This document shows positions 1 to 63,018 of a DNA stretch of 63,018 bases, piece by piece (position 1 is the stretch's first letter; every line of letters starts with the position of its first letter). The stretch is from a virus, in the IMG/VR virus record IMGVR_UViG_3300007541_000022, positions 1 to 63,018 of that record. One strand, written 5' to 3'. The position numbers and the translations under genes were made by a program. The notes beneath the pieces were generated by a model. The model searched no databases. It was given only the letters and a program-made list of their open reading frames with translations, and had not been told where the DNA came from.

Positions 1-68
1 AATTCTCTAACCCCATGAAAACCAATTTTAAATAAATTATTCCCGTCTACTAATAACGTCTTTGTCAA
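1..68 (-). CDS. 5' end of a FEN/NYN-like nuclease (partial)
   Basis: Only the first 22 codons lie in the window. Read from a TTG at 66-68 they give a hydrophobic strand ending in VDGNNLFKIGF. This resembles the first strand and metal-binding Asp of FEN-type 5'-3' exonucleases (T4 RNase H family) and of NYN/PIN ribonucleases. An in-frame stop lies just upstream of the TTG, and no ATG is available in this frame. It sits 18 nt downstream of uvsX on the same strand, where an RNase H-like exonuclease would suit a replication cluster. Which nuclease family it belongs to cannot be decided from so short a piece. Confidence 0.5.
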   Translation of the reverse strand, partial: MTKTLLVDGNNLFKIGFHGVRE

Positions 69-86
69 AACACCTCAATTAAAGGG

Positions 87-1088
87 TTACACTTCTTTTT
101 CTTCTTCCAATCTGAAGTCACCTTCAGTTCCGATAACTTCTTTCCAGTAGTCTGCCTGTTCTGCTTTGTAAGACTCAATAGATTTTTTTTCTTCAGCGGC
201 ATCTTTACCCGCCAAGAATCCGTGAGGTGTTACGATGATTTTACCATCCTCATAACCCAATCCATTGATGTGGTTCTTCATTACAGAAACTTTTGTTCTG
301 GTTGCAAACTTAACCTTTCTTTTGTCTTTCACTGCGGTGATTTTGTTTGTTCCCGCATTCTTTTGATTACCAAACAAGAACACCAAAGATGAATTCAACC
401 AAATTGATTCACCACCTTTAGCTTTAATCTTTGGTTGACCAAAAGGATTGTCAGGTAGTTCAACCCACGGTTGGTTTACAATAACCAATGTGTTTTCGTA
501 TTTAGAGTCCGCTTTACGAGAACCTGAGATACGTTGGTTGATACCCATACCAATTTTGTCTGCTAGTGTGGCCGCGTTGTGTTGTTTACCTCCTTTACCT
601 TCGTAAGTCATCTTACAAGGTACGGAACCCACAGAATCCCACATAAATAAAAGGTCGTAATCCAATTCACCTTTTTCTTGAGCGTCTAACAATTCATTGA
701 TATAATCAGTAATCTGTTCAATATATTCAAAGTTGTTGTTGAAGATGAAGAATCCGTCCCAATCCAATTCACCTGTTTCCTCATCAACCACTTCCTCACA
801 TTCAAAACCCATAAGCTTTGCGTGTTCAAAAGACCACTTCTGTTCTGTGATGATAAAGACAGGTAGGGTACCTTTTTTCTGTGCGTCAACGGCAGTTTTA
901 ACAAGTGCGGTAGTCTTACCTGTATCCGAGTGACCCAAGAACATATTCAAGTGACCAATCGCAGGACCAGGAACACCAACAGCATCCAAAAAGTCTTCAC
1001 CCAAATCAAAAAATCTTTGGGGTTTGTATTTTGCAGAAGTTGAGAACTTCTTCTTAATACTACTAAAATCTTTTTTCTTTATTGCCAT
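87..1088 (-). CDS. uvsX: UvsX/RecA-like recombinase
   Basis: The 333-aa protein is a RecA-fold ATPase expected to form filaments on ssDNA and drive strand exchange and recombination-dependent replication. Walker A is GHSDTGKT at residues 52-59 and Walker B is LLFMWD at 146-151; a KGGESIWLNSS stretch near residue 225 fits the RecA core. The length is slightly below T4 UvsX (about 390 aa), and the tail is acidic. It follows the gp32-like gene on the same strand, as expected for replication partners. A strong hairpin lies between the two genes (1108-1134). Uncertainty is limited to UvsX versus another phage RecA subgroup. Confidence 0.93.
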   Translation of the reverse strand: MAIKKKDFSSIKKKFSTSAKYKPQRFFDLGEDFLDAVGVPGPAIGHLNMFLGHSDTGKTTALVKTAVDAQKKGTLPVFIITEQKWSFEHAKLMGFECEEVVDEETGELDWDGFFIFNNNFEYIEQITDYINELLDAQEKGELDYDLLFMWDSVGSVPCKMTYEGKGGKQHNAATLADKIGMGINQRISGSRKADSKYENTLVIVNQPWVELPDNPFGQPKIKAKGGESIWLNSSLVFLFGNQKNAGTNKITAVKDKRKVKFATRTKVSVMKNHINGLGYEDGKIIVTPHGFLAGKDAAEEKKSIESYKAEQADYWKEVIGTEGDFRLEEEKEV

Positions 1089-1107
1089 ATTATTTTTTTA
1101 ATTAAAA

Positions 1108-1134
1108 GATGGTGCAGACACCGCCTGCACCATC
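1108..1134 (-). terminator. Hairpin between gp32 and uvsX (terminator or attenuator)
   Basis: A perfect 10-bp inverted repeat (GATGGTGCAG / CTGCACCATC) with a 7-nt loop follows the gp32-like stop codon. On the minus strand it is followed by TTTT. It starts 20 nt before the uvsX start codon, so full termination would silence uvsX unless uvsX has its own promoter. Partial termination, or an RNA stability element that raises gp32 over uvsX, is plausible. Confidence 0.6.
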
Positions 1135-1146
1135 AGATTAGTTTTC

Positions 1147-2001
1147 TTAGAACGGTAGGTTGTCGTCAATGTCCATGTCGTCTTGAGGGTCATCCATATC
1201 TTCATTAACTGAAGACTTAGTACCTCCGATAGTCATTTCAGATTCTTCACCGTAAACATATTTTTTAAGTTCACTGTCCCATACAGGTGTTTCACCTCTT
1301 GCAATTGCTTCCAAATACTCAACTGGTTTTTGTGAATACACATCTTGCCATGTCAATTCATCTTCAATCCACTCTTTCATTTGGTCGGAATCTTCGTGAA
1401 TAGGACATGGGTCATCATACATAACAGTTTGTACCACAGTATATTCAATTCCTTTTGGTGTTTTTGCTTTTGACAACTCGATAATCAAATCTCTACCTTC
1501 GTTAGCATCGGTAACATCACCTTTAGCTTTCCAAATAGGAATGATTTTATCCAAGATACCTTCTTGTTTGTAATTGTCTTTGAATCTCCAAAACTTAGGT
1601 CCGTGTTCCTCGTGGTCGCGGTCAATAAGTTTTACAATGTAGAATTTACGTGGACGGTATTGACGAGCCAATTCTTTATCGGACTCTTTACCTGTTGCCA
1701 TCAACTCTTCGTAAACCTCTGTAAGTGGTGAACGCTCACCATCGTTTTTACCTGGGTCGTAGAGTTTAGTCCATTTACCGTCAACTTGAACTTCGTGGTA
1801 CCATACCTCTTTGAATGGTGAAGAACCATCAGATGTTGGTAGAATACGAACTCGTTTTTGTCCTGACTTATCACCTTTAGGTAGGTAAGTGGTAAAATAA
1901 CGCTTTAGTCTATCTTCTTGGGACATAGACTGATTCCCGTTGTTGTTTTTTGTGGTGTTCTTCTCATACTGAGCCAACACCGCGTCAAGTGCATTTGCCA
2001 T
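1147..2001 (-). CDS. gp32: gp32-like single-stranded DNA-binding protein
   Basis: The 284-aa protein has the gp32 layout. A basic N-terminal region (about residues 30-60, with KRYF and KRVRILP) precedes a central OB-like region rich in Trp, Tyr and Lys. The tail is strongly acidic and ends DDNLPF, like the protein-interaction tails of SSB proteins. It would coat ssDNA at forks and recruit replication and recombination partners. Only one Cys is present, so the zinc-binding site of T4 gp32 appears to be missing. It lies directly upstream of uvsX. A host-like promoter (2047-2077) and a terminator belonging to the preceding gene (2092-2119) bracket its start. Confidence 0.85.
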   Translation of the reverse strand: MANALDAVLAQYEKNTTKNNNGNQSMSQEDRLKRYFTTYLPKGDKSGQKRVRILPTSDGSSPFKEVWYHEVQVDGKWTKLYDPGKNDGERSPLTEVYEELMATGKESDKELARQYRPRKFYIVKLIDRDHEEHGPKFWRFKDNYKQEGILDKIIPIWKAKGDVTDANEGRDLIIELSKAKTPKGIEYTVVQTVMYDDPCPIHEDSDQMKEWIEDELTWQDVYSQKPVEYLEAIARGETPVWDSELKKYVYGEESEMTIGGTKSSVNEDMDDPQDDMDIDDNLPF

Positions 2002-2046
2002 TTTTCTCTTTTTTACTCTTTTTAAAAATTTATTACTCGATTTCTC

Positions 2047-2077
2047 TTATTTAAATATAACACACAAGTTTGGTTTG
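2047..2077 (-). promoter_or_regulatory. Host-like promoter upstream of gp32
   Basis: Reading the minus strand upstream of the gp32-like gene, TTTGACA is followed after a spacer of about 17 nt by TATATTTA. This is close to the Bacteroidota promoter consensus TTTG-N19/20-TAnnTTTG, with A for the final G. The DNA polymerase gene has the same CATTTGACA element upstream. Boundaries are approximate. Confidence 0.45.
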
Positions 2078-2091
2078 TCAAATGGTTATAA

Positions 2092-2119
2092 AATAAAAAA
2101 GACCACGAAGTGTGGTCTT
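2092..2119 (-). terminator. Rho-independent terminator after the 214-aa gene
   Basis: On the minus strand the hairpin AAGACCAC / GTGGTCTT (8 bp, 5-nt loop) is followed by a T-rich run. It lies 30 nt after the stop of the 2149-2793 gene and ahead of the gp32 promoter, so it separates the tail and small-gene transcripts from the replication genes. Confidence 0.75.
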
Positions 2120-2148
2120 ATTATAAAAATGATTTTTTAAAAAATCAA

Positions 2149-2793
2149 TTACATTTGTTCATCTTCAAACGGTGCGTCAAATGATTTCTTAATGTCTCCA
2201 TTAGAATAATTTTCAACTTCGTCTGATGTTAAAATATATTCATTTTTACCAGTCTTTTCCATTTCAACTTCTTTATCCATAAAAAAGTCAGTAAGTTTTT
2301 GGTTATAAGGATATGAATCTAAACTTCTTAGTTGTAACTTTTCTTCAGGTGATTTTTGACGGTACTTTTCAACTTTGTTTTCCAAGTCATTAATTTTTTG
2401 AAGTATTTGGTCCATATCAGATAATTTACTTGTTAAATCATTTAACCTATCCATCATGGTTTCCATATATTCTTCTTGTTTTGCTGACATGTCTTTTTGT
2501 GTGGTAACCAAATCTGTAATATCTAACTCTTCTGTTCCACTTTCTTCAGTCGCATCAATTTCTTCACCTTCAACACCTGGTTCGTCAACTAATTCAACAT
2601 CAGGGTCAGTTTCAACATCCACAGGTTGTGCATCACCTCCCGTAGTATCCAACTCCTCTTCTCCCGGCATTGGTGTTTCTTCAGTACCCGCATCTGCCGG
2701 TGGAGGCGGTAAAGTAGATTCCTGTTCAGAAATGTATTTATTGATTCTCTTATATTTTGAGATTTCTTCTAATATTTTTTTATCTACTGACAT
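2149..2793 (-). CDS. Acidic coiled-coil protein of unknown function
   Basis: The 214-aa protein is not assigned to a family. A short basic, amphipathic N-terminus (about residues 1-24, ending SEQE) is followed by a very acidic Pro/Gly/Glu/Asp-rich region (25-95). A predicted coiled coil follows (about 96-150, with leucine heptads around DRLNDLTSKLSDMDQILQKI), then a mixed C-terminal region. The acidic, helical composition would fit a head-core (scaffold) or other virion-assembly protein, but this is inference. It is the penultimate gene of the leftward tail transcript and is followed by a terminator. Confidence 0.7.
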   Translation of the reverse strand: MSVDKKILEEISKYKRINKYISEQESTLPPPPADAGTEETPMPGEEELDTTGGDAQPVDVETDPDVELVDEPGVEGEEIDATEESGTEELDITDLVTTQKDMSAKQEEYMETMMDRLNDLTSKLSDMDQILQKINDLENKVEKYRQKSPEEKLQLRSLDSYPYNQKLTDFFMDKEVEMEKTGKNEYILTSDEVENYSNGDIKKSFDAPFEDEQM

Positions 2794-2806
2794 CTTAGTA
2801 TTTTTT

Positions 2807-3031
2807 TTAACCGTTTAAAAGAGTTTTAACACCTTGTGGTGTTTCAACCTTTAAAGTCCTGTTTAATTTCATAGTGTTATCCACTCTTTCAATAAGGCCG
2901 TCTCTCATTCTAACAGTATAGCAATCACCTGTGTCCAAGTCACAAACTTCTTTGTAACCGTCACCCGTATCTTTTTCAGTGATTCTCGTGTCTTTTGACA
3001 AATACTGGTCTAATAAAGTTTTTGTATTCAT
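2807..3031 (-). CDS. Small hypothetical protein
   Basis: The 74-aa protein is not recognised. It contains a compact beta-like segment (KEVCDLDTGDCYTVRMRDG, about residues 27-45) with two Cys residues nine positions apart (CDLDTGDCYT), then a short basic tail. A TATTTATT box lies 12 nt upstream of the ATG at 3044-3051, so it may begin its own transcript after the giant hub gene. The 214-aa gene begins 14 nt after its stop codon. Confidence 0.7.
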   Translation of the reverse strand: MNTKTLLDQYLSKDTRITEKDTGDGYKEVCDLDTGDCYTVRMRDGLIERVDNTMKLNRTLKVETPQGVKTLLNG

Positions 3032-3043
3032 AATCTTTTTTAT

Positions 3044-3051
3044 AATAAATA
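3044..3051 (-). promoter_or_regulatory. TATTTATT box (putative late promoter)
   Basis: This one-base variant of the recurring TATTTATA element lies 12 nt before the ATG of the 74-aa gene. It belongs to the set of boxes found in front of structural genes throughout the window. Confidence 0.35.
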
Positions 3052-3076
3052 TACGATAAATTACATTTTTCTATAT

Positions 3077-6000
3077 TTAGTTGTTATCCCAAGCATTATT
3101 CTTTCTATTGAAGGTGTCATAAGCACTGTCAAATAACGACTTAGCTTTTGTATTTGTATTTAATTGACCATCAACAGTTGCAATAATTGAATCATCAATG
3201 TTACTACCTGCGGTTAATTTTTTATCGTATGTTGTAAATCTTAAAGTATAGTACCATATATATGTGAACGCCTTAGCTAAATCATTATTTATCTTACTAT
3301 TAACTAAAAACGCATCTATAATTTGCGAGTATTGTTCACATACTTTACCCATAAAATCTATAGATTCACCTGAATTATCAAAAGCCAAATAAGGAACAAA
3401 ATAATCACCATCTTTAATACATGTTTGTTTTTTAAAGTCTACGGTCCATCTATCATTTTCCTTCATGTTTTTTAAATTGAAGTAGTTGTAATTAAAAGCA
3501 CTAACATTTTGACCTGAGCCAGATTCTACATATCCAACACCAAAAATATATTTTTTAACATTTTCAGATAAACTTAATTGGTTTATACCATTTTTAAATT
3601 GAGTTTGATTTAAAGTAGTATTTGATATAGGTTCATAAGGTTTATCTAATTTCTGAACGGCAATACACTTATTATCCTCGCCCTGTCGTTTATTATTATT
3701 AGTTGTTGAACTATTTCTTATTGAATCTTGTCTTTGTAATGTATCACCTGTTAATCCAGTATTAGCACTTGCCAATCTTCTCATATCGTCCATATAACTT
3801 TGAACTATGTCCCTATTCACACTAGATATTAACGTATCAGGCATTTGTAATGAGTACTTAGTGGCTCTAACACCTTCAAAAGTTGTCACAAAATCTCTAG
3901 ACGATATATCGTGAGTAACGCTTGTAATCAGGTAAGGGCCGTAGAACATTGGTACGTATCTTAAATTAAAATACATTGTTGGTTGTATCATTACATTACC
4001 CATTGAAACAACTGTACAGTTGTAACTACCGTTTTTATAAAAATTATAAAGATTTGCAGTTTGTTGAGCAACTTTTTGACCTTCAGCCATTGAACCCATG
4101 TTTGCAAGTATTTGGAACGTTGGAGCTATGTTTTTCCTTTGTGACATATCAATTGATATTGACTTAAACATATTTTGATTTCTCGTACCAAAGTCGACAT
4201 TAAACGCAACAACTTTATTTCTGTTTGAGAAGTTAGTTACTCCATCTTCTGACACCCTAACTGCAGATAATGCTGGTTTAGTAATATCAAATGAATCGTC
4301 TTGATACAAATAATTGTCATTATCGGCAGATGTATTAATGGTTTCAGAAACTTTACCAACATATATTGCCAAGAATTTAGGTTCAGAACCATGGGTATCA
4401 ACCTCTAAAAATGTACCAAATGCATTATTCGCAATGTCACTAAATGAAGGGTCAGGCATACCCTCTTTAACTCTTTGGTTCCTACCATAAAAATTAGCGT
4501 ATGATGGAGTAGGCATAAATACAAAATTATTTTTTTCTAAAATAGAACCCATAAGTGATAATACACTTTGGCTTGAATTAGCATTCTTCAAGAAATACCT
4601 CATATCCTCAATGTTAATAATAACATCGTCACCAACAGGTCTATTTGCCTTATCTAAAAATAAAAACTCCTCAAATAATGTTTTACCTTTAAAATCTTGA
4701 CCTGCAACCCATCTATCATTAAAGTTTTTAAATGTTGACCATAATTCATTCTTTGGTACGTCACCATCCAATTTAGAAATTCTAACTTCTGTAGGGTTTT
4801 GTTTAACTGATGGTAAATCTTTATTTAACTTACTAAAAATTTGATTTAACATATTATTTTGAAAGTTTATTTGTTGTGTCATAAAACTTTCAAAGTCTTG
4901 TAAAAAGTCTGCACGACCATAATTGTTATCGTTATATTTTTTACTCGCAAATATTTTAATTATTGTTGATAGGTCCCTAACATTTTGTTCGGTAAACCTA
5001 ATATTCATTGTAGGGAAAAAGTCAGTGATATATGAACCATCACTACTATACTTCATACCATCTTCTGCATAATCACCAACATACATGTATAAAGCATCCC
5101 AAGCTTCAGGGTTATTAATTTGACTTGTCGTTAAATTAACTCCGTTAGTTGCTGTGGGTACACTTCCATCGATATATGTGTCAAACAATATCGGGTCGAC
5201 AGGTTTTATTGATTGGTTAGAAGAAAACGAGTCAAAAGCACGTCTATTAAATTTACCAGGATTACCAATTTTTAAGATAATATTACTTTCAATTAATTGC
5301 TCAGAATTAACTTTAACAAAATTATCTAATTGTTTTTCGGCAATTTTTTTAGCATCTTCTTTTGGGTTAATATTAGTTAATGAAGGTTTTTCAACAAAAA
5401 GAAGACTCTTCATTACCTTTTCTATGTTGAAATCATACGCAACTGTATATTCCCCTAAAAATTCATCGTTATTAAACTGAGATGGGTTATATACAATAGG
5501 ACTATAATCTTTTTCTTTTTTACAGAAATTTAAGAAGTGTCTTTCAAATTCATCCAACATTTCTTTTGAGAATATTGAAAATATTTCTTCAATTGATTTA
5601 TAATTAAACTCACTAGCCTTATTTAATAATGTAAAAGCGGTTTGAGATTCATTGTCTTTATCAATTACTTTAAGATATTCATTTGTTTCAGGTTTTCTTA
5701 TCCAACTATTATTAAAGTACCCGTAATTAGGTGCCGACCATAATGTCCTAACATTACCATTTTGTATTGCAACATTAGTATTATCAATAGGTTGTTTTAA
5801 TTTTCCTTGAGAGTTAAGACATTCTCTTTGGGCTTGATTAAATTTGTTATACCCCGCAGATGGTATGATTAAAAGTTTACCTTTAGAATCATCATCAAAA
5901 CTTTGGTTTCCATCAATGTCAAAATATTGAAACCAACTTTCATAAAACAATGTTCTACCTGTGTTAGACTCATCATATCCTTGCGATAAATTATCTAAAC

Positions 6001-9000
6001 TATTAGTATCACTTTTAAAATTCCCGTTAACATATAAATCATTTAATTCTGTATTATCGTAATTTACAAATAGGTCTTTATTAGTAAAAAATTTATAGGT
6101 GTCATTAATAACCTTAGGGTAAAATCCGTTTTTAATAGTTAATAATTCCTGTCCTCCTCCAATACTTTCTAATTTCTCAGGTTGGTATGGGTAATTAAAA
6201 CCATTGTAAGTTATAGTGTCATAAATTTTATTTATATTATTTGTAATCGGGTCATATGCGTTTACATAATCAAAGTCATCCCAAATATCATCTAAAATAT
6301 CACCATTACCTTTTTTATCTTCTTTATAACGATGCCATATTGAACCATATTTTAAAATCCAAAGATATGGTATTTTGTGTATTGCCGCAAATTTACTTAA
6401 ACCCGCAAATATATAATTACCGTTTTCAGTTGTTGTTGAACCGTCATCTTGTTCTTTACTTGATATGTATTTTTCACTTAGTGTTGGTAATGGTAGTGAA
6501 TTCAAGTAAAGGTAACCTAAACCAACATATGGGTTATCAACACTAAAAGTTTCATTATCAACCCCCTTCATTAATGCATTAACAAAGTATGGTGTGTTCA
6601 ATAATGAAGTACTTTGTTTTGACACTAAATTATTAGTTACAGTATCATAATTAGTACCATAATCCAATGGACTTTCCGTTAAGAAATAATCTTTGTTTTC
6701 TCTATTATCAAAATATAATTTTACTTGGTCATTAGTATTATATTGGGTAGATAAACTACTGTTATTTGCACTTTGATTTGGTGAGGTAGATGTGTTTGTT
6801 TTAAACTGAAAATACGTTAGGTATTTATCGGTCTCTTTACTACCCCCGTTTTTATCATCATCAAATGTGGCCAATGTTTTCTTGAGTAAGTTAAAACTCA
6901 TAATATCAGTAGTACTATTGGCATCTTTAACATTACCTATAGCAGTACCGTTTGATAAATTATTTTGTTCCCAAGTTAAGTTGGTAAATGGAAAAACATC
7001 TAAAAAAGTTAAATCGTTAGATGAGGTACCTGTTATATACTCAATTAATTGATTTACTGAATCAGTAGACGCGACCACTTCTTTTGAATTAGGTAATACG
7101 CTTTCAATACTATATATCCCAAAATCACTCTCGGTATATCCTTTAATATAATTTTGAGTAAAAATGTCTCTTACTTTTCTAGAATAATAACTACCCTGTC
7201 CATTATTAGAAATTGAACTTAAATATTGGTTAAAGCTCGCAGCATTAAATTTAAACTCTTTTAAAATTTTCATTAATGCAGGACTGTCATTTACCCCCTC
7301 TTTAATGTTATTTGTTTCAAAATCAGCCATAACAGTATAAAGAGTTTTTCTAAAATTATTATTTCTAATAATCTTAGTATAGTTTGAGGTTAAATAAGTT
7401 CTTTCAAAAATTTCATAGAAAAATGACACATACTCTTCATTAACATATGGTATGTTTTCAAAAGGAAATTCAATTGCATTACTCGCAATATATTTAGAGA
7501 CTTGGGTTTCATTACCAAAATTAACATTAATTTTTGGTTTATCTCTTTCTAAAGATGCGGTTAAATATTCTTCCACAAATTGAATCTCAGGCCAAATCGA
7601 GTAGTCCCACCCTCTTAAACTTTCAATCACCGATGGTTGTCCAGGATATTTTATAGTATATGATGTGTTTCCTTCTTTATCTACTTCTTCTTCAAAATAT
7701 TGAGGCCACGGATATACAACCGCAGTATCAACTAAAGTATCACCTAAACCTCCGACAGTAACAGCATTTAACATTTTTTTACCATCAGGACCAAATGATT
7801 TGTTTGGTGGTATAATAGCACTTAACCTAACAGGATTATTTCTCTGTTCCCAAGCATTTGTATGTGTTTCATCCATTAATCTATAAAACGCTTCAGAGTT
7901 TGCACAAATAACCGCCAAAACGTTATTAATGGTCGGCATAAATCCAATTCCTATATCTGAGGATACAATCTTTTTTGCCAATGCCTCGGATAATTCTTTT
8001 TCAATATTTTCCCTCTTTTGTTTAAATGTCTCTTCAATTTTAGATAGTTTAGATAAGAATGAACCATTTTGGAAATTTTTATCTTTTAACACATCTCCAA
8101 AATTTATGAAAACTAAACTATTATTATTCTCAACTAAATTACCTTCGGAATTTTCAGAATATTCTCTATTTTCTAATGACAAAGTAGTCTTTAATTCTTG
8201 TTCAAATAATTCTAACTCTTCTTCTGTCGCCTCTCTACCTTTTCTTTTTCTAAAAGTTAACTCATAGTCAATTATGTTTGGGTCTGTTAAGTTCTCAATT
8301 AAATCACTTTTTTTAATGTTTATTGATATTTTTGAGTCCGTTTCTTTACCTTCTATTTTATATTTACCAGGGTCATAAAACGTGGGATTAGATTTTAACT
8401 TATCATTATATTCGTCTATAATTCCATTTAAATCCGATATAGCTTTTCTTTTACCTTCTTCGTCAAGTTCTTTTTTCAAACCATATAAAACGGATGCCTT
8501 ATTATTATTTTTAATAATAACTTCACTTGGGTCAATGTATTTGTTAAACCAACTACCTGTTGAGTTAATAAAAACTTTTTTACGATATTCGGTAAGGTAT
8601 TTTTCAAAGTTAACGATGTCGGTTAATACTGACATATCTTCTTTGGAATATGCCTCCATAACATACCTATTAAAGTATTCTAACCTCATTTTCATTTGGT
8701 TAAGAGTAATTTCAGGAAAATTATCAGCAATTAAACCTTTGGCTTTATACAAAGAATAAACTTCTTTAATTTTTTCCATACCCTTTGTAGTTGTAAAGGT
8801 ACTAACACCAACGGTACCGTTTGTACTACCGTTTGTACCTGTCTCCAACTCATATGTTTTATCGTACATATGTGGTGTTGCATATAGATAATCAATTAAG
8901 GTGTCTTGTAAAAGGGCGTGTGAACGAGCAACATAATTTGTTGTTATTTTGTAATTACCATCAGACGGGTCAAATCTGGCGTTAAAATCTTTTAACATCA

Positions 9001-9610
9001 ATTCTAACTTTATTGCTTTACCATAATATCCTTTTATCGTTAAAATAAACACAGGATAAGGTAACTGCATAAAAATTGAGTATGGAGATTGGTCACCTCT
9101 TTCAAATAAAACTCTACCCTGCACATCAGTCATTTCAATGTTAACCGTAGGTACGAAAGCAGGATTCATCTTAATATTAATACGAGTTATCCCTAATAGT
9201 TGGTTATCTATTTCACCTCCTGACCATAAATCATTTTTGGAATCCGTTTTAGATGGTAATATTTGGTCGGTCCATGTTGTGTCAAAATATTTAGGGTCTT
9301 CATTTAAATTACCTAAATTTACATTTGGTTCTTTTTGATTTTGTGCCTTACCCTCTAAAAAGTTTACTTTAAGTTGCCCAACTCCAACATTTCTAACACT
9401 ATCATTATAGTTAGAACCAATGGCCATTTTTGTCCTTGGTATTACTCTGGCTTCTAAATTTGCATACGTAATTAAATTCTCATGGTCAACAAGTCTTTCT
9501 TCGACCGTACCATCAGGATTAACTACTTTGTTGGGGTCAACAACTACTACGTTGTCATAATCGGTTTCAACAAATATTTTTTGATTACCATAGAATTTAT
9601 TATCTGCCAT
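3077..9610 (-). CDS. Giant baseplate hub/tail protein with lysozyme-like C-terminus
   Basis: At 2177 aa this is the largest gene in the window. Around residues 1745-1920 it has features of tail-hub (gp27/VgrG-like) proteins: a GNVMIQPTMYFNLRYVP strand pair, then FYGPYLITSVTHDIS and FVTTFEGVR. The last 160 residues contain GVGYVESGSGQN followed by NYNYFNLK. This matches the signature of glucosaminidase-type peptidoglycan hydrolases (GH73: ..ESG.G.. then NN.FG.K). The remainder is beta-rich and Asn-rich with no family I can name. It is the last large gene of the tail operon and overlaps the gp53-like gene by 11 nt. A cell-puncturing hub that carries its own muralytic domain is the likely role; the enzyme assignment is inference. 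Confidence 0.75.
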   Translation of the reverse strand: MADNKFYGNQKIFVETDYDNVVVVDPNKVVNPDGTVEERLVDHENLITYANLEARVIPRTKMAIGSNYNDSVRNVGVGQLKVNFLEGKAQNQKEPNVNLGNLNEDPKYFDTTWTDQILPSKTDSKNDLWSGGEIDNQLLGITRINIKMNPAFVPTVNIEMTDVQGRVLFERGDQSPYSIFMQLPYPVFILTIKGYYGKAIKLELMLKDFNARFDPSDGNYKITTNYVARSHALLQDTLIDYLYATPHMYDKTYELETGTNGSTNGTVGVSTFTTTKGMEKIKEVYSLYKAKGLIADNFPEITLNQMKMRLEYFNRYVMEAYSKEDMSVLTDIVNFEKYLTEYRKKVFINSTGSWFNKYIDPSEVIIKNNNKASVLYGLKKELDEEGKRKAISDLNGIIDEYNDKLKSNPTFYDPGKYKIEGKETDSKISINIKKSDLIENLTDPNIIDYELTFRKRKGREATEEELELFEQELKTTLSLENREYSENSEGNLVENNNSLVFINFGDVLKDKNFQNGSFLSKLSKIEETFKQKRENIEKELSEALAKKIVSSDIGIGFMPTINNVLAVICANSEAFYRLMDETHTNAWEQRNNPVRLSAIIPPNKSFGPDGKKMLNAVTVGGLGDTLVDTAVVYPWPQYFEEEVDKEGNTSYTIKYPGQPSVIESLRGWDYSIWPEIQFVEEYLTASLERDKPKINVNFGNETQVSKYIASNAIEFPFENIPYVNEEYVSFFYEIFERTYLTSNYTKIIRNNNFRKTLYTVMADFETNNIKEGVNDSPALMKILKEFKFNAASFNQYLSSISNNGQGSYYSRKVRDIFTQNYIKGYTESDFGIYSIESVLPNSKEVVASTDSVNQLIEYITGTSSNDLTFLDVFPFTNLTWEQNNLSNGTAIGNVKDANSTTDIMSFNLLKKTLATFDDDKNGGSKETDKYLTYFQFKTNTSTSPNQSANNSSLSTQYNTNDQVKLYFDNRENKDYFLTESPLDYGTNYDTVTNNLVSKQSTSLLNTPYFVNALMKGVDNETFSVDNPYVGLGYLYLNSLPLPTLSEKYISSKEQDDGSTTTENGNYIFAGLSKFAAIHKIPYLWILKYGSIWHRYKEDKKGNGDILDDIWDDFDYVNAYDPITNNINKIYDTITYNGFNYPYQPEKLESIGGGQELLTIKNGFYPKVINDTYKFFTNKDLFVNYDNTELNDLYVNGNFKSDTNSLDNLSQGYDESNTGRTLFYESWFQYFDIDGNQSFDDDSKGKLLIIPSAGYNKFNQAQRECLNSQGKLKQPIDNTNVAIQNGNVRTLWSAPNYGYFNNSWIRKPETNEYLKVIDKDNESQTAFTLLNKASEFNYKSIEEIFSIFSKEMLDEFERHFLNFCKKEKDYSPIVYNPSQFNNDEFLGEYTVAYDFNIEKVMKSLLFVEKPSLTNINPKEDAKKIAEKQLDNFVKVNSEQLIESNIILKIGNPGKFNRRAFDSFSSNQSIKPVDPILFDTYIDGSVPTATNGVNLTTSQINNPEAWDALYMYVGDYAEDGMKYSSDGSYITDFFPTMNIRFTEQNVRDLSTIIKIFASKKYNDNNYGRADFLQDFESFMTQQINFQNNMLNQIFSKLNKDLPSVKQNPTEVRISKLDGDVPKNELWSTFKNFNDRWVAGQDFKGKTLFEEFLFLDKANRPVGDDVIINIEDMRYFLKNANSSQSVLSLMGSILEKNNFVFMPTPSYANFYGRNQRVKEGMPDPSFSDIANNAFGTFLEVDTHGSEPKFLAIYVGKVSETINTSADNDNYLYQDDSFDITKPALSAVRVSEDGVTNFSNRNKVVAFNVDFGTRNQNMFKSISIDMSQRKNIAPTFQILANMGSMAEGQKVAQQTANLYNFYKNGSYNCTVVSMGNVMIQPTMYFNLRYVPMFYGPYLITSVTHDISSRDFVTTFEGVRATKYSLQMPDTLISSVNRDIVQSYMDDMRRLASANTGLTGDTLQRQDSIRNSSTTNNNKRQGEDNKCIAVQKLDKPYEPISNTTLNQTQFKNGINQLSLSENVKKYIFGVGYVESGSGQNVSAFNYNYFNLKNMKENDRWTVDFKKQTCIKDGDYFVPYLAFDNSGESIDFMGKVCEQYSQIIDAFLVNSKINNDLAKAFTYIWYYTLRFTTYDKKLTAGSNIDDSIIATVDGQLNTNTKAKSLFDSAYDTFNRKNNAWDNN

Positions 9611-9917
9611 AATAGAAGAAGTGGTTTTCTAACGCTGATTTATAATCTTGTATAGAGTTTGTTAATGGGTAAGGAATAAACAAAAGACTATTATCAGGTA
9701 TACTCGTTTCTAAACCACCGTATTGTGGATTTGCGGCCATTATTAACCATCCAAAATATGGCGTCTCATAAAACTCAAAACTAATTTTGTCAAGTCTACT
9801 ACGTCCCGTTCTGTAAATATACCTCTTATCTGTAGGTTTTGAAGGGATTTTTACAAATGGCACAACAGTTTGTTGTCCATTCACCAAAAAATCATTATAT
9901 CTATTCCAATACCTCAT
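9600..9917 (-). CDS. gp53-like / LysM-like baseplate wedge protein
   Basis: The 105-aa protein has a LysM-like core at about residues 33-85: RYIYRTGRSRLDKISFEFYE, then WLIMAANPQYG, and a closing LLFIPYPL. T4 gp53 and Mu-type tail protein X share this arrangement and join baseplate parts around the hub. It lies between the 1604-aa tail protein and the giant hub, with 2-nt spacing and an 11-nt overlap, which supports coupled translation and a baseplate role. The fold assignment is good; equivalence to gp53 rather than a generic LysM tail protein is less certain. Confidence 0.65.
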   Translation of the reverse strand: MRYWNRYNDFLVNGQQTVVPFVKIPSKPTDKRYIYRTGRSRLDKISFEFYETPYFGWLIMAANPQYGGLETSIPDNSLLFIPYPLTNSIQDYKSALENHFFYYGR

Positions 9918-9919
9918 AA

Positions 9920-12900
9920 TTAATTAAAACTTACTTTACCGTTAAACGTTTTATTATCTCCGACATTAACACCTTTATATAAGTTAGTAAAGAAACCTAC
10001 TTTGTCAGCATTATTTAAATCTTTAGGTACTTTAAGATAATTAAATATTCTCTCCTTACCCTCAGTAAATGGTATATATGAATCAAACTTACTAACCTCA
10101 GGTTTTTGTTTAAACTTAGTTAGTTTATTTTTAGACTTAATACTAACATTTTGATAAACCTCTTTTAAACCAACAACAGCAGGTACTTCAGGAATTATAA
10201 CATTATTACCATATCCCTCAGTTCCTAAGATTAGTGGCATCGAGAATTCTGGTGTTCCTGGAGTTCCAAAAACAATTTTGTTAACATATCCAACCCACTC
10301 AGGTTTTGATTTTAATGACTCCCCTAAAATATCATCAACAAATTTCTGTGGATTGTTTCCAATTTCATTATAACATGTTTGCATTAATCTAATGTAGGCT
10401 TTATCGGATTTATATGGTTCATCTAAAATTGTAAAACTGTAATTTTCATCATATTGTTTTTTTATAAATTCACTACTTTGTCCGAGCATAGCATCATAAA
10501 ATTTTTGTAAATCGTCCCCAACTTTAGTTATGTCATTAACCATTTCAACATATGTGTTAGGAGGTGTTGGATTTTTAGATGATACGTCAACATCAGTTGT
10601 TCCTGATAAATCTAATAATATATTTGTACCGTTATTTAACTGATATCCATCAGTATTAGTTAAAACAAAATTAAGTTTATCTATATTACTAATTAATGCC
10701 AACTGATTGTCGGTTATTTTACCTAATATTCCCGTAAAACCGTTTAAATAGGTTTCTTTTATTGTGTTAATTTTTTGAGTTATATTACTCTTGTATTTTG
10801 TAATATCAGTAGATACAAAGTTATTATTATCAATATTTTTTAATAAAGGTGATGAATTATCGTCAACATCTACTAAAGTTTGGTCAAACAATAGTTGAAT
10901 TCTTTGTTGGATAACATCTTCTTTTGGTTTACCGAATAAATTAATATCAAGTGTTGCACCAGTATAATATGTTGGTGCCCCATAGTATCCAAGAATTTTA
11001 CCATCAGTATAATTTCTGTCTGATGTAAAATACACCAACCCATCATATGAATATTGATTTGATATTTCGGTTAATGAGTTAATAACACTTTGAGTATATT
11101 CTTGAGATAGTCCTATTATTTCATCAGTAACAGTTTTAAATGATGTCGTACCTGATAGGGTAGTTTGTGTAGAGCCCGGATAAGTTACAAAATCTTTTTG
11201 GTCTGTTTCCGTACCAATAGTATTACCAATACCTGGTAAATCTTCTTGTGTGGTTCTATTATTAACACCAAACTGAGTAGTTGTTTCAATTTGTTCCCAA
11301 ATTTCTCTATTAAGTTCTTCTCTTTGTTCAGTAACTACTGACCTATCATCATACACTTCAGTATTAGCATAATAGTTAAATGATAACGCATTTTGTAATC
11401 TATTAACTGGCTCTTTCAATCCTTGTCCACCAATAAAATAAAAAGACATATTAATATCCGCCAACATCGGCTGTACACCAATACCTTCAGGATTTAAATC
11501 AAATGTTAATGGTTCGTATGTTATACTAATTTGATTTATCGCAATCTTAGTATGATAAAAATCACCAATTCTTAAAATACAAATAGGTGGAGCCCCAAAA
11601 GATGTGTTTTTAGCATTAAACTCTGTTGGTCTTCCATCGTCACCAATAACAGGAATAGTATCACCAGGTCTAATACATTGTTGTAAAAACGTTAATCTTG
11701 AGTTTAAACCTTCAGGTGTTATTGAATGGAATGCAGGTTGGAAATATTTAATTTTTTCTTTTATCCCATTATATACCATCGGTGATGACTCTTTCATTAA
11801 ATCAAAATAATCACATTCGGTAAGTAATTTTCTTACTATTATTTTTGCAACTTCTTCTTTTTGTTTTGCGTTTTTTTCAGGTTTTTTAGTAATAGGTATT
11901 GGTTCATTATTAGTGTCGGGGTCACTAGATGTTGTTGGTGGTTCTTCATCAATATCTTCAACAGGAGGAATTTCAATTGGAGGTGCAGTTTCTGTTAATT
12001 TACTTATTCTAACTCTTCTACATTTCATTGCATTGGTAGAATAAATTTTGTCATTACCGGTTAAATCTTCAGTACAATTAACTCCCTCAATATCAATTTG
12101 TTCACCTCTTGGGTCTTGCACTATATTTAATTTACCTTCATCGACCCAGTCTTGTAATTTCTTATCGTTTGCATCTTTTAATGTTAGTAAATATTTTTTA
12201 ACACTATCAATTCTTCTCTTAGATAAAGCGGTGTTGTACACAACACTGTTAGGTGCAGATGCGGAACCTTGTAAATTTATAGAAATGGTTGCACCCGCAT
12301 TTAACGCCTCACTTAGTTTAGAAACTAAATTATTAATATTGGCCTCGGCAGTTTTAATATTATCATTAAAGAATTGGGTAACATCGTTTGGTTTTGACGC
12401 ATTTTGTTTATATTCATTTTCTAATGCCAAATATCCTAATAATGTTGTATAATAATCTTGAGTTGCGCCAGTATCAGTTGAAGTTCTTGGGCCAGGAACA
12501 TCGTTATGAAAATAAAATGCAAATTCATAATCAGTTTCCTCAACCTTCTTTTGATATTCTTCAACTGTAGGTTGTTCATCTCCAGGTTCTTGAGTATCAA
12601 TAATATTAAAGTTTTCTTTAACAATTTCAGCTTCAGGGTATTTTGTAATAATTTCATAAATGTCCTGATAAGTAAATTGAGGGAATCTTAATGCCAATTC
12701 ATATATGTCGTACTTTCTACATCCTGCGAAGAAACTATCTACAATACCTGTGACTTTATTGTTATCGCTTTCTTTAGCCAATTCTTTATCGACAATCGCG
12801 TTAAGTATTGATGGGTGGTCAACAACAATTTTCCAAGATAAACTACCTTGTCTTGTTGTATTATTATATGTATAAATTGGTTCTGGTCTACCTAAAAACT

Positions 12901-14734
12901 CGTTAGAGTTCCAGTTAGCACTATTGGTTTCACTCACCTTCATATCATAAGGTGGGAACCACATAATACGTCCTCCGTTTGGTCCTCTCTCACAATGTGG
13001 TAAGTCTTGATAGGTAAATCCTTTCTTTCTTGATGTTCTCCACGCTAAATTTTCTAATGAGAACATATATTTTTTAACACCTTCACTACTAAAGTCGTTA
13101 CCCGTTAAATTAGTGGTACTTTCACCTCTAATAGGTGCAATATTTAGGTTATATGTATTATCTAACACTGAGTATGAAAATCTTCTACCTGATGTTGTAA
13201 TACCATCACCTTTTTGTAAGTCAGCCATAGAATAGTATGGAGTATCCTTAGTAAACACTCTACAATATTCTTCACCTACAATTTGTCCATCTTTATCTTT
13301 ATACGCAATAACTCTAGAACCCTTTGTGAGTTCTCTAACACCATCATGAAAAACTTTAGATACTTGGTCAATAGCGTTACCAACGTGTTGTAATTTTTTA
13401 ACTCCCGTTACTTCGTCTGCAGCGTTAATTAATTTCTGAGTATTATCTAATATTGACCCTTGAGTAAATTCGTAGGCCGCGGTTCCGTCAACAGATTGGT
13501 TAGCAACAAAAGTATTTTGAATTCCTTGTTCGTTCCAATCCCCATCGATATTACCATAAAACTCGGCACCTCTACCAACTTTTTGTCCTGCACGGTCTTT
13601 GTATTTTGGTGATACCCATGTAAAACCACCCTGAACACCTCCACCATCATATGTTGAATTTTGATTTAGACCAAACTTAAAAATGTTGTCTTTTTTCTCA
13701 TTCTCATATATTTTAGCAATCTCGTCATAACCAAAAACAGGTGTTTGTGTTTTATTACCATCTTGGTCTAACGGTAATGAATCTTGTGGGGCTACAATGT
13801 CTTTTAATTCTTGTTGTGAACTACCAACATAATAGTTTTGTGGAGGGACATCCGTAAATAAGTCGGTTAAGAAATTTTTATTATAATCTGGAACATATCT
13901 ATTTAACGCTAATCCTTTAAATAATCTAGACCTTTGACCTCCACCTGTATTATCCAAGAATGTTTGCATTCCTGTTTTTTCTGTTGGTAATTTTAAAACT
14001 CCTCGTTTGTCAAATAATCCCGTAATGGCATTTGCTGCCTGATTTAATAATAATTTTCTAGGTTCACTACTAAAATAATCACCAGGTATCCACGAATAAG
14101 GACTATAAACCCCTGTTATTCTACTGATGAAATCTAAACCTTTACCAAGAATATTTTTAGGAACTGATATTTTCCAATCTCTTTCTATTATTGAATTGTT
14201 ACCTGTAACAATTCCTAACAAATCATAAGGGTCTTTTAATGCATCAATAGCATTTACCCTACCTATTGTTTGTTGGTAAGTTTCCTGAGCAATTCGATAT
14301 TCAAATTCCGCTTTTAATGATTCTGCTGCGATTCGTGCCAAATCAGAGTCCTGAGACAATGAACCATTATCCCCTTGAGGGTTATTACTTGTTAATATAC
14401 TTAGAGAATTGTAAGTTGATGCAATAAATGTATAATAAGATTCTTTACCTACGAGACCTGTTGCATTTTGATTTACAACATCATCTACAGATATGGGAAA
14501 CCCATATCCACCTTCAGGTCCATAAATGTTTTTAATATACGCGTTTTTTGATTCGTCTTCACCTATAATTTCAACCTCAGCGGAGTCAATAACCGTTTGG
14601 TCATTAATATTGAATTCAGTCTCTCCGGGATAACTATTTGGTACAAACCCATCGCTATTATATGGCGGTAGGTTTTTTACCAGCAGTTTCTTTCTGAAAT
14701 TTTCTGTAGAATCAAATGATAGTGGACTTGGCAT
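9920..14734 (-). CDS. Large tail/baseplate protein with internal OmpA-like domain
   Basis: This 1604-aa protein lies between the tape measure and the gp53-like gene. Residues about 790-915 resemble an OmpA C-terminal (peptidoglycan-binding) domain: a strand ISINLQGSASAP, then YNTALSKRRIDSVKKYLL, and later CRRVRISKL. A Pro/Glu-rich linker follows (about 920-955). The region around residues 1060-1105 (ILRIGDFYHTKIAINQISI, then a strand ending MSFYFIGGQG) resembles the LysM-containing baseplate wedge and tail-hub-associated proteins of contractile phages. Start ATG 14734 is preceded by a TATTTATG box 18 nt upstream. It probably anchors the baseplate to, or locally holds it on, the cell wall; that role is inferred. 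Confidence 0.7.
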   Translation of the reverse strand: MPSPLSFDSTENFRKKLLVKNLPPYNSDGFVPNSYPGETEFNINDQTVIDSAEVEIIGEDESKNAYIKNIYGPEGGYGFPISVDDVVNQNATGLVGKESYYTFIASTYNSLSILTSNNPQGDNGSLSQDSDLARIAAESLKAEFEYRIAQETYQQTIGRVNAIDALKDPYDLLGIVTGNNSIIERDWKISVPKNILGKGLDFISRITGVYSPYSWIPGDYFSSEPRKLLLNQAANAITGLFDKRGVLKLPTEKTGMQTFLDNTGGGQRSRLFKGLALNRYVPDYNKNFLTDLFTDVPPQNYYVGSSQQELKDIVAPQDSLPLDQDGNKTQTPVFGYDEIAKIYENEKKDNIFKFGLNQNSTYDGGGVQGGFTWVSPKYKDRAGQKVGRGAEFYGNIDGDWNEQGIQNTFVANQSVDGTAAYEFTQGSILDNTQKLINAADEVTGVKKLQHVGNAIDQVSKVFHDGVRELTKGSRVIAYKDKDGQIVGEEYCRVFTKDTPYYSMADLQKGDGITTSGRRFSYSVLDNTYNLNIAPIRGESTTNLTGNDFSSEGVKKYMFSLENLAWRTSRKKGFTYQDLPHCERGPNGGRIMWFPPYDMKVSETNSANWNSNEFLGRPEPIYTYNNTTRQGSLSWKIVVDHPSILNAIVDKELAKESDNNKVTGIVDSFFAGCRKYDIYELALRFPQFTYQDIYEIITKYPEAEIVKENFNIIDTQEPGDEQPTVEEYQKKVEETDYEFAFYFHNDVPGPRTSTDTGATQDYYTTLLGYLALENEYKQNASKPNDVTQFFNDNIKTAEANINNLVSKLSEALNAGATISINLQGSASAPNSVVYNTALSKRRIDSVKKYLLTLKDANDKKLQDWVDEGKLNIVQDPRGEQIDIEGVNCTEDLTGNDKIYSTNAMKCRRVRISKLTETAPPIEIPPVEDIDEEPPTTSSDPDTNNEPIPITKKPEKNAKQKEEVAKIIVRKLLTECDYFDLMKESSPMVYNGIKEKIKYFQPAFHSITPEGLNSRLTFLQQCIRPGDTIPVIGDDGRPTEFNAKNTSFGAPPICILRIGDFYHTKIAINQISITYEPLTFDLNPEGIGVQPMLADINMSFYFIGGQGLKEPVNRLQNALSFNYYANTEVYDDRSVVTEQREELNREIWEQIETTTQFGVNNRTTQEDLPGIGNTIGTETDQKDFVTYPGSTQTTLSGTTSFKTVTDEIIGLSQEYTQSVINSLTEISNQYSYDGLVYFTSDRNYTDGKILGYYGAPTYYTGATLDINLFGKPKEDVIQQRIQLLFDQTLVDVDDNSSPLLKNIDNNNFVSTDITKYKSNITQKINTIKETYLNGFTGILGKITDNQLALISNIDKLNFVLTNTDGYQLNNGTNILLDLSGTTDVDVSSKNPTPPNTYVEMVNDITKVGDDLQKFYDAMLGQSSEFIKKQYDENYSFTILDEPYKSDKAYIRLMQTCYNEIGNNPQKFVDDILGESLKSKPEWVGYVNKIVFGTPGTPEFSMPLILGTEGYGNNVIIPEVPAVVGLKEVYQNVSIKSKNKLTKFKQKPEVSKFDSYIPFTEGKERIFNYLKVPKDLNNADKVGFFTNLYKGVNVGDNKTFNGKVSFN

Positions 14735-14752
14735 CTATATATAATCTTTTTA

Positions 14753-14760
14753 CATAAATA
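14753..14760 (-). promoter_or_regulatory. TATTTATG box (putative late promoter)
   Basis: A variant of the recurrent TATTTATA element, 18 nt upstream of the 1604-aa tail gene and 42 nt downstream of the tape-measure stop codon. The interval between the two genes is AT-rich with no obvious terminator. Confidence 0.35.
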
Positions 14761-14801
14761 GATGGTAATATTATTTTCTATTAAGAATAGAGTCTAAAAT
14801 A

Positions 14802-16706
14802 TTACCCATAAACATTAAGACTATTATTAAGTTGACTCTCAATAATTGCCATAGCCTGAGGATTTCTAGTTAATAAATTGGCTAATGCTTCTTGACTTAT
14901 AGTTGAATTAGTAGGTATTCCATCAAGATTTAAATTTACATTTCCACTCACAGTTAATTGTAGTGGTATATTACCCATAGTTGGAGTATATAAACTTGCA
15001 GTAGTTGTATTAACTATAACTTCTCTTTCAGGGGCTGATATTGGTTCAGGTACAACAACATCTCTATTAGGTACAGATGGTGGTTCAGGTACAACAACAT
15101 CTCTATTAGGTACAGATGGTTGTGTAGATGGTGGTTCAGTGGTTGACGACTCAGGGACATCTCTTTGTGGGTTAGTTCGACCAAGTCTATCATTTATATC
15201 GTCCCATGCTCGACCCGCGCTATCCACTATATCACTAAAAAATTTATTAATATTAAAATCTTCTAATTCTTTTTCTATACCATCTAAAAGTTTATCAGTT
15301 GCTTTACTTACGTTACTAAAAAAACCATCTAACTGTTCATCTGTTAATGGTGGAAATTCAAGTTTACCTACCATATCAAATCCCCTTGAAGCGTCGACAT
15401 CATTTTCTAAATAATTCATAGCTCGGTTATTAATCTTATCAAAATTAGTAAGCATCTTTTCAACAGTTTCAACAAATTTACCACTTTGTAATACTTCGGC
15501 TTCCGGAATTGATTCCATGGCATAGGTTCCCATTGCAATTTGTTGTAGATATCCGTTAGCTTCAATAGCTAATTGTTTATCGGATTTATTCATTTCTTTT
15601 TGCATATCATTAAGTTGTTCCATTTGAGTCGCAGTTAACTCTTGAACATTAACCATATCATCTTGTCCAGGTAATTTAATTTTTAATTCTCCACCATCAA
15701 ATTGTGATAAATTCGCAACCATTTCACGATATTCTTCAGGAACATTTTGTATGCCTTGTAATAATTCTAATTTTTGGGTTTTCTTGGCCGAGTTTAACGC
15801 CATTTCAGAAAATTCTTGGTATGAGTATCCTGCTAATTTTGCAGCTTCTCTAAGTCGGTACATTTCAGTCACAGGTATATTAAATTCTCCTGTTTCTTTG
15901 TTAAAGTCCACTGCACCCGCCGCCATATCAACTAAGCTGGTTTGGAGACCCGCCATATCGGTTTGTGCCATATGTAATAATTGGAATGGGTCACCTAAGG
16001 CACCAACGGCACCCCCTAACATTTGAAATCCTGCCGCCACTTCAATCGCTTTATCAGGGTCCATTAACGACTCAGCGAAAGATACAGTTTTACTCATATC
16101 TATTCTTAATGATTGAGCTTGGGCAACCATTTTAGCTAAACCATCAACACCTCCTTTAAAATTGTATGAAGCCAATAATTTAATGTTTTCCCCAACACTC
16201 TTCATAAATTGACCAACATTTAAACCATAACTTCTTGCTTCGCCTTGTAACTCACTTATCTTACTAACAGTATCATCAATACCAATACCTAACGTATCAA
16301 AACCAACAACAAATTTACCCATTTCTTCAGCGGTTAAACCTGCAGTATGTTTAAGTGCCTGCATGGAAATAATTTGGTCTTCGGTTAAAAATCTAGTATT
16401 TTGTAATTGAGTATTGATTGATTGAAATAATTCGAGGTTATCCTTTGTATCCGCCCCAAATTTTAACGTTTCAGTTCGAGCATTAGCAATTGTTTTTTGA
16501 ATTTGATTAGTTATTGCACGTCCTTGTCCAAGTACCGTTCTTGTCATTTTAGCGGTAGCCTCATTAATAAGAGCAGCATCATCAAGTGTCTCTCTTGGAT
16601 TAAGAGACTGTTTTAACGCATTAGTAAATTCTTTAATACCAATATTAGCTAATTTAACATTCTCTAATATTGCTCCCGTGCTTTTTTCTAAATTTTCAAA
16701 AAACAT
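14802..16706 (-). CDS. Tape measure protein
   Basis: The 634-aa protein is mostly alpha-helical, with long Ala/Lys/Glu-rich helices (residues 1-200) and a Gly-rich hydrophobic segment near 225-245 (GFQMLGGAVGALG). This is typical of tail tape measure proteins, which set tail length and are ejected ahead of DNA. Position supports the call: it lies just downstream of the gp26-like chaperone with its overlapping second frame, a classic pre-tape-measure arrangement. Residues about 525-570 hold a 13-residue tandem repeat (VPNRDVVVPEPPS). By the usual 0.15 nm per residue this would span roughly 95 nm. A short beta segment closes the protein. Confidence 0.72.
   Translation of the reverse strand: MFFENLEKSTGAILENVKLANIGIKEFTNALKQSLNPRETLDDAALINEATAKMTRTVLGQGRAITNQIQKTIANARTETLKFGADTKDNLELFQSINTQLQNTRFLTEDQIISMQALKHTAGLTAEEMGKFVVGFDTLGIGIDDTVSKISELQGEARSYGLNVGQFMKSVGENIKLLASYNFKGGVDGLAKMVAQAQSLRIDMSKTVSFAESLMDPDKAIEVAAGFQMLGGAVGALGDPFQLLHMAQTDMAGLQTSLVDMAAGAVDFNKETGEFNIPVTEMYRLREAAKLAGYSYQEFSEMALNSAKKTQKLELLQGIQNVPEEYREMVANLSQFDGGELKIKLPGQDDMVNVQELTATQMEQLNDMQKEMNKSDKQLAIEANGYLQQIAMGTYAMESIPEAEVLQSGKFVETVEKMLTNFDKINNRAMNYLENDVDASRGFDMVGKLEFPPLTDEQLDGFFSNVSKATDKLLDGIEKELEDFNINKFFSDIVDSAGRAWDDINDRLGRTNPQRDVPESSTTEPPSTQPSVPNRDVVVPEPPSVPNRDVVVPEPISAPEREVIVNTTTASLYTPTMGNIPLQLTVSGNVNLNLDGIPTNSTISQEALANLLTRNPQAMAIIESQLNNSLNVYG
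15043..15119 (-). repeat. 39-bp tandem repeat inside the tape measure gene
   Basis: Two essentially identical 39-bp units lie head to tail, encoding VPNRDVVVPEPPS-type 13-residue repeats. A third, degenerate copy follows (APEREVIV). The frame is kept. Such Pro-rich repeats usually form an extended linker and can change copy number by slippage. Confidence 0.8.
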
Positions 16707-16720
16707 ATTTTACTTTTATC

Positions 16721-16728
16721 AATAAATA
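16721..16728 (-). promoter_or_regulatory. TATTTATT box (putative late promoter)
   Basis: A variant of the recurrent late-type element, 14 nt before the tape measure ATG and overlapping the last codons of the upstream 73-codon frame's 3' flank. Confidence 0.3.
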
Positions 16729-16733
16729 TTTAT

Positions 16734-16895
16734 CTATCTGCTTTTATTACGAGCCTTTTCCATTTCCTCTTCTCGTTTAATAAATTCTTCAGATAGTTTA
16801 TTGACAAAATATTTTCTTTCAAAGATTGGCATGTTCATCATATCAGTATATGACATATTAACATGTTTGCTCAGATAATAGAACTCATCGAGCAT
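16734..16895 (-). CDS. Second-frame chaperone extension (T-like), possibly a frameshift product
   Basis: From the ATG at 16895 this encodes 53 aa (MLDEFYYLSKHV...). The open frame extends upstream into the end of the gp26-like gene, in the +1 frame. The protein is short, helical and charged, with a MPIFERKYFVNKL segment typical of the small tail-assembly chaperone domain made after frameshifting in phages. It could be translated alone, by reinitiation after the overlapping stop (the gene is 14 nt beyond the upstream TAA), or as a fusion through a +1 shift at 16921-16926. A fusion from the preferred upstream start would be about 306 aa. The next gene is the tape measure, as in lambda G/GT. Confidence 0.6.
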   Translation of the reverse strand: MLDEFYYLSKHVNMSYTDMMNMPIFERKYFVNKLSEEFIKREEEMEKARNKSR

Positions 16896-16908
16896 AACTT
16901 TCTTGTAA

Positions 16909-17655
16909 TTAGAAGAAAGGACGAAAAAACTCTGCCCCGAAAGTGATATTAACATTCACTTTTTCTCCTGACGGGGCTGTAACTACTCGACTTAAATCAA
17001 GTTTTGGTTCACAATCTGACATTGTGTTTCTTATAAATTTAGAATCTGCAATTGGTAATGTGTTAACAAATTGAGATATTTGTTCTCTATCCTCATTCCC
17101 ATCTATGGATACGATATGTTTTTCAAGTCTTTTAGTTACTAATGGAACTGTAACATTTGGTGGATATTGGTCTCTTAAATCTGAAAGTTCATTAGTATCT
17201 TTCATAGATAAGAGTCTACAAACAACATTTACCCCTGATTTAGGTAAATTAAATTCAAACAATCCGTTACTATTAGGTTTTATTTTTGGTTGTCTAATAT
17301 CCAGCTCATCTAATAAAATTGTTTGTTCAAATGATTTTTTTGTTTTAGGGTCAATTAAATTAAAAATATAATCGGAACCAAATGCAGTATTACGTAAAAA
17401 AATTAAAATAGCTTCAATATCTCCTTCTAAAAGTTCATCAATATTAAAATCAGGTTCATAAATTTTATTTTTTAATAAAGTTTGAACTAAATTTTGATTA
17501 TTAGTTGATAAAAGGATGTTTTCATCTTGAGCGGTTAAGTATCCAATCTTTAAAGATTTCTTTTTGTTTTTATAAAAAACACCTTGCGAAGGTAGTGGTA
17601 CCACATCGTGTGGTAAATTCATATTCATTTGTCCGTATTGTTGTGCTTGGTCCAT
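16909..17655 (-). CDS. gp26-like baseplate/tail assembly chaperone
   Basis: Starting at the ATG at 17655 the protein is 248 aa (MDQAQQYGQM...). A longer reading from 17688 would begin inside a terminator hairpin, so it is rejected. The sequence follows the T4 gp26 (T4_baseplate) pattern. It has an LPSQGVFY segment near residue 25, a run on input of tail components (DENILLS), LLEGDIEAILIFLRNTAFGSDY around 75-95, and a C-terminal ITFGAEFFRPFF. In T4 this family helps assemble the baseplate hub. It is followed by the overlapping second frame and then the tape measure, consistent with a G-type tail chaperone. The UUU CGU motif near its end is discussed as a finding. Confidence 0.68.
   Translation of the reverse strand: MDQAQQYGQMNMNLPHDVVPLPSQGVFYKNKKKSLKIGYLTAQDENILLSTNNQNLVQTLLKNKIYEPDFNIDELLEGDIEAILIFLRNTAFGSDYIFNLIDPKTKKSFEQTILLDELDIRQPKIKPNSNGLFEFNLPKSGVNVVCRLLSMKDTNELSDLRDQYPPNVTVPLVTKRLEKHIVSIDGNEDREQISQFVNTLPIADSKFIRNTMSDCEPKLDLSRVVTAPSGEKVNVNITFGAEFFRPFF
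16921..16926 (-). promoter_or_regulatory. Candidate +1 programmed frameshift site (UUU CGU)
   Basis: In the gp26-like frame the codons read GAG TTT TTT CGT CCT. A +1 slip of the Phe tRNA from UUU to UUC leads directly into the open frame encoding the T-like extension. UUU CGU is the same core used for +1 shifting in influenza PA-X. Efficiency in bacteria is not established here. Confidence 0.4.
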
Positions 17656-17665
17656 AAGTATTAAA

Positions 17666-17703
17666 TTAAAAAAACCATAGAGATACAATGACCTCTATGG
17701 TTT
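17666..17703 (-). terminator. Rho-independent terminator after the tail tube gene
   Basis: A perfect 11-bp stem (AAACCATAGAG / CTCTATGGTTT) with a 10-nt loop is followed on the minus strand by a run of T. It lies 45 nt after the tube stop codon and overlaps the longer, rejected start of the gp26-like gene. A second small inverted repeat (17717-17733, ATTGATT/AATCAAT) lies between it and the tube gene. Confidence 0.8.
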
Positions 17704-17747
17704 AAATATATCATCGATTGATTTTTAATCAATACTATTTTATTTAA

Positions 17748-18236
17748 TTAGTAAACCAAAATACATCTATCAGGACGTAATGTTGCCGAAATTGTAGCAA
17801 GTGCGTCATCACTATATCCTAAACTATCAAAATTAACATCTGTTAAGAATGTTCCTTGGAGAATCCACTTCTCAACCGCAACACCTGTTGGGTCTAACAT
17901 TTCTAAGTCAATGTCTTTTTTGTATCCCGCAGCATAACCCATACGTCCTGTTACAGACTCAGAGTGTAAACGAACCCATTCCATCAACGCTTGAGCGGCT
18001 GAAGGACCAATTGGGTCACGGAAAGTTACGTTTATGGTATTCCAAGTGAATCTACCAGCCACATACGTAGATGTGTTTAAGAAAGGAATTTCTGTCGCCC
18101 CGATTTGGATGTTTGGTCTTGATGTTGACTCAACATACCAAGAATTGATTCCCAATGATGTAGGGAAAGACAAGATAAATCTATTCTTTCTTTTAGGTTC
18201 ATAAGGAACGGGCATTTTCATTAATAAATCAGCCAT
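17748..18236 (-). CDS. gp19: Tail tube protein (gp19-like)
   Basis: The 162-aa protein matches T4 gp19 in length and pattern. It has an N-terminal KRKNRFILSFP strand, YVESTSRPNIQIGATEIPF, then a TWNTINVTFRDPIGPSA segment and a C-terminal strand around VNFDSLGYSDD. It polymerises to form the rigid inner tube through which DNA passes. A terminator follows, which allows it to be expressed at high level on its own, and a TATTTATA box lies 36 nt upstream. Confidence 0.93.
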   Translation of the reverse strand: MADLLMKMPVPYEPKRKNRFILSFPTSLGINSWYVESTSRPNIQIGATEIPFLNTSTYVAGRFTWNTINVTFRDPIGPSAAQALMEWVRLHSESVTGRMGYAAGYKKDIDLEMLDPTGVAVEKWILQGTFLTDVNFDSLGYSDDALATISATLRPDRCILVY

Positions 18237-18272
18237 AATATTTTGGTTTTTTAGTTCTTTGTTTATTCTTTA

Positions 18273-18280
18273 TATAAATA
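18273..18280 (-). promoter_or_regulatory. TATTTATA box upstream of tail tube
   Basis: An exact TATTTATA on the minus strand, 36 nt before the tail tube ATG. With the terminator after the gene it makes the tube a probable monocistronic late unit. Confidence 0.4.
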
Positions 18281-18359
18281 TCAACTTAGAAAGTTTTTCT
18301 ATTTACTTTTATTTTTTTTTCAGTAATCTCCTATAGAAGCAATTAAAAACTAGATTTTA

Positions 18360-19211
18360 TTAAATCTCTTTTTTATCTCCTCCTTTTGTTAAATAAGTTT
18401 TTACTGGTTTATCTTCATACTCACTATCTAAAAATGATTTAATCTTTTCAACATTTCCTGGGTCATCATCAGAAAACCCAATCATAGGTATAAAGTTGTT
18501 TTTAACATCGTTTTTAAGAAATGCTTGTTTTCCTAATCTTTCACTCATTTCTTTAACGTAAGAAATAAATTCTCTTAACGCTTTAATTTTTCCTTCTTCA
18601 GGATTTGAAGCCGACCCCTCACCGTATGTTACAGGGTAATATTTATTAAGGTCTAAGTATTCATTAATCATTGAGAATGCTTCTTTTTCCTCGTCCCCCG
18701 ACATATCTCTATATTTTTTCAGGTTATTAATTAATGTGTCTTTACTGATACCATTATGGTCAGTAACAATCATATTATAAATCGCTTCACGAAGAACTGA
18801 AGGTGTATGTCCTCTTGCAGTTATTATTGAAAATATTGACCCACCATTAATTGCTTCTACGAAATCATCCCATGAAGGACCTGGTTTAGACATCATAGAA
18901 TCAATTATAAATGCACTATCTCCTTTAACACCGAAATTTCTATATGGGTCACTAGCATAACCCACTATCATTTTTCCTTTATATTCAAAAGGTTCTTTAC
19001 CAATAAGTCCTCGATAGTCTGCAAAATCTTCGGTAGACATACCAATTTCCTCATCATCTTCAGATAAGACAATAATTTGTGTTGGCATTGTCACAATGTT
19101 ATCATCCCAATCAAAAGCATAATACTTTAAATCAGGTTTTCCTTCAGGGTCAAAACCTTCACGAAGTTTTTTTTCTTCGTAAAACTCTTTTATGATTTTT
19201 CTAATCGACAT
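18360..19211 (-). CDS. HAD-superfamily phosphatase-like protein
   Basis: The 283-aa protein has haloacid dehalogenase motifs. Motif I is FDWDDNIVTMPT (residues 33-44, nucleophile and acid/base Asp 34 and 36), motif II is SIITARGH near 131-138, and the C-terminal GFSDDDPGNVEKI near 249-261 is motif IV. An Asp/Gly-rich insert between motifs II and IV could be a cap domain. It should hydrolyse a phosphorylated small molecule or nucleic-acid end; the substrate cannot be told. The N-terminus is short, basic and helical. The gene is embedded between sheath and tube genes, an unusual place for an enzyme, and follows a 47-aa ORF by 2 nt. Confidence 0.72.
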   Translation of the reverse strand: MSIRKIIKEFYEEKKLREGFDPEGKPDLKYYAFDWDDNIVTMPTQIIVLSEDDEEIGMSTEDFADYRGLIGKEPFEYKGKMIVGYASDPYRNFGVKGDSAFIIDSMMSKPGPSWDDFVEAINGGSIFSIITARGHTPSVLREAIYNMIVTDHNGISKDTLINNLKKYRDMSGDEEKEAFSMINEYLDLNKYYPVTYGEGSASNPEEGKIKALREFISYVKEMSERLGKQAFLKNDVKNNFIPMIGFSDDDPGNVEKIKSFLDSEYEDKPVKTYLTKGGDKKEI

Positions 19212-19213
19212 AA

Positions 19214-19357
19214 TTACTTACGCTCATTTAATTTTTCAATCAATCTTTCTAGTTGTGACTCAGAAATAACAATATTTTGAGGTTTTTCTGAAAAAGATTT
19301 TTTACCGTTAGATTTTCGTCCTAACGATTCATTAAGTACTTTTTTCTTGAATTCCAT
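19214..19357 (-). CDS. Small protein carrying the I-[ST]ES-L helix motif
   Basis: A 47-aa ORF (MEFKKKVLNESLGRK...) ends 2 nt before the HAD gene, so the two are probably co-translated. Its second half, NIVISESQLERLIEKL, is a helix motif also found at the N-termini of two other proteins here (57731-57988 and 61130-62629). The first half is basic. A 14-bp palindrome and the sheath terminator hairpin lie upstream. The function is unknown; a docking or packaging tag is possible. Confidence 0.6.
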   Translation of the reverse strand: MEFKKKVLNESLGRKSNGKKSFSEKPQNIVISESQLERLIEKLNERK

Positions 19358-19371
19358 GTTCTTATTTTTAG

Positions 19372-19385
19372 TTTAAACGTTTAAA
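19372..19385. promoter_or_regulatory. 14-bp perfect palindrome TTTAAACGTTTAAA
   Basis: A perfect dyad of 14 bp lies in the 81-nt interval between the sheath gene and the 47-aa ORF, 15 nt upstream of the latter's ATG. It could be a protein-binding operator or simply part of the terminator region. Confidence 0.35.
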
Positions 19386-19393
19386 TGGCTAAT

Positions 19394-19415
19394 GGAGGCC
19401 ACATTTGTGACCTCC
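19394..19415 (-). terminator. Hairpin after tail sheath gene
   Basis: A GC-rich stem (GGAGGTCACA / TGTGGCCTCC on the minus strand, one G-U pair) lies 24 nt after the sheath stop codon. No clean T-run follows, so it may act as an mRNA 3'-end stabiliser or weak terminator. Confidence 0.5.
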
Positions 19416-19438
19416 AATTTATTATAAATATATAGATA

Positions 19439-22400
19439 TTAAATATCTTCAAAAGATGCACCTGTCGGAGTAATCAAAAATTCAATATCAATGAATTCAA
19501 GTGCTCTTGTCGGTTTTAGGTAAATTTTACCTACTAACGTATTAGAGTCTAAATCTTCAGGTGTGTTAGAAACTGTTACTCTAAAGTCTATCAAACCTCT
19601 ATCTCTTCTGATACCATCTAAGATTGGGTTAACTGAATCTAGGAACTCTTGTCTAACTTGTTCGTCATTCTGTTCGAACAACAATCTTACAGCTACTGCT
19701 GAAATTAGTTTACGAGCTTGTAGTAACAATCTTCTTACGTTAATTCTATCAAGTGCAGATTCTCTAACTTGTAGAGTTTTGTTACCCCAAATTACTGTAC
19801 CTACATCAGAGAAGGTTGCAATTGGGTTTAATCTACCTTTATATAATATGTCTCTATCTTCTTGAGTCAACTTCTTACGTGCTTTAACACCATTTACTAA
19901 ACCTCTTGTGTAACCCGCAGATGCGAACCAAGGGAATGCAATGTTATCAGTTAATGCCAAGTTCCTAACAACCTCCGCAGTTGGTGGAATATAGATTTGG
20001 GTATTATTAACTGAATCTCTTGTTAAAATCCATGGGTAATAAGTTGCAGTATAGTTAGAATCGATACCTGTCTCCTCTAAATTATCTACCGCCTCTTCAG
20101 GATATATGAAACTTGTTTCAAAATCCCCTAATGTCGGTGTAAACATTTGATAGTCAGGAGTAGTACAGATATAAATTGAATCAGCTCTATCTGTTTCAAC
20201 CATATCAATTGCTTCCTCAACAAGATTTGAGTTATTTACATAATCAACACCTGGTGTTGTAAATACGTTAATATTTACTGCTTCAGGGTTTGCGAATGTA
20301 TTCTGACCCCACAAATATGCGTAATAGTCAGTATTAGCCCAAGTCAATTGGTTAGGTCCCGTAATTTGTTTGAACGCTCCCCAACCTGTAGAAGTAGGAT
20401 ATGTGATTGATGGTGCTGCACCTGCCCTATAACCAGCCGCACCTAATTGGTATCTGTCACCGTTAGTTCTATATTCTCTATAGATATCCCATCCATCAAA
20501 ACCACCTGCAGGTGCTAATGTGAATTTACGTGCATTTAATTTATAGTATGGACTAGATTCTGTTGGTTCGCTTCTAAATTCTGCAACTCCAACTTCAAAT
20601 GCTGACTGACCTGAAGTGATGTAAGTTGAAGGAATAGTAACCACTGTTGCTCCTGAATCCATATGGAAACCTTTAGTTAAGTACGCCCATGGTGATGATT
20701 CAGTTGCTTCTTGTAGGTTAGTAGGATTTTGTTTTCCTTTATATTGGAAGAAATCAGAATCGACACCAACAGTATTTGAAACACCTAAGTATACTTTTCT
20801 TACTTTATCACCAGCTGCTCTTGTTTCATTATCAGTACCTGTTGCAGAACCAAAAGGTGGGTTATAAATAACCTGACCAGGTGTGTAGTATTCTGTTTTA
20901 TATTCTAAAAATGGTGATTTAACACCTGCATATTGTCTCGTAACGTAACCACGGAAACCACATGGTAATGAGTCAATTGGTGCATCTTCATTCATTTCTA
21001 ACATGATGTATCTTGACTTCAATTCAAAATCACCATTAGCTGTACCTATTTTCTTAGCGACAAAGCTATTTTGATTTGGGTCCATTGTACAGTTAGTGAA
21101 TTTTTCAAGAACTACAGGATTAGCATCATTATCAAAGAAATCACGAACAACCACATCAAATGTTCCATTGTTGAATGAAATATTAATAATGGAAATTTTA
21201 ACTTCTCTGTTTGCCGAGTTACCATCTGATACTGTAATAAATTTAAACATATCGTAAACTTTATTACCACGAAGTTCAGAAACAACATAAGGTGTTTCAG
21301 GTGTTTGGAACTTATCTAAGTACCAACCAATACCGGTATTATCAATATCAGTTCTTGCACCTTCTAATGATAATAATGTAGTATTAAGACCTCTAATCAT
21401 ACCTTTTCTGTAACCTATGTTTAACATAGTGTTGTATTCCTCTTCTAAGAATAATGGAACTTCAGTTCTTGGTTTTGCAAAATTAGACTTACCAAATACC
21501 TTTGAGATATAGTTAGAACTTGACACATTAAATGATGTCTTAAAAGTAAAATCATCTCCACTTGCTGTAACTCCTGAAATTGCAAAAGTAGCAAATGGGT
21601 TTTTAGTGATTGCCGAATAAGAACCTGAACTATCTATAACAACATCAGTTAAACCTGACACACTATAAACTGCTCCATCATCTGATGTGTATGTAGCTAT
21701 ACCTCTTGAACGTAATGTACCGATAACTAAATCGTGGTATTCACTGATAGGTGTACCTGAATAGTTAGTAACATATACTTCAGCAGTTCCTGTGTAATTA
21801 AAACCTGCAGTATTTTCTAACTCAGTTACAATCATACCAAAACCAACACCTTCATAAATGTTGTTAGATTCACTAAACATTGCATAATACCAAGGGTCGT
21901 TAACTGAATCATTTAGAACAATATCTTCAATATGAATATCCTCCACTCCAAAAACATTTGTACTTGCAGTATATGTTGAAGGAGACGCTCCTGTGACACT
22001 AGCAAATGTAGTGGCACTAACCGCTCCCCAAAAATAACCTGTTGTACCTGAAGCCGCTTGATTAACAATTTCACCATATAGATAACCTTCCATATCTCCT
22101 AATATAGTAGATTCACCACCAGTATATGTAGTGTAAGGTGTAGTTATAATGTCTTCGATTGATGCGGGTAAGTTAGTGTAATCCATAACTTCAATACTTG
22201 TTGTAGTTCCTGATGTACCTGAGAAGGTAACAGTAAAAGGACCTGAAACAGAATTAGTAGTTAAACCTGTACTATCTAAATTACCTACAGTTGTGATTGA
22301 CCATGATGGTCCTGCGTCATACCCTGACAAACCAAGTACTCTTGTTACGAATAATTGATTTGATTGTTGTAAATATGCCTTAGCTATATATGCTGCCTCA

Positions 22401-22624
22401 TATTTAGGAATTTGGGTATTCACGAATTTTGTCGGATTTGTACCACCAAAGTATGCTTGGAACTCGTCAAAGTTTGTGATGAAAATCGGCTCAAAAGCTG
22501 GACCCGAAAGTGTTTCACCTACAATACCAAGAGTTGTTACACCAACACTTTGTGCTACAAAACTTAAATCTCTTTCTGATGTGTAAACACCAGGAGAAAC
22601 GAATACTTTGTTTGCTGTCGCCAT
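19439..22624 (-). CDS. gp18: Tail sheath protein (gp18-like)
   Basis: The 1061-aa protein begins with the typical sheath N-terminus (VFVSPGVYTSERDLSF) and GIVGETLSGPAFEP. It ends with the conserved C-terminal sheath domain: SAGYTRGLVNGVKARKKLTQ, WGNKTLQV, NVRRLLLQARKLI and a final strand on EFIDIEFLI. It forms the contractile outer cylinder. T4 gp18 is 659 aa; the extra 400 residues lie in the middle (about 100-450), are Thr/Ser/Gly-rich, and probably form surface-exposed domains. A TATTTATC box is 32 nt upstream. A divergently oriented RHH gene shares the upstream region. Confidence 0.95.
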   Translation of the reverse strand: MATANKVFVSPGVYTSERDLSFVAQSVGVTTLGIVGETLSGPAFEPIFITNFDEFQAYFGGTNPTKFVNTQIPKYEAAYIAKAYLQQSNQLFVTRVLGLSGYDAGPSWSITTVGNLDSTGLTTNSVSGPFTVTFSGTSGTTTSIEVMDYTNLPASIEDIITTPYTTYTGGESTILGDMEGYLYGEIVNQAASGTTGYFWGAVSATTFASVTGASPSTYTASTNVFGVEDIHIEDIVLNDSVNDPWYYAMFSESNNIYEGVGFGMIVTELENTAGFNYTGTAEVYVTNYSGTPISEYHDLVIGTLRSRGIATYTSDDGAVYSVSGLTDVVIDSSGSYSAITKNPFATFAISGVTASGDDFTFKTSFNVSSSNYISKVFGKSNFAKPRTEVPLFLEEEYNTMLNIGYRKGMIRGLNTTLLSLEGARTDIDNTGIGWYLDKFQTPETPYVVSELRGNKVYDMFKFITVSDGNSANREVKISIINISFNNGTFDVVVRDFFDNDANPVVLEKFTNCTMDPNQNSFVAKKIGTANGDFELKSRYIMLEMNEDAPIDSLPCGFRGYVTRQYAGVKSPFLEYKTEYYTPGQVIYNPPFGSATGTDNETRAAGDKVRKVYLGVSNTVGVDSDFFQYKGKQNPTNLQEATESSPWAYLTKGFHMDSGATVVTIPSTYITSGQSAFEVGVAEFRSEPTESSPYYKLNARKFTLAPAGGFDGWDIYREYRTNGDRYQLGAAGYRAGAAPSITYPTSTGWGAFKQITGPNQLTWANTDYYAYLWGQNTFANPEAVNINVFTTPGVDYVNNSNLVEEAIDMVETDRADSIYICTTPDYQMFTPTLGDFETSFIYPEEAVDNLEETGIDSNYTATYYPWILTRDSVNNTQIYIPPTAEVVRNLALTDNIAFPWFASAGYTRGLVNGVKARKKLTQEDRDILYKGRLNPIATFSDVGTVIWGNKTLQVRESALDRINVRRLLLQARKLISAVAVRLLFEQNDEQVRQEFLDSVNPILDGIRRDRGLIDFRVTVSNTPEDLDSNTLVGKIYLKPTRALEFIDIEFLITPTGASFEDI

Positions 22625-22656
22625 TGTGTAATTTTTTCTTTAAGTTTTATTTTATT

Positions 22657-22664
22657 GATAAATA
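22657..22664 (-). promoter_or_regulatory. TATTTATC box upstream of tail sheath
   Basis: A variant of the late-type element, 32 nt before the sheath ATG, in the 134-nt divergent interval (22625-22758) between the sheath gene and the small RHH gene. The interval is AT-rich; no other clear structure was seen. Confidence 0.35.
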
Positions 22665-22758
22665 TTACGAAAAAGTCTAAAAAACTAATAAGTAAATAGT
22701 ATATTTATAAAGAGTAGGAAAAAATTCTACCTTTTTTCTACCTTTTAAAAAAGTATTG

Positions 22759-22908
22759 ATGAGTAAAATAAAAAACATAAAAATTTCACCTGAGTCTCAC
22801 GACATCTTAAAGAAGTACTGTGAAAAACACGGACTTAAGATGTATAAGTTCTTAGAGAAATTAATTGAGGAAACATGTGGGGAAGTTACCGATATCTACG
22901 GTGAATAG
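22759..22908 (+). CDS. Small ribbon-helix-helix-like protein
   Basis: A 49-aa ORF runs opposite to its neighbours and ends 1 nt before the stop of the gp15-like gene. The sequence NIKISPESHDILKKYCEKHG followed by a second helix (KMYKFLEKLIEET) fits the beta-alpha-alpha layout of ribbon-helix-helix DNA-binding proteins. Small phage repressors and other DNA-binding factors often have this layout. It lies upstream of the sheath gene on the opposite strand, so it could regulate that promoter or be an early gene captured inside a late operon. No partner gene was found. Confidence 0.6.
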   Translation: MSKIKNIKISPESHDILKKYCEKHGLKMYKFLEKLIEETCGEVTDIYGE

Positions 22909-23949
22909 TTAAAGTAGTCTTGCTTTAACCTTAAGATTTGCGGGGTTATTAATATCAAATTTTAAAACTTCAATCTTAATTAAATCATTTGTGGTAACTT
23001 TAATAACAGGAACATCATCACCTATATAATTGTTGTTAATAAAAACAGAATAGGTATCAACATTATCACTTTCCAATATAGTTAAATCTACTTGGTATCG
23101 ATAAGTTTCAGTTAGTGCTGTTATTCCCTCATTAAAAACAATATTTAAATCAAAGTTATCGGGATTGGCAGGAACCTTACTTGCTCTACGTTTACGATTA
23201 AATGTGTCGACTTCTAAAAAAGTCGCAGTTCTTGAAATTGCTGGTGACACTTCAAATTCTTCTTCATCTAATAAAAATCCCATCATTAAGAATTCATAAT
23301 TCTGAACATAGTATTTTCTTTTTTCAATATCCAAAACTGACTCATCTGATGAATTATTTAATATGATTGGAATATAATGTCCTTTAATTTCAGTATATGC
23401 TTGGCGAGAACTAAAAGTCTGTAAAACTTTTTTATTAAACTCATTTAGATGTCTCATTTTATTACAAAATATTTTTACATTGTAAGTAATATCAACAGGA
23501 ACTGGTTGAGGTATTTTATAAATGTCCATACCTTTTCTTTGTCCGTCCCACGTTGGAACTTTAGCGTAATAAAATTGTTTTCTATTTGGAATTGTGTATT
23601 GTAATGATGGGTTGGTCCCGAATTTTACATCAGGATTTCTAACCGTGGCAACAAATGGAGGTTTTATGTTTTTATCTAAATCTTGAAAATTCCAACTTTC
23701 AGTAAATTGTGCCCAATTCTGTGTTGTAATAATTAAATCTATTGTCGGTATTTTTTTTCCGCTAACAGAGGTTTCTAAATTTTCTTTTACAAAATCTAAC
23801 ATCCCTCGGTCCAAATCCGCATGCAGAATAGACTTAGGTAAATAAGTTCCGTCTTCCTGTATTTGTTCTAATAATTCTTCTCTTCTTTTTAGAAGAATTT
23901 TTTCAGGAGTTAAAGGTAGTTCTTTTTTTATTTTTTTTGGTAATGCCAT
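22909..23949 (-). CDS. Structural protein, possibly gp15-like tail completion protein
   Basis: The 346-aa protein lies upstream of the sheath gene and just after two small connector-region genes. Its middle region (about residues 150-210) has VPVDITYNVKIFCNKMRHLN, then KKVLQTFSSRQAYTEIKGHYIP. This resembles the strand-helix pattern of gp15-type tail sheath stabilisers, which sit on top of the tail and bind the head. It has a basic N-terminal stretch (KKIKKELPL) and a C-terminal beta region (about 270-346). The gp15 assignment rests on pattern and position, not on strong motif identity. Confidence 0.5.
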   Translation of the reverse strand: MALPKKIKKELPLTPEKILLKRREELLEQIQEDGTYLPKSILHADLDRGMLDFVKENLETSVSGKKIPTIDLIITTQNWAQFTESWNFQDLDKNIKPPFVATVRNPDVKFGTNPSLQYTIPNRKQFYYAKVPTWDGQRKGMDIYKIPQPVPVDITYNVKIFCNKMRHLNEFNKKVLQTFSSRQAYTEIKGHYIPIILNNSSDESVLDIEKRKYYVQNYEFLMMGFLLDEEEFEVSPAISRTATFLEVDTFNRKRRASKVPANPDNFDLNIVFNEGITALTETYRYQVDLTILESDNVDTYSVFINNNYIGDDVPVIKVTTNDLIKIEVLKFDINNPANLKVKARLL

Positions 23950-24407
23950 TATTTTGTTATTTCACTAATAAAGAAAACTTTATCTTTTGAGTTAATCATA
24001 TCTACCTCATTAGCAGTATATATTGGTTCTTCGGTATCTTTTCTAACAAAAGAATCATACTTGTATGGATTATAAGTAATTACATTGTTATTTGGTTCCG
24101 ATGGAATTTCTTCACAAGGAAATTCACAATAGTCCATCAAATTACCAATAACAAAGGCGTGGACATTTTTTCTCATTTCATCCCTTACCTTATCTTTACC
24201 GCCCTGTCTAACTCTAAATTCTACATCTGATAATTTTACATAATCAGCATGGACAACAACTATACCTTTATAAGTAACAGAAAAAGTATGTTTGTGAAGA
24301 TTATAATAAACCATAACTCTTTTACCGATGATTGAATCATCTTCATTTTCATTTATTAAACCCATCATAGATTTAATTTGATTCATTTCTTTAATTAATT
24401 TACTCAT
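23949..24407 (-). CDS. Conserved phage protein of unknown function
   Basis: The 152-aa protein has a helical N-terminus (about 1-22, ending INENE), then a small beta domain: VMVYYNLHKHTFSVTYKG, VVHADYVKLSDVEFRVRQGG and RKNVHAFVIG. I associate this pattern with a family of unknown phage proteins; no enzymatic residues stand out. The N-terminus resembles a short cleavable targeting helix, which is speculative. It overlaps both neighbours by 1-4 nt (ATGA-type junctions), so it is translated together with the gp14-like and gp15-like genes. Confidence 0.65.
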   Translation of the reverse strand: MSKLIKEMNQIKSMMGLINENEDDSIIGKRVMVYYNLHKHTFSVTYKGIVVVHADYVKLSDVEFRVRQGGKDKVRDEMRKNVHAFVIGNLMDYCEFPCEEIPSEPNNNVITYNPYKYDSFVRKDTEEPIYTANEVDMINSKDKVFFISEITK

Positions 24408-24919
24408 ATTCCTCTGAATTCTCCATCGTTTACTGGTGATGCGGTAATACTTCTATAAAAAGGTTTATACCCACCATATGTATGTTTATTATCACTAACT
24501 ACTCTACCATCATTAACAACTGAATAATATCTAACTCTTTTTTCAGTTTCATAATAACCAATATAGTCACCATATGAAATATCAATACCTAACTCATCTA
24601 ACGCTTTTTGATATACTCCGACTTTTAAATTACCTGGTTCCATTTGAGTCATACGAGAATTTGCATAATCTTGGTTTTCAGGTTGTTCAATAGTCACATA
24701 ACCTCTAAATTCTACAGGAGGTAAAAACTTAATACCATCTTCTTCTGTTTCACCATAAACATCATCAGTCTTAGTTTTTTGACGGTCAACACGATATAAT
24801 ACCAAAGTAAAATTCATATCACCTTCAAGCCATTCTCGACCCATTTCCTGTTCAAGCGCAAAATCTTCAGCCCCAAAGAACTTTTCTAATCGCGTTATAG
24901 GTATCTTTCTTGTACTCAT
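24404..24919 (-). CDS. Putative neck/head-closure protein (gp14-like)
   Basis: The 171-aa protein is the first gene of the leftward tail operon. It contains RVDRQKTKTDDVYGE (about residues 43-57), FRGYVTIEQPENQ and DISYGDYIGYY (about 113-123), and a C-terminal GGYKPFYRSITASP. This order (D-x-YGE, beta strands, GD-I-xY, a final strand) resembles T4 gp14-type neck proteins and other head-to-tail connectors. A TATTTATC box lies 5 nt upstream and TATTTATA 31 nt upstream on this strand. The exact connector identity is uncertain. Confidence 0.5.
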   Translation of the reverse strand: MSTRKIPITRLEKFFGAEDFALEQEMGREWLEGDMNFTLVLYRVDRQKTKTDDVYGETEEDGIKFLPPVEFRGYVTIEQPENQDYANSRMTQMEPGNLKVGVYQKALDELGIDISYGDYIGYYETEKRVRYYSVVNDGRVVSDNKHTYGGYKPFYRSITASPVNDGEFRGI

Positions 24920-24924
24920 ATATT

Positions 24925-24932
24925 GATAAATA
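24925..24932 (-). promoter_or_regulatory. TATTTATC box upstream of the tail operon
   Basis: It lies 5 nt before the ATG of the gp14-like gene, inside the 46-nt divergent interval. An exact TATTTATA (complement of 24951-24958) is the alternative promoter 31 nt upstream of the start. Confidence 0.3.
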
Positions 24933-24950
24933 GTTTGAATATAGTTATAT

Positions 24951-24958
24951 TATAAATA
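24951..24958. promoter_or_regulatory. TATAAATA / TATTTATA box in a divergent intergenic region
   Basis: The plus strand reads TATAAATA, the exact T4 late-promoter consensus, 7 nt before the helicase ATG. The minus strand reads TATTTATA toward the tail operon. It may serve either direction. Confidence 0.35.
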
Positions 24959-24965
24959 TTTCATT

Positions 24966-26729
24966 ATGGAAAGTAATATAGACAAATTATCAAAAATCCC
25001 TGAAGTTAGGGCCCAGCGTATTTTGGAAACATACGAAGGGTTCAATAACTACATACTTTCTATTAAGAAAAAAAGTGAAAACCAAAAACATTTTAAACTT
25101 ACAAGGGCTCAAGCGGACTATATTATTTCTTATAATGAGACCGTACCTAAATTGGCAAGAAAGTGGGTTGACTTAGATAGTTACTTTGGCACAAAGATGA
25201 TGGAGGAAAAACTTTTAACTAAAGTTCCTGAAAAAATTTATGTAGAAAAAATATTAGTTGAAAAAGATAAGTCTTTTCACATTTGGGGTAAGGTATTTGA
25301 ATCTGAAAAACTATACGATTTTTGGTTACCCAAAGCGGCGTTAATACCGACACAAAAGGTTAAAAACATTGAAATTGATTACGAAAAATATTCTCATAGA
25401 CCTCCACTATCTCATCAAAAAGAAGCTATTGAGAAATTAGCAGGTCACGATAAATACATTCTTGCTGATGATATGGGTTTAGGAAAAACAACATCAACTG
25501 TAATTGCTGCGTTAGAATCAGGCGCTGAAAAAGTTTTAATTGTTTGTCCCGCATCATTAAAAATAAATTGGATGAGAGAAATTCAAAATTACTCTGACAA
25601 ATCAATTTCAATAGTTGACGGTAAAAAATGGGAGAGTGCTGATTTTGTTATCATTAATTATGACATCCTTAAAAATTTTCACAATACTAAAGATAAAGAA
25701 GAGTCTGTCATTTTACAAGAGGCGTTTGATTTAGTAGTTGTCGATGAAGCACACTATATTCAAAATGTTCAAGCTAAAAGAACAAAATTGATAAATGATA
25801 TAATCAATAAAATTGGTAAGGTGTGGTTACTAACAGGTACTCCAATGACATCAAGACCAATTAATTACTACAATCTACTTAATTTAGTTGAATCCCCTGT
25901 GGCTTATAATTGGATGGCATATGTTATTCGTTATTGTGAGGGTTACCAATTTAATGTTGGTAATAGAAAAGTATGGAACGTAAATGGCTCCTCGAACTTA
26001 TTAGAATTAAGAGATAGGACTAAAACTCATGTTCTTAGAAGATTAAAAGAAGATATATTAGATTTACCTGATAAAATTATAACTCCTGTTTATTTGAGAT
26101 TAAAATCAAAAGAATATGAGGAATTAATGGGCGAATATTATGATTGGATGGAGGATGATAGTGAACAAAAATCATTAACTGTGCAATTTTCAAAATTAAT
26201 GAAAGTTCGTCAAGTGATTGCCGAAAATAAAATAAAAGAAACTTGTGAATTGGCTGAAAATATTATTGAACAAGGTAAAAAAGTTATTATATTCACAAAT
26301 TTTACCGATACCTTAAATCAGATTGCTAATCACTTTGGTAAGATTGCAGTTAAACTTGATGGTAAAATGAGTAAACCTGCACGTCAACAATCTGTTGACC
26401 AATTTCAAGAAAATGACAAAATAAAAGTTTTTGTAGGTAACTTAAAAGCGGCAGGTGTTGGTATTACTCTTACCGCGGCTGAAGCAGTTATAATGAACGA
26501 TTTATCATTTGTTCCTTCAGACCACTCACAAGCGGAAGACCGAGCGTACCGATACGGACAAAAATCAAATGTTTCAGTTCTATACCCAATTTTCGATAAC
26601 ACTATCGAAGGTGTTATCTATGATATTTTGTCTCGAAAAAAGAATATTTTTGAGACGGTTATGGGTGATAATGAAGGGAAGGGAGATATTATGGAAGAAA
26701 TCATTAACGAAATTTCGGTTAGACGATAA
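24966..26729 (+). CDS. SNF2-family DNA helicase/translocase
   Basis: The 587-aa SF2 ATPase has Walker A DDMGLGKTT (168-176), motif Ia IVCPASLKINW, a DEAH box (260-263, DEAHYIQN) and motif III LLTGTPM. The C-terminal helicase domain ends with QAEDRAYRYGQK, a hallmark of the SNF2/SMARCAL1 group. These enzymes translocate on dsDNA and remodel or reverse forks. In a T4-like phage this could fill the role of UvsW in fork regression and recombination. The N-terminal 140 residues are helical and unassigned. The gene starts a rightward unit; 42 nt later the SOD-fusion gene begins behind its own TATTTATA box. Confidence 0.92.
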   Translation: MESNIDKLSKIPEVRAQRILETYEGFNNYILSIKKKSENQKHFKLTRAQADYIISYNETVPKLARKWVDLDSYFGTKMMEEKLLTKVPEKIYVEKILVEKDKSFHIWGKVFESEKLYDFWLPKAALIPTQKVKNIEIDYEKYSHRPPLSHQKEAIEKLAGHDKYILADDMGLGKTTSTVIAALESGAEKVLIVCPASLKINWMREIQNYSDKSISIVDGKKWESADFVIINYDILKNFHNTKDKEESVILQEAFDLVVVDEAHYIQNVQAKRTKLINDIINKIGKVWLLTGTPMTSRPINYYNLLNLVESPVAYNWMAYVIRYCEGYQFNVGNRKVWNVNGSSNLLELRDRTKTHVLRRLKEDILDLPDKIITPVYLRLKSKEYEELMGEYYDWMEDDSEQKSLTVQFSKLMKVRQVIAENKIKETCELAENIIEQGKKVIIFTNFTDTLNQIANHFGKIAVKLDGKMSKPARQQSVDQFQENDKIKVFVGNLKAAGVGITLTAAEAVIMNDLSFVPSDHSQAEDRAYRYGQKSNVSVLYPIFDNTIEGVIYDILSRKKNIFETVMGDNEGKGDIMEEIINEISVRR

Positions 26730-26747
26730 TAAATTAACTTTCTGTAT

Positions 26748-26755
26748 TATTTATA
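26748..26755 (+). promoter_or_regulatory. TATTTATA box upstream of the SOD-fusion gene
   Basis: An exact TATTTATA, 16 nt before the ATG of the 521-aa SOD-fusion gene. The gene therefore probably belongs to the late (structural) regulon rather than to the helicase transcript. Confidence 0.4.
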
Positions 26756-26771
26756 TAGAAACACAAGAAAG

Positions 26772-28337
26772 ATGAAGTTCAAAAGATTAAAAGAAAAAAT
26801 CTCACTGATTGAACATAAAATAAACAAAAGCCAAGACGATAAAAATTATATCACAGAATCGTCTATGCAAATTCCTAAAGAAATTTTATTAGAAATGAAA
26901 AAAATTGGTATTGAAAAATTACCATACTCTTATTCTGCCTTAGAAAGATTCATAGATTCAGAAACTATGGATACCCACTATAATAAACACTACAAAGGGT
27001 ATGTAAAAAAACTAAATGACGCTTTATCTAAAAGAAAAGATGGTGATTTAGAGTTAGAACAAATAATTAAAGGTATTTCTCGTTTTAACGTTACGATTAG
27101 AAATAATGCTGGAGGAGCATTTAATCACGCACTTTTTTGGAAAATGTTGTCACCTGAAAAACAAAGAGCTGAAGGTGAAATATATGACAGAATTGTTAAA
27201 GATTTTGAATCATTTTCAAAATTTAAAAAAATATTCAGTAATGAAGCGGTTAAAAATTTTGGTTCAGGGTGGACTTGGTTAATTTTAACTAAGACAGGTA
27301 ATTTAAAAATTATGTCTACACCTAATCAAGATAACCCACTAATGAACGTGGTTAAAGATGGAGGTTTTCCATTACTAGGGTTAGACCTATGGGAACATGC
27401 TTATTATTTAAAATATAGAAATAAAAGAGACGAATACATAAGAAATTTTTGGTCAGTAATTAACTGGAACTTTGTAAACGATTTATATAAGTTAAGAACA
27501 GAAAAGAAAGTTAACGAAGTAAAATTAGTTAAAGATATTATTACTGAAGGTGCGAGTGCGGGATGTAATAGAAATCAAGTACAAACATATAGAAGATTAT
27601 TTAATACCAATCCTGAGATTAAGAAAAGATTTATGTTTACCATAATGGATATTCTTAAAGAAGTTTTTTCAGAATATTGGTATGAAAAAAATCAATATGA
27701 AAAAGGACAAATGTCAGGAGTTTACGACTACGAACAAGAAGGTCGTTCAGTAATTAATAAATTAAACACAAACTATACTGCTTTTTGTACATTAGTTAAT
27801 GACATAAATCAATATTTGAGAAAATATGGGATAGATGCTATTAACTTTAATAACAAAAACCATCACCAACAGGTTCAAGAAGTTGACAGGTTAAACAAAT
27901 ATTTGATTGAATTAAGATATAGAATTTTTGATTCAGAATCATCAACATTTAAAACTCTTATGGCCGGATTAGATAAAACAAATAAATTTGGTGATAAAAG
28001 AGAAGTTGATGCCGTTGAAAATCTTAAAACTATTTTTAATACAGATAAAGTAACTAAAGTAGGAGAATTAGGTGGTGTTGATGATATGATAGGTGGTGTT
28101 GACGCTGTTGTAGAGTTACCTGATGGTGTTAAAACTATGCAAATTAAACCGTTTAACAATACAAAAAATGAAAACGGTAAAGTAACAGTTTATGGTACCG
28201 CAAACGTAAAACCATATAAAACTGACTACTTAGTATTTCACAATAATAATTTAGGAACCTTAGTTTTTAGTAATCACAACACGTTAATTATTGATGGTAG
28301 ATACGTATTTGACGAAGACTCTCAATATAATAAATAA
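26772..28337 (+). CDS. Mn/Fe superoxide dismutase domain fused to a probable PD-(D/E)XK-like domain
   Basis: Residues about 48-240 of this 521-aa protein follow E. coli SodA closely. They include PYSYSALERF, MDTHYNKHYKGYV, NNAGGAFNHALFW, FGSGWTWL, STPNQDNPLM and GLDLWEHAYYLKYRNKR. All four metal ligands are present (His69, His119, Asp205, His209), as are the second-sphere Tyr77 and Gln186. Gly at the position of FeSOD's Gln, together with Gln186, points to the Mn or cambialistic type. The enzyme should convert superoxide to O2 and H2O2. Residues 240-400 are helical and unknown. The end has GGVDAVVELPDG followed by MQIKPF (Asp444, Gln457, Lys459), like a PD-(D/E)XK nuclease core. The charged N-terminal 45 residues could be a packaging signal. 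The neighbour downstream is the neck protein gene. SOD identity is firm; the nuclease call is tentative. Confidence 0.9.
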   Translation: MKFKRLKEKISLIEHKINKSQDDKNYITESSMQIPKEILLEMKKIGIEKLPYSYSALERFIDSETMDTHYNKHYKGYVKKLNDALSKRKDGDLELEQIIKGISRFNVTIRNNAGGAFNHALFWKMLSPEKQRAEGEIYDRIVKDFESFSKFKKIFSNEAVKNFGSGWTWLILTKTGNLKIMSTPNQDNPLMNVVKDGGFPLLGLDLWEHAYYLKYRNKRDEYIRNFWSVINWNFVNDLYKLRTEKKVNEVKLVKDIITEGASAGCNRNQVQTYRRLFNTNPEIKKRFMFTIMDILKEVFSEYWYEKNQYEKGQMSGVYDYEQEGRSVINKLNTNYTAFCTLVNDINQYLRKYGIDAINFNNKNHHQQVQEVDRLNKYLIELRYRIFDSESSTFKTLMAGLDKTNKFGDKREVDAVENLKTIFNTDKVTKVGELGGVDDMIGGVDAVVELPDGVKTMQIKPFNNTKNENGKVTVYGTANVKPYKTDYLVFHNNNLGTLVFSNHNTLIIDGRYVFDEDSQYNK

Positions 28338-28356
28338 ATAATTGTTGTTTTCTTAA

Positions 28357-28364
28357 TATTTATA
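28357..28364 (+). promoter_or_regulatory. TATTTATA box upstream of the neck protein gene
   Basis: An exact TATTTATA, 13 nt before the ATG at 28378. One of the clearest examples of the recurrent element. Confidence 0.45.
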
Positions 28365-28377
28365 AAGAAAACACAAT

Positions 28378-29490
28378 ATGTCTGTAATTAACGAACCACA
28401 AAGAACCAAATTATATACGCGTGTAAAACACCTTTTAGGTGCACCAATCCGTAGTGTAGAAATTGAAGATGAAATGATGGACTCTTTATTAGAGTTATCA
28501 ATACAAGATTATGCTCAATACGTAAATGATTGGTTAATTGAATCTCAATGGACCTCATTATACGGTATGAATTTAGATGAACAATCTGTTACTCGTGCAT
28601 TTACAACTCGTTCTTTAGACTGGGAAACTCAATATACTTATGCATATTCTAAGATTGTTGGTTTACAAGCAGGTGGTGATTACGTTCTTAAAAAAGACTA
28701 TATTGACTTAGTTCCGGGTCAACAAATATATGAAATACCTAAAGGCAGAGAATTAAATGAACTTTTGTGGTTTAGTCGTGCAGAATTAGACGCAGCATTC
28801 TTTGACCCATTTATGGGTGGTTTCGGTGGATTTGGAGGTATCGGTTTAGGAGGAGCCGCAGGATTTTCTCAAATGGGTACTATGGGTAATTATTTCATAA
28901 CGCCAGCATTTGATATCTTACTAAGAATGCAAGATATTAATGTTAAAAGAAGAATTATTTCAGGTGAGTTAACTTATAGAGTTACCGCATTACCTGATGG
29001 TAAAAAGGCGGTTCACCTAATGAACGTACCTGGTGGAAAATTTGATTTTGGTAATATACAACATAACGAATATAAAGTTTGGTATTGGTATTATGATACT
29101 GAAGATAGGGAAGATTGTTTAGCAAAAAACCCTGATGTTGTTAGATTACCTTCGGACATACCTATTGATGAAATGAAGTGGGACGAATTAAATTCACCCG
29201 CACAGACATGGGTTAGAAAATGGTTTGTTTCATATGTAAAAGAAACATTAGGTAGAGTTAGAGGTAAATTTAGTGGAAATTTAAAAACACCAGATTCCGA
29301 ATTACAATTAGAATATGATTCTCTATTAACAGAGGCAAAGGACGAGAAGTCAAAACTTATGGAAGAATTGACTCAGAGGTTAGAAAGATTAAGACCTGAA
29401 AAAATGATGGAGAGAGAGGCTAATATTGCTGAAAATCTTAACAAATCTTTACAATATCGTGCAATGCCTCGCCAGATATATGTAATTTAA
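28378..29490 (+). CDS. gp13: Neck protein (gp13-like head completion protein)
   Basis: The 370-aa protein has the gp13-type layout. An N-terminal helical region (residues 1-50) is followed by a beta section with VPGQQIYEIPKGRELNELLWF (about 113-133). A C-terminal helical part has WVRKWFVSYVKETLGRVRGKFSG, then LLTEAKDEKSKLMEELTQRL. In T4, gp13 and gp14 join the filled head to the tail. A Gly/Phe-rich insert (MGGFGGFGGIGLGG, about 145-160) is unusual. It follows the SOD-fusion gene and precedes a small beta protein with a 2-nt gap. Confidence 0.72.
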   Translation: MSVINEPQRTKLYTRVKHLLGAPIRSVEIEDEMMDSLLELSIQDYAQYVNDWLIESQWTSLYGMNLDEQSVTRAFTTRSLDWETQYTYAYSKIVGLQAGGDYVLKKDYIDLVPGQQIYEIPKGRELNELLWFSRAELDAAFFDPFMGGFGGFGGIGLGGAAGFSQMGTMGNYFITPAFDILLRMQDINVKRRIISGELTYRVTALPDGKKAVHLMNVPGGKFDFGNIQHNEYKVWYWYYDTEDREDCLAKNPDVVRLPSDIPIDEMKWDELNSPAQTWVRKWFVSYVKETLGRVRGKFSGNLKTPDSELQLEYDSLLTEAKDEKSKLMEELTQRLERLRPEKMMEREANIAENLNKSLQYRAMPRQIYVI

Positions 29491-29492
29491 AA

Positions 29493-29825
29493 ATGGGAAT
29501 AACAAAGTCATATCCTGTAACTAAAATAATAAACGGTAAGGAAATTATTACGTCAGATAGTATTATTTGTACAAGTTCAACATATACTACAAATGGAGAA
29601 AGTGCGATAATACTTAAAAGTCAAAATCCCTGCACTGTTATTTTAGACGAAACTACAACTGACCACATAACCATTAAAGCAATGTGTGAAGTCACTGTAA
29701 AAACAGACAAACTTATCGATGATGAATATGAAGAAATTCAACTCGATAAGTTTGCATCTATAGAATTAAGATATATTGTTAACGGATGGTATGTTATGTC
29801 ATCAGACGGGTTAAAAAATTCTTAA
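29493..29825 (+). CDS. Small beta-rich protein, probably virion-associated
   Basis: The 110-aa protein is not assigned. It is predicted to be all beta: alternating strands (SAIILKSQNPCTVILDE, HITIKAMCEVTVKT) and a C-terminal SIELRYIVNGWYVMSSDG. The closing xxWYVxSSDG pattern recurs in small phage capsid or tail appendage proteins. It begins 2 nt after the neck gene and overlaps the stop codon of the convergent DNA polymerase gene by 4 nt, leaving no room for a terminator between them. Confidence 0.7.
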   Translation: MGITKSYPVTKIINGKEIITSDSIICTSSTYTTNGESAIILKSQNPCTVILDETTTDHITIKAMCEVTVKTDKLIDDEYEEIQLDKFASIELRYIVNGWYVMSSDGLKNS

Positions 29826-32749
29826 TCGTCTATTAAGGAATATAAGTTACCATCGTCATCTAAAGCGTATTCTTTAGTTTCTTTAACTGTGGTTACCTCA
29901 ATACCATCCATAATTAATTTATTTTTCTTTACATAATCTAAATTAACTAAATCAATAGTTTCATCTAAGTACATGTAGTATGGGTCAATACCTGTGTGTT
30001 GCCAAAAATCAACTTCAGTATCAGATAGAGTCAAAACCTCCTCCAAAGTATCTTGGTCACCATCTCTACGAGGATACCCTCTAACCAATTCAGTTTGTGT
30101 TTTAGTAAAGAATGGTCTATCTGAAGGGTCTTCAACTAAAATTTCATCACGAATATCAGGATGAAAAACAACTATTAATGGTTCAATCCTTTTATTAAAT
30201 GCCGACAAATATCGAGATATATTGTATTCACCTAATTTATTAGGTTCATTTGTAATATCTTTTTCATCAATCAAATAACAATTTAAAACAACTTCAACAC
30301 CATCGGGTGGCATTGTTTTACCATGTTCTGCTCTATATTGTTTTTTCTCAGCGGCAGTTGATGACCAAGTATTTTTCTTTTGAACATCACCGTGAGACTT
30401 TTTTTCACCGTTATTAACATAATAAATGGTATCTCCAAGACCAACGGGTAGATTATGTTTAATTGCCAACTCCATATGTGCCTGTCGAGACATTAAAGAA
30501 CCTGATTTTGTTTTTTTAGTTATATGAAGTTTATATTCTTTAATAGATTGTTTTATACGAGCCTTATTGGCGATTTTCGCAATAGGTATTTGTTTGTTAT
30601 AGATTAAATCAACATATTCATAATAGTAATCTAAGAATTCATGACCCTTACCATCCAATAACATTCGTAGACCTTTATCCAAAAACTCAGCAACATATGT
30701 TGGTAATTTTTTAGATTTAATAGTATTACCCGTAAGTTTTACTTTACCTTTATCTGTAAGAAGTGCGTAATTCTTACGAGCTACATTAATCGTGGCGGGC
30801 CATTGACCGTCAGTATCCAATCCCATTTCACCTCTCATAAAAGTATCGTTATATTCAGCAACATCCGCTTCAGAACCCCAATACTCCTTACCTTCATCTA
30901 CTAAGTCGTTTAATCCTTGACCAATATATGAGTGACTATCTCTACCTTCAGGTACTGAAAAGTTTACACCGTCAGTATCCATAACCAAAGGTTTATATCC
31001 ACGTTGCATAAACCACATAATCATTTGACGAAGATATTGTCGTCCTGTACATGTAATTTGTTCACCCATATCCATATCACCCCATGGAAATACCTGAGGA
31101 GCAGATAAGGAACCAAAGAATGCGTTAATGAAAATTTTAATAGGTAACTGTTTACGGTTATACTTTAAAGATTCCTTTGGATTGGTTTCATATAAATCAC
31201 CCGCAAGTTTTTTGTATTTAATACGAGTATCACGGAAATACTTCAACATACTCTTCATCGCCCCCGTAACATCACATTTCGGGAAAACATCGTGAACCAA
31301 CTGAATAGATGGGTATAGTGATGAGTAGTCAAGTTTTAATACGTTAGTTGAATAACCAACCGCCAAGAGTCGTGACAACCCACCGGTAAATGGTCGTTTT
31401 TCACCTTTTTTAGGAATTGCAAGATTATTCTTATACGACCACGCAGCCATAATCATTTTCCATAATGTTGCGGTACCCATAGTTGATAGTCTTTCATATG
31501 TTGTAGGAACCAACTTTGATAGTAGGAAGTTTGCTTGATTGAACTCTTCATCTACCACCATCGTCTCCCAAATATCATCATATAGGTATCGTTCAATAAT
31601 GTAGTTACCATTAACAATTTCATAGTGACCAGGGAATCGCTCCATCAGGTTTTCTGTGCCTGGTGCTCCGACTTCTTTATACCCACCTGACTTTGGATTA
31701 AAATAGTAATCCTTATTGTCAAAATAAATTTTACCAATCTTATCACCCTGAACATACACTCGGTTTTCTTTTTCTGCTCCGATAAATTGGGTGATGTACT
31801 TAAGTCCCCAACTCTTAATGTCTGAGTTGATAGCTTGCGCTCTACGAACCGCGTGTGCAATATCAACGATATTATAACCCCACATCATAGTTTGTGTGTA
31901 GGGTTCCATTTCATTGGCAAGTTTTAACATACCCTCTTTTTGTTTTAAAGATTGTTGAGGGTTTAGTGTTTTAGCAATCTTTTTTGGGTTGAGTCCTAAA
32001 ATTTCTGCTCTGCGTAAGATAAATGGAAAATCGAAGAACGCCGAGTTATATCCACCAATAAGGGTGGGTTTAAGATACGCAATAGTATCAAAGAACTCTA
32101 TAATTACCTTTCTTTCTTCTTCATCGTTTTCACATGCAATAACTTTTTCAAAACCTTTATTGTCCTTCATTCCGATAAGGAATATTCTACTGTCCTCAGG
32201 TGATAAACCTGTGGTCTCAATATCGAATACGAATCTATGAACTTCATCGTATTCGTCAAATCCTTTAAATAATCGTTTATTTTTTTGGACTAAGTATTGT
32301 TCAGTCGGTGGAAGTACCATAATATGGTCGGAGTTTCCTCTACCCCAAGGGTCAAGACCTCCACCTTTAAAAAAGTTAATTAGATTACTATATGTTTTGG
32401 TGGACTTAACCAAATACTTAAGACCTTCTTCCATACGTTCATCGTTATGGGTGTCTAATTTTTCTATAATAATGCCATTTTCTGACATTGCTTTTTTCTG
32501 AGCAAGTTTTGAACCACCATAAAAATTTAAACCTCTTAGGTCTCCAACCCACGCAAATGGAATAAATGTGTCTGATTTAATAACTTTACCCTGCTCAGGG
32601 TGTTGAATAATTTTGAATATTTTTCCTGAAGCGTAATCATATTCTAACGCCACGATATATTTTTCAGGGTCCTCTCCGAGGAGGAAATCTTCAATTTCTT
32701 TTTGTGATACCATAATATTTGTTTTTTTCGTCTGAGACATTATACTCAC
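29822..32749 (-). CDS. gp43: Family B DNA polymerase (gp43-like)
   Basis: The 975-aa replicative polymerase has proofreading motifs Exo I FDIETTG (Asp176, Glu178), Exo II GGYNSAFFDFP (about 232-242) and Exo III YLYDDIWET (about 388-396). Its polymerase motifs are A LKLDYSSLYPSI (Asp474), B NRKQLPIKIFINAFFGSL (531-548) and C MDTDG (Asp591, Asp593). It is slightly longer than T4 gp43 (898 aa). The first ATG (32749) lies at a hairpin; a second in-frame ATG at 32713 (MVSQKEIEDF) is an equally plausible start and would free the hairpin as a leader. A host-like promoter lies at 32785-32817. Confidence 0.96.
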   Translation of the reverse strand: MSIMSQTKKTNIMVSQKEIEDFLLGEDPEKYIVALEYDYASGKIFKIIQHPEQGKVIKSDTFIPFAWVGDLRGLNFYGGSKLAQKKAMSENGIIIEKLDTHNDERMEEGLKYLVKSTKTYSNLINFFKGGGLDPWGRGNSDHIMVLPPTEQYLVQKNKRLFKGFDEYDEVHRFVFDIETTGLSPEDSRIFLIGMKDNKGFEKVIACENDEEERKVIIEFFDTIAYLKPTLIGGYNSAFFDFPFILRRAEILGLNPKKIAKTLNPQQSLKQKEGMLKLANEMEPYTQTMMWGYNIVDIAHAVRRAQAINSDIKSWGLKYITQFIGAEKENRVYVQGDKIGKIYFDNKDYYFNPKSGGYKEVGAPGTENLMERFPGHYEIVNGNYIIERYLYDDIWETMVVDEEFNQANFLLSKLVPTTYERLSTMGTATLWKMIMAAWSYKNNLAIPKKGEKRPFTGGLSRLLAVGYSTNVLKLDYSSLYPSIQLVHDVFPKCDVTGAMKSMLKYFRDTRIKYKKLAGDLYETNPKESLKYNRKQLPIKIFINAFFGSLSAPQVFPWGDMDMGEQITCTGRQYLRQMIMWFMQRGYKPLVMDTDGVNFSVPEGRDSHSYIGQGLNDLVDEGKEYWGSEADVAEYNDTFMRGEMGLDTDGQWPATINVARKNYALLTDKGKVKLTGNTIKSKKLPTYVAEFLDKGLRMLLDGKGHEFLDYYYEYVDLIYNKQIPIAKIANKARIKQSIKEYKLHITKKTKSGSLMSRQAHMELAIKHNLPVGLGDTIYYVNNGEKKSHGDVQKKNTWSSTAAEKKQYRAEHGKTMPPDGVEVVLNCYLIDEKDITNEPNKLGEYNISRYLSAFNKRIEPLIVVFHPDIRDEILVEDPSDRPFFTKTQTELVRGYPRRDGDQDTLEEVLTLSDTEVDFWQHTGIDPYYMYLDETIDLVNLDYVKKNKLIMDGIEVTTVKETKEYALDDDGNLYSLIDD

Positions 32750-32764
32750 ATCGTTTTGATGTGA
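32746..32764 (-). promoter_or_regulatory. Hairpin at the DNA polymerase start (candidate translational operator)
   Basis: A 7-bp stem (TCACATC / GATGTGA) with a 5-nt loop overlaps the first ATG of the polymerase gene. T4 and RB69 gp43 repress their own translation by binding a hairpin at this place, so an analogous operator is plausible. The loop sequence differs, so this is inferred from position only. Confidence 0.35.
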
Positions 32765-32784
32765 TTACTCTTTGACACTTAAAA

Positions 32785-32817
32785 CAAATAATAATGGAAA
32801 TTTAAATCTTTGTCAAA
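32785..32817 (-). promoter_or_regulatory. Host-like promoter upstream of DNA polymerase
   Basis: On the minus strand TTTGACA is followed, 20 nt after its TTTG, by TATTATTTG. This is near the Bacteroidota consensus TTTG-N19/20-TAnnTTTG. The upstream half shares CATTTGACA with the gp32 promoter. It overlaps the stop of the adjacent BppU-like gene. Confidence 0.45.
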
Positions 32818-33166
32818 TGATATTGATGTAAAGATTTTCTCTAATTGGTGCAATTAATTCCCCCATCGAATTTACAATATGGAACTCACCAATGAAACGA
32901 CCCTTGTTTTTTGTATCTCGTTTACTCCATTTATAATAAATGTAATATTCTTTTGGGGCATCAGGATTTTGTTGAATCTTTTCTGTGATGTAAGCGTTGT
33001 TCATTAAAACTTTTGGAATACCATTGCTCTCGTCTTTCATAGTAAAACGAATAGTAGCAGTATCGAGGTCGGCATCAAATATTTTATTGGCATTTGTTCT
33101 ACCGTCTTTTACTACTTGCATCTTTAAGATGGGTAACTCACTATTTTGTTTAATAAAAAATTCCAT
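32813..33166 (-). CDS. BppU-N-like baseplate/fibre-associated protein, copy 2
   Basis: Starting at the internal ATG (33166) the protein is 117 aa (MEFFIKQNSELPILKMQV...). This start sits 1 nt after the upstream stop and matches the start of the paralogue, so the longer reading from 33205 is rejected. The order is MEFFIKQNS, a polar strand (KMQVVKDGR), ATIRFTMKD, a variable loop, YYIYYKW, then GRFIGEFHIV and a closing YINII. This matches the beta-sandwich of BppU-type baseplate upper protein N-terminal domains. It is a tandem duplicate of the next gene (about 40 % identical by eye) and probably forms part of the host-binding apparatus. Confidence 0.68.
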   Translation of the reverse strand: MEFFIKQNSELPILKMQVVKDGRTNANKIFDADLDTATIRFTMKDESNGIPKVLMNNAYITEKIQQNPDAPKEYYIYYKWSKRDTKNKGRFIGEFHIVNSMGELIAPIRENLYINII

Positions 33167-33167
33167 A

Positions 33168-33563
33168 TTATATTCTGTTTGGTCTACAACATAAATCAGG
33201 GACACTTATTGAATCTCTGACATTTATAAATAGTTTCTTTCTTAAAGGCAATATAATCTCACCCTGTTCGTTAGATATTTTAAACTCACCAATATAGCGA
33301 CCAGGTTTTCTCGTCTCATGTGAACTTAACTGATAATAGACATAATATTCAACTTCAGGACTATCACCTGTTGCTTCTTTTACCATTGTCTGAGCGGCTT
33401 TATTCACCACATAATATTTTTCAGTTTCTTCGTCCCACATACTAAAAGTAATAGTCGATGTATTTGTTAAGTTATCAAACTCACGAAAATCAACACGACC
33501 ATCCTTTATTATTTGGACTTTTACTATCGGTAAGGTACTATTTTTTCTTATAAAAAATTCCAT
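33168..33563 (-). CDS. BppU-N-like baseplate/fibre-associated protein, copy 1
   Basis: The 131-aa protein has the same MEFFIRKNS-TLPIVKVQI start, the STITFSMWDEE strand, YYVYYQLSS, GRYIGEFKI and LFINV as its neighbour. It carries an extra Cys-containing C-terminus (DLCCRP). The fold fits the BppU N-terminal, Ig-like domain that joins receptor-binding parts to the baseplate. It overlaps the 692-aa structural gene's stop by 1 nt, so the three genes form one unit. Confidence 0.68.
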   Translation of the reverse strand: MEFFIRKNSTLPIVKVQIIKDGRVDFREFDNLTNTSTITFSMWDEETEKYYVVNKAAQTMVKEATGDSPEVEYYVYYQLSSHETRKPGRYIGEFKISNEQGEIILPLRKKLFINVRDSISVPDLCCRPNRI

Positions 33564-35641
33564 TATGCTACAGGTGTTACATTAAAATTTGGGTCACAAT
33601 CAGTCTCAGATATATTGAAACCAAAGTCACAAGTTATTTCATTAGATACAAAGTCAAAGTTACATGCGGCTTCTTCAATGTTAAAGTTAAAGAAACAACC
33701 TAATAGACATGGATAACAGTTAGAACACCAAAAATCATATAAATCAAATCTAGATTTTAATAATCTTGCATTATGCTGTATTTGTGGTGTACTTAATGGT
33801 TCGGTATACATTCTAAATTGTGATATACCACCCATAAAAGTCCCTCCAAAATTAGGCTCCATAATAATATCGGTGGTTAAACCTGAAAGTGAAGTGCCCG
33901 ATAAAACTTCATTTGGCATCGATTCAGGGTCCTGTATATATGGGCCGTCAGTTGATGTACATGCACTAAACATTAAACTTTCCCTAAGACCTTGAGTTCC
34001 CCCACCCCAACTAATATTAAAAGGTACCCCAAGCTGTTTTTCTTTTTGAGTATTTAATTCACGAGGAATAATCTCTTCAAAGTCTTCAATAACCATAAAG
34101 AGATATCCATTAACATAAAGTTTTAACAAACCTTTTCTTTTGTCTTTTTCTCTTAACCATTTACGATTAAGTTCTGTAATATTTGTTAATTTTTCTTTTG
34201 TTGAACCAATATGTGTTTGTGGAGGCATAATAAGATTTGGAGACGCACCATTTATTGATGATGGGTATAGTAACTCCCTTATATCGCCAAGACCTCCCCA
34301 ATTTATTAAATCACAACCCTCAAGAGTTTCATACCTCTCAAAGACTGCTGAAATCATAACCCATCTTTCTTCTGTATTTGCAGTTAAACACACTAAACTA
34401 TCATAACCACAATCATCATAAATTCCTCTAATGGAACATATTTCATTAACACAATACCCTGATGAGTATGTTAACCCTGTCGTACCACAACTACCCGTTG
34501 TTATACAATCACCAGTTAATTTTATATACTTAACACATAAATGTGGATTTTTTGGGTCCCCATCTAACCTTATTGTCATTGCGTTTGAAAATACATCTTT
34601 ACCTGGGTCAACAGGTGGATTTATTACCTCAGTATTGTATCCACCGCAATTACTGATATTATGATGAACAGTAGTTGCGGTCGTTGGAAAAACATTAAAA
34701 CAGTTTGAATTTGTAACTCCTGTATCGGAACACGCACAAGTTTTTATACATTCGGTTAATCCTGATGTTACTCTAATATATTTCCAATCGGTTACATTAC
34801 CCACCACATCAATACCAAAATCACATTTAAAGGTATTCACTGTTTGAACATCTCCTGACGCAGGATGATAATATTTGTTTTCCGCTCTTGCACCAAAGAA
34901 AAAGAACATACCTGAATTATCAGGATAAACATCATTTAAATAAACTTCTGAAGGTTGAATTTCATACTCATCTCTTTGTCTAGGTTTAATGACTGTTTCC
35001 ATCGTCCAACCTTTATTAACTCTTTCAGGAAATACTTCATAATCGTAACCATACAACTTATAAAAACCTTGGTAGAATCCTCCATACAATTCGTTATAAT
35101 AACCTGCGTTACTATCTTCTTTAGAGACTATATTATATATTGTTTTTGAATTTCCTGAAAATCTATGGTTTGGCCAATCAGCATATGAAGTTACTGGATG
35201 TAATTTTAATCTTCGGTCGTAGTAATGAGGGTTAAATTTTTCAAAGTCATTTATACCCATAGTAAAAGTAATACTTTCACCTGACATCTTATTATATAAA
35301 CCATTATCGGTCGCAGTTAAACCTATATCACATAAAGTGGTTGCGGTCTTACAAAATAAATCTTCATTATTTGGATTATAATAATTTTTAGAAATTACAG
35401 TATTACCTGTGTAGTTAACGTTCCATAATAAAGTCATTTTTTGATTAGATAGTAATGAATTTAAATCAATGTTAACCGGTAGTCTATTACCATCATTTTC
35501 AGCAATAATATTATTTGAGAATACGACTTCTTCATCGTAATCTCTTTCGTCCGACGCTAAAGTTAAATCAAAATAACTACTGTTATCTAACTTAATATCG
35601 TACCTATTGAAATAGTAATTATTAATATTCTGACTAGCCAT
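33563..35641 (-). CDS. Cys-rich structural protein with concanavalin/LamG-like region
   Basis: The 692-aa protein is not assigned to a named family. Its C-terminal half has lectin-like elements: KGLLKLYVNGYLFMVIEDFE, a GGG turn, and GGISQFRMYTEPLSTPQIQHN. This is the pattern of LamG/concanavalin-like domains at the end of phage appendage proteins. It contains about 24 Cys residues, many in a cluster near the C-terminus (WCSNCYPCLLGCFF) and in CACSDTG-type turns, which is very unusual for a phage protein. It precedes the two BppU-like genes and so is probably a baseplate or fibre component with disulfides or bound metal. Confidence 0.6.
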   Translation of the reverse strand: MASQNINNYYFNRYDIKLDNSSYFDLTLASDERDYDEEVVFSNNIIAENDGNRLPVNIDLNSLLSNQKMTLLWNVNYTGNTVISKNYYNPNNEDLFCKTATTLCDIGLTATDNGLYNKMSGESITFTMGINDFEKFNPHYYDRRLKLHPVTSYADWPNHRFSGNSKTIYNIVSKEDSNAGYYNELYGGFYQGFYKLYGYDYEVFPERVNKGWTMETVIKPRQRDEYEIQPSEVYLNDVYPDNSGMFFFFGARAENKYYHPASGDVQTVNTFKCDFGIDVVGNVTDWKYIRVTSGLTECIKTCACSDTGVTNSNCFNVFPTTATTVHHNISNCGGYNTEVINPPVDPGKDVFSNAMTIRLDGDPKNPHLCVKYIKLTGDCITTGSCGTTGLTYSSGYCVNEICSIRGIYDDCGYDSLVCLTANTEERWVMISAVFERYETLEGCDLINWGGLGDIRELLYPSSINGASPNLIMPPQTHIGSTKEKLTNITELNRKWLREKDKRKGLLKLYVNGYLFMVIEDFEEIIPRELNTQKEKQLGVPFNISWGGGTQGLRESLMFSACTSTDGPYIQDPESMPNEVLSGTSLSGLTTDIIMEPNFGGTFMGGISQFRMYTEPLSTPQIQHNARLLKSRFDLYDFWCSNCYPCLLGCFFNFNIEEAACNFDFVSNEITCDFGFNISETDCDPNFNVTPVA

Positions 35642-35675
35642 GAATGGTTTTTATAGATAAATACTTTGTTCGGAG

Positions 35676-35683
35676 TATTTATA
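35676..35683 (+). promoter_or_regulatory. TATTTATA box upstream of the 35698 gene
   Basis: An exact TATTTATA, 14 nt before the ATG at 35698. It argues for the shorter start of that gene, since the longer reading from 35644 would overlap the box. Confidence 0.4.
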
Positions 35684-35697
35684 GTAAAAAAGAATCT

Positions 35698-36438
35698 ATG
35701 AAATCATATCTTTATAAAACAGAAGAGGGTGCAACTAACGCGGCAAAAGAGTTAGGGTGTAAAGGTTTTCATAAACACAAAAGAAATACTTTCATGCCTT
35801 GCGAATCCCACAAACAGTTTTTAGAAAAAACTAAGCCAAAAAAATCTGAAGGTGAACTTGATGAACTTATTGATTTTGATGGCACTATGTTAAACTCTAA
35901 AGTGCCAATTTTAGACCCACATGTTACCGCTAGAGGCGATGAAACTATGGATAAAACCGTAGCAATGACACGAATAACACAAGACCCTCTTATGAGAGGA
36001 TATAGAGTTTACTATGGAGAGTCAGTAGTTAGAGAAGAGGATATGGCAGACGCATTTGGGTTTGAGGAGACTAAATTTATGGATGCGGAAGAAACTATAG
36101 ATTACTTTATGAAAGAACTTGGGTTTGAAGAAGATGAGGCTGAGGGTAGAGCAGATGAAATGGGTAAAGATGAAGATTTAGATAATAGCTCACCATATAA
36201 GAAAAATAAAAATTTTGTTATGAAGGGTCGTCTAACTGAAAAAGGTAAACCGTTAAGTAAAGAAGAAATATTAAAGATGGCCGAAGATTCATTAGTCACT
36301 AAAAGCGATGAAAAAGATTTAAAATTAAAAAAATCTATTTCACCTATATTAAGTAGAAATATTAAAGCGATTAAAAAATTAGCAGTTATGGATGGTATTT
36401 CTGTTAATGAATTAATTAAAATGTTAAAAAATGAATAA
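35698..36438 (+). CDS. Hypothetical protein with N-terminal Cys/His segment
   Basis: From ATG 35698 the protein is 246 aa. The N-terminus (residues 1-40) is EEGATNAAKELGCKGFHKHK followed by MPCESHKQF. This Cys-His-rich motif is common at the start of unknown phage proteins and may bind metal. The middle is acidic (E/D-rich around 100-160) and the end is a helical, basic region resembling a helix-turn-helix (KKLAVMDGISVNELIKML). It overlaps the next gene by 8 nt and heads a five-gene rightward unit of unknown small proteins. No enzyme motif seen. Confidence 0.65.
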   Translation: MKSYLYKTEEGATNAAKELGCKGFHKHKRNTFMPCESHKQFLEKTKPKKSEGELDELIDFDGTMLNSKVPILDPHVTARGDETMDKTVAMTRITQDPLMRGYRVYYGESVVREEDMADAFGFEETKFMDAEETIDYFMKELGFEEDEAEGRADEMGKDEDLDNSSPYKKNKNFVMKGRLTEKGKPLSKEEILKMAEDSLVTKSDEKDLKLKKSISPILSRNIKAIKKLAVMDGISVNELIKMLKNE

Positions 36439-36895
36439 AGACCTTTATAATAAAAAAGTAAAGTTACCTGATTCTTTAAAAGACCACCTCTCTAAAAGTT
36501 TTGAGATGGTTGAAGCGGATAGTAATATAGAAGGTTATAATAGAAACAAAGAATTAAGGGAAAGCGGTATCATGACTTACCAACAACTTAAAAGAGTTAA
36601 GAATTGGTTCGACCAATATAATGGTAACAAAGAAGATGCTCCTTTTATACTTAATGGTGGAGATAGAATGCAAAAATGGTGTGACCACGTTCTTGACCAT
36701 TGGAGAAACAGATTAGAAACAAGTAAGAAAGCCAAATCTGAAGGTGGTATGGATAATCAATATATTCAAAACCACACTAAAGATGGAATAGTTGTTAATC
36801 CAAATGACAAACACGAAAAAGGGATTAATAAATATGATACTGCAGTGACAGAACAAATTAAACAAATAAACTCATTAATGAAAACATTATTATAA
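36431..36895 (+). CDS. Hypothetical protein
   Basis: The 154-aa helical protein is not recognised. It is notably rich in Asn, Lys and Asp, with a conserved-looking stretch MTYQQLKRVKNWFDQY (about 48-63), then LNGGDRMQKWCDHVLDHWRN. It overlaps the preceding gene by 8 nt and the following one by 1 nt, so it is part of one translationally coupled set. Its neighbours suggest a virion or packaging role, but nothing in the sequence proves it. Confidence 0.65.
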   Translation: MNKDLYNKKVKLPDSLKDHLSKSFEMVEADSNIEGYNRNKELRESGIMTYQQLKRVKNWFDQYNGNKEDAPFILNGGDRMQKWCDHVLDHWRNRLETSKKAKSEGGMDNQYIQNHTKDGIVVNPNDKHEKGINKYDTAVTEQIKQINSLMKTLL

Positions 36896-37188
36896 TGGCA
36901 ACACAAAACGACAAATTACAATTTGACCAGCCAGCAAATAAATTATCAGAAATTGCTGAGGTTGAAAGAGGTAAATTATTTCCTAAAAATGATTTTTCAC
37001 CTAAATCTGAATCTTATTCACCACAACATCCTGACGCATTAGCGGATGGAGATAATATAGGTAGGGGTACTGCTAACTTCTTGGATGTATATAACGAAAA
37101 CGCAGGAACTTCAACTGATATTCAAGAAAGAGTCAGTGAAATTAAAATTAATAAATTTAATTCAAACAAGACATATCCTAATTTCTAA
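36895..37188 (+). CDS. Small hypothetical protein
   Basis: The 97-aa polar protein is not recognised. It has few hydrophobic residues and many Asn, Asp and Ser, with a low-complexity look (QPANKLSEIAEVERGK, SESYSPQHPDALADG). It probably is largely unstructured or a small structural linker. It is joined to both neighbours by 1-nt overlaps. Confidence 0.6.
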   Translation: MATQNDKLQFDQPANKLSEIAEVERGKLFPKNDFSPKSESYSPQHPDALADGDNIGRGTANFLDVYNENAGTSTDIQERVSEIKINKFNSNKTYPNF

Positions 37189-37577
37189 TGGAACTTTTAA
37201 AGACATTCAAAGGACTTCTTAATGAGGTGGCGTCTCTTAATGATATTCAAAAATCAATAAGAGATAAGAATGTCACGATTATATATTACGATGGTGATAA
37301 CCCTGGTGGTACGGGGTTAAGAACCATCGAGCCTGTATGTATTGGGTATAGTAAAAGGGGTAATCTAGTTTTAAGGGCGTGGGACCGTGATGGTGCATCT
37401 CATACTGCAACAATAGGTGAAAAACCTCTACCTGGTTGGAGAATGTTCAGGGTTGATAAAATCTTTACTTATAAACCAACTATTGATAAGTTTACTGAGA
37501 TGAGACCAGGTTATAACCCTAATGGTGATAAAAGTATGACAAGTGTTATACTAAACGCAAAATTTAACAACGAATAA
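37188..37577 (+). CDS. WYL-like domain protein
   Basis: The 129-aa protein has an N-terminal helix (MELLKTFKGLLNEVASL), then a beta domain: VTIIYYDGDNPGGTGLRTIEP, VCIGYSKRGNLVLRAWDRDG, and GWRMFRVDKIFTYKPT. The RTIEP, the central strand with LVLRAW, and the FRVDKI end match WYL-type ligand-binding domains, which sense nucleotides or nucleic acids in bacterial regulators and defence proteins. Here it stands alone without a helix-turn-helix. It begins one nt into the preceding stop. A phage structural role is equally possible because similar domains recur among head proteins. Confidence 0.6.
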   Translation: MELLKTFKGLLNEVASLNDIQKSIRDKNVTIIYYDGDNPGGTGLRTIEPVCIGYSKRGNLVLRAWDRDGASHTATIGEKPLPGWRMFRVDKIFTYKPTIDKFTEMRPGYNPNGDKSMTSVILNAKFNNE

Positions 37578-37578
37578 T

Positions 37579-38154
37579 ATGAGTGATTTAATGCAAAAAT
37601 TGGCGGTATCTAAAAAAATAATGGATAAACACAGAGAAACCCCAAGAGGACAAGTATCAGGTAACTTACCTATTAACGAAAATATTAACGGAATTTATAA
37701 TATTCCTAATGAAGTATTACAAGAATCATCACAACCGCCTGTCAGACAGACAATTCAAGTTAATCAACCTGTCAGTAATGATGCAATTAAAAACTCAAAA
37801 TTACCTGAGGAGATAAAAAGATTAATGATTGAAAACCCTATCGCACAACCACAAATGGGTGGTCCTGTTTTGTCTGATGAAATTATAGAAGGTGCCTCAA
37901 GATTAATGGGACGTAGTAATACCACAACACCCCAACAACAACCTAAAGAACAAACCGTACTTGAAAATGTAGACCTAAAACAAATGATTAGGGATGTTGT
38001 TCGTGATACGGTAAGAGATGTAGTAAAAGAAGAATTACAAAACGCAGGTCTTTTAAGTGAATCGTCTCAAAATACAAACGAAACCCTTTCTCTTAGGGTT
38101 GGTAAACATATATTTGAAGGAAAAGTATTGAAAATTAAAAAGGTTAAACAGTAA
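37579..38154 (+). CDS. Hypothetical protein, possibly head-assembly related
   Basis: The 191-aa protein begins MQKLAVSKKIMDKHRE (about residues 5-20), continues with a Pro/Gln-rich disordered middle (55-130) and a helix KQMIRDVVRDTVRDVVKEEL (about 134-153). It ends in a short beta tail (SLRVGKHIFEGKVLKIKK). Proteins with this N-terminal pattern are frequent among unknown genes of related phages. The layout (helix, disorder, helix) is reminiscent of scaffold or core proteins. It is the last gene of the five-gene unit, and the 54-nt gap after it precedes the first glycosyltransferase. Confidence 0.6.
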   Translation: MSDLMQKLAVSKKIMDKHRETPRGQVSGNLPINENINGIYNIPNEVLQESSQPPVRQTIQVNQPVSNDAIKNSKLPEEIKRLMIENPIAQPQMGGPVLSDEIIEGASRLMGRSNTTTPQQQPKEQTVLENVDLKQMIRDVVRDTVRDVVKEELQNAGLLSESSQNTNETLSLRVGKHIFEGKVLKIKKVKQ

Positions 38155-38208
38155 TATACCTTTTCTTATTACTTAACTTTTCTTATACTTTGTCTAAAAG
38201 TAAAATAT

Positions 38209-39414
38209 ATGACAAAGATAAGAGTTTTAGTTTTGCCCTCAGATAGAACGGGCGTAGGGAAATTCCGTTCAGTGGAACCCCACATCTTCTTACAAAATAA
38301 GTATCCCGAAGATTTTCACGTAGATATAGATTATGAACCAAAAGTTGACGATGACAACTATTGGAAGAATTATGATATTGTCCATTTTCATAGAACAATC
38401 ACTAAGGACTATGTAAGTACACCTAAACTTATAGAAAAGTTAAAAGGATGGGGAATTGTAACCATTGCCGATATCGATGACTATTGGTTACCAACAATTG
38501 AACACCCCGCACATGCGATGATTACCGCGAATAAGTTACATACGAAAATTATGGACAATCTACGGGCAGCTCAGTATGTGACAACAACTACAAATATTTT
38601 TGCACAAGAGATTAAAAAATTGAATAAAAATGTTTTTGTTCTACCAAACGCTATTAACCCTAACGAACCTCAATTTAAAGAGGAAACAAAACCATCAGAT
38701 AAATTAAGATTTGGGTGGTTAGGTGGTTCATCACATCTACATGATTTAAAACTATTGGATGGAGCATTCACAAGAAATAGTGATATAATAGACCAATTTG
38801 ATTTATATTTGTGTGGATTTGACATTAGAGGTACCGTAACCGAAATAGACCAAAGAACTGGTCAACAAAAACAAAGACCAATTAAACCTGAAGAAACTGT
38901 ATGGGCTCGTTATGAAGAAATTTTTACAAACAATTATAAATTTGTTGATGAGGATTATAAGAAATATTTGATGACCTACAAACAGGAACCATATAATAAT
39001 GAAAATTTTTACCATAGAGTATGGACACAACCTGTTACATCATACGCTAAAAACTACTCCAAATTTGATGTTTCATTAGCACCAATTAAAAATCATATTT
39101 TTAATCGAATGAAATCTCAGTTAAAAGTTATCGAGGCAGGTTTTTATAAAAAAGCGTTAATCGCTTCTGAAGTAGGACCATATACAATTGATTTGAAACA
39201 CGCATTACAAAATGGTAACTTTACCGATGGAAATGCACTTTTAGTTAAAGAACATAGAAATCACGGGGATTGGGCTAAACATATAAAAAAATTGGTCAAA
39301 AACCCTTCAATGGTGCAAGACTTAGGTGAGAGATTATACGAAACAGTTAAAGATACATACGACTTAAATAACGTTACAGATACTAGAGCACAAATTTATA
39401 AATCCTTAATATAA
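38209..39414 (+). CDS. GT-B type glycosyltransferase
   Basis: The 401-aa protein has an N-terminal Rossmann-like start (RVLVLPSDRTGVGKFRSVEP), TIADIDDYWLP, then ATTTNIFAQEI-like strands and FGWLGGSSHLHDL (about 165). Its C-terminal nucleotide-sugar domain has FNRMKSQLKVIEAGFYKKALI (about 300-320). This is the GT4/GT1 layout with the usual E-x7-E-like helix. The acceptor and sugar are not evident. It opens the 13-kb glycan module; the upstream 54 nt have a weak TATACTTTG element but no strong promoter. The following exonuclease gene starts inside its stop codon. Confidence 0.82.
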   Translation: MTKIRVLVLPSDRTGVGKFRSVEPHIFLQNKYPEDFHVDIDYEPKVDDDNYWKNYDIVHFHRTITKDYVSTPKLIEKLKGWGIVTIADIDDYWLPTIEHPAHAMITANKLHTKIMDNLRAAQYVTTTTNIFAQEIKKLNKNVFVLPNAINPNEPQFKEETKPSDKLRFGWLGGSSHLHDLKLLDGAFTRNSDIIDQFDLYLCGFDIRGTVTEIDQRTGQQKQRPIKPEETVWARYEEIFTNNYKFVDEDYKKYLMTYKQEPYNNENFYHRVWTQPVTSYAKNYSKFDVSLAPIKNHIFNRMKSQLKVIEAGFYKKALIASEVGPYTIDLKHALQNGNFTDGNALLVKEHRNHGDWAKHIKKLVKNPSMVQDLGERLYETVKDTYDLNNVTDTRAQIYKSLI

Positions 39415-40115
39415 TGATTAATTTACCGTTAACTAAACTTTTATTTTTTGATTTGGAAACTGTTGGTATTGAAAAAGACTTACCAACACTTAAAAAGAAT
39501 CGTCCTGAACTTGCAAGATTATTTGAAAGTTACTTGGATTGGTTTGTTAAAAAATACCCTGACCAAGAAGGAAAAACTCCAGAAGAGATTTTTGTAAACA
39601 AAGCGGCATTAGTTGCTGAATTTTCAAAAATCATAGTAGCATCTTTTTCGTTTATAACACCAAAAGGAGATGTTCATACACAAACTTTTGCTGAAGATGA
39701 TGAGAGAGTTTTACTAACACAAGTCAGAGATTTATTAAATAAAGTTGAGAAATTAGATTTTTACCTTTGTGGGCATAACATCAAATTTTTCGACATTCCT
39801 ACATTAGGTAAAAGATTTTTAACTAATGGTATTTTACCACCTAAAATATTACCAACATATGAAACTAAACCATGGGAAATTAAAGCTTTAGATACTAAAG
39901 AAGTGTGGCAGTTTGGTAATAATTTTGGAATATCCTCATTGGATTTAATGTGTGTTTCGATGGGGATTGATAGCCCTAAAACTGGTGAAGTTTCAGGTAA
40001 TTTAGTACACGACACATATTGGAACGCAAATGGGTTAACACCAATTGCTGATTACTGCGAAAAAGACGTAAATGTATTAGTAGAACTAATTAAAAAATTA
40101 TATAATTTAAGTTAA
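39414..40115 (+). CDS. DEDD 3'-5' exonuclease (DnaQ/PolB-type)
   Basis: The 233-aa protein has the exonuclease motifs FFDLETVGIE (about residues 11-20, Asp13 and Glu15), LCGHNIKFFDIPTLG (about 118-132) and YCEKDVNVLVELI (about 215-227). This is the DEDDy arrangement of the predicted PolB-like exonuclease family. It could process 3' ends during repair or replication, independently of the polymerase's own exonuclease domain. It begins in the stop of the glycosyltransferase gene and is followed 3 nt later by dUTPase, so a small nucleotide-metabolism pair is embedded in the glycan cluster. Confidence 0.82.
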   Translation: MINLPLTKLLFFDLETVGIEKDLPTLKKNRPELARLFESYLDWFVKKYPDQEGKTPEEIFVNKAALVAEFSKIIVASFSFITPKGDVHTQTFAEDDERVLLTQVRDLLNKVEKLDFYLCGHNIKFFDIPTLGKRFLTNGILPPKILPTYETKPWEIKALDTKEVWQFGNNFGISSLDLMCVSMGIDSPKTGEVSGNLVHDTYWNANGLTPIADYCEKDVNVLVELIKKLYNLS

Positions 40116-40118
40116 AAA

Positions 40119-40718
40119 ATGTTTGGTAAATTAAATGAACTAAGAGACAGTATGTCTCAATTAAGTGAACTACAAGAAAAATTAAGTGGGATGGATATGT
40201 CTGACCCACAATCAATGATGAATTCATTAGGTATTGATTATGAAGCATTAGAAAAGAGCTTCAATGAACAATACCATCAACCTGCAGAAATTGAGTATGT
40301 TTTAAAATCAATTAATCCTGAACCTATGTATCACTACGATAGTGATTCAGGTTTTGATTTGAGGTCAAACGAAAAAGTTACTTTAGAACCTTTTGAAAGA
40401 AAGTTAGTACCAACAGGATTATATATTAACGTACCTGCAAGATGTGAAGTACAAGTTAGACCTAAAAGTGGATTGGCACTTAAAAAAGGACTTACAGTTC
40501 TTAATACACCTGGTACTGTTGATGAAGGTTATACTGGTGAAATAAAAGTAATCCTAATTAATTTAAGTCAAGAAACTCAGATTATTGAGGTAGGGGACAA
40601 GATTGCACAGGCAGTAATATGTCCCGTAGTTCAAGGTAGAGATGTTGTCTTAAAAAGAGTTTTAGAAATTAAAGATAAAGACCGTAACGAAAACGGATTC
40701 GGTTCAACAGGAAATTAA
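40119..40718 (+). CDS. dut: dUTPase with helical N-terminal extension
   Basis: The enzyme converts dUTP to dUMP and pyrophosphate, which keeps uracil out of DNA and feeds dTMP synthesis. All five motifs are present: 1 SGFDLRS (77-83), 2 RPKSGLA (114-120), 3 NTPGTVDEGYTGEI (129-142, catalytic Asp135), 4 GDKIAQA (159-165), 5 NGFGSTG (192-198). Phage and bacterial dUTPases are usually about 150 aa. Here residues 1-55 form an extra helical part (MFGKLNELRDSMSQLSELQE) that resembles the start of YbaB/EbfC nucleoid-associated proteins. It may serve in oligomerisation or targeting. Confidence 0.95.
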   Translation: MFGKLNELRDSMSQLSELQEKLSGMDMSDPQSMMNSLGIDYEALEKSFNEQYHQPAEIEYVLKSINPEPMYHYDSDSGFDLRSNEKVTLEPFERKLVPTGLYINVPARCEVQVRPKSGLALKKGLTVLNTPGTVDEGYTGEIKVILINLSQETQIIEVGDKIAQAVICPVVQGRDVVLKRVLEIKDKDRNENGFGSTGN

Positions 40719-40719
40719 T

Positions 40720-42012
40720 ATGATTACAATAGGATATAGTACAAAAAAGATAGACCCTAACTTTAGGGATTATATTGAAAAGTCTTGTGGTTTACATAAT
40801 GTTGAGGTTATACCTTTTGAAAACCCTGGTACTCACTCATTAACAGAAGCATATAATATTTTATTAGAAAAGGCTTCTAATGATATTGTCGTACTATGTC
40901 ATGATGACATTTATTTTGAAAAGAATAATTGGGGTAATAAAATATTAAAACATTTTAAAAGAAATCCTGATTACGGTATTTTAGGTGTTGCAGGTTCTAA
41001 ATACATGCCAAGAACTGGTATGTGGTGGGAAGTTCAAACAGAAATGATTGGGATTGTTAACCACGAACACGAAGGTAAAAAGTGGACATCAAAGTATAGT
41101 GAAGATATCGGTAATAAGATAAATGATACTATAATTGTTGATGGTCTGTTTATGGTCGTTAATAAACCAAATATTAAAAAGAATTTTAATACTGAGGTAA
41201 AAGGATTTCATTTTTATGATGTTGATTTTTGTTTTAGAAACTTTTTAGAAAATGTTAAAATTGGAGTTTTCTTTGATGTTAGAATCACACACAAGTCTAT
41301 CGGTATGACTAATGAACAATGGGAAAAGAACAGACAGCAATTTGCTGAAACGTATAAAGAAAATCTACCCATTTTATTACCAACAACATTTACCAAGAAA
41401 GAACCTAAAAAGGGTGAACCATTAGTGACTATTTCATTACCAATATATAATCAAGCAAAAAGATTAAATCTAACAATAGAATCAATATTCAAACAAGATT
41501 ACACAAATTTTGAAATAATCATAATTAATGATAATTCAACTGATGAATATTGTTTAATGAAGTTATCAACATTAAAAGACCATCAAAATATAAAGGTTCT
41601 TAATAAAAAAAATGAAGATTCTTTTAAATCACGTATATTATCAATAAATGAAGGTAATGGTGAATTTATATTATCATTAGATGAAGGAGATATGGTACTA
41701 CCAGGATATATTAAGAGTGGGGTCTCAATAATAAAAAATAACCCTAAAATAAGTCCTGTATATTGTGATATTATTCATGTAGGTAAAAAACAAGGTCTTG
41801 AACAAAAACAAAATTGGTCAATTAATTCAATTAATGATGAAACTCTTATCATTAATAATTCAATATTTTCTAAAGAATCCTATGAAAAATCAATGAAAAA
41901 TGATGGTTTATTAGATAAAAATAATGAAAGTATTATTTATAAAAATATGAGTAATATCGGATTATTAGGTAAAAGAATACCTAAAGGATTAATGGTAAAA
42001 TTTAATTATTAA
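40720..42012 (+). CDS. Two-domain GT-A glycosyltransferase
   Basis: The 430-aa protein contains two GT2-like domains. The first (about residues 1-220) has LLEKASNDIVVLCHDDIYFE (metal-binding HDD) and FHFYDVDFCFR. The second (about 225-430) has VTISLPIYNQAKRLNLTIES, IIIINDNSTDE and ILSLDEGDMVLPGY. The second domain's DEGD takes the place of DxD. Such bifunctional enzymes add one or two sugars in sequence. It is followed 1 nt later by the GT29-like gene. Function in synthesis of a surface or virion glycan is inferred. Confidence 0.85.
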   Translation: MITIGYSTKKIDPNFRDYIEKSCGLHNVEVIPFENPGTHSLTEAYNILLEKASNDIVVLCHDDIYFEKNNWGNKILKHFKRNPDYGILGVAGSKYMPRTGMWWEVQTEMIGIVNHEHEGKKWTSKYSEDIGNKINDTIIVDGLFMVVNKPNIKKNFNTEVKGFHFYDVDFCFRNFLENVKIGVFFDVRITHKSIGMTNEQWEKNRQQFAETYKENLPILLPTTFTKKEPKKGEPLVTISLPIYNQAKRLNLTIESIFKQDYTNFEIIIINDNSTDEYCLMKLSTLKDHQNIKVLNKKNEDSFKSRILSINEGNGEFILSLDEGDMVLPGYIKSGVSIIKNNPKISPVYCDIIHVGKKQGLEQKQNWSINSINDETLIINNSIFSKESYEKSMKNDGLLDKNNESIIYKNMSNIGLLGKRIPKGLMVKFNY

Positions 42013-42013
42013 T

Positions 42014-42715
42014 ATGAAATTATATTCTACAATAAATGAATATATACAAAAAGAAAATAAGTCATATTTGAAGTATAAAGTAATCGACTCAAATATTACC
42101 TTATTTGAAGGTACTAAAGATGAATGTTTAAAATATATTGACTCAAAAGTTAATAAAGATACTAAGAAAGTTATAATTGTTGGTCCTTCACCTCACCTCA
42201 TTAATTTAAATTTAGGAGAAAAAATAGATAGTTATGATGTTGTTGTTAGAATGAATAACTCATACACAATAAGTAACCATAAAGACTTTGGTAGTAGGAC
42301 TGATTATTTATTTTTAAATCAAATGTGGGTTAGAAATAATAAATCATTAATACCCGATTTAAAAAGAAAATTCAAAGAAAATTTAATAATAAAACAAGAA
42401 AATTTAAATTCAAAGGCACCAAAAGGGTATAACTTAAATACTAATTGGAGTTCTAATATGGGGGTATTGACCATTTTACATTTAATTAATGAAGGTTATA
42501 AAAATATATCTTTAACAGGTTTTTCTTTTTATCAAAATCATCCATTTTATGTTGATGAGCATTTCCATAACCAAAAAGGTATGGTTTTAAAAGGAGAGAG
42601 TCACCCACAAAAAAAAACAATTAAAGAAATTAATGAATTTATTAAATTAAATCATATCCATTTAATGGATGATACCAAATATTGGTTTGATTTAACTAAA
42701 GAAAAATATCTATAA
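42014..42715 (+). CDS. GT29-like sialyltransferase
   Basis: The 233-aa protein carries the L-type sialylmotif: KVIIVGPSPHL (about residues 52-61), IDSYDVVVRMNNSYTI (71-86) and DFGSRTDYLFLNQ (91-103). The S-type motif follows: WSSNMGVLTILHLINEGYKN (145-164) and SLTGFSFYQNH. These are the hallmarks of family GT29 sialyltransferases, which transfer Neu5Ac from CMP-Neu5Ac to glycans. It stands beside a sulfotransferase and is 1-3 kb from NeuB and a CMP-sugar synthetase, so donor and transferase are encoded together. The sugar may be another nonulosonate rather than Neu5Ac. The N-terminal 50 residues are helical and unassigned. Confidence 0.72.
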   Translation: MKLYSTINEYIQKENKSYLKYKVIDSNITLFEGTKDECLKYIDSKVNKDTKKVIIVGPSPHLINLNLGEKIDSYDVVVRMNNSYTISNHKDFGSRTDYLFLNQMWVRNNKSLIPDLKRKFKENLIIKQENLNSKAPKGYNLNTNWSSNMGVLTILHLINEGYKNISLTGFSFYQNHPFYVDEHFHNQKGMVLKGESHPQKKTIKEINEFIKLNHIHLMDDTKYWFDLTKEKYL

Positions 42716-42716
42716 T

Positions 42717-43367
42717 ATGGCTATTTTGAGACCCAACCACCCAATGTTCTTAAGTGATGGACCAATTTTTATACATATTGGTAAATGTGGAGGTAGCACT
42801 TTAAGAACCGTTATTAAACACAAATATGAAATTCATTTACAAAGAGTAAAATTTTCTAATGATGACAAATATTTTATATCACTCAGAAACCCTATTGACC
42901 GTTTTATTTCCGCCTTTTACTATAGAAAAAATGAATTCTTATCTGGTCGTGGGGGTAAATATATCTTAAATGAAAGTAAAATTTTTAATTCAGTAGACAA
43001 TGTTTATGATTTTACCGAAAACTTATTTGATTATAATATAGAAAATGTTAATGGTGTTGCCCATATCGGCGAGTCAATTTCATATTACTTATCACCAATC
43101 ATTACTAAATTAAATAAAAAAAATGTGACTAATATTTTTACGACACATTTTTTAGATGAAGAATTGAAAAAGGTTGTCCCTGACTATAAAAGAAAGGTAT
43201 TAAAAGATAACTCAAAAAATAAACCAAATAAAAAACTTAGTGAATTATCAATTAAAAATTTAAATAAGTTTTTAGAAAAAGATTTTAAAATAATTGATGA
43301 GCTATATAAAAAGGATTTATTAACTGATAAACAATATGAAATTTTGAGTAAGAAAGACGGTTGGTAA
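42717..43367 (+). CDS. PAPS-dependent carbohydrate sulfotransferase
   Basis: The 216-aa protein has the two PAPS-binding signatures: the 5' phosphosulfate loop IFIHIGKCGGSTLRT (17-31) and the 3' phosphate element FISLRNPIDRFISAFYY (53-69). These are typical of sulfotransferase family 2-like enzymes that act on sugars. It would transfer sulfate to a hydroxyl of a glycan, with PAPS from the host. It is short but keeps the core. It lies directly after the GT29-like gene (1-nt gap) and converges with the HAD gene (3-nt gap). Confidence 0.82.
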   Translation: MAILRPNHPMFLSDGPIFIHIGKCGGSTLRTVIKHKYEIHLQRVKFSNDDKYFISLRNPIDRFISAFYYRKNEFLSGRGGKYILNESKIFNSVDNVYDFTENLFDYNIENVNGVAHIGESISYYLSPIITKLNKKNVTNIFTTHFLDEELKKVVPDYKRKVLKDNSKNKPNKKLSELSIKNLNKFLEKDFKIIDELYKKDLLTDKQYEILSKKDGW

Positions 43368-43370
43368 AAG

Positions 43371-43664
43371 TTAAAAAAATACAGTATCACTAATACCCTT
43401 ATCATCAATATAAACATCAGCATATTTCTTTATACCGACTCTTAACTCATCATATGAAACCCCCCATGAATCTAATTGATTTTTAGTTAAATCAAACCAA
43501 TTAATTCCGGTGACACTACCTCTGGCAGTGTCGATAATAATACGGTTACCTTCTGAATGTAATTTATTTACCCTGTCTATTCTATCTTGTATTGGTGTTG
43601 AATTTTTGTAATCACCATCCACTGTTATACACAAAGTATTGTCTAAATCAAAACAGTATATCAT
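43371..43664 (-). CDS. Small HAD-like phosphatase of glycan clusters
   Basis: The 97-aa protein has the minimal HAD fold: FDLDNTLC (residues 5-12, Asp nucleophile and acid), IIIDTARG (42-49) and a C-terminal YADVYIDDKG. Such single-domain phosphatases, often annotated as capsule biosynthesis phosphatases, are common in sugar-nucleotide loci and resemble KdsC-type enzymes. Here it overlaps the 3' end of neuB by 4 nt, so it may dephosphorylate the NeuB product or another sugar phosphate. It lacks a cap domain. It runs convergent with the sulfotransferase gene. Confidence 0.78.
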   Translation of the reverse strand: MIYCFDLDNTLCITVDGDYKNSTPIQDRIDRVNKLHSEGNRIIIDTARGSVTGINWFDLTKNQLDSWGVSYDELRVGIKKYADVYIDDKGISDTVFF

Positions 43665-44515
43665 TTTAAATCACCTCTTAATTTTCTTAATGCTGGCATT
43701 TCAGAATCTAATACATACTTTTCTGAAGTACCCATAGCATTTTCAACTTGATTAATATACTTAATAATTTTCTTTACACCATCTAACTCTAAAGAACCTA
43801 TGTGGTCAGTACCTTTCATAGTTCTATCCAAAGTAAAATGTCTTTCGATAATTTTTGCCCCCATAACATATGCAGCAATATCAGGTGCAATACTCATATG
43901 ATGACCACTTAAACCAAAACCTTTAATTATTTTACCATATTTTTGTTTATATGTGTTAATTACATTTAGATTAATATCCGTATCTGCGCAAGGATATGAG
44001 CTTGTACACTGCATCAAATATTTATCAACATCCGAAAAAATCTCAATAGCATCATCCACTTCTTCCATAGTTGACATACCTGTAGAAATTATAGTTGGGA
44101 CACCTTTTTTAGACGCTTTAATCAATAAGTCTTTATCTGCCATTCTTTGAGATGCGATTTTTAAATATTTTACATTACACTCATCCACCAAAAAGTTTAA
44201 GCTGTTCTCGTCAGTAAAACTTGAAATGAAATCAAATCCTCTGTCTTCAGAATACTTTTTTAAATTAATAAAATGTTCATGACTTAATTCTAGTGCCTTT
44301 CTATGTTCGTAATAAGTTTTACCAAATGAATTTGGGTTGTTATATAACATGTTTTTTTGTTCCTCACTCAAACATGTTTCAATATCTCTTTTAGCCGTTT
44401 TAATTGCTGATACACCAGTACCGACTAATTGGTCAACCATTTTTTTCGCAATGTTTATATCACCTTGGTGATTTTGACCGATTTCGGCAATAAAGTATAA
44501 TTTATTAGTATCCAT
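43661..44515 (-). CDS. neuB: NeuB-like nonulosonate synthase
   Basis: The protein is a TIM-barrel synthase that condenses phosphoenolpyruvate with an N-acetylhexosamine to form a nonulosonic acid. Signatures are FIAEIGQNHQGDINIA (8-23), TAKRDIET, KIASQRMAD, TIISTGMSTMEE, CTSSYPC and ERHFTLDRTMKGTDHIGSLE (about 228-247). At 284 aa it ends after the barrel and lacks the C-terminal SAF (antifreeze-like) domain of the usual 340-350-aa enzymes, which normally completes the active site of the partner subunit. Whether it makes Neu5Ac, legionaminate or another sugar cannot be told. It overlaps the CMP-synthetase gene by 1 nt. Confidence 0.88.
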   Translation of the reverse strand: MDTNKLYFIAEIGQNHQGDINIAKKMVDQLVGTGVSAIKTAKRDIETCLSEEQKNMLYNNPNSFGKTYYEHRKALELSHEHFINLKKYSEDRGFDFISSFTDENSLNFLVDECNVKYLKIASQRMADKDLLIKASKKGVPTIISTGMSTMEEVDDAIEIFSDVDKYLMQCTSSYPCADTDINLNVINTYKQKYGKIIKGFGLSGHHMSIAPDIAAYVMGAKIIERHFTLDRTMKGTDHIGSLELDGVKKIIKYINQVENAMGTSEKYVLDSEMPALRKLRGDLK

Positions 44516-45258
44516 TATTTTATGTTTTTATTTATTTGATTTATCATTTTTATTTTTTCTTCTGATGTGACTATGTTGTTAGCGATATCAAAATAAGTTA
44601 AAAAAGATTTATTTTCAATATATCTTTTGTAAATGTCTTTAGACAAATTAAAATCTTCCTCATCATCAATAGTTAGACGAATACTTTTAATTTTTTCTTC
44701 ATTGTCAATTTTAAGTTTTTTTACCCTGAATGTCTTTTCGTTTTCGTAAATATAATTTGTAACATGCTCAAAGTAAAACTCATTAGTTGTCAACTCTTTT
44801 ACTTTTCTTAATGATTCAGTTTTAACTAACTCGGTAAAGAATCCTGAGTGTGACTTCATGGCTGGTGTGTTGTCTGAATAAAAGAAACTTATATAGTCGT
44901 CATTATCATATTCGTCAATTAATCTTTTTATTTCACTATTTTGAATGAATGGATTATCAGCACATATACGGATTACAAAATCTAAATTTTCATTATCACA
45001 TATATCAATAAATCTAGATAATACATCATTTTCCGAACCATAGTAAGTTTTAATACCTAACTTGTTTGCGTATTCGCCTAACAATTTATTTTCAATAGAC
45101 TCTGAAGTTGCAAGTATAATATCGGAAGACTTAAATTCTTTTAATAAGTTAGTTATTATAACTTCAATTAAAGTAAGTTCATCATAAAATGGTCTTATCA
45201 TTTTATTTTTAAGTCTTGTAGAACCTAATCTAGCTTGTATTACTATCTTATACATCAT
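44515..45258 (-). CDS. CMP-nonulosonate (acylneuraminate) cytidylyltransferase-like
   Basis: The 247-aa protein has the nucleotidyltransferase start KIVIQARLGSTRLKNKM (residues 4-20), DIILATSES, YYGSENDVLSRFIDIC and RICADNPF (about 93-100), matching SpsF/NeuA-like cytidylyltransferases. It would activate the product of NeuB with CTP to CMP-sugar, the donor of the GT29-like enzyme. The C-terminal part (about 170-247) is helical. It overlaps neuB by 1 nt and the upstream gene by 4 nt. SpsF proteins also act in other glycan pathways, so the substrate rests on context. Confidence 0.82.
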   Translation of the reverse strand: MMYKIVIQARLGSTRLKNKMIRPFYDELTLIEVIITNLLKEFKSSDIILATSESIENKLLGEYANKLGIKTYYGSENDVLSRFIDICDNENLDFVIRICADNPFIQNSEIKRLIDEYDNDDYISFFYSDNTPAMKSHSGFFTELVKTESLRKVKELTTNEFYFEHVTNYIYENEKTFRVKKLKIDNEEKIKSIRLTIDDEEDFNLSKDIYKRYIENKSFLTYFDIANNIVTSEEKIKMINQINKNIK

Positions 45259-45824
45259 AACATTTGAAGCTCTACACCGTTAACTTTACATCTGGCTTCA
45301 ATTTCGTTTTTAATCATACTTAAAACTCTTTCAGGTAGAACTCCTGTAAATTTTTCATTATATCCAGCACTTTTGGCAATACCATATGTTGTTATTTTTT
45401 TAATACCATTATAAACACACCATTCAACAGATGTATTTGCACTGTTTATTGCCGTTTGAAAATTAGGGAACCCATGTACTGGATTGGATGTTAATAAATT
45501 ATAAGGATACCATAAACATTCTAATTCAGGTGCAGAATCTTTTATTAGTGTCCATGGTTTATTTGGGTCGGGTTTACCAACATGTAAACCTAAATGTGGA
45601 AAATAAGGTAAAACAATAATTTTTACCATTTTTAACTTTTCTCGGTCCATCTTATCAAAGTTATGAAAATCATTAAAAACAACAACATCCGGCTCATCAA
45701 CCTCATTTACTGTCTCATTAATACAAATGTGTATTTGATTTTCTTTTTTATCAACTTTTTTAAAAGTAGGACCTTTTCCAAATATAACCGCTTCTACACC
45801 TAAAAACCCAAAATTATTTTTCAT
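45255..45824 (-). CDS. Putative glycosyltransferase (Maf/DUF115- or GT29-like fold)
   Basis: The 189-aa protein has an N-terminal VIFGKGPTFKKV (about 13-24), then NEVDEPDVVVFNDFHNF, the pattern of the DUF115/Maf and MptE-like folds. Maf proteins transfer nonulosonic acids onto flagellin. It also has TTYGIAKSAGY (about 144-154), where a GFS-type motif lies in the GT29-like protein. Its operon partners are CMP-sugar synthetase and NeuB, so it may be the transferase for the same sugar. The assignment is weaker than that of the GT29-like gene. The 92-nt divergent interval upstream (45825-45916) shows only AT-rich sequence. Confidence 0.5.
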   Translation of the reverse strand: MKNNFGFLGVEAVIFGKGPTFKKVDKKENQIHICINETVNEVDEPDVVVFNDFHNFDKMDREKLKMVKIIVLPYFPHLGLHVGKPDPNKPWTLIKDSAPELECLWYPYNLLTSNPVHGFPNFQTAINSANTSVEWCVYNGIKKITTYGIAKSAGYNEKFTGVLPERVLSMIKNEIEARCKVNGVELQML

Positions 45825-45916
45825 ATATCGTTTTTCTTTATTAAATAATAATTTTTTTTATCTTGAAATAAACACATAGAGTAAAATACATAAAATTAAA
45901 TCAATAGTAAAACATT

Positions 45917-46813
45917 ATGAGATTAATAACAGGTAACGGATTAGTTGGGTCGGCTTTAAAAGGGGATGTTAAAATCTCATCAAAAGATTTTGATTTAAGG
46001 GATACTGATTCAGTTAAATTAATGTACACATTAAACAAACCAACAGAGGTGATTCATACTGCAGCAAAGGTTGGTGGATTAGGTTCAAATATGAGATACA
46101 AAGGTGAATACTTTTATGATAACATAATGATGAACACAAATGTAATTGAACAAGCTAGACAAAACGGTGTTGAGAAGTTAGTTGCATTTTTATCCACTTG
46201 TGTTTTTCCTGATGATGTTGAGTATCCTCTGACCGAGAAAAAAATTCATTTAGGTGAACCTCACACATCTAACTATGCATATGCACATGCCAAAAGAATG
46301 ACAGACATTCAAATTAGGGCTTATAGGGAGCAGTATGGATTACAATATAAGTCAGTAATACCAACCAACATATATGGACCAAATGATAATTTTTCATTGA
46401 CTCACGGACACGTGATGCCAATGTTAATACATAAAATGTATTTGTCGCAAAAAAATAACGACCCTTTTGAAGTATGGGGAACAGGTAAACCCTTAAGAGA
46501 ATTTATTTACTCTAAAGATGTTGCCGACTTAACAGAATGGGTTATGAATAATTACGATGAAGATGAACCAATTATCCTTTCAACATCACAAGAAATATCA
46601 ATTAGAGATTTAGTTGATTTATTAGTGCAAGAGTTTAACTTTAAGGGTAAAGTAATTTTTAATGAGTCTAAACCAGATGGTCAATATAGAAAACCATCGG
46701 ATAACTCAAAAATAAAAAGTTACCTACCCAACTTTCAATTTACACCGATTGAAAAAGGGATAAAAGAAACAGTAAATTGGTTTATTGAAAACTATGAGTC
46801 AACAAGAAAATAA
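45917..46813 (+). CDS. fcl: GDP-L-fucose synthase (WcaG/Fcl)
   Basis: The 298-aa SDR enzyme has the Rossmann loop ITGNGLVGSAL (4-14), FLSTCVFPDD (91-100) and the catalytic Tyr-x3-Lys YAHAK (122-126). HTAAKVGGLGSNM and WGTGKPLREFIYSKDVA are signatures of GDP-fucose synthase. It epimerises and reduces the 4-keto-6-deoxymannose made by Gmd, giving GDP-L-fucose. It overlaps gmd by 20 nt, so the two steps are coupled. The motif and pair with Gmd make the call firm. Confidence 0.92.
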   Translation: MRLITGNGLVGSALKGDVKISSKDFDLRDTDSVKLMYTLNKPTEVIHTAAKVGGLGSNMRYKGEYFYDNIMMNTNVIEQARQNGVEKLVAFLSTCVFPDDVEYPLTEKKIHLGEPHTSNYAYAHAKRMTDIQIRAYREQYGLQYKSVIPTNIYGPNDNFSLTHGHVMPMLIHKMYLSQKNNDPFEVWGTGKPLREFIYSKDVADLTEWVMNNYDEDEPIILSTSQEISIRDLVDLLVQEFNFKGKVIFNESKPDGQYRKPSDNSKIKSYLPNFQFTPIEKGIKETVNWFIENYESTRK

Positions 46814-47786
46814 AGTTGCACTAATAACAGGAATTAATGGACAGGACGGTTCATATTTAGCAGAATTTTTATTAGACAAAGGTTATGAGGTATGGGGAAC
46901 AGTAAAAAGAAACTCAGTATCTGAAAACCAAACAAATCGATTAGGTTTAACATATTACAAGATTAAAGATAATTTAGAGTATGTTGACATGACTGACTTA
47001 TCTTCATTAGTTAGGATAATACAAAAATGTAAACCTAATGAGATATATAATTTAGCAGCACAATCACACGTTAGAATATCTTTTGACCAACCTATCTACA
47101 CTGCAAATGTAACAGGTATAGGTACTCTTAATTTATTAGAAGCAGTAAAATTAATCGACCCAACAATTAAAATATACCAAGCATCTTCATCAGAAATGTT
47201 TGGTAATAATATTGACGATGACGGATTTCAAAGAGAAACAACTCCAATGAATCCTGTATCACCTTATGGGTGTGCTAAAGTTTTCTCGTATAATATTAGT
47301 AGAAATTACCGAAACTCTTACGGTATGTTTATATCAAATGGAATTTTATTTAATCACGAATCACCAAGAAGAGGGACAAATTTTGTCACTAATAAAGTGG
47401 TAAAAACTGCGGTTGAAATAAAAATGGGTATTAAAAATGAATTGTTATTAGGTAATATGGACGCAACCAGAGACTGGGGTCATGCTAAAGATTATGTAGA
47501 AGCAATGTGGTTAATACTACAACAAAATGAACCAAATGATTATGTGTGTTCTACAGGAATATCACATACCGTTAGAGACTTAGTTAATTATGTATTTAAA
47601 AAATTGGATTTAGACCCTATATTATATGTTAAACAAGATAATAAATTTTTAAGACCTGAAGAATTAACAGACTTAAAAGGTGACAGTAGTAAATTAAGAA
47701 AAGAAACAGGATGGTCCCCCAATTACACTTTCGAATCGATGTTAGATGAAATGATAGATTATTGGATAAAAAGGTACCAACTATAA
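46794..47786 (+). CDS. gmd: GDP-mannose 4,6-dehydratase
   Basis: Read from ATG 46794 the protein is 330 aa (MSQQENKVALITGINGQDG...). The longer reading from a TTG at 46785 is unlikely. It has GINGQDGSYLAEFLL, IYNLAAQSHVRISFD, ASSSEMFGN, YGCAKVF (Tyr-x3-Lys) and NHESPRRGTNFV, which identify Gmd within the SDR family. It converts GDP-mannose to GDP-4-keto-6-deoxymannose. With Fcl it supplies GDP-L-fucose; alone it could feed GDP-rhamnose or perosamine paths. Similar genes occur in several large phages and viruses, usually for glycan decoration. Confidence 0.95.
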   Translation: MSQQENKVALITGINGQDGSYLAEFLLDKGYEVWGTVKRNSVSENQTNRLGLTYYKIKDNLEYVDMTDLSSLVRIIQKCKPNEIYNLAAQSHVRISFDQPIYTANVTGIGTLNLLEAVKLIDPTIKIYQASSSEMFGNNIDDDGFQRETTPMNPVSPYGCAKVFSYNISRNYRNSYGMFISNGILFNHESPRRGTNFVTNKVVKTAVEIKMGIKNELLLGNMDATRDWGHAKDYVEAMWLILQQNEPNDYVCSTGISHTVRDLVNYVFKKLDLDPILYVKQDNKFLRPEELTDLKGDSSKLRKETGWSPNYTFESMLDEMIDYWIKRYQL

Positions 47787-47804
47787 TTAAACAATTAAAA
47801 TTAA

Positions 47805-48521
47805 ATGACAAACAGAACTAAAAAAATCGAGACAACGCCCTCTAATAAACCAATTAAGGAAGTTATTAGAAGCATCGTTGGGAAGACACCAAGAAAAAAA
47901 TTCTTGTCAAATGGTCAAAAAGAATATTATGATATTCTATTAAACAATGAGATTACTATTTGTACAGGACCTGCAGGTGTTGGTAAATCGTATATCGCAA
48001 TGAAAGCGGCAGTAGAATTATTGATGGATAATAATAATTCATATGAAAAGATTATTATTGTCAGACCTGCGGTTGAAGCGGAGGAGAAGTTAGGGGCTTT
48101 ACCAGGTAATCTTGAAGAAAAATTAGACCCATATATTTTTCCATCGTACTACCTATTAAACAAAATCATAGGAAAAGAAGCAAGAGAAAAATTAAAAGAG
48201 TCTGACGTTATTGAGGTATTCGCATTAGCGTATATGAGAGGTATGAATATTGACAACTCAATATTAATTTTTGAGGAAGCTCAGAACTCAACACCGTCAC
48301 AGATGAAGTTATTATTGACAAGAATTGGTTTTAATAGTAAATTTTTTATATCTGGAGATATTGAACAGACCGATAGATATAAGGATAAAACACATTCGGG
48401 TCTATACGATGCGGTAAATAGATTTAAAGATATGGAAAATGTTGGTACATATTCATTTAATTCTAAGGATGTAATTAGAAATCCATTAATCACTAAAATA
48501 TTAGATAGATACGAAGAATGA
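47805..48521 (+). CDS. phoH: PhoH-like ATPase
   Basis: The 238-aa protein has Walker A GPAGVGKS (55-62), VRPAVEAEEKLGALPGNLEE (about 86-105), Walker B SILIFEEAQN (about 152-161) and the conserved ISGDIEQTD. PhoH proteins are ATPases/helicase-like proteins often found in phages, and their role in infection is unclear (RNA metabolism is suggested by family). The N-terminal 35 residues are basic and disordered. It starts 18 nt after gmd and overlaps the next gene by 4 nt. It appears embedded in, rather than part of, the glycan pathway. Confidence 0.94.
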   Translation: MTNRTKKIETTPSNKPIKEVIRSIVGKTPRKKFLSNGQKEYYDILLNNEITICTGPAGVGKSYIAMKAAVELLMDNNNSYEKIIIVRPAVEAEEKLGALPGNLEEKLDPYIFPSYYLLNKIIGKEAREKLKESDVIEVFALAYMRGMNIDNSILIFEEAQNSTPSQMKLLLTRIGFNSKFFISGDIEQTDRYKDKTHSGLYDAVNRFKDMENVGTYSFNSKDVIRNPLITKILDRYEE

Positions 48522-49168
48522 GAATAGCAATAGATGTTAATGGTGTATTAAGAGATACGTTTTTAAAGGCAGAACAACTGTATCAAAAATTCTATATTGA
48601 TGAATTTGAAGAAGAAAAAACGTCATCTTTTAATGAGGAGACTGAAGAATTTATCGAAGATGTTGTGGTAGATGATTTTAAATACGAATTAAATTTACCC
48701 GTTAAATCATTAGACGATTTAGAAAATCATTTTAAATTTAAGACTAAAGATGACCTCTTTAACTTTTTTTATATCGATTTCCCAATGCAAATTTTTGGTC
48801 ACGCACCTTCAACATCACCTTCATCATTCAACGAACTAAATGAAATTTATGAAGAACTTAGAGATGGTCATGATTTATTAATTGTTTCTGATGAAATTCA
48901 AAAATCAAAACCAGCAACTTTATTTTTTTTATCAAAATATGGTTCTTTAATTGAAAAAATTAAATTCTATTCTAACATTACTATAGATAGTATGTGGGAT
49001 GAAGTAGATATTTTAATAACTGCAAATCCAAATCATATCTTAAATGCACCGTTAGAAAAAACAATTGTAAAATATAAAACAACCTATAACGAAGATATTG
49101 AATCTGAATATACTATTGATAGTATTATTGATTTTAAAAAGTTATACAAAAATTTAAAATTAAAATGA
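48518..49168 (+). CDS. HAD-like hydrolase of unknown substrate
   Basis: The 216-aa protein starts RIAIDVNGVLRDT (2-14; DVNG carries the nucleophile Asp). It has LLIVSDEIQKSKPATLFFLSKYG (about 121-143, lysine of motif III) and DILITANP (about 162-170). This fits a HAD-type phosphatase or nucleotidase. A long acidic insert (EEEKTSSFNEETEEFIED, about 30-47) is unusual and may be a cap. It overlaps phoH and the next gene by 4 nt each, so it is in one operon with them. Confidence 0.55.
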   Translation: MRIAIDVNGVLRDTFLKAEQLYQKFYIDEFEEEKTSSFNEETEEFIEDVVVDDFKYELNLPVKSLDDLENHFKFKTKDDLFNFFYIDFPMQIFGHAPSTSPSSFNELNEIYEELRDGHDLLIVSDEIQKSKPATLFFLSKYGSLIEKIKFYSNITIDSMWDEVDILITANPNHILNAPLEKTIVKYKTTYNEDIESEYTIDSIIDFKKLYKNLKLK

Positions 49169-49470
49169 TGTTAGAACTATTGGGTGAAGCTTATTATGTA
49201 GATTTTATTAATTTGGAGGAATCTATTAATATCCCAAAAACAGAAAAATCCAATAAAGACGAAAAAGACGGTGAATTATTAGAAGAATCAGATACTCAAC
49301 AAATTAGTATTGTTAAATATGAAACCATAAAAATGATGTTAGAAGTAATTTTAACAGAAAGAGAAGAACTTGACGAAAACTTAGGTATTCATAATGCTAA
49401 AAATTTAAGCCTTCCCTTTAAAATTGCTTTTAATACATTATTAAGACACGGTATTATAAAACATTTATAA
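49165..49470 (+). CDS. Hypothetical protein
   Basis: The 101-aa helical protein is not recognised. The middle (30-50) is highly charged (EKSNKDEKDGELLEESD), and the C-terminal half has helices TIKMMLEVILTEREEL and LPFKIAFNTLLRHGIIKHL. It overlaps the preceding gene by 4 nt and is followed after 4 nt by a glycosyltransferase gene, so it is co-expressed. No motif points to a function. Confidence 0.65.
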   Translation: MMLELLGEAYYVDFINLEESINIPKTEKSNKDEKDGELLEESDTQQISIVKYETIKMMLEVILTEREELDENLGIHNAKNLSLPFKIAFNTLLRHGIIKHL

Positions 49471-49474
49471 AAAT

Positions 49475-50539
49475 ATGGACACACAATTATTACAAAAAGT
49501 AGAACAATCAATTAAGAACTTGGAAGATAAATCAGTTAGAATTTATTTTTTAGTTCAAGATACTAAAGGAAATGCAAGAGCAAGTGTAAGACACATATAT
49601 GAAATTGCGTTAACTTTAAAAAATAACGGATTTAACCCAATTATTATTCATGAGAATAAAGAATATGTTGGGGTATCTGAATGGATGGGTGAGGATTATA
49701 TGTCATTACCTCATGAATCTATCGATGGTCAAAATTTACAAATTTCACCTGAAGATTTCATAGTAGTACCTGAAATTTATGGTCATGTATTGGAACAAGT
49801 TTCTAAATTACCATGTGGTAAAATAGTAATGTGTCAAGCATATGACCACATGTTAGAAACATTACAACCTGGTACATCATGGTCACAATATGGATTCCTT
49901 AAAGCAATTTCAACAAACGAGAAACAAGTTGAGTATGTAAAAGGAATTATGAAAAATATTACTTTTGACATTATTGAACCTTATATTCCTGAGGTATTTT
50001 CGGAAAAAGAAAAACCATCAAAACCAATTATTTCAATCCATACTCGTGAACAAAGAGATACGATGAAAATCATTAAAACTTTTTACCTAAAATACCCACA
50101 ATTTAGATGGATTACTTTTAGAGATATGAGAGGATTAAATCAAGAAGAATTCGCAACCTACCTTAAGGATTCATTTGTTTCAGTATGGGTAGATGACACT
50201 TCAGGTTTTGGTACATTCCCAATTGAATCAATGGCATCTCGTACACCTGTAATTGGAAAAGTACCTAATATGAAACCTGAATGGATGATGGATAATAATG
50301 GTGTTTGGACATATGAATTAAATCAAATGCCAGACATTATTGCTGAGTTTATTCAAAATTGGTTAGAGGATAATATCTCTGATGGTTTATATCAAGAAGG
50401 TTTAAACACAGCATCGAAATATAAAAATAAAGAGGAATTTGATAGTAGTGTTATTTCTACATTTAATTCTTACTTAGAAGTAAGAAAAGAATCCTTTGTT
50501 TCGCAAATTGATAAATTAAAAGTAACAGAAGAAAATTAA
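49475..50539 (+). CDS. GT-B type glycosyltransferase
   Basis: The 354-aa protein has the layout of GT4-like glycosyltransferases. Its N-terminal domain reads VRIYFLVQDTKGNARASVRH, and PEIYGHVLEQV and VMCQAYDHMLETLQPG follow. A C-terminal sugar-nucleotide domain has FVSVWVDDTSGFGTFPIESMA (about 232-252; the DT-GFG-FPIE pattern replaces the classic E-x7-E). It is separated by 5 nt from a GT-A glycosyltransferase. The acceptor is not evident; the module context suggests the same glycan. Confidence 0.78.
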   Translation: MDTQLLQKVEQSIKNLEDKSVRIYFLVQDTKGNARASVRHIYEIALTLKNNGFNPIIIHENKEYVGVSEWMGEDYMSLPHESIDGQNLQISPEDFIVVPEIYGHVLEQVSKLPCGKIVMCQAYDHMLETLQPGTSWSQYGFLKAISTNEKQVEYVKGIMKNITFDIIEPYIPEVFSEKEKPSKPIISIHTREQRDTMKIIKTFYLKYPQFRWITFRDMRGLNQEEFATYLKDSFVSVWVDDTSGFGTFPIESMASRTPVIGKVPNMKPEWMMDNNGVWTYELNQMPDIIAEFIQNWLEDNISDGLYQEGLNTASKYKNKEEFDSSVISTFNSYLEVRKESFVSQIDKLKVTEEN

Positions 50540-50544
50540 TTAGT

Positions 50545-51351
50545 ATGGAAAGTAAAATAAATGTATCAGTAATATTACCTGTAAACTCATCTAAAAATAA
50601 AAACTTTACAGAGTTTTTCGAGAGCAGTATTAAATCAATAAAAAATCAATCAACACCAGTTGATGAAGTTGTTATTGTACATAGTGATGAAGAATCACTA
50701 AAAATGTTTTTAAATGAATTTGATTTTAGCGGGTTAACCGTTAATATGGTTGAAAATACCGGAGACGTTGATTTTTCAAGTCAAGTAAATAAAGGTGTTG
50801 AAAACGCAAAGAATGAATGGGTTTCTATTTTGGAATTTGACGATGAATATGCAACTATATGGTTTAAAAATGTTAAACGTTATATTGAGGCATATCCTGA
50901 GGTTTCAGGATTTTTACCGTTAGTCGTTGATGTAGACGAAAAAGGTGTGTTTGCTGGTTTCACTAATGAGGCAACATTCGCAGCTAATATGAACACAGAA
51001 ATTGGTTATTTAACCAACGAAGTTCTGTTAAATTATCAAAACTTCCAATCAAGCGGTATGGTTATTAAAAAATCATTATTTAATGATTTTGGAGGTTTTA
51101 AAAAATCTATGAAGCTAACTTTCGTTTATGAGTTCCTATTAAGATTGAGTTATAATTCAGTAAAAATTATGACTATTCCTCGAATAGGTTATAAACACAT
51201 GAATATGAGAGAAGGTTCCATCTTTTGGAACTACAAATTTGGAGAGAATAAGATAACCGAGGATGAGGTTGCTTTTTGGATTGATTCGGCAAAAAAAGAA
51301 CATTTCTTTATTGAAGATAGGAACATAAATTACCAACCTGAAAATGTTTAA
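50545..51351 (+). CDS. GT2-like glycosyltransferase
   Basis: The 268-aa GT-A protein has VSVILPVNSSKNKNFTEFFE (about 4-23), VDEVVIVHSDEESL, then KNEWVSILEFDDE (about 89-101, EFDDE for DxD) and a C-terminal GMVIKKSLFNDFGGF. It is a compact family 2 transferase. It ends in the start codon of the late sigma-factor gene (1-nt overlap), so glycan genes and the regulator share a transcript. The sugar donor is unknown. Confidence 0.8.
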   Translation: MESKINVSVILPVNSSKNKNFTEFFESSIKSIKNQSTPVDEVVIVHSDEESLKMFLNEFDFSGLTVNMVENTGDVDFSSQVNKGVENAKNEWVSILEFDDEYATIWFKNVKRYIEAYPEVSGFLPLVVDVDEKGVFAGFTNEATFAANMNTEIGYLTNEVLLNYQNFQSSGMVIKKSLFNDFGGFKKSMKLTFVYEFLLRLSYNSVKIMTIPRIGYKHMNMREGSIFWNYKFGENKITEDEVAFWIDSAKKEHFFIEDRNINYQPENV

Positions 51352-52106
51352 TGTTTTTAGAATCTTTAAGTGGTGATTCCTTAAATTCAGAAGAAAAGAA
51401 AAAAAGAGGAAGAAAACCAACGACAAATAATTATTTCGCGGAAACTGAAGAAATGGCAGTTAGGATGTTCCTAACTGCCAGTACTTTTACGGAAAAAAAT
51501 GAAATATATAATGATTTTCTTAGGGCTCCATTAGATAAGATGATAGAGTCCATTATTAGAAGATATAAGTTATATAGAAAAGATATGGATTTCCGTGAAA
51601 TACATCATGATACCCATTCCTTTTTAATAACTAAGGTTGATAAGTTCAAACCTTCAAAAGGTAAAAAGGCGTATTCTTATTTTGGTACTATTTGTAAAAA
51701 TTATCTAATGGGTATGATAATTAAGGACCAAAAAGAACAGAATAGAAAAATTTCATATGAGGATATTACTTCTAAATTAGAAAACAGACCTGATATGATT
51801 TATTATATTGAAAATGAAAAAATAGAACCTGCTGAAGTAATAAGTGAATTTGTAAAAGAACTTAATGACTTTATTGAAAACAGTCCACTTAATAGTAATG
51901 AGTTAAAACTAGGGTACGCATTAGTAGAGTTATTTGAAAATTATAATGAAATTTTTATAGGTACTGATAATAATAAATTTAATAAGAATATCATTTTATT
52001 GTCTTTAAGGGAAATGACAAATATGTCAACCAAAGAGATTAGAACATCAATGAGAAAATACAAAAAGTTGTATTACGATTTAAGTACAAGACTAAACAAC
52101 TTATAA
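51351..52106 (+). CDS. Late-transcription sigma factor (gp55-like)
   Basis: The 251-aa protein has a sigma region 2-like helical core. It comprises NDFLRAPLDKMIESIIRRYK (about 44-63), a loop, FLITKVDKFKPSKGKKAYSYF and GTICKNYLMGMIIKDQKEQNRK (about 104-137), as in T4 gp55 and its relatives. It lacks a full region 4. The protein would direct RNA polymerase to late promoters, and a candidate target, TATTTATA, recurs before structural genes. The N-terminal 30 residues are basic and disordered. It is followed by a TATTTATA box and the structural gene cluster, which fits a position at the start of a late region. Confidence 0.75.
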   Translation: MFLESLSGDSLNSEEKKKRGRKPTTNNYFAETEEMAVRMFLTASTFTEKNEIYNDFLRAPLDKMIESIIRRYKLYRKDMDFREIHHDTHSFLITKVDKFKPSKGKKAYSYFGTICKNYLMGMIIKDQKEQNRKISYEDITSKLENRPDMIYYIENEKIEPAEVISEFVKELNDFIENSPLNSNELKLGYALVELFENYNEIFIGTDNNKFNKNIILLSLREMTNMSTKEIRTSMRKYKKLYYDLSTRLNNL

Positions 52107-52122
52107 AAAGTTATTCTCTAAA

Positions 52123-52130
52123 TATTTATA
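52123..52130 (+). promoter_or_regulatory. TATTTATA box downstream of the sigma factor
   Basis: An exact TATTTATA, 5 nt before the ATG of the 124-aa gene at 52136. The short spacing would give a very short or absent leader. Confidence 0.4.
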
Positions 52131-52135
52131 GTATT

Positions 52136-52510
52136 ATGGCAAGACCGAAAAAAAAAGAAATAGTTTTAAGTAAAGATTCAGTTCTTTCTCTTATGCAAGA
52201 AATCTACAACGAACTCGTGGAGCAGAGGGCAACTGCGGTTAGAATACAAAACAAAATGTTGGCAATGTTGAAAGACCCTGAGGATATGACGGTAATCGGT
52301 CCTGTTATAAAAGAACAACAAAAAATAATAAACGATACCATAGAAAAAAAGCTCTCATTATCTAAATTACAGTCAACTATATGGGAAAAATCCAATAATA
52401 ACACTGAAGAAAGTTTTAGTTTATCTGAAATTGATGATGATACACTACAAACTTTAATACAAAAAGATTTAGGAAATGACGAGAAAAATGATGGTTACAA
52501 GTTAGAGTAA
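52136..52510 (+). CDS. Hypothetical helical protein
   Basis: The 124-aa protein is predicted to be nearly all alpha-helical. A basic start (MARPKKKEIV) is followed by two coiled-coil-like helices (SVLSLMQEIYNELVEQ, MLAMLKDPEDMTV and ISDTIEKKLSLSKLQS-like repeats). The acidic tail ends DEKNDGYKLE. Helical bundles of this size include small terminase (gp16) subunits, so that is one possibility, but no large terminase is in the window to support it. It heads the rightward structural block. Confidence 0.6.
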   Translation: MARPKKKEIVLSKDSVLSLMQEIYNELVEQRATAVRIQNKMLAMLKDPEDMTVIGPVIKEQQKIINDTIEKKLSLSKLQSTIWEKSNNNTEESFSLSEIDDDTLQTLIQKDLGNDEKNDGYKLE

Positions 52511-52522
52511 AAAATAACCATT

Positions 52523-54481
52523 ATGTCTAGTAATTACGAAAAGTTTAAAGAAGCCGGTGCCAAGATAGATGCTTATCAATCCACCAAACAAACACAGTTA
52601 GACGAGATTGAAATTAAAAAACTATCAAATGGTAATAATTTTGCACAAACCAAAAGTGAAGCGTTAAAACAACTTAACGCAATGGGTGACATCAAACAAA
52701 GAGCCCAACAACAAGTAAAAACCACTTTTGACGAATTAGTAGATTTATTTAAAAAATCTGCACCTAACCCAAAAAACACAGGGTCAAGTACTGCTGACTT
52801 TTTAGTTAAACAAATACTAATGGCCAGTGAAAATACTAAAAGTAGATTAGGTGAGATAGTCACCGAGGAAGTCCTACATGTTGCAGGTTGTTCTGAAGAA
52901 CAAACTTTTGACACTGCACAAAAACTATACATTAAAGTATCGGATATTGACTTAAGGGAATTATTAAATAATAGTCCCGATTCAGAACCTTGGAATTTAA
53001 GGTACGAAAAAAATCAAATAAGTGTTGGTTCTCAACCATTTTCAATGGATAGAGAATTATACAATAGACTTCAAAATGTTGGAACATCGTTTAATTCACA
53101 ATATGGTAACAATTACATAGGTGCTTCAGGTGCTGGTTTATTTGACATTAAGTATGTAACTAGTTACGTACAAGGCGGTACCACTTATTATGGTGACTTT
53201 TATGAGGTAACCATGGCAAATAGAATCACAGGAAATAATGTCGGTGATTTTTTAAGAGATTATTATAAATCGATTGACCTTATAAATTTTGATATGATTT
53301 CTGTTGAAATTATCAATATGTTAACAAACATTATTGATATTTCAGGCGGAATTTCAATTGGACAAAAGGAAGCTCAATCAAAATTTGCAATAATACTACA
53401 AAGAATATTAGGTTTGTGTTTTGACAGTACAAAAGAAATTGATGTACAAGGGACCGCTAAAGTAGGTCAGTTAGATAACATCGACCCATCGTTTTTTGAA
53501 ATGTCTCCGACCGACCTAAAAAACATTGAAATTGAGGTTAATAATATGATTCAAGGAGTTACAGAATTCACTGACTGTGATAACGTTAAATTACCAGTTA
53601 ATACTGAATCTTTATTATCGTCTCTAAATGCATTACGAGAAAATGGTAGTGATAACCCTAAAGACAGAATTGATGAATTCACTAAAATGGTTAATGATAT
53701 GTCTAAAGACCAAAATTGGTCAATAAACATACCTAACAATATTAATTTTGATTTAAATGCTTCGATTAATTTTGATTTACTTAAAATAATACCTAAAGCG
53801 GCTATGTTTTCAGTATTAACTCCAAAAATGTTATTGGGGTTATTTATCGTATTAAAATCAATTAACCCATCATTTGCACTATCGTTTGTTATTGATGGCT
53901 TCAAGTCCTTTATGGAAAAATTTGGTAAGTTTATAGTTAATATGATGAGTAAAATTGCAGCACTATTTGTTGAGGAACTATTCAAACTACTTAAGAAAAA
54001 TCTTAGATTATTGGTTGAGATTCTACTTTTAGAAATAGTAAAAGAATCTAAAGATAAAAGAGCGGTAATAATAAGTTCAGTCATTTTTATATTAATTCAA
54101 ACAGTATCGGGTATTATAGATTATAGAGAATGTAAAAGTTTAGTTGATGAAATATTAAATCTTTTAAATTTAGGGGCGGCGGTTATTGGTGTATCAATTC
54201 CATCTTTTGCACTTGCGGCTAGTTCATTACTTGGAGGTTTCTCACCAACAAGAGCAATGACTGAGGTGACTAAAAGAATGCAAGAATTAGGAGTACCAAC
54301 TGGTGATTTACCTGACGGTTCACCTAATATTGCAATGCCTGCGATATTCCAACAAATTAAAGGTTCTTACCAAGAACAATTGGCAAATGGTAAAGTTGAG
54401 GTTTGGATACCTCCATTGGCGGTACCACCTGTAGTTGCGGGTTCAACTGTTCCAACTAAAGCATCAGGAAAAGCGTTTTAA
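52523..54481 (+). CDS. Large structural (tail/baseplate) protein with hydrophobic helices
   Basis: The 652-aa protein is not recognised. The first 110 residues are helical and coiled. Residues about 430-570 carry several hydrophobic helices: MFSVLTPKMLLGLFIVL, AVIISSVIFILIQTVSGI and AAVIGVSIPSFALAASSLLGG. These could insert in a membrane during DNA entry or form the core of a baseplate wedge. The C-terminus is Pro-rich (WIPPLAVPPVVAG). Neighbours (gp5-like spike gene two genes on) argue for a baseplate role, but it has no clear T4 counterpart. Confidence 0.6.
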   Translation: MSSNYEKFKEAGAKIDAYQSTKQTQLDEIEIKKLSNGNNFAQTKSEALKQLNAMGDIKQRAQQQVKTTFDELVDLFKKSAPNPKNTGSSTADFLVKQILMASENTKSRLGEIVTEEVLHVAGCSEEQTFDTAQKLYIKVSDIDLRELLNNSPDSEPWNLRYEKNQISVGSQPFSMDRELYNRLQNVGTSFNSQYGNNYIGASGAGLFDIKYVTSYVQGGTTYYGDFYEVTMANRITGNNVGDFLRDYYKSIDLINFDMISVEIINMLTNIIDISGGISIGQKEAQSKFAIILQRILGLCFDSTKEIDVQGTAKVGQLDNIDPSFFEMSPTDLKNIEIEVNNMIQGVTEFTDCDNVKLPVNTESLLSSLNALRENGSDNPKDRIDEFTKMVNDMSKDQNWSINIPNNINFDLNASINFDLLKIIPKAAMFSVLTPKMLLGLFIVLKSINPSFALSFVIDGFKSFMEKFGKFIVNMMSKIAALFVEELFKLLKKNLRLLVEILLLEIVKESKDKRAVIISSVIFILIQTVSGIIDYRECKSLVDEILNLLNLGAAVIGVSIPSFALAASSLLGGFSPTRAMTEVTKRMQELGVPTGDLPDGSPNIAMPAIFQQIKGSYQEQLANGKVEVWIPPLAVPPVVAGSTVPTKASGKAF

Positions 54482-54483
54482 TT

Positions 54484-54684
54484 ATGAATGAAGATAAAAT
54501 AAAAAAAATAATTATGGAGTATGAATCAAGACCTAATAAGGATTTGATTGAAGCCATGGACCATCTTCAAAATGATTTTGAAGAAACAAAAAAATTAATA
54601 ATTAAATTAACAAGACATTTAGATGGTACCGAAACTGTATATAATAAATTATTGAGGGAATATAAAAAAAGAAATAAGAAATGA
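54484..54684 (+). CDS. Small hypothetical protein
   Basis: The 66-aa helical, highly charged protein (MNEDKIKKIIMEYESRP, then helices through LIIKLTRHLDGT and LLREYKKRN) starts 2 nt after the 652-aa gene. It overlaps the gp5-like gene by 4 nt. Such small ORFs ahead of spike genes may be assembly chaperones. No specific function is visible. Confidence 0.6.
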   Translation: MNEDKIKKIIMEYESRPNKDLIEAMDHLQNDFEETKKLIIKLTRHLDGTETVYNKLLREYKKRNKK

Positions 54685-56243
54685 GCGATAATAATCTACC
54701 ATATAATAATAGAATTATATTTTACGGTGAATGTATTGACACAAAGGACCCGTTGGGGTTGGGTAGAATTCGTGCAATATTAAAAAGTGAAAATACTGCA
54801 GATAGAGAAAAAAGTTTTAATGAATCGAAAAAAATATCTGTAGATGATTTGTGGACGACAAAAGACCCATTTGTTATTAGACCTTTATTACCTGTTTTTA
54901 TTAATACTGTACCTAAAAAAAATGAATATGTTCATCTAATCTATTCAAATATTGATGATAAATCTAATAAGGATAAATTTTATATTGGTGGAGTATTTTC
55001 ATCGTTAACTACGTTAGAAAATGAGCCTTACGAATCATCAGTTGGTAATTCTAATTTAGGTGTAAGAAATAAAGAAAACAAAAAACTTAGAAACCATAAA
55101 AATGGTGAAGAGTTTGATGCGAACAATAAAGGTGTTTATTCACTACCTGAAGATATATCAATTGATGGAAGAGGTAGTGCCGACATTGTAGTAAAGGATA
55201 ATACTGTTTTATTAAGGGCTGGTAAGTATAATAGCGTACCAAAACCAAATGTTTATCCAATTGCTAATAATACACGAGCTTTCTTACAATTAAGTAAATT
55301 TGACCAAAAGACACAATACGGAACACCTGAAACTTTATATAAATTCACATTTAAACATAAGTCTATTAAATTATTGGTTGAGTATAATGTTATTAACCCT
55401 GACAATACTGCAAATTCATATACAGGTTCAGTTAACATCTACACACTAAAACCAAATGAAAAAACAAATACTAAAAACTTTGATAACTTAAGTGATGTTG
55501 AAGGTGAAAAAAGTTTATTAAAGATTTTTAGTTTTACTGCAGAACCTAAAGAAAATGTTGTAAAATTAATAAATTCAATATTAGATGGGGTTTCTAATGG
55601 TTTAATACCTAAATTAAATGATATTGCACCTTCAGTTAATCCTGTTGGTCCCTTACAATTAGATAAAGGTTTATCTTTCCCATACTACTTTAGACCTCAA
55701 CCTAGTTTATTTAATATCCTAAATAGTCAAACATCTTCTACCGCATCTAAAATTTTTATCGGTAACTTAATGATGGGAGTCGCAGCAGTATCTACAGATG
55801 CAACGCCAGGTTATGGTTTAGTCTATGATGAATCTAAAAAACAATCAGTACCTTTTACACCTGAGAAAAATGTTGTAATACCACAAGAAAAAATTAAACT
55901 TAATAATACCTCATCATTATTAGGTGGTGATTATGTTTATTTACTTTCACACAAATCGGTAAAGAAAAGTACGGGAAAAATTGACTTAAAAGATACATTA
56001 TACGGTATTGGTGAAAATGTAATAAGTGACGAAATTGAACCTAAAACATCATCATCAGTAAGAGGTGAAGAGTTAGTAGAGTTATTAAACTTAATTGTTC
56101 AGTTCTTAATTACCCACGTTCACCCATATCATGGGATGCAACCTAATCCTCAATCTTTAAACGGTGTTACCGCTGACAAATTACTTGAAGAACTTAGAAA
56201 TGCAAATGAAAAGATTTTAAACAAGTATATTCGAATAAACTAA
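54681..56243 (+). CDS. Baseplate central-spike/OB-domain protein (gp5-like)
   Basis: The 520-aa protein begins with the gp5/VgrG OB-fold signature FYGECIDTKDPLGLGRIRAIL (about residues 14-34, with DP...GR-x-R). It continues with LWTTKDPFVIRPLLP. The C-terminal part has LITHVHPYHGMQPNP, as in spike proteins of contractile tails. A Gly-rich segment (LLGGDYVYLLSH, about 413-424) sits in a beta-rich region. No lysozyme domain is seen here; a wall-degrading domain may instead be on the 2177-aa hub. Conserved context and the OB motif support a spike role, but the beta-helix is not obvious. Confidence 0.65.
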   Translation: MSDNNLPYNNRIIFYGECIDTKDPLGLGRIRAILKSENTADREKSFNESKKISVDDLWTTKDPFVIRPLLPVFINTVPKKNEYVHLIYSNIDDKSNKDKFYIGGVFSSLTTLENEPYESSVGNSNLGVRNKENKKLRNHKNGEEFDANNKGVYSLPEDISIDGRGSADIVVKDNTVLLRAGKYNSVPKPNVYPIANNTRAFLQLSKFDQKTQYGTPETLYKFTFKHKSIKLLVEYNVINPDNTANSYTGSVNIYTLKPNEKTNTKNFDNLSDVEGEKSLLKIFSFTAEPKENVVKLINSILDGVSNGLIPKLNDIAPSVNPVGPLQLDKGLSFPYYFRPQPSLFNILNSQTSSTASKIFIGNLMMGVAAVSTDATPGYGLVYDESKKQSVPFTPEKNVVIPQEKIKLNNTSSLLGGDYVYLLSHKSVKKSTGKIDLKDTLYGIGENVISDEIEPKTSSSVRGEELVELLNLIVQFLITHVHPYHGMQPNPQSLNGVTADKLLEELRNANEKILNKYIRIN

Positions 56244-56244
56244 G

Positions 56245-56252
56245 TATTTATA
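56245..56252 (+). promoter_or_regulatory. TATTTATA box upstream of the 489-aa gene
   Basis: An exact TATTTATA, 12 nt before the ATG at 56265, immediately after the gp5-like stop. Confidence 0.4.
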
Positions 56253-56264
56253 TTAAAAGATTAT

Positions 56265-57734
56265 ATGTCAGTTTACAAATCATATTTTAATAGAAACAAC
56301 ACAATAGTTTTTAATTCATACTCAAATACAGGTAGAAACCCTGTTGTTGAACTCTTTTTTGGTAGAGTTGATGACATTCTTTTACCTAAAGGTTTTAGTC
56401 GTTTTATTTTCGATATCGATTTATCTAAATTACAAGAAAAAATTGCTGACGGTGTAATTTCTACAGGATGTTCTAGAAATATGAAACATATTCTTAGAAT
56501 GACAAATACTTCTGCATTTGATGAGGAATTATTAAATGATAAATGGTCTAATGGTAGAAGAAGAGCTACTTCATTTGATTTAGTATTGTTTAGAATACCT
56601 AAAATTTCTGGAGATACGGGTAACCCACAATTATGGGATGAAGGTGTTGGATATGATTATTATAATTTTAATCAGTTACCAACTGACAAATCATATTCCA
56701 GTAGACCTTCAAATTGGTATGAATCACAAACAATATCAAATTGGTCATATGATGGTTTATATGATAATGAAAATAATCAAACTATTTCAGGATTAAATTT
56801 TTCAGGTCTTACTATTATTGACACTCAACATTTTGAATTTGGTAATGAAGATATTGAGTTTGATATGACTGATGAAATTAACGACATACTTACAGGTGCA
56901 ACTACAGGTATTACAGGATGGGGTGTTGCTTTTTATCCTCAAGTTGAAAATATTACAGGATTAACTGAGAATTATTCTGTCGGTTTCTTTTCAAGACACA
57001 CTCAAACATTTTATGAGCCATTCTTAGAAACAACATACGATGATTTAATTCAAGACGATAGAAACATATTCTATTCGGGTAAATTAAATAAGTTGTATCT
57101 ATACAGTTATAATTTTGGAGTACCTCAAAACTTTGATTCAAATCCTACAGTAGATATTTTAGATTTAAATGGTAATCCTGTCGCTGGTTTTACAGATTTA
57201 CCTACGTGTTTAGTAACTAATGGGGTTTATGAAGTTGAGGTTGATGGATTAACCGCATCTACAGTACCTTGTATGTATTATGACCTATGGAAAGGTTTGG
57301 AAATTAACGGGGTTGCCTTAGATAATGTTGAAAACGAATTTGTAATTAACAACTTATCACAATTATATCAAATAGGTTCAACAACAAATGAACCATCTAT
57401 ATATGGATTTGATTTTTATGGTATTAAACAAGATGAAAAAATATTAACAACTGACACTCGTAAAGTTAATGTGATAATTAAGAAAGCTTACACAACAAAT
57501 GAAGTATTAAGTAAGGTACAGGCATATTATAGAGTTTACGTCAGAGAAGGTAAAACAGAGGTTCAGGTTCAAGACTGGACATTATTAAACAGGACACCTG
57601 ATGGTCATTATTTTATTTTTAATACTGATGATAAGATTCCTAATGAATATTTTATTGATTTGAAAGTAATAACTGACAGAGAAGTAAATACTTATAAAAA
57701 AGAACTTAAATTCCAAATAGTTAATAGAAAATGA
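56265..57734 (+). CDS. Structural protein, beta-rich (fibre or baseplate appendage)
   Basis: The 489-aa protein is not assigned to a T4 gene. The first third has VDDILLPKGFSRFIFDIDL, TGCSRNMKHILRMTNTSAFDEELLNDKW and SFDLVLFRIPKI. This resembles DNRLRE/carbohydrate-binding-like beta domains of surface proteins. The last 130 residues form Ig-like or fibronectin-like strands. It follows the spike gene and is followed by a small Cys-rich gene that overlaps it by 4 nt. A role as a tail appendage or fibre is inferred from position and fold type. Confidence 0.6.
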   Translation: MSVYKSYFNRNNTIVFNSYSNTGRNPVVELFFGRVDDILLPKGFSRFIFDIDLSKLQEKIADGVISTGCSRNMKHILRMTNTSAFDEELLNDKWSNGRRRATSFDLVLFRIPKISGDTGNPQLWDEGVGYDYYNFNQLPTDKSYSSRPSNWYESQTISNWSYDGLYDNENNQTISGLNFSGLTIIDTQHFEFGNEDIEFDMTDEINDILTGATTGITGWGVAFYPQVENITGLTENYSVGFFSRHTQTFYEPFLETTYDDLIQDDRNIFYSGKLNKLYLYSYNFGVPQNFDSNPTVDILDLNGNPVAGFTDLPTCLVTNGVYEVEVDGLTASTVPCMYYDLWKGLEINGVALDNVENEFVINNLSQLYQIGSTTNEPSIYGFDFYGIKQDEKILTTDTRKVNVIIKKAYTTNEVLSKVQAYYRVYVREGKTEVQVQDWTLLNRTPDGHYFIFNTDDKIPNEYFIDLKVITDREVNTYKKELKFQIVNRK

Positions 57735-57988
57735 AAAAGATAGTAATTAGTGAGTCTGAATTAATTGAAATCATTAGTAGAGTAATTAACGAAAAGAAAA
57801 AAAGTAAAAAGAAAAAAAAGAAGGACACCACTTTGTGTTCAAGAGGTAAATCAGCCGCAAAAGCTAAATTTGAAGTTTATCCTTCAGCATATGCTAATGG
57901 TTACGCAGTCCAAGTGTGTAAAGGTAAAATGCCAGGATTGGATGGGGAAAAAAGATGTTCAGGTAAATATTGTTCAGGTAAAAAATAA
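57731..57988 (+). CDS. DUF5872-like small Cys/Lys-rich protein
   Basis: The 85-aa protein has an N-terminal helix motif (KIVISESELIEIISRVI, 3-19), a Lys-rich linker (KKKSKKKKKK), then a short domain: TLCSRGKSAAKAKFEVYPSAYANGYAVQVCKG (about 36-67), with SGKYCSGKK at the end. The RGKSAAKAKF..YPSAYAN pattern recurs in small proteins of phages and giant viruses. The Cys residues may bind metal or form a disulfide. The start overlaps the preceding gene by 4 nt. Function unknown; a basic virion or DNA-binding protein is possible. Confidence 0.7.
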   Translation: MKKIVISESELIEIISRVINEKKKSKKKKKKDTTLCSRGKSAAKAKFEVYPSAYANGYAVQVCKGKMPGLDGEKRCSGKYCSGKK

Positions 57989-58000
57989 TTACTATATTTG
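57970..58000 (+). promoter_or_regulatory. Host-like promoter (TTG-N20-TATATTTG)
   Basis: TATATTTG at 57993-58000 matches the Bacteroidota -7 element TAnnTTTG exactly. A TTG lies 20 nt upstream, at 57970-57972. It ends 19 nt before the start codon of the following 63-aa gene, outside the late-box set. Confidence 0.45.
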
Positions 58001-58019
58001 TAGCCTAAAATCCTGCTCA

Positions 58020-58211
58020 ATGTATACCAGAAATAAAACATACCAACTTGTTAAGGTTAAAAACGATGAAGAAAAAATTGTTTTAGAAACCGATTCATCA
58101 TGTGTTGAAAAAGCACTTGATTACTTTTATACGATAAAGCCAAAATGTTACGGTAATCCAAAGTATAGGATTTCAATTAAGAATTCTGAACCTGTTATTG
58201 AAAATTGGTAA
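58020..58211 (+). CDS. Small hypothetical protein
   Basis: The 63-aa protein from ATG 58020 (MYTRNKTYQLVKVKND...) is chosen over the longer reading from 57870. That reading overlaps the previous gene in another frame and would start upstream of the promoter. It is basic and beta-like, with TYQLVKVKND and KYRISIKNSEPVIENW. No family is recognised. It runs convergent with the cupin gene, with stop codons adjacent. Confidence 0.55.
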   Translation: MYTRNKTYQLVKVKNDEEKIVLETDSSCVEKALDYFYTIKPKCYGNPKYRISIKNSEPVIENW

Positions 58212-58766
58212 TTAAACCATTTTAGATATTACCCATTTATAACCATAATCTCCACCGTGAGATAACCAATCAACATATTCTTTGTGTTGTTCAGGTTTAC
58301 CTTTAAAATTTTCATTAAGAGTTATTGATTTAGAAATGGAATCAAAGAATTGTTTTAGTTCTTTGATTTCTTTTTTTGTTGCAAATTTGCTTTCGATTAG
58401 TTTAATCGTTAACTGATTAACATTATTGCTTTTTTTACCATACATAACACCCTTTTTCATTTGATTTAAAACCAAACTAGGTATTCTATATTGTTCATTA
58501 TTTTCAATGATAACTATTTTAAGGTCACCAGTCCCTTTAATTACTCTATGATAGGTCTCTTTAGGTATAAAGTATTTTTGTCCTTCCTGCAAGACCTGAG
58601 GTAGTTCCTCATCCATTTGTAACTTCCAACCGTTACCCGATTCAACAAAAACAATGCGGTCAAACTGGTCTCTATGCCATTTTAACTCATCAGACTCGAC
58701 ATTTTCAGTGAAAACTCGTCTAATTTTATTATGTGATATTTTTTCTTGACTATAAACCATTACCAA
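58212..58766 (-). CDS. Cupin-like protein with helical C-terminus
   Basis: The 184-aa protein starts with two adjacent in-frame Met codons (MVMVYSQEK). Its N-terminal region (about residues 20-100) is a cupin-type beta barrel: FTENVESDELKWHRDQFDRIVF, GNGWKLQMDE and GQKYFIPKETYHRVIKGTGD. The WHRD and HR residues could be metal ligands as in cupin motifs 1 and 2. The C-terminal half (about 110-184) is helical and charged and unknown. It lies directly downstream of the 347-aa Cys/Lys-rich gene (7-nt overlap), so both belong to the same transcript. Function in infection is unknown. Confidence 0.65.
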   Translation of the reverse strand: MVMVYSQEKISHNKIRRVFTENVESDELKWHRDQFDRIVFVESGNGWKLQMDEELPQVLQEGQKYFIPKETYHRVIKGTGDLKIVIIENNEQYRIPSLVLNQMKKGVMYGKKSNNVNQLTIKLIESKFATKKEIKELKQFFDSISKSITLNENFKGKPEQHKEYVDWLSHGGDYGYKWVISKMV

Positions 58767-59803
58767 AATCTACCTGATACATTTTTACCAAAATCTTTAT
58801 GTGCTCTACACGCCCAATAACCTGCCTTTGTTTTGTCTGTTTTCTTTTCACACTGATGTCTCGCCGCAAATGATTTACGAGCCGCGGGGTCATTCCATTT
58901 GGCTGTCATAACAGGAGAACCATAACTGACTTTTTTAATTTTTCCTGTTTTAGGATTACGAACATATACGTACCATTTTTTTGAACCACCACTTTTAGGT
59001 TTATTTAATTGTACTTTTTTACCCTTATACTCGGCCTCATTTAATAAACCGATAGATGCCATAAATTTATCGTAGTCATATTCAACATCTTCTATATTGA
59101 ATTGGTTAATCATATTATTAGCAATAGACTTTCTATTTTCAATATCTTTAACCTGATTTAAAATATCAATAATACCGTCAACCATTTCTTTATCGGCATC
59201 TTCCTTTACTAATGGATAATCCAATGGTAGTTTTAAACCGTGGTATTTAAAAAATTTACCTCTTTCAGACTCTAATATTTCAATATCATCTTTAGACCAT
59301 TTACCGATACCTTTGTTGTATAATTCACGAGCCTCATTAATTACCTTAAAGTATTTTGGACTTCCATATCTAAATAAATTTTCATCCAATGATATTCTAT
59401 TATCAATATGGTATTTTAATTCTTCTGAAATAATTGGTTTATCATGTTCTAAAACTAAATTAACCAATCTATCTATTGCTTCGTTTTTCTTTTTATAATT
59501 TTTCACTTTGATACGTGTTGGCTTTTGACCTTTACCTGTTTGAGGGTCTTTCTTTTCTTTATCTCTTTTTCTACGACAAGCAGAGTCTTTTTCAGATTGT
59601 GTCATTTTACCAGCAACTCCTGCCGCACGACAAACGGGATATGCACCTTCATCAGCATCTTTTCTACCGCATGGTGGATGTCCACCACCTTTTTTCTTCT
59701 TACAGATATTAACCCAAGGACCTTTTGGTTGTGAAGAACCTTTCTTTTTTTTCTTCTTTCCGAACCAAACCGCTAAATCTTCAGATAAAATGTATTCACT
59801 CAT
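58760..59803 (-). CDS. Cys/Lys-rich protein (DUF5872-like N-terminus, basic C-terminus)
   Basis: The 347-aa protein starts SEYILSEDLAVWFG and a Lys-rich run. A compact segment follows (about residues 25-95) with KGPWVNICKKKKGGGHPPCG and RAAGVAGKMTQSEKDSACRR, a pattern found in phage and giant-virus proteins of unknown function. The middle (110-250) is helical. The C-terminus (about 265-347) has SKKWYVYVRNPKTGKIKKVSYG, WNDPAARKSFAARHQC and AGYWACRAHKDF, another recurrent small domain. The protein is thus a fusion of two short Cys-containing basic domains. Its charge suggests DNA or RNA binding, or virion core location. A TATTTATG box lies 35 nt upstream. Confidence 0.65.
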   Translation of the reverse strand: MSEYILSEDLAVWFGKKKKKKGSSQPKGPWVNICKKKKGGGHPPCGRKDADEGAYPVCRAAGVAGKMTQSEKDSACRRKRDKEKKDPQTGKGQKPTRIKVKNYKKKNEAIDRLVNLVLEHDKPIISEELKYHIDNRISLDENLFRYGSPKYFKVINEARELYNKGIGKWSKDDIEILESERGKFFKYHGLKLPLDYPLVKEDADKEMVDGIIDILNQVKDIENRKSIANNMINQFNIEDVEYDYDKFMASIGLLNEAEYKGKKVQLNKPKSGGSKKWYVYVRNPKTGKIKKVSYGSPVMTAKWNDPAARKSFAARHQCEKKTDKTKAGYWACRAHKDFGKNVSGRFW

Positions 59804-59838
59804 ACTTGATTATTATTATATTTTTCTTATCTATATTA

Positions 59839-59846
59839 CATAAATA
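59839..59846 (-). promoter_or_regulatory. TATTTATG box in divergent intergenic region
   Basis: A variant of the late element, 35 nt upstream of the 347-aa gene on the minus strand, in the 79-nt divergent interval to the 59883 gene. The plus-strand reading CATAAATA is near the T4 late box and may serve the rightward gene. Confidence 0.3.
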
Positions 59847-59882
59847 TAACGAAGAATAAACTTTTCACTTAAATAAAAAAAA

Positions 59883-60293
59883 ATGGCAAGAGCTAAGAAA
59901 ACAGAAACATCGGAAGAAACTACAAAACCGACTACACGTAAAACAAGAACTAAACAAACTGAAACTGCATCAGTTGAGGAGCAGGTTAATGAAGTGTTGG
60001 ATGAAACTACAGAAACTCAACCAACTGAAGAAACTGCCACTGAACAAGTAAAACCAATCGGTACATTGTTCAATACAATTAACTATAATAATGTTTCAGA
60101 TTTGGACCGTTTCATTCAAAACCTAACACAAGAACAAGCTTTGTATTGTGTTGTACAAGCGGCAAGAGCGGCACACCAAAGAAGTGCATACGGAATGGAG
60201 GAGTCAGAAGTTGTTTCAAGAGCAATTAGAGTGTTAACAACACCACAAGAACCTAAACAAGAGGTTCCTGAACCTGAAGTACATCAGGCTTAA
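59883..60293 (+). CDS. Hypothetical protein with disordered N-terminus
   Basis: The 136-aa protein has a Thr/Glu/Lys-rich low-complexity start (ARAKKTETSEETTKPTTRKT, about 2-60), then a helical domain: NTINYNNVSDLDRFIQNLTQ and ALYCVVQAARAAHQRSAYG (about 65-110). It ends in a Pro/Glu tail. No family is recognised. It is followed by a strong terminator, so it is probably a highly transcribed single gene. Confidence 0.68.
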   Translation: MARAKKTETSEETTKPTTRKTRTKQTETASVEEQVNEVLDETTETQPTEETATEQVKPIGTLFNTINYNNVSDLDRFIQNLTQEQALYCVVQAARAAHQRSAYGMEESEVVSRAIRVLTTPQEPKQEVPEPEVHQA

Positions 60294-60310
60294 AAACATT
60301 TAATTAATTA

Positions 60311-60336
60311 AAGGGGACTTAATTGTCCCCTTTTTT
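60311..60336 (+). terminator. Rho-independent terminator after the 59883 gene
   Basis: AAGGGGAC / GTCCCCTT (8 bp, 6-nt loop) is followed by six T residues on the plus strand. The stem arms resemble those of the capsid-gene terminator at 62663-62690. Confidence 0.85.
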
Positions 60337-60350
60337 ATGCGAATTAAATT

Positions 60351-60542
60351 ATGAATAGACAAGAAATTATCTCAAAAATTTGTAAATTATCGTCAGAAAT
60401 TACAAAGGCAGTCATAAATGGTCATAAAGCACACGACCATGATAAATTTAGAGAACATCGTAGAGAGTTGGTTGAATTACGGTGTCAGTATTTTGGTAAG
60501 GATTCTAAACTATGTAAAAATGAAAGAAAAAATTTTAGGTAG
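60351..60542 (+). CDS. Small hypothetical protein
   Basis: The 63-aa basic, helical protein (NRQEIISKICKLSSEITKAV, then HKAHDHDKFREHRRELVELR) follows the terminator and ends head-on with the CAP-domain gene, with adjacent stops. It has several His and Cys residues but no clear motif. Not recognised. Confidence 0.55.
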   Translation: MNRQEIISKICKLSSEITKAVINGHKAHDHDKFREHRRELVELRCQYFGKDSKLCKNERKNFR

Positions 60543-61091
60543 TTAATTATAAAAGAAATAACCAAAATCGATTATGTCAATTGTAACATAGTAATTGTTT
60601 TCGTTCTCAATTACATATGTTCCCATAACCATAGTATGTCCTTCAGTGTCTGAATTTGTGTTGAAAAGTATTTCATTATGTTGTTCTGAAGATTTAAAAC
60701 TATTAATTACCTGATTAACAAACTTATCATAACTCTCAAAACCCCACACATCTACACACACTTCACCAATACCATATTTTAATCTAGTGGTATCAATATT
60801 GTTAATCAATCCATACTTTACCCTAACAGAGTTAATAATATCTTTTACGTCACCTTTTGGTATGTTTGGATGAAACAGACTATCTTCTTCCGAGATAATA
60901 GTGGAAACTTTTTTACTATATCCTAAACCGAAGTCTAATGATAGAGATAGTGTGTCAACACCATTTTGAATACGAATTTGATTAACCTTTTTTATAAGTA
61001 ATTTAGAAAATACAACATTATCAAATGTGTTTTGGGAATATACATTTAGACCAAATAATAAAGTTGTTAAGATTAATAGTATTTTTTTCAT
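60543..61091 (-). CDS. Secreted CAP-domain (SCP/PR1-like) protein
   Basis: The 182-aa protein has a classic signal peptide, MKKILLILTTLLFGLNVYSQ (residues 1-20), then a CAP-like domain: LLIKKVNQIRIQNGVDTLSL, LDFGLGYSKKVSTII, LFHPN, KYGIGEVCVDVWG and SEQHNEILFNT. The His in LFHPN, the Glu in GEVC and the His in EQHNEIL are positioned like residues of the CAP tetrad. CAP proteins are secreted and of varied function (proteolysis, binding, lipid export). A phage-encoded, exported, host-type (YSQ) protein may act in the periplasm or outside, for example in lysis or superinfection. A near-perfect Bacteroidota promoter lies immediately upstream. Confident in export; moderately in CAP. Confidence 0.7.
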   Translation of the reverse strand: MKKILLILTTLLFGLNVYSQNTFDNVVFSKLLIKKVNQIRIQNGVDTLSLSLDFGLGYSKKVSTIISEEDSLFHPNIPKGDVKDIINSVRVKYGLINNIDTTRLKYGIGEVCVDVWGFESYDKFVNQVINSFKSSEQHNEILFNTNSDTEGHTMVMGTYVIENENNYYVTIDIIDFGYFFYN

Positions 61092-61095
61092 ACAA

Positions 61096-61127
61096 CAAAT
61101 ATACGAAAAAAAATACAGACTACAAAA
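61096..61127 (-). promoter_or_regulatory. Near-perfect Bacteroidota promoter upstream of the CAP gene
   Basis: On the minus strand TTTTG (61123-61127) is followed after 19 nt by TATATTTG (61096-61103), matching TTTG-N19/20-TAnnTTTG. The -7 element ends only 4 nt before the ATG, so the mRNA would be leaderless or nearly so unless the true start lies further in. Confidence 0.55.
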
Positions 61128-61129
61128 TA

Positions 61130-62629
61130 TTAAGAGATGTTAAGGTCTTCAATTCTTCTATAAATAGGTCCATGAGAAAGTCCCTCATCATTGTAATCGT
61201 TGTCCTCAGTCTTAAAGAATATATCAAAAACATCAAAGAATTTTTTCAAATCAATTCTTACATCCCCATACATATCACTATTTCTTATGGTTTTATTACG
61301 TATTTTATTTTTTCTAAGACCACCATTTCTCCACAAATCATATTTTTGTAATATTGGAAATGCTGATGAATATATATCTTCTAAGTTAATACTTTTTATG
61401 TAATCAAGTTTTTCTCGTTTATCGTCATATGTTTTTACCTTTTTAATTATATCACCTAAAACACCAGCAATTGGTAATAAACTAGCAACATCGTCTAATA
61501 ACATTTGTTTAGAATCATCTTTACTATCATCAATAGGTGGTAATTTCCCATCTTTATACATCTGCAATCTACTACTTACCAACGATTCTCTTTCTTGTTG
61601 AACCGTACTAGGTCTAATAACTACTTTATTATCCACTACTTTATCACCACAAGCATCTAAAGTTAATAATAACCCATCATTTACACCTGGTTTATCATTA
61701 TAAACCACCTCACCATTTTTAACTATCTTAACTCTTGGTAGGTCTTTATGTGTATTTGGACTTACCGATATAAACCATATATTAATGAGTCCTTTACCTT
61801 GTTTAACAATATTTTTTGATTGTTCATTTGTAACTGTAAATGTATCGACCCTTGTACCCCTAATATCTCCATCTTTATTTGACCCATATTTTTTACTTAT
61901 GTAACCATACGCAGGATTAACTAACTGACCAGGTAATTTAGGTTCACCTGAAATATTCCTATATGTTACATTACCATTTGAATTATTTAAATTAGCAGTT
62001 TTACCACCCTCAGCATTTAATAATAATGTATCATTAGCGAATAAGAAAAATTCAGCATTATTACACTCGTGTGATGGAACCCAAACCTTTATTTCAAGTC
62101 CTGTAACACAACCTGGAGGTATTATAGGGACAGGATTTTTTTCAGCAATAACCTTTATTGTAAAATTTGAAAATTGTTCTTTTGTGTATTTCTCATCTCT
62201 AGGGTTGTCTTTACCTTGAGTATATGGAGTTGAACCTATAACAGGTTCATTAACCACTATTTTAACATCCTGTAGAATATCAGACGCATTTTTTTCTAAA
62301 TAGTTTTTTAATGTTTCGGCTCTTTTTTTAGATAAATAACCTGGGTCGACTTTTTTCTTTGGAGTTACCTCAGCATCGTAGTTAGTTACCTGTGATTCTC
62401 CTGAATTAATTTCAACTTGTATAACACTACCTTTATTCTTTTCTTTAAATGTTCTAATTTTTTGAATTGCATCATCAATTTTTTTAACATTCTCAGGTAT
62501 TTTCCATTTACCCGATTGAAAAGTATCCGCAATGTCTATTTGTTCAGAGGGTCTATTTTGTTCAGTAATAACTCTACGAACAATATTTTCTAAATCTGAC
62601 TCAGTTAGACGTATTATTTTTTTAGACAT
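61130..62629 (-). CDS. OmpA-like domain protein with shared N-terminal tag
   Basis: The 499-aa protein begins with the shared tag SKKIIRLTESDLENIVRRVI (2-21). Residues about 40-160 form an OmpA-like domain: DDAIQKIRTFKEKNKGSVIQ, VEINSGESQV, then PGYLSKKRAETLKNYLEKNA and a final strand FTIKVIAEK. The middle (about 165-320) is beta-rich. A helix-rich C-terminus (about 325-499) contains a hydrophobic region (LLDDVASLLPIAGVLGDI, about 383-400). No signal peptide is seen. It could be a virion protein that contacts peptidoglycan or the host wall. A TATTTATA box is 16 nt upstream. The gene follows the capsid operon terminator on the same strand. Confidence 0.65.
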   Translation of the reverse strand: MSKKIIRLTESDLENIVRRVITEQNRPSEQIDIADTFQSGKWKIPENVKKIDDAIQKIRTFKEKNKGSVIQVEINSGESQVTNYDAEVTPKKKVDPGYLSKKRAETLKNYLEKNASDILQDVKIVVNEPVIGSTPYTQGKDNPRDEKYTKEQFSNFTIKVIAEKNPVPIIPPGCVTGLEIKVWVPSHECNNAEFFLFANDTLLLNAEGGKTANLNNSNGNVTYRNISGEPKLPGQLVNPAYGYISKKYGSNKDGDIRGTRVDTFTVTNEQSKNIVKQGKGLINIWFISVSPNTHKDLPRVKIVKNGEVVYNDKPGVNDGLLLTLDACGDKVVDNKVVIRPSTVQQERESLVSSRLQMYKDGKLPPIDDSKDDSKQMLLDDVASLLPIAGVLGDIIKKVKTYDDKREKLDYIKSINLEDIYSSAFPILQKYDLWRNGGLRKNKIRNKTIRNSDMYGDVRIDLKKFFDVFDIFFKTEDNDYNDEGLSHGPIYRRIEDLNIS

Positions 62630-62645
62630 AATATATTTGTTTAAT

Positions 62646-62653
62646 TATAAATA
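62646..62653 (-). promoter_or_regulatory. TATTTATA box upstream of the OmpA-like gene
   Basis: An exact TATTTATA on the minus strand, 16 nt before ATG 62629 and 10 nt after the capsid-gene terminator. Confidence 0.42.
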
Positions 62654-62662
62654 TCTGCATAT

Positions 62663-62690
62663 AAAAAAAGGGGACCATTGGTCCCCTTTA
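62663..62690 (-). terminator. Rho-independent terminator of the major capsid gene
   Basis: AAAGGGGACC / GGTCCCCTTT (10 bp, 3-nt loop) on the minus strand, followed by a T-rich tail. It lies 20 nt after the capsid stop codon. Confidence 0.88.
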
Positions 62691-62709
62691 ATATTGAATT
62701 TAAGATATA

Positions 62710-63018
62710 TTATCTTAAAGAGTTCAAGTCGAATGTACGAACACCATCAACGATGATTCTACCGTAGAATCTGTTGTTCACCATCTTCTTAGCGTATCTA
62801 GTCATGATACCTTTGATTGGAGTGAAGTTGAATGGATTGTACATAGTTGGTGTCAACTGTAGAGGTACATATGGTGCGTAAACGTAACCAGTATCCAATA
62901 AAGAAGAACCTTTATGACCCATCAATACAGTGTTAGGTGGGAAGTAAGGGTCACGGTAAACTTGATATCTACCTGATAACGTACCTACTCTCTCAATACC
63001 CATGTTGTATTGGTCTTG
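62710..63018 (-). CDS. gp23: Major capsid protein, C-terminal part (gp23-like, partial)
   Basis: The last 102 codons of a larger gene lie here; the frame stays open to the window edge, so the ATG at 63003 is an internal Met. The sequence GTLSGRYQVYRDPYFPPNT, LMGHKGSSLLDTGYVYAPYV and GIMTRYAKKMVNNRFYGRI matches the C-terminus of T4 gp23-type capsid proteins. It forms the hexamers of the phage head. The strong terminator after the gene fits its high expression. The N-terminal part, including the prohead protease cleavage site, is outside the window. Confidence 0.93.
   Translation of the reverse strand, partial: QDQYNMGIERVGTLSGRYQVYRDPYFPPNTVLMGHKGSSLLDTGYVYAPYVPLQLTPTMYNPFNFTPIKGIMTRYAKKMVNNRFYGRIIVDGVRTFDLNSLR

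Follow-up and report, generated by a model that had tools for sequence, protein, structure and literature searches.

Organization of the locus

The window analysed here is the whole 63,018-nucleotide stretch of viral DNA in IMG/VR record IMGVR_UViG_3300007541_000022. Open reading frame analysis revealed a frame on the plus strand, at 26772-28337, which begins with ATG, contains no internal stops and encodes a protein of 521 residues. Its N-terminal leader (residues 1-41; 26772-26894, +) is predicted to form a helix ending ILLE41/M, the slash marking the putative point of cleavage here and below, and is a predicted capsid-targeting propeptide with the first of three predicted prohead-protease sites. 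A superoxide dismutase (SOD) domain of predicted Mn type (residues 48-237; 26913-27482, +), assigned from its Pfam and PDB matches and its invariant residues, is followed by a linker (residues 242-262; 27495-27557, +) that carries the other two predicted sites, KVNE249/V and IITE259/G. The C-terminal half comprises a helical region (residues 260-391; 27549-27944, +), part of an AlphaFold2 model of residues 260-519 with a pLDDT of about 90, and a PD-(D/E)XK-like nuclease core (residues 392-519; 27945-28328, +) identified from structure comparison and from residues E411, D444, Q457 and K459. The initial annotation had described a phage SOD fused to a PD-(D/E)XK-like end, and both parts were indeed recognised within the single 521-residue frame.

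The fusion gene is preceded by a UvsW-like SNF2 helicase gene (24966-26729, +; PHROG 62, E 4e-111; Pfam SNF2-rel_dom) and followed by a neck or head-tail adaptor gene (28378-29490, +). The latter matched PHROG 211, head-tail adaptor Ad2 (E 4e-10), in agreement with the neck gene that had been suggested next door. A major capsid protein of Gp23 type is represented by its C-terminal part at the window edge (62710-63018, -; PF07068 at 62746-63000, E 2e-24) and identifies the contig as that of a T4-like phage. The capsid protein was nearest to those of Microcystis phage Mel-JY01, an uncultured phage and Flavobacterium phage immuto, and the hosts are, on such sequence comparisons, likely to be Bacteroidota. 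Elsewhere in the window, the tail sheath protein (19439-22624, -) has 1061 residues and far exceeds the 496-position PHROG profile that it matched, and a 264-residue protein (35644-36438, +) begins with DUF3721 (PF12518, E 3e-10). A glycosyltransferase cluster at 38209-51351 lies between structural genes; inspection by eye only suggested sugar-nucleotide genes in it, resembling those for GDP-mannose dehydratase and GDP-fucose synthase, and surface or DNA glycosylation is a possible function. No tRNAs were found in the window.

A scan of viral contigs returned at least 599 related stretches, and 80 loci were kept that shared 53-85% identity along virtually the entire length. With a second scan that started from the nuclease end, the complete fusion was found in at least 160 IMG/VR loci, which overlap in contigs and collapse to 88 distinct sequences. 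The same fusion is thus present in other phage genomes, and this recurrence excludes a chance or assembly join. Gene order was strict, with short contigs showing only part of it: sheath, o346 and o171 on one strand, helicase, fusion, neck and o110 on the other, and then PolB. The helicase gene adjoined the fusion gene in all 80 loci kept among the matches listed, and the neck gene came next downstream wherever the locus extended far enough.

A late-type box had also been reported at this locus. We located a TATTTATA box, a candidate late-promoter element, at 26748-26755 (+), starting 24 bases before the ATG of the fusion gene, and inspection of the sequence showed another upstream of the neck gene (28357-28364, +). 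The shorter motif TATTTAT occurred between -80 and +45 of the start in 86 of the 88 distinct relatives, whereas shuffled sequences would give 4.6, and its antisense form was present in the same interval in 8 relatives. TATTTAT also precedes several virion genes of the window. The late box of T4 is TATAAATA, of which TATTTATA is the reverse complement, and the box described here is therefore in inverse orientation to that of T4. Across the window, TATAAATA and TATTTATA were no more frequent than chance, and only their location upstream of particular genes is informative. In the sense orientation, TATTTATA was seen 13-44 bases ahead of eight gene starts, including those of the tube, neck and fusion genes; examples are at 18273, 24951, 26748, 28357, 33225, 52123, 56245 and 62646. 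The fusion gene is plausibly expressed late.

The superoxide dismutase domain

Both Pfam domains of the Fe/Mn SOD family were detected far above their curated cut-offs, Sod_Fe_N (PF00081) at residues 48-127 (E 2e-22; 79.8 bits, cut-off 27) and Sod_Fe_C (PF02777) at residues 134-237 (E 8e-39; 132.2 bits, cut-off 20.9). The closest PDB structure was the Clostridioides SOD 3tjt, which matched residues 43-240 with an E of 3e-57. These results bear out the complete SodA-like domain proposed earlier, and the metal ligands had been named correctly: H69, H119, D205 and H209 were invariant in all 89 aligned sequences (the window protein and its 88 distinct relatives), as were H73, Y77, G115, Q186, E208 and Y212. 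We take the latter to include the counterparts of the active-site Tyr34, His30, Glu170 and Gln of E. coli SodA (E. coli numbering). Gln186 and Gly115 presumably mark the Mn type, by comparison with E. coli SodA, and from these two positions only we infer an Mn-type enzyme. The fusion protein thus has in common with the family (3tjt, E. coli SodA) the whole domain, the four ligands, the second-shell residues and the Mn-type Gln position. Unlike the cellular SODs checked, which are mostly stand-alone and of 201-310 codons, it has in addition a leader, protease-like sites in the linker and a nuclease.

The SOD might be an ordinary auxiliary metabolic enzyme derived from a Bacteroidota host, its fusion being incidental and of no functional meaning. 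The nearest cellular SODs, at 46-54% identity, were mostly from Bacteroidota and their relatives, and other phages encode stand-alone SODs. Fe/Mn SODs of jumbo phages (PA5oct/Callisto and Vibrio phage 2.275.O) are likewise phage-encoded, but they have 183-190 residues, are 26-30% identical to the domain described here, contain no fusion and lie next to clpS/clpX or topoisomerase genes. An incidental origin is nevertheless very improbable, since the fusion was kept in 160 of the 160 full-length loci listed; no SOD-free close relative was found among these loci, in a list where the best matches came first and distant ones may be missed.

The C-terminal half and its nuclease core

Residues 260-519 predicted alone gave a confident model (pLDDT 90.8, pTM 0.82). 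When the last 117 residues were compared with solved structures, VIA-align matched 99 of them to Archaeoglobus Hjc (Z 8.5, rmsd 3.2); the Z scores to Hjc structures were 8.5, 8.1 and 7.9, and many PD-(D/E)XK restriction enzymes ranked after them. I-Ssp6803I and Hjc were also the top matches in Foldseek, which was weaker when taken alone (best E 0.006, to I-Ssp6803I). The C-terminal half is therefore predicted to have a PD-(D/E)XK core fold, as read from a model with moderate comparison scores. E411, D444, Q457 and K459 were invariant in 89 of 89 sequences and are likely to form the active-site set acid, acid, (D/E/Q)-x-K. The initial annotation had pointed to a D-x-x-x-E...Q-x-K motif near residue 450. 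Its D444, Q457 and K459 were confirmed, but E448 is unconserved in the alignment and was rejected as a catalytic residue; the conserved acidic helix residue is E411.

The predicted core fold and the E, D and Q-x-K residues are common to archaeal Hjc and I-Ssp6803I, but identity to these is only about 10-17% and the fusion protein has in addition a helical region N-terminal to the core; on the modelled structure, Hjc may be regarded as a fold neighbour only. The same E, D, Q-x-K set is present in TnsA of Tn7, which offers a lead. At the sequence level, the C-terminal part had no significant match in Pfam, PHROGs, NCBIfam, PADLOC or PDB, so the nuclease can be placed at superfamily level only. 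No convincing match was obtained with tblastn over 50,697 phage records, nor did the nuclease paralogues match in the phage records, and no bacterial genome matched the C-terminal profile in a search, so that neither a prophage nor a host copy is indicated. Among the predicted viral structures of a library, the best matches were a 501-residue "superoxide dismutase" of an uncultured phage, which is the same kind of protein deposited without a described function, and a 1113-residue uncharacterised marine phage protein.

The helical region and the nuclease were found together again in paralogues. Some freshwater relatives (L219-L228, e.g. L219:3001-4473) encode a PF25735 (Phage_L5_gp82) protein fused to a helical-nuclease module of this kind, the join being formed by KIGITEQVSE or a similar stretch. 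Two frames among the matches listed were without the SOD, namely one such PF25735-nuclease fusion (L067) and a nuclease adjoining a gp21-type protease gene (L082:2360-3313, +), which has the leader MKITISE/GQYKILSE. Two further helical-nuclease paralogues were found in G003 (117909-118982 and 130603-131607, both -), one with the leader MKDIKLVNLLKE/N. These arrangements suggest that the module may be a cargo with changeable partners. In the window itself, a PF25735 protein stands alone at 23949-24407 (-), with the leader IKSMMGLINE/N.

These observations bear on a possible role as a virion neck or head-completion protein, in which the nuclease-like end would be structural or would trim DNA ends at the portal, and the SOD would be a passenger or a metal-binding structural element. 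The strict place directly before the neck gene and the late-type box ahead of both genes fit such a role. We consider it improbable: a purely structural protein would have no need of the catalytic residues of either enzyme, yet every one of them is invariant, and the nuclease module is also found with different partners at other places in these genomes.

Cleavage-like motifs in the leader and linker

Conservation and model confidence are both lowest in the leader and in the linker between SOD and nuclease, with pLDDT below 50 mainly at leader residues 20-51 and linker residues 244-259, and yet these segments contain invariant glutamates. Among 30 non-redundant sequences, E41, E249 and E259 were conserved to 100%, with L or I at P3 of sites 41 and 259 and L, I or V at P3 of site 249, while identity around sites 249 and 259 was 0.48-0.54. 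Across all 89 sequences E249 and E259 were invariant, P3 always being L, I or V at the former and I or L at the latter. E41 with L or I at P3 was present in 75 of the 76 sequences that aligned there. Eleven of the 13 sequences without an aligned E41 had a rebuilt leader that still held [I]xE, at sites such as DIVTE/N, KINE/N, IIQE/Q, TITE/Q, PIQE/Q and TIQE/A; L134, L136, L138, L142, L145 and L147 are among those that kept a shifted IxE. In L110 and L111 (3951-5390) the frame seems to begin MENIGIEK, without a leader, which may reflect a frameshift, an upstream start or true loss. The 88 relatives share ancestry, so that their invariance does not amount to 88 independent observations and the counts are descriptive rather than probabilities.

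The density of [LI]xE per 100 residues was 8.5 in the leader and 9.1 in the linker, about tenfold higher than in the folded domains (SOD 0.84, helical region 1.36, nuclease 0.60). Leader and linker exceeded all 500 shuffles, and the helical part was slightly above expectation (3 of 500 shuffles reached it).

This motif corresponds to the specificity of the T4 prohead protease gp21, L/I-X-E with cleavage following the Glu; internal proteins of T4 reach the core by means of N-terminal capsid-targeting sequences that are later removed (PMC9026906). A gp21-type Peptidase_S77 (PF03420) was present in 7 of 15 relatives' records, all of them partial or linear, and the Gp23 capsid protein (PF07068) in 9 of the 15; no gp21 gene was found within the 63-kb window, which is a partial contig. 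The capsid protein of the relatives begins MGALLESGLVGNIGLKHLK...ASHLINE/A...GSFETVVFPIVRRVF and thus has HLINE/A in its N-terminal region; LINE/A lies at the position of the T4 gp23 cleavage site. The leader of the fusion protein ends at L/I-x-E as do those of T4-type processed internal head proteins, a motif so short that it is necessary and not sufficient. To our knowledge this leader has no resemblance to any known T4 capsid-targeting sequence.

Other proteins of the window have similar leaders, for example KKIIRLTESDLENIVRRVITE/Q at 61130-62629 (-). An N-terminal tag of the type KKIIRLTESDLxxIVRRVIxE/Q, ending in [LI]xE, recurs on otherwise different proteins, both in the window (61130-62629, -; 57731-57988, +) and in G002 (110998-112512; 135110-136366) and G003 (48653-48907; 129473-130210; 120793-121209). 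Within the first 30 residues a tag-like pattern was found in 17 of 406 frames, compared with 0-1 in mid or C-terminal controls, and the tag may serve these phages as a capsid-targeting sequence.

A precursor cut in the prohead, or an uncut enzyme

We propose that the fusion protein is a late, head-targeted polyprotein that is cut in the prohead into an MnSOD and a nuclease, both delivered with the DNA, and assign this reading a probability of about 0.6. The leader (residues 1-41) would take the precursor into the prohead core, where a gp21-type protease would cleave on the C-terminal side of Glu41 and of Glu249, Glu259 or both. The predicted products, an MnSOD of about residues 42-249 and a helical and PD-(D/E)XK nuclease protein of about residues 260-521, would both be retained in the capsid and pass into the cell together with the DNA. 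As infection begins, the SOD might then clear superoxide, or it might protect the packaged DNA; the substrate of the nuclease may be host DNA, DNA with branches or a target in host defence. A more specific version, in which both virion-borne enzymes are injected before any phage gene is expressed and the nuclease is an exchangeable cargo, has in our estimate slightly less than an even chance.

Several lines of evidence point to a polyprotein. The three glutamates lie at domain borders and are conserved amid flanks of about 50% conservation, [LI]xE is enriched in leader and linker above all shuffles, a shifted IxE is retained in rebuilt leaders, and the model is of low confidence mainly in these same two segments. 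The motif is the published one of T4 gp21, capsid-targeting sequences carry internal proteins of T4 into the core, and the relatives have gp21 and gp23 genes and HLINE/A in their capsid protein. The nuclease module occurs on other carriers with similar leaders or joins, once beside gp21, and the late-type box and the neck-gene synteny also fit this reading. The earlier suggestion that the product may be packaged is strongly, if indirectly, supported by the conserved T4-type prohead-protease motifs at leader and linker. Against this reading, [LI]xE is short and the conserved glutamates could be structural, the gene sits with neck and replication genes outside the head cluster, and L110 and L111 appear to be leaderless.

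The protein might instead act uncut, as a bifunctional enzyme in the infected cell, with the SOD shielding replicating phage and host against superoxide, the nuclease processing DNA (for example resolving branches in packaging, like T4 gp49) and the linker merely flexible. The nearest folds of the nuclease are indeed Hjc Holliday-junction resolvases, and since six relatives gave no match to endonuclease VII (PF02945) that passed the cut-off, a resolvase role could be vacant. The replication and neck genes next to it and the existence of stand-alone phage SODs, for which we know of no packaging signal, are also in keeping with an uncut enzyme. A flexible linker, however, needs no invariant Glu, and both the invariant [LIV]xE in a variable linker and the [I]xE kept in rebuilt leaders would be left unexplained; we therefore think an uncut enzyme unlikely. 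The earlier suggestion that a single molecule combines peroxide or metal chemistry with nuclease action is likewise not favoured, as the fusion looks like a precursor to be cut.

Relation to known systems and biological meaning

The closest parallel to the proposed polyprotein is provided by the T4 internal head proteins (IPI-IPIII, Alt), from which gp21 removes a leader at L/I-x-E, as predicted here, and which are delivered with the DNA, again only a prediction for the fusion protein. Release of two enzymes from one precursor is predicted for the fusion protein only, and we know of no sequence similarity between it and the T4 proteins. Polyvalent proteins also combine disparate activities in one phage polypeptide and are predicted to be injected (PMC5512222). 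The fusion protein similarly joins two disparate enzymatic domains and may be injected, but its parts would be separated by the prohead protease in place of an internal peptidase domain; superoxide is absent from the text of that study (PMC5512222).

SODs, PD-(D/E)XK nucleases, T4 head processing and injected multi-enzyme proteins are each already known. In a search of the open-access literature we found no report of phage SOD fusions or of phage-encoded SOD. Nor did the papers searched describe the combination of these known elements in one protein, the strictness with which an uncultured T4-like clade conserves it, or its two processing sites in the linker.

If the proposed polyprotein is correct, phages of abundant aquatic and probably Bacteroidota hosts would carry an antioxidant enzyme in the particle. 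That would suggest that superoxide is a threat at DNA entry or part of the host response to infection, and would tie redox stress to phage attack. T4 head processing would extend from the removal of targeting peptides to the release of two enzymes from one precursor, and the motifs would provide a sequence rule for finding more head-borne cargo in uncultured T4-like phages.
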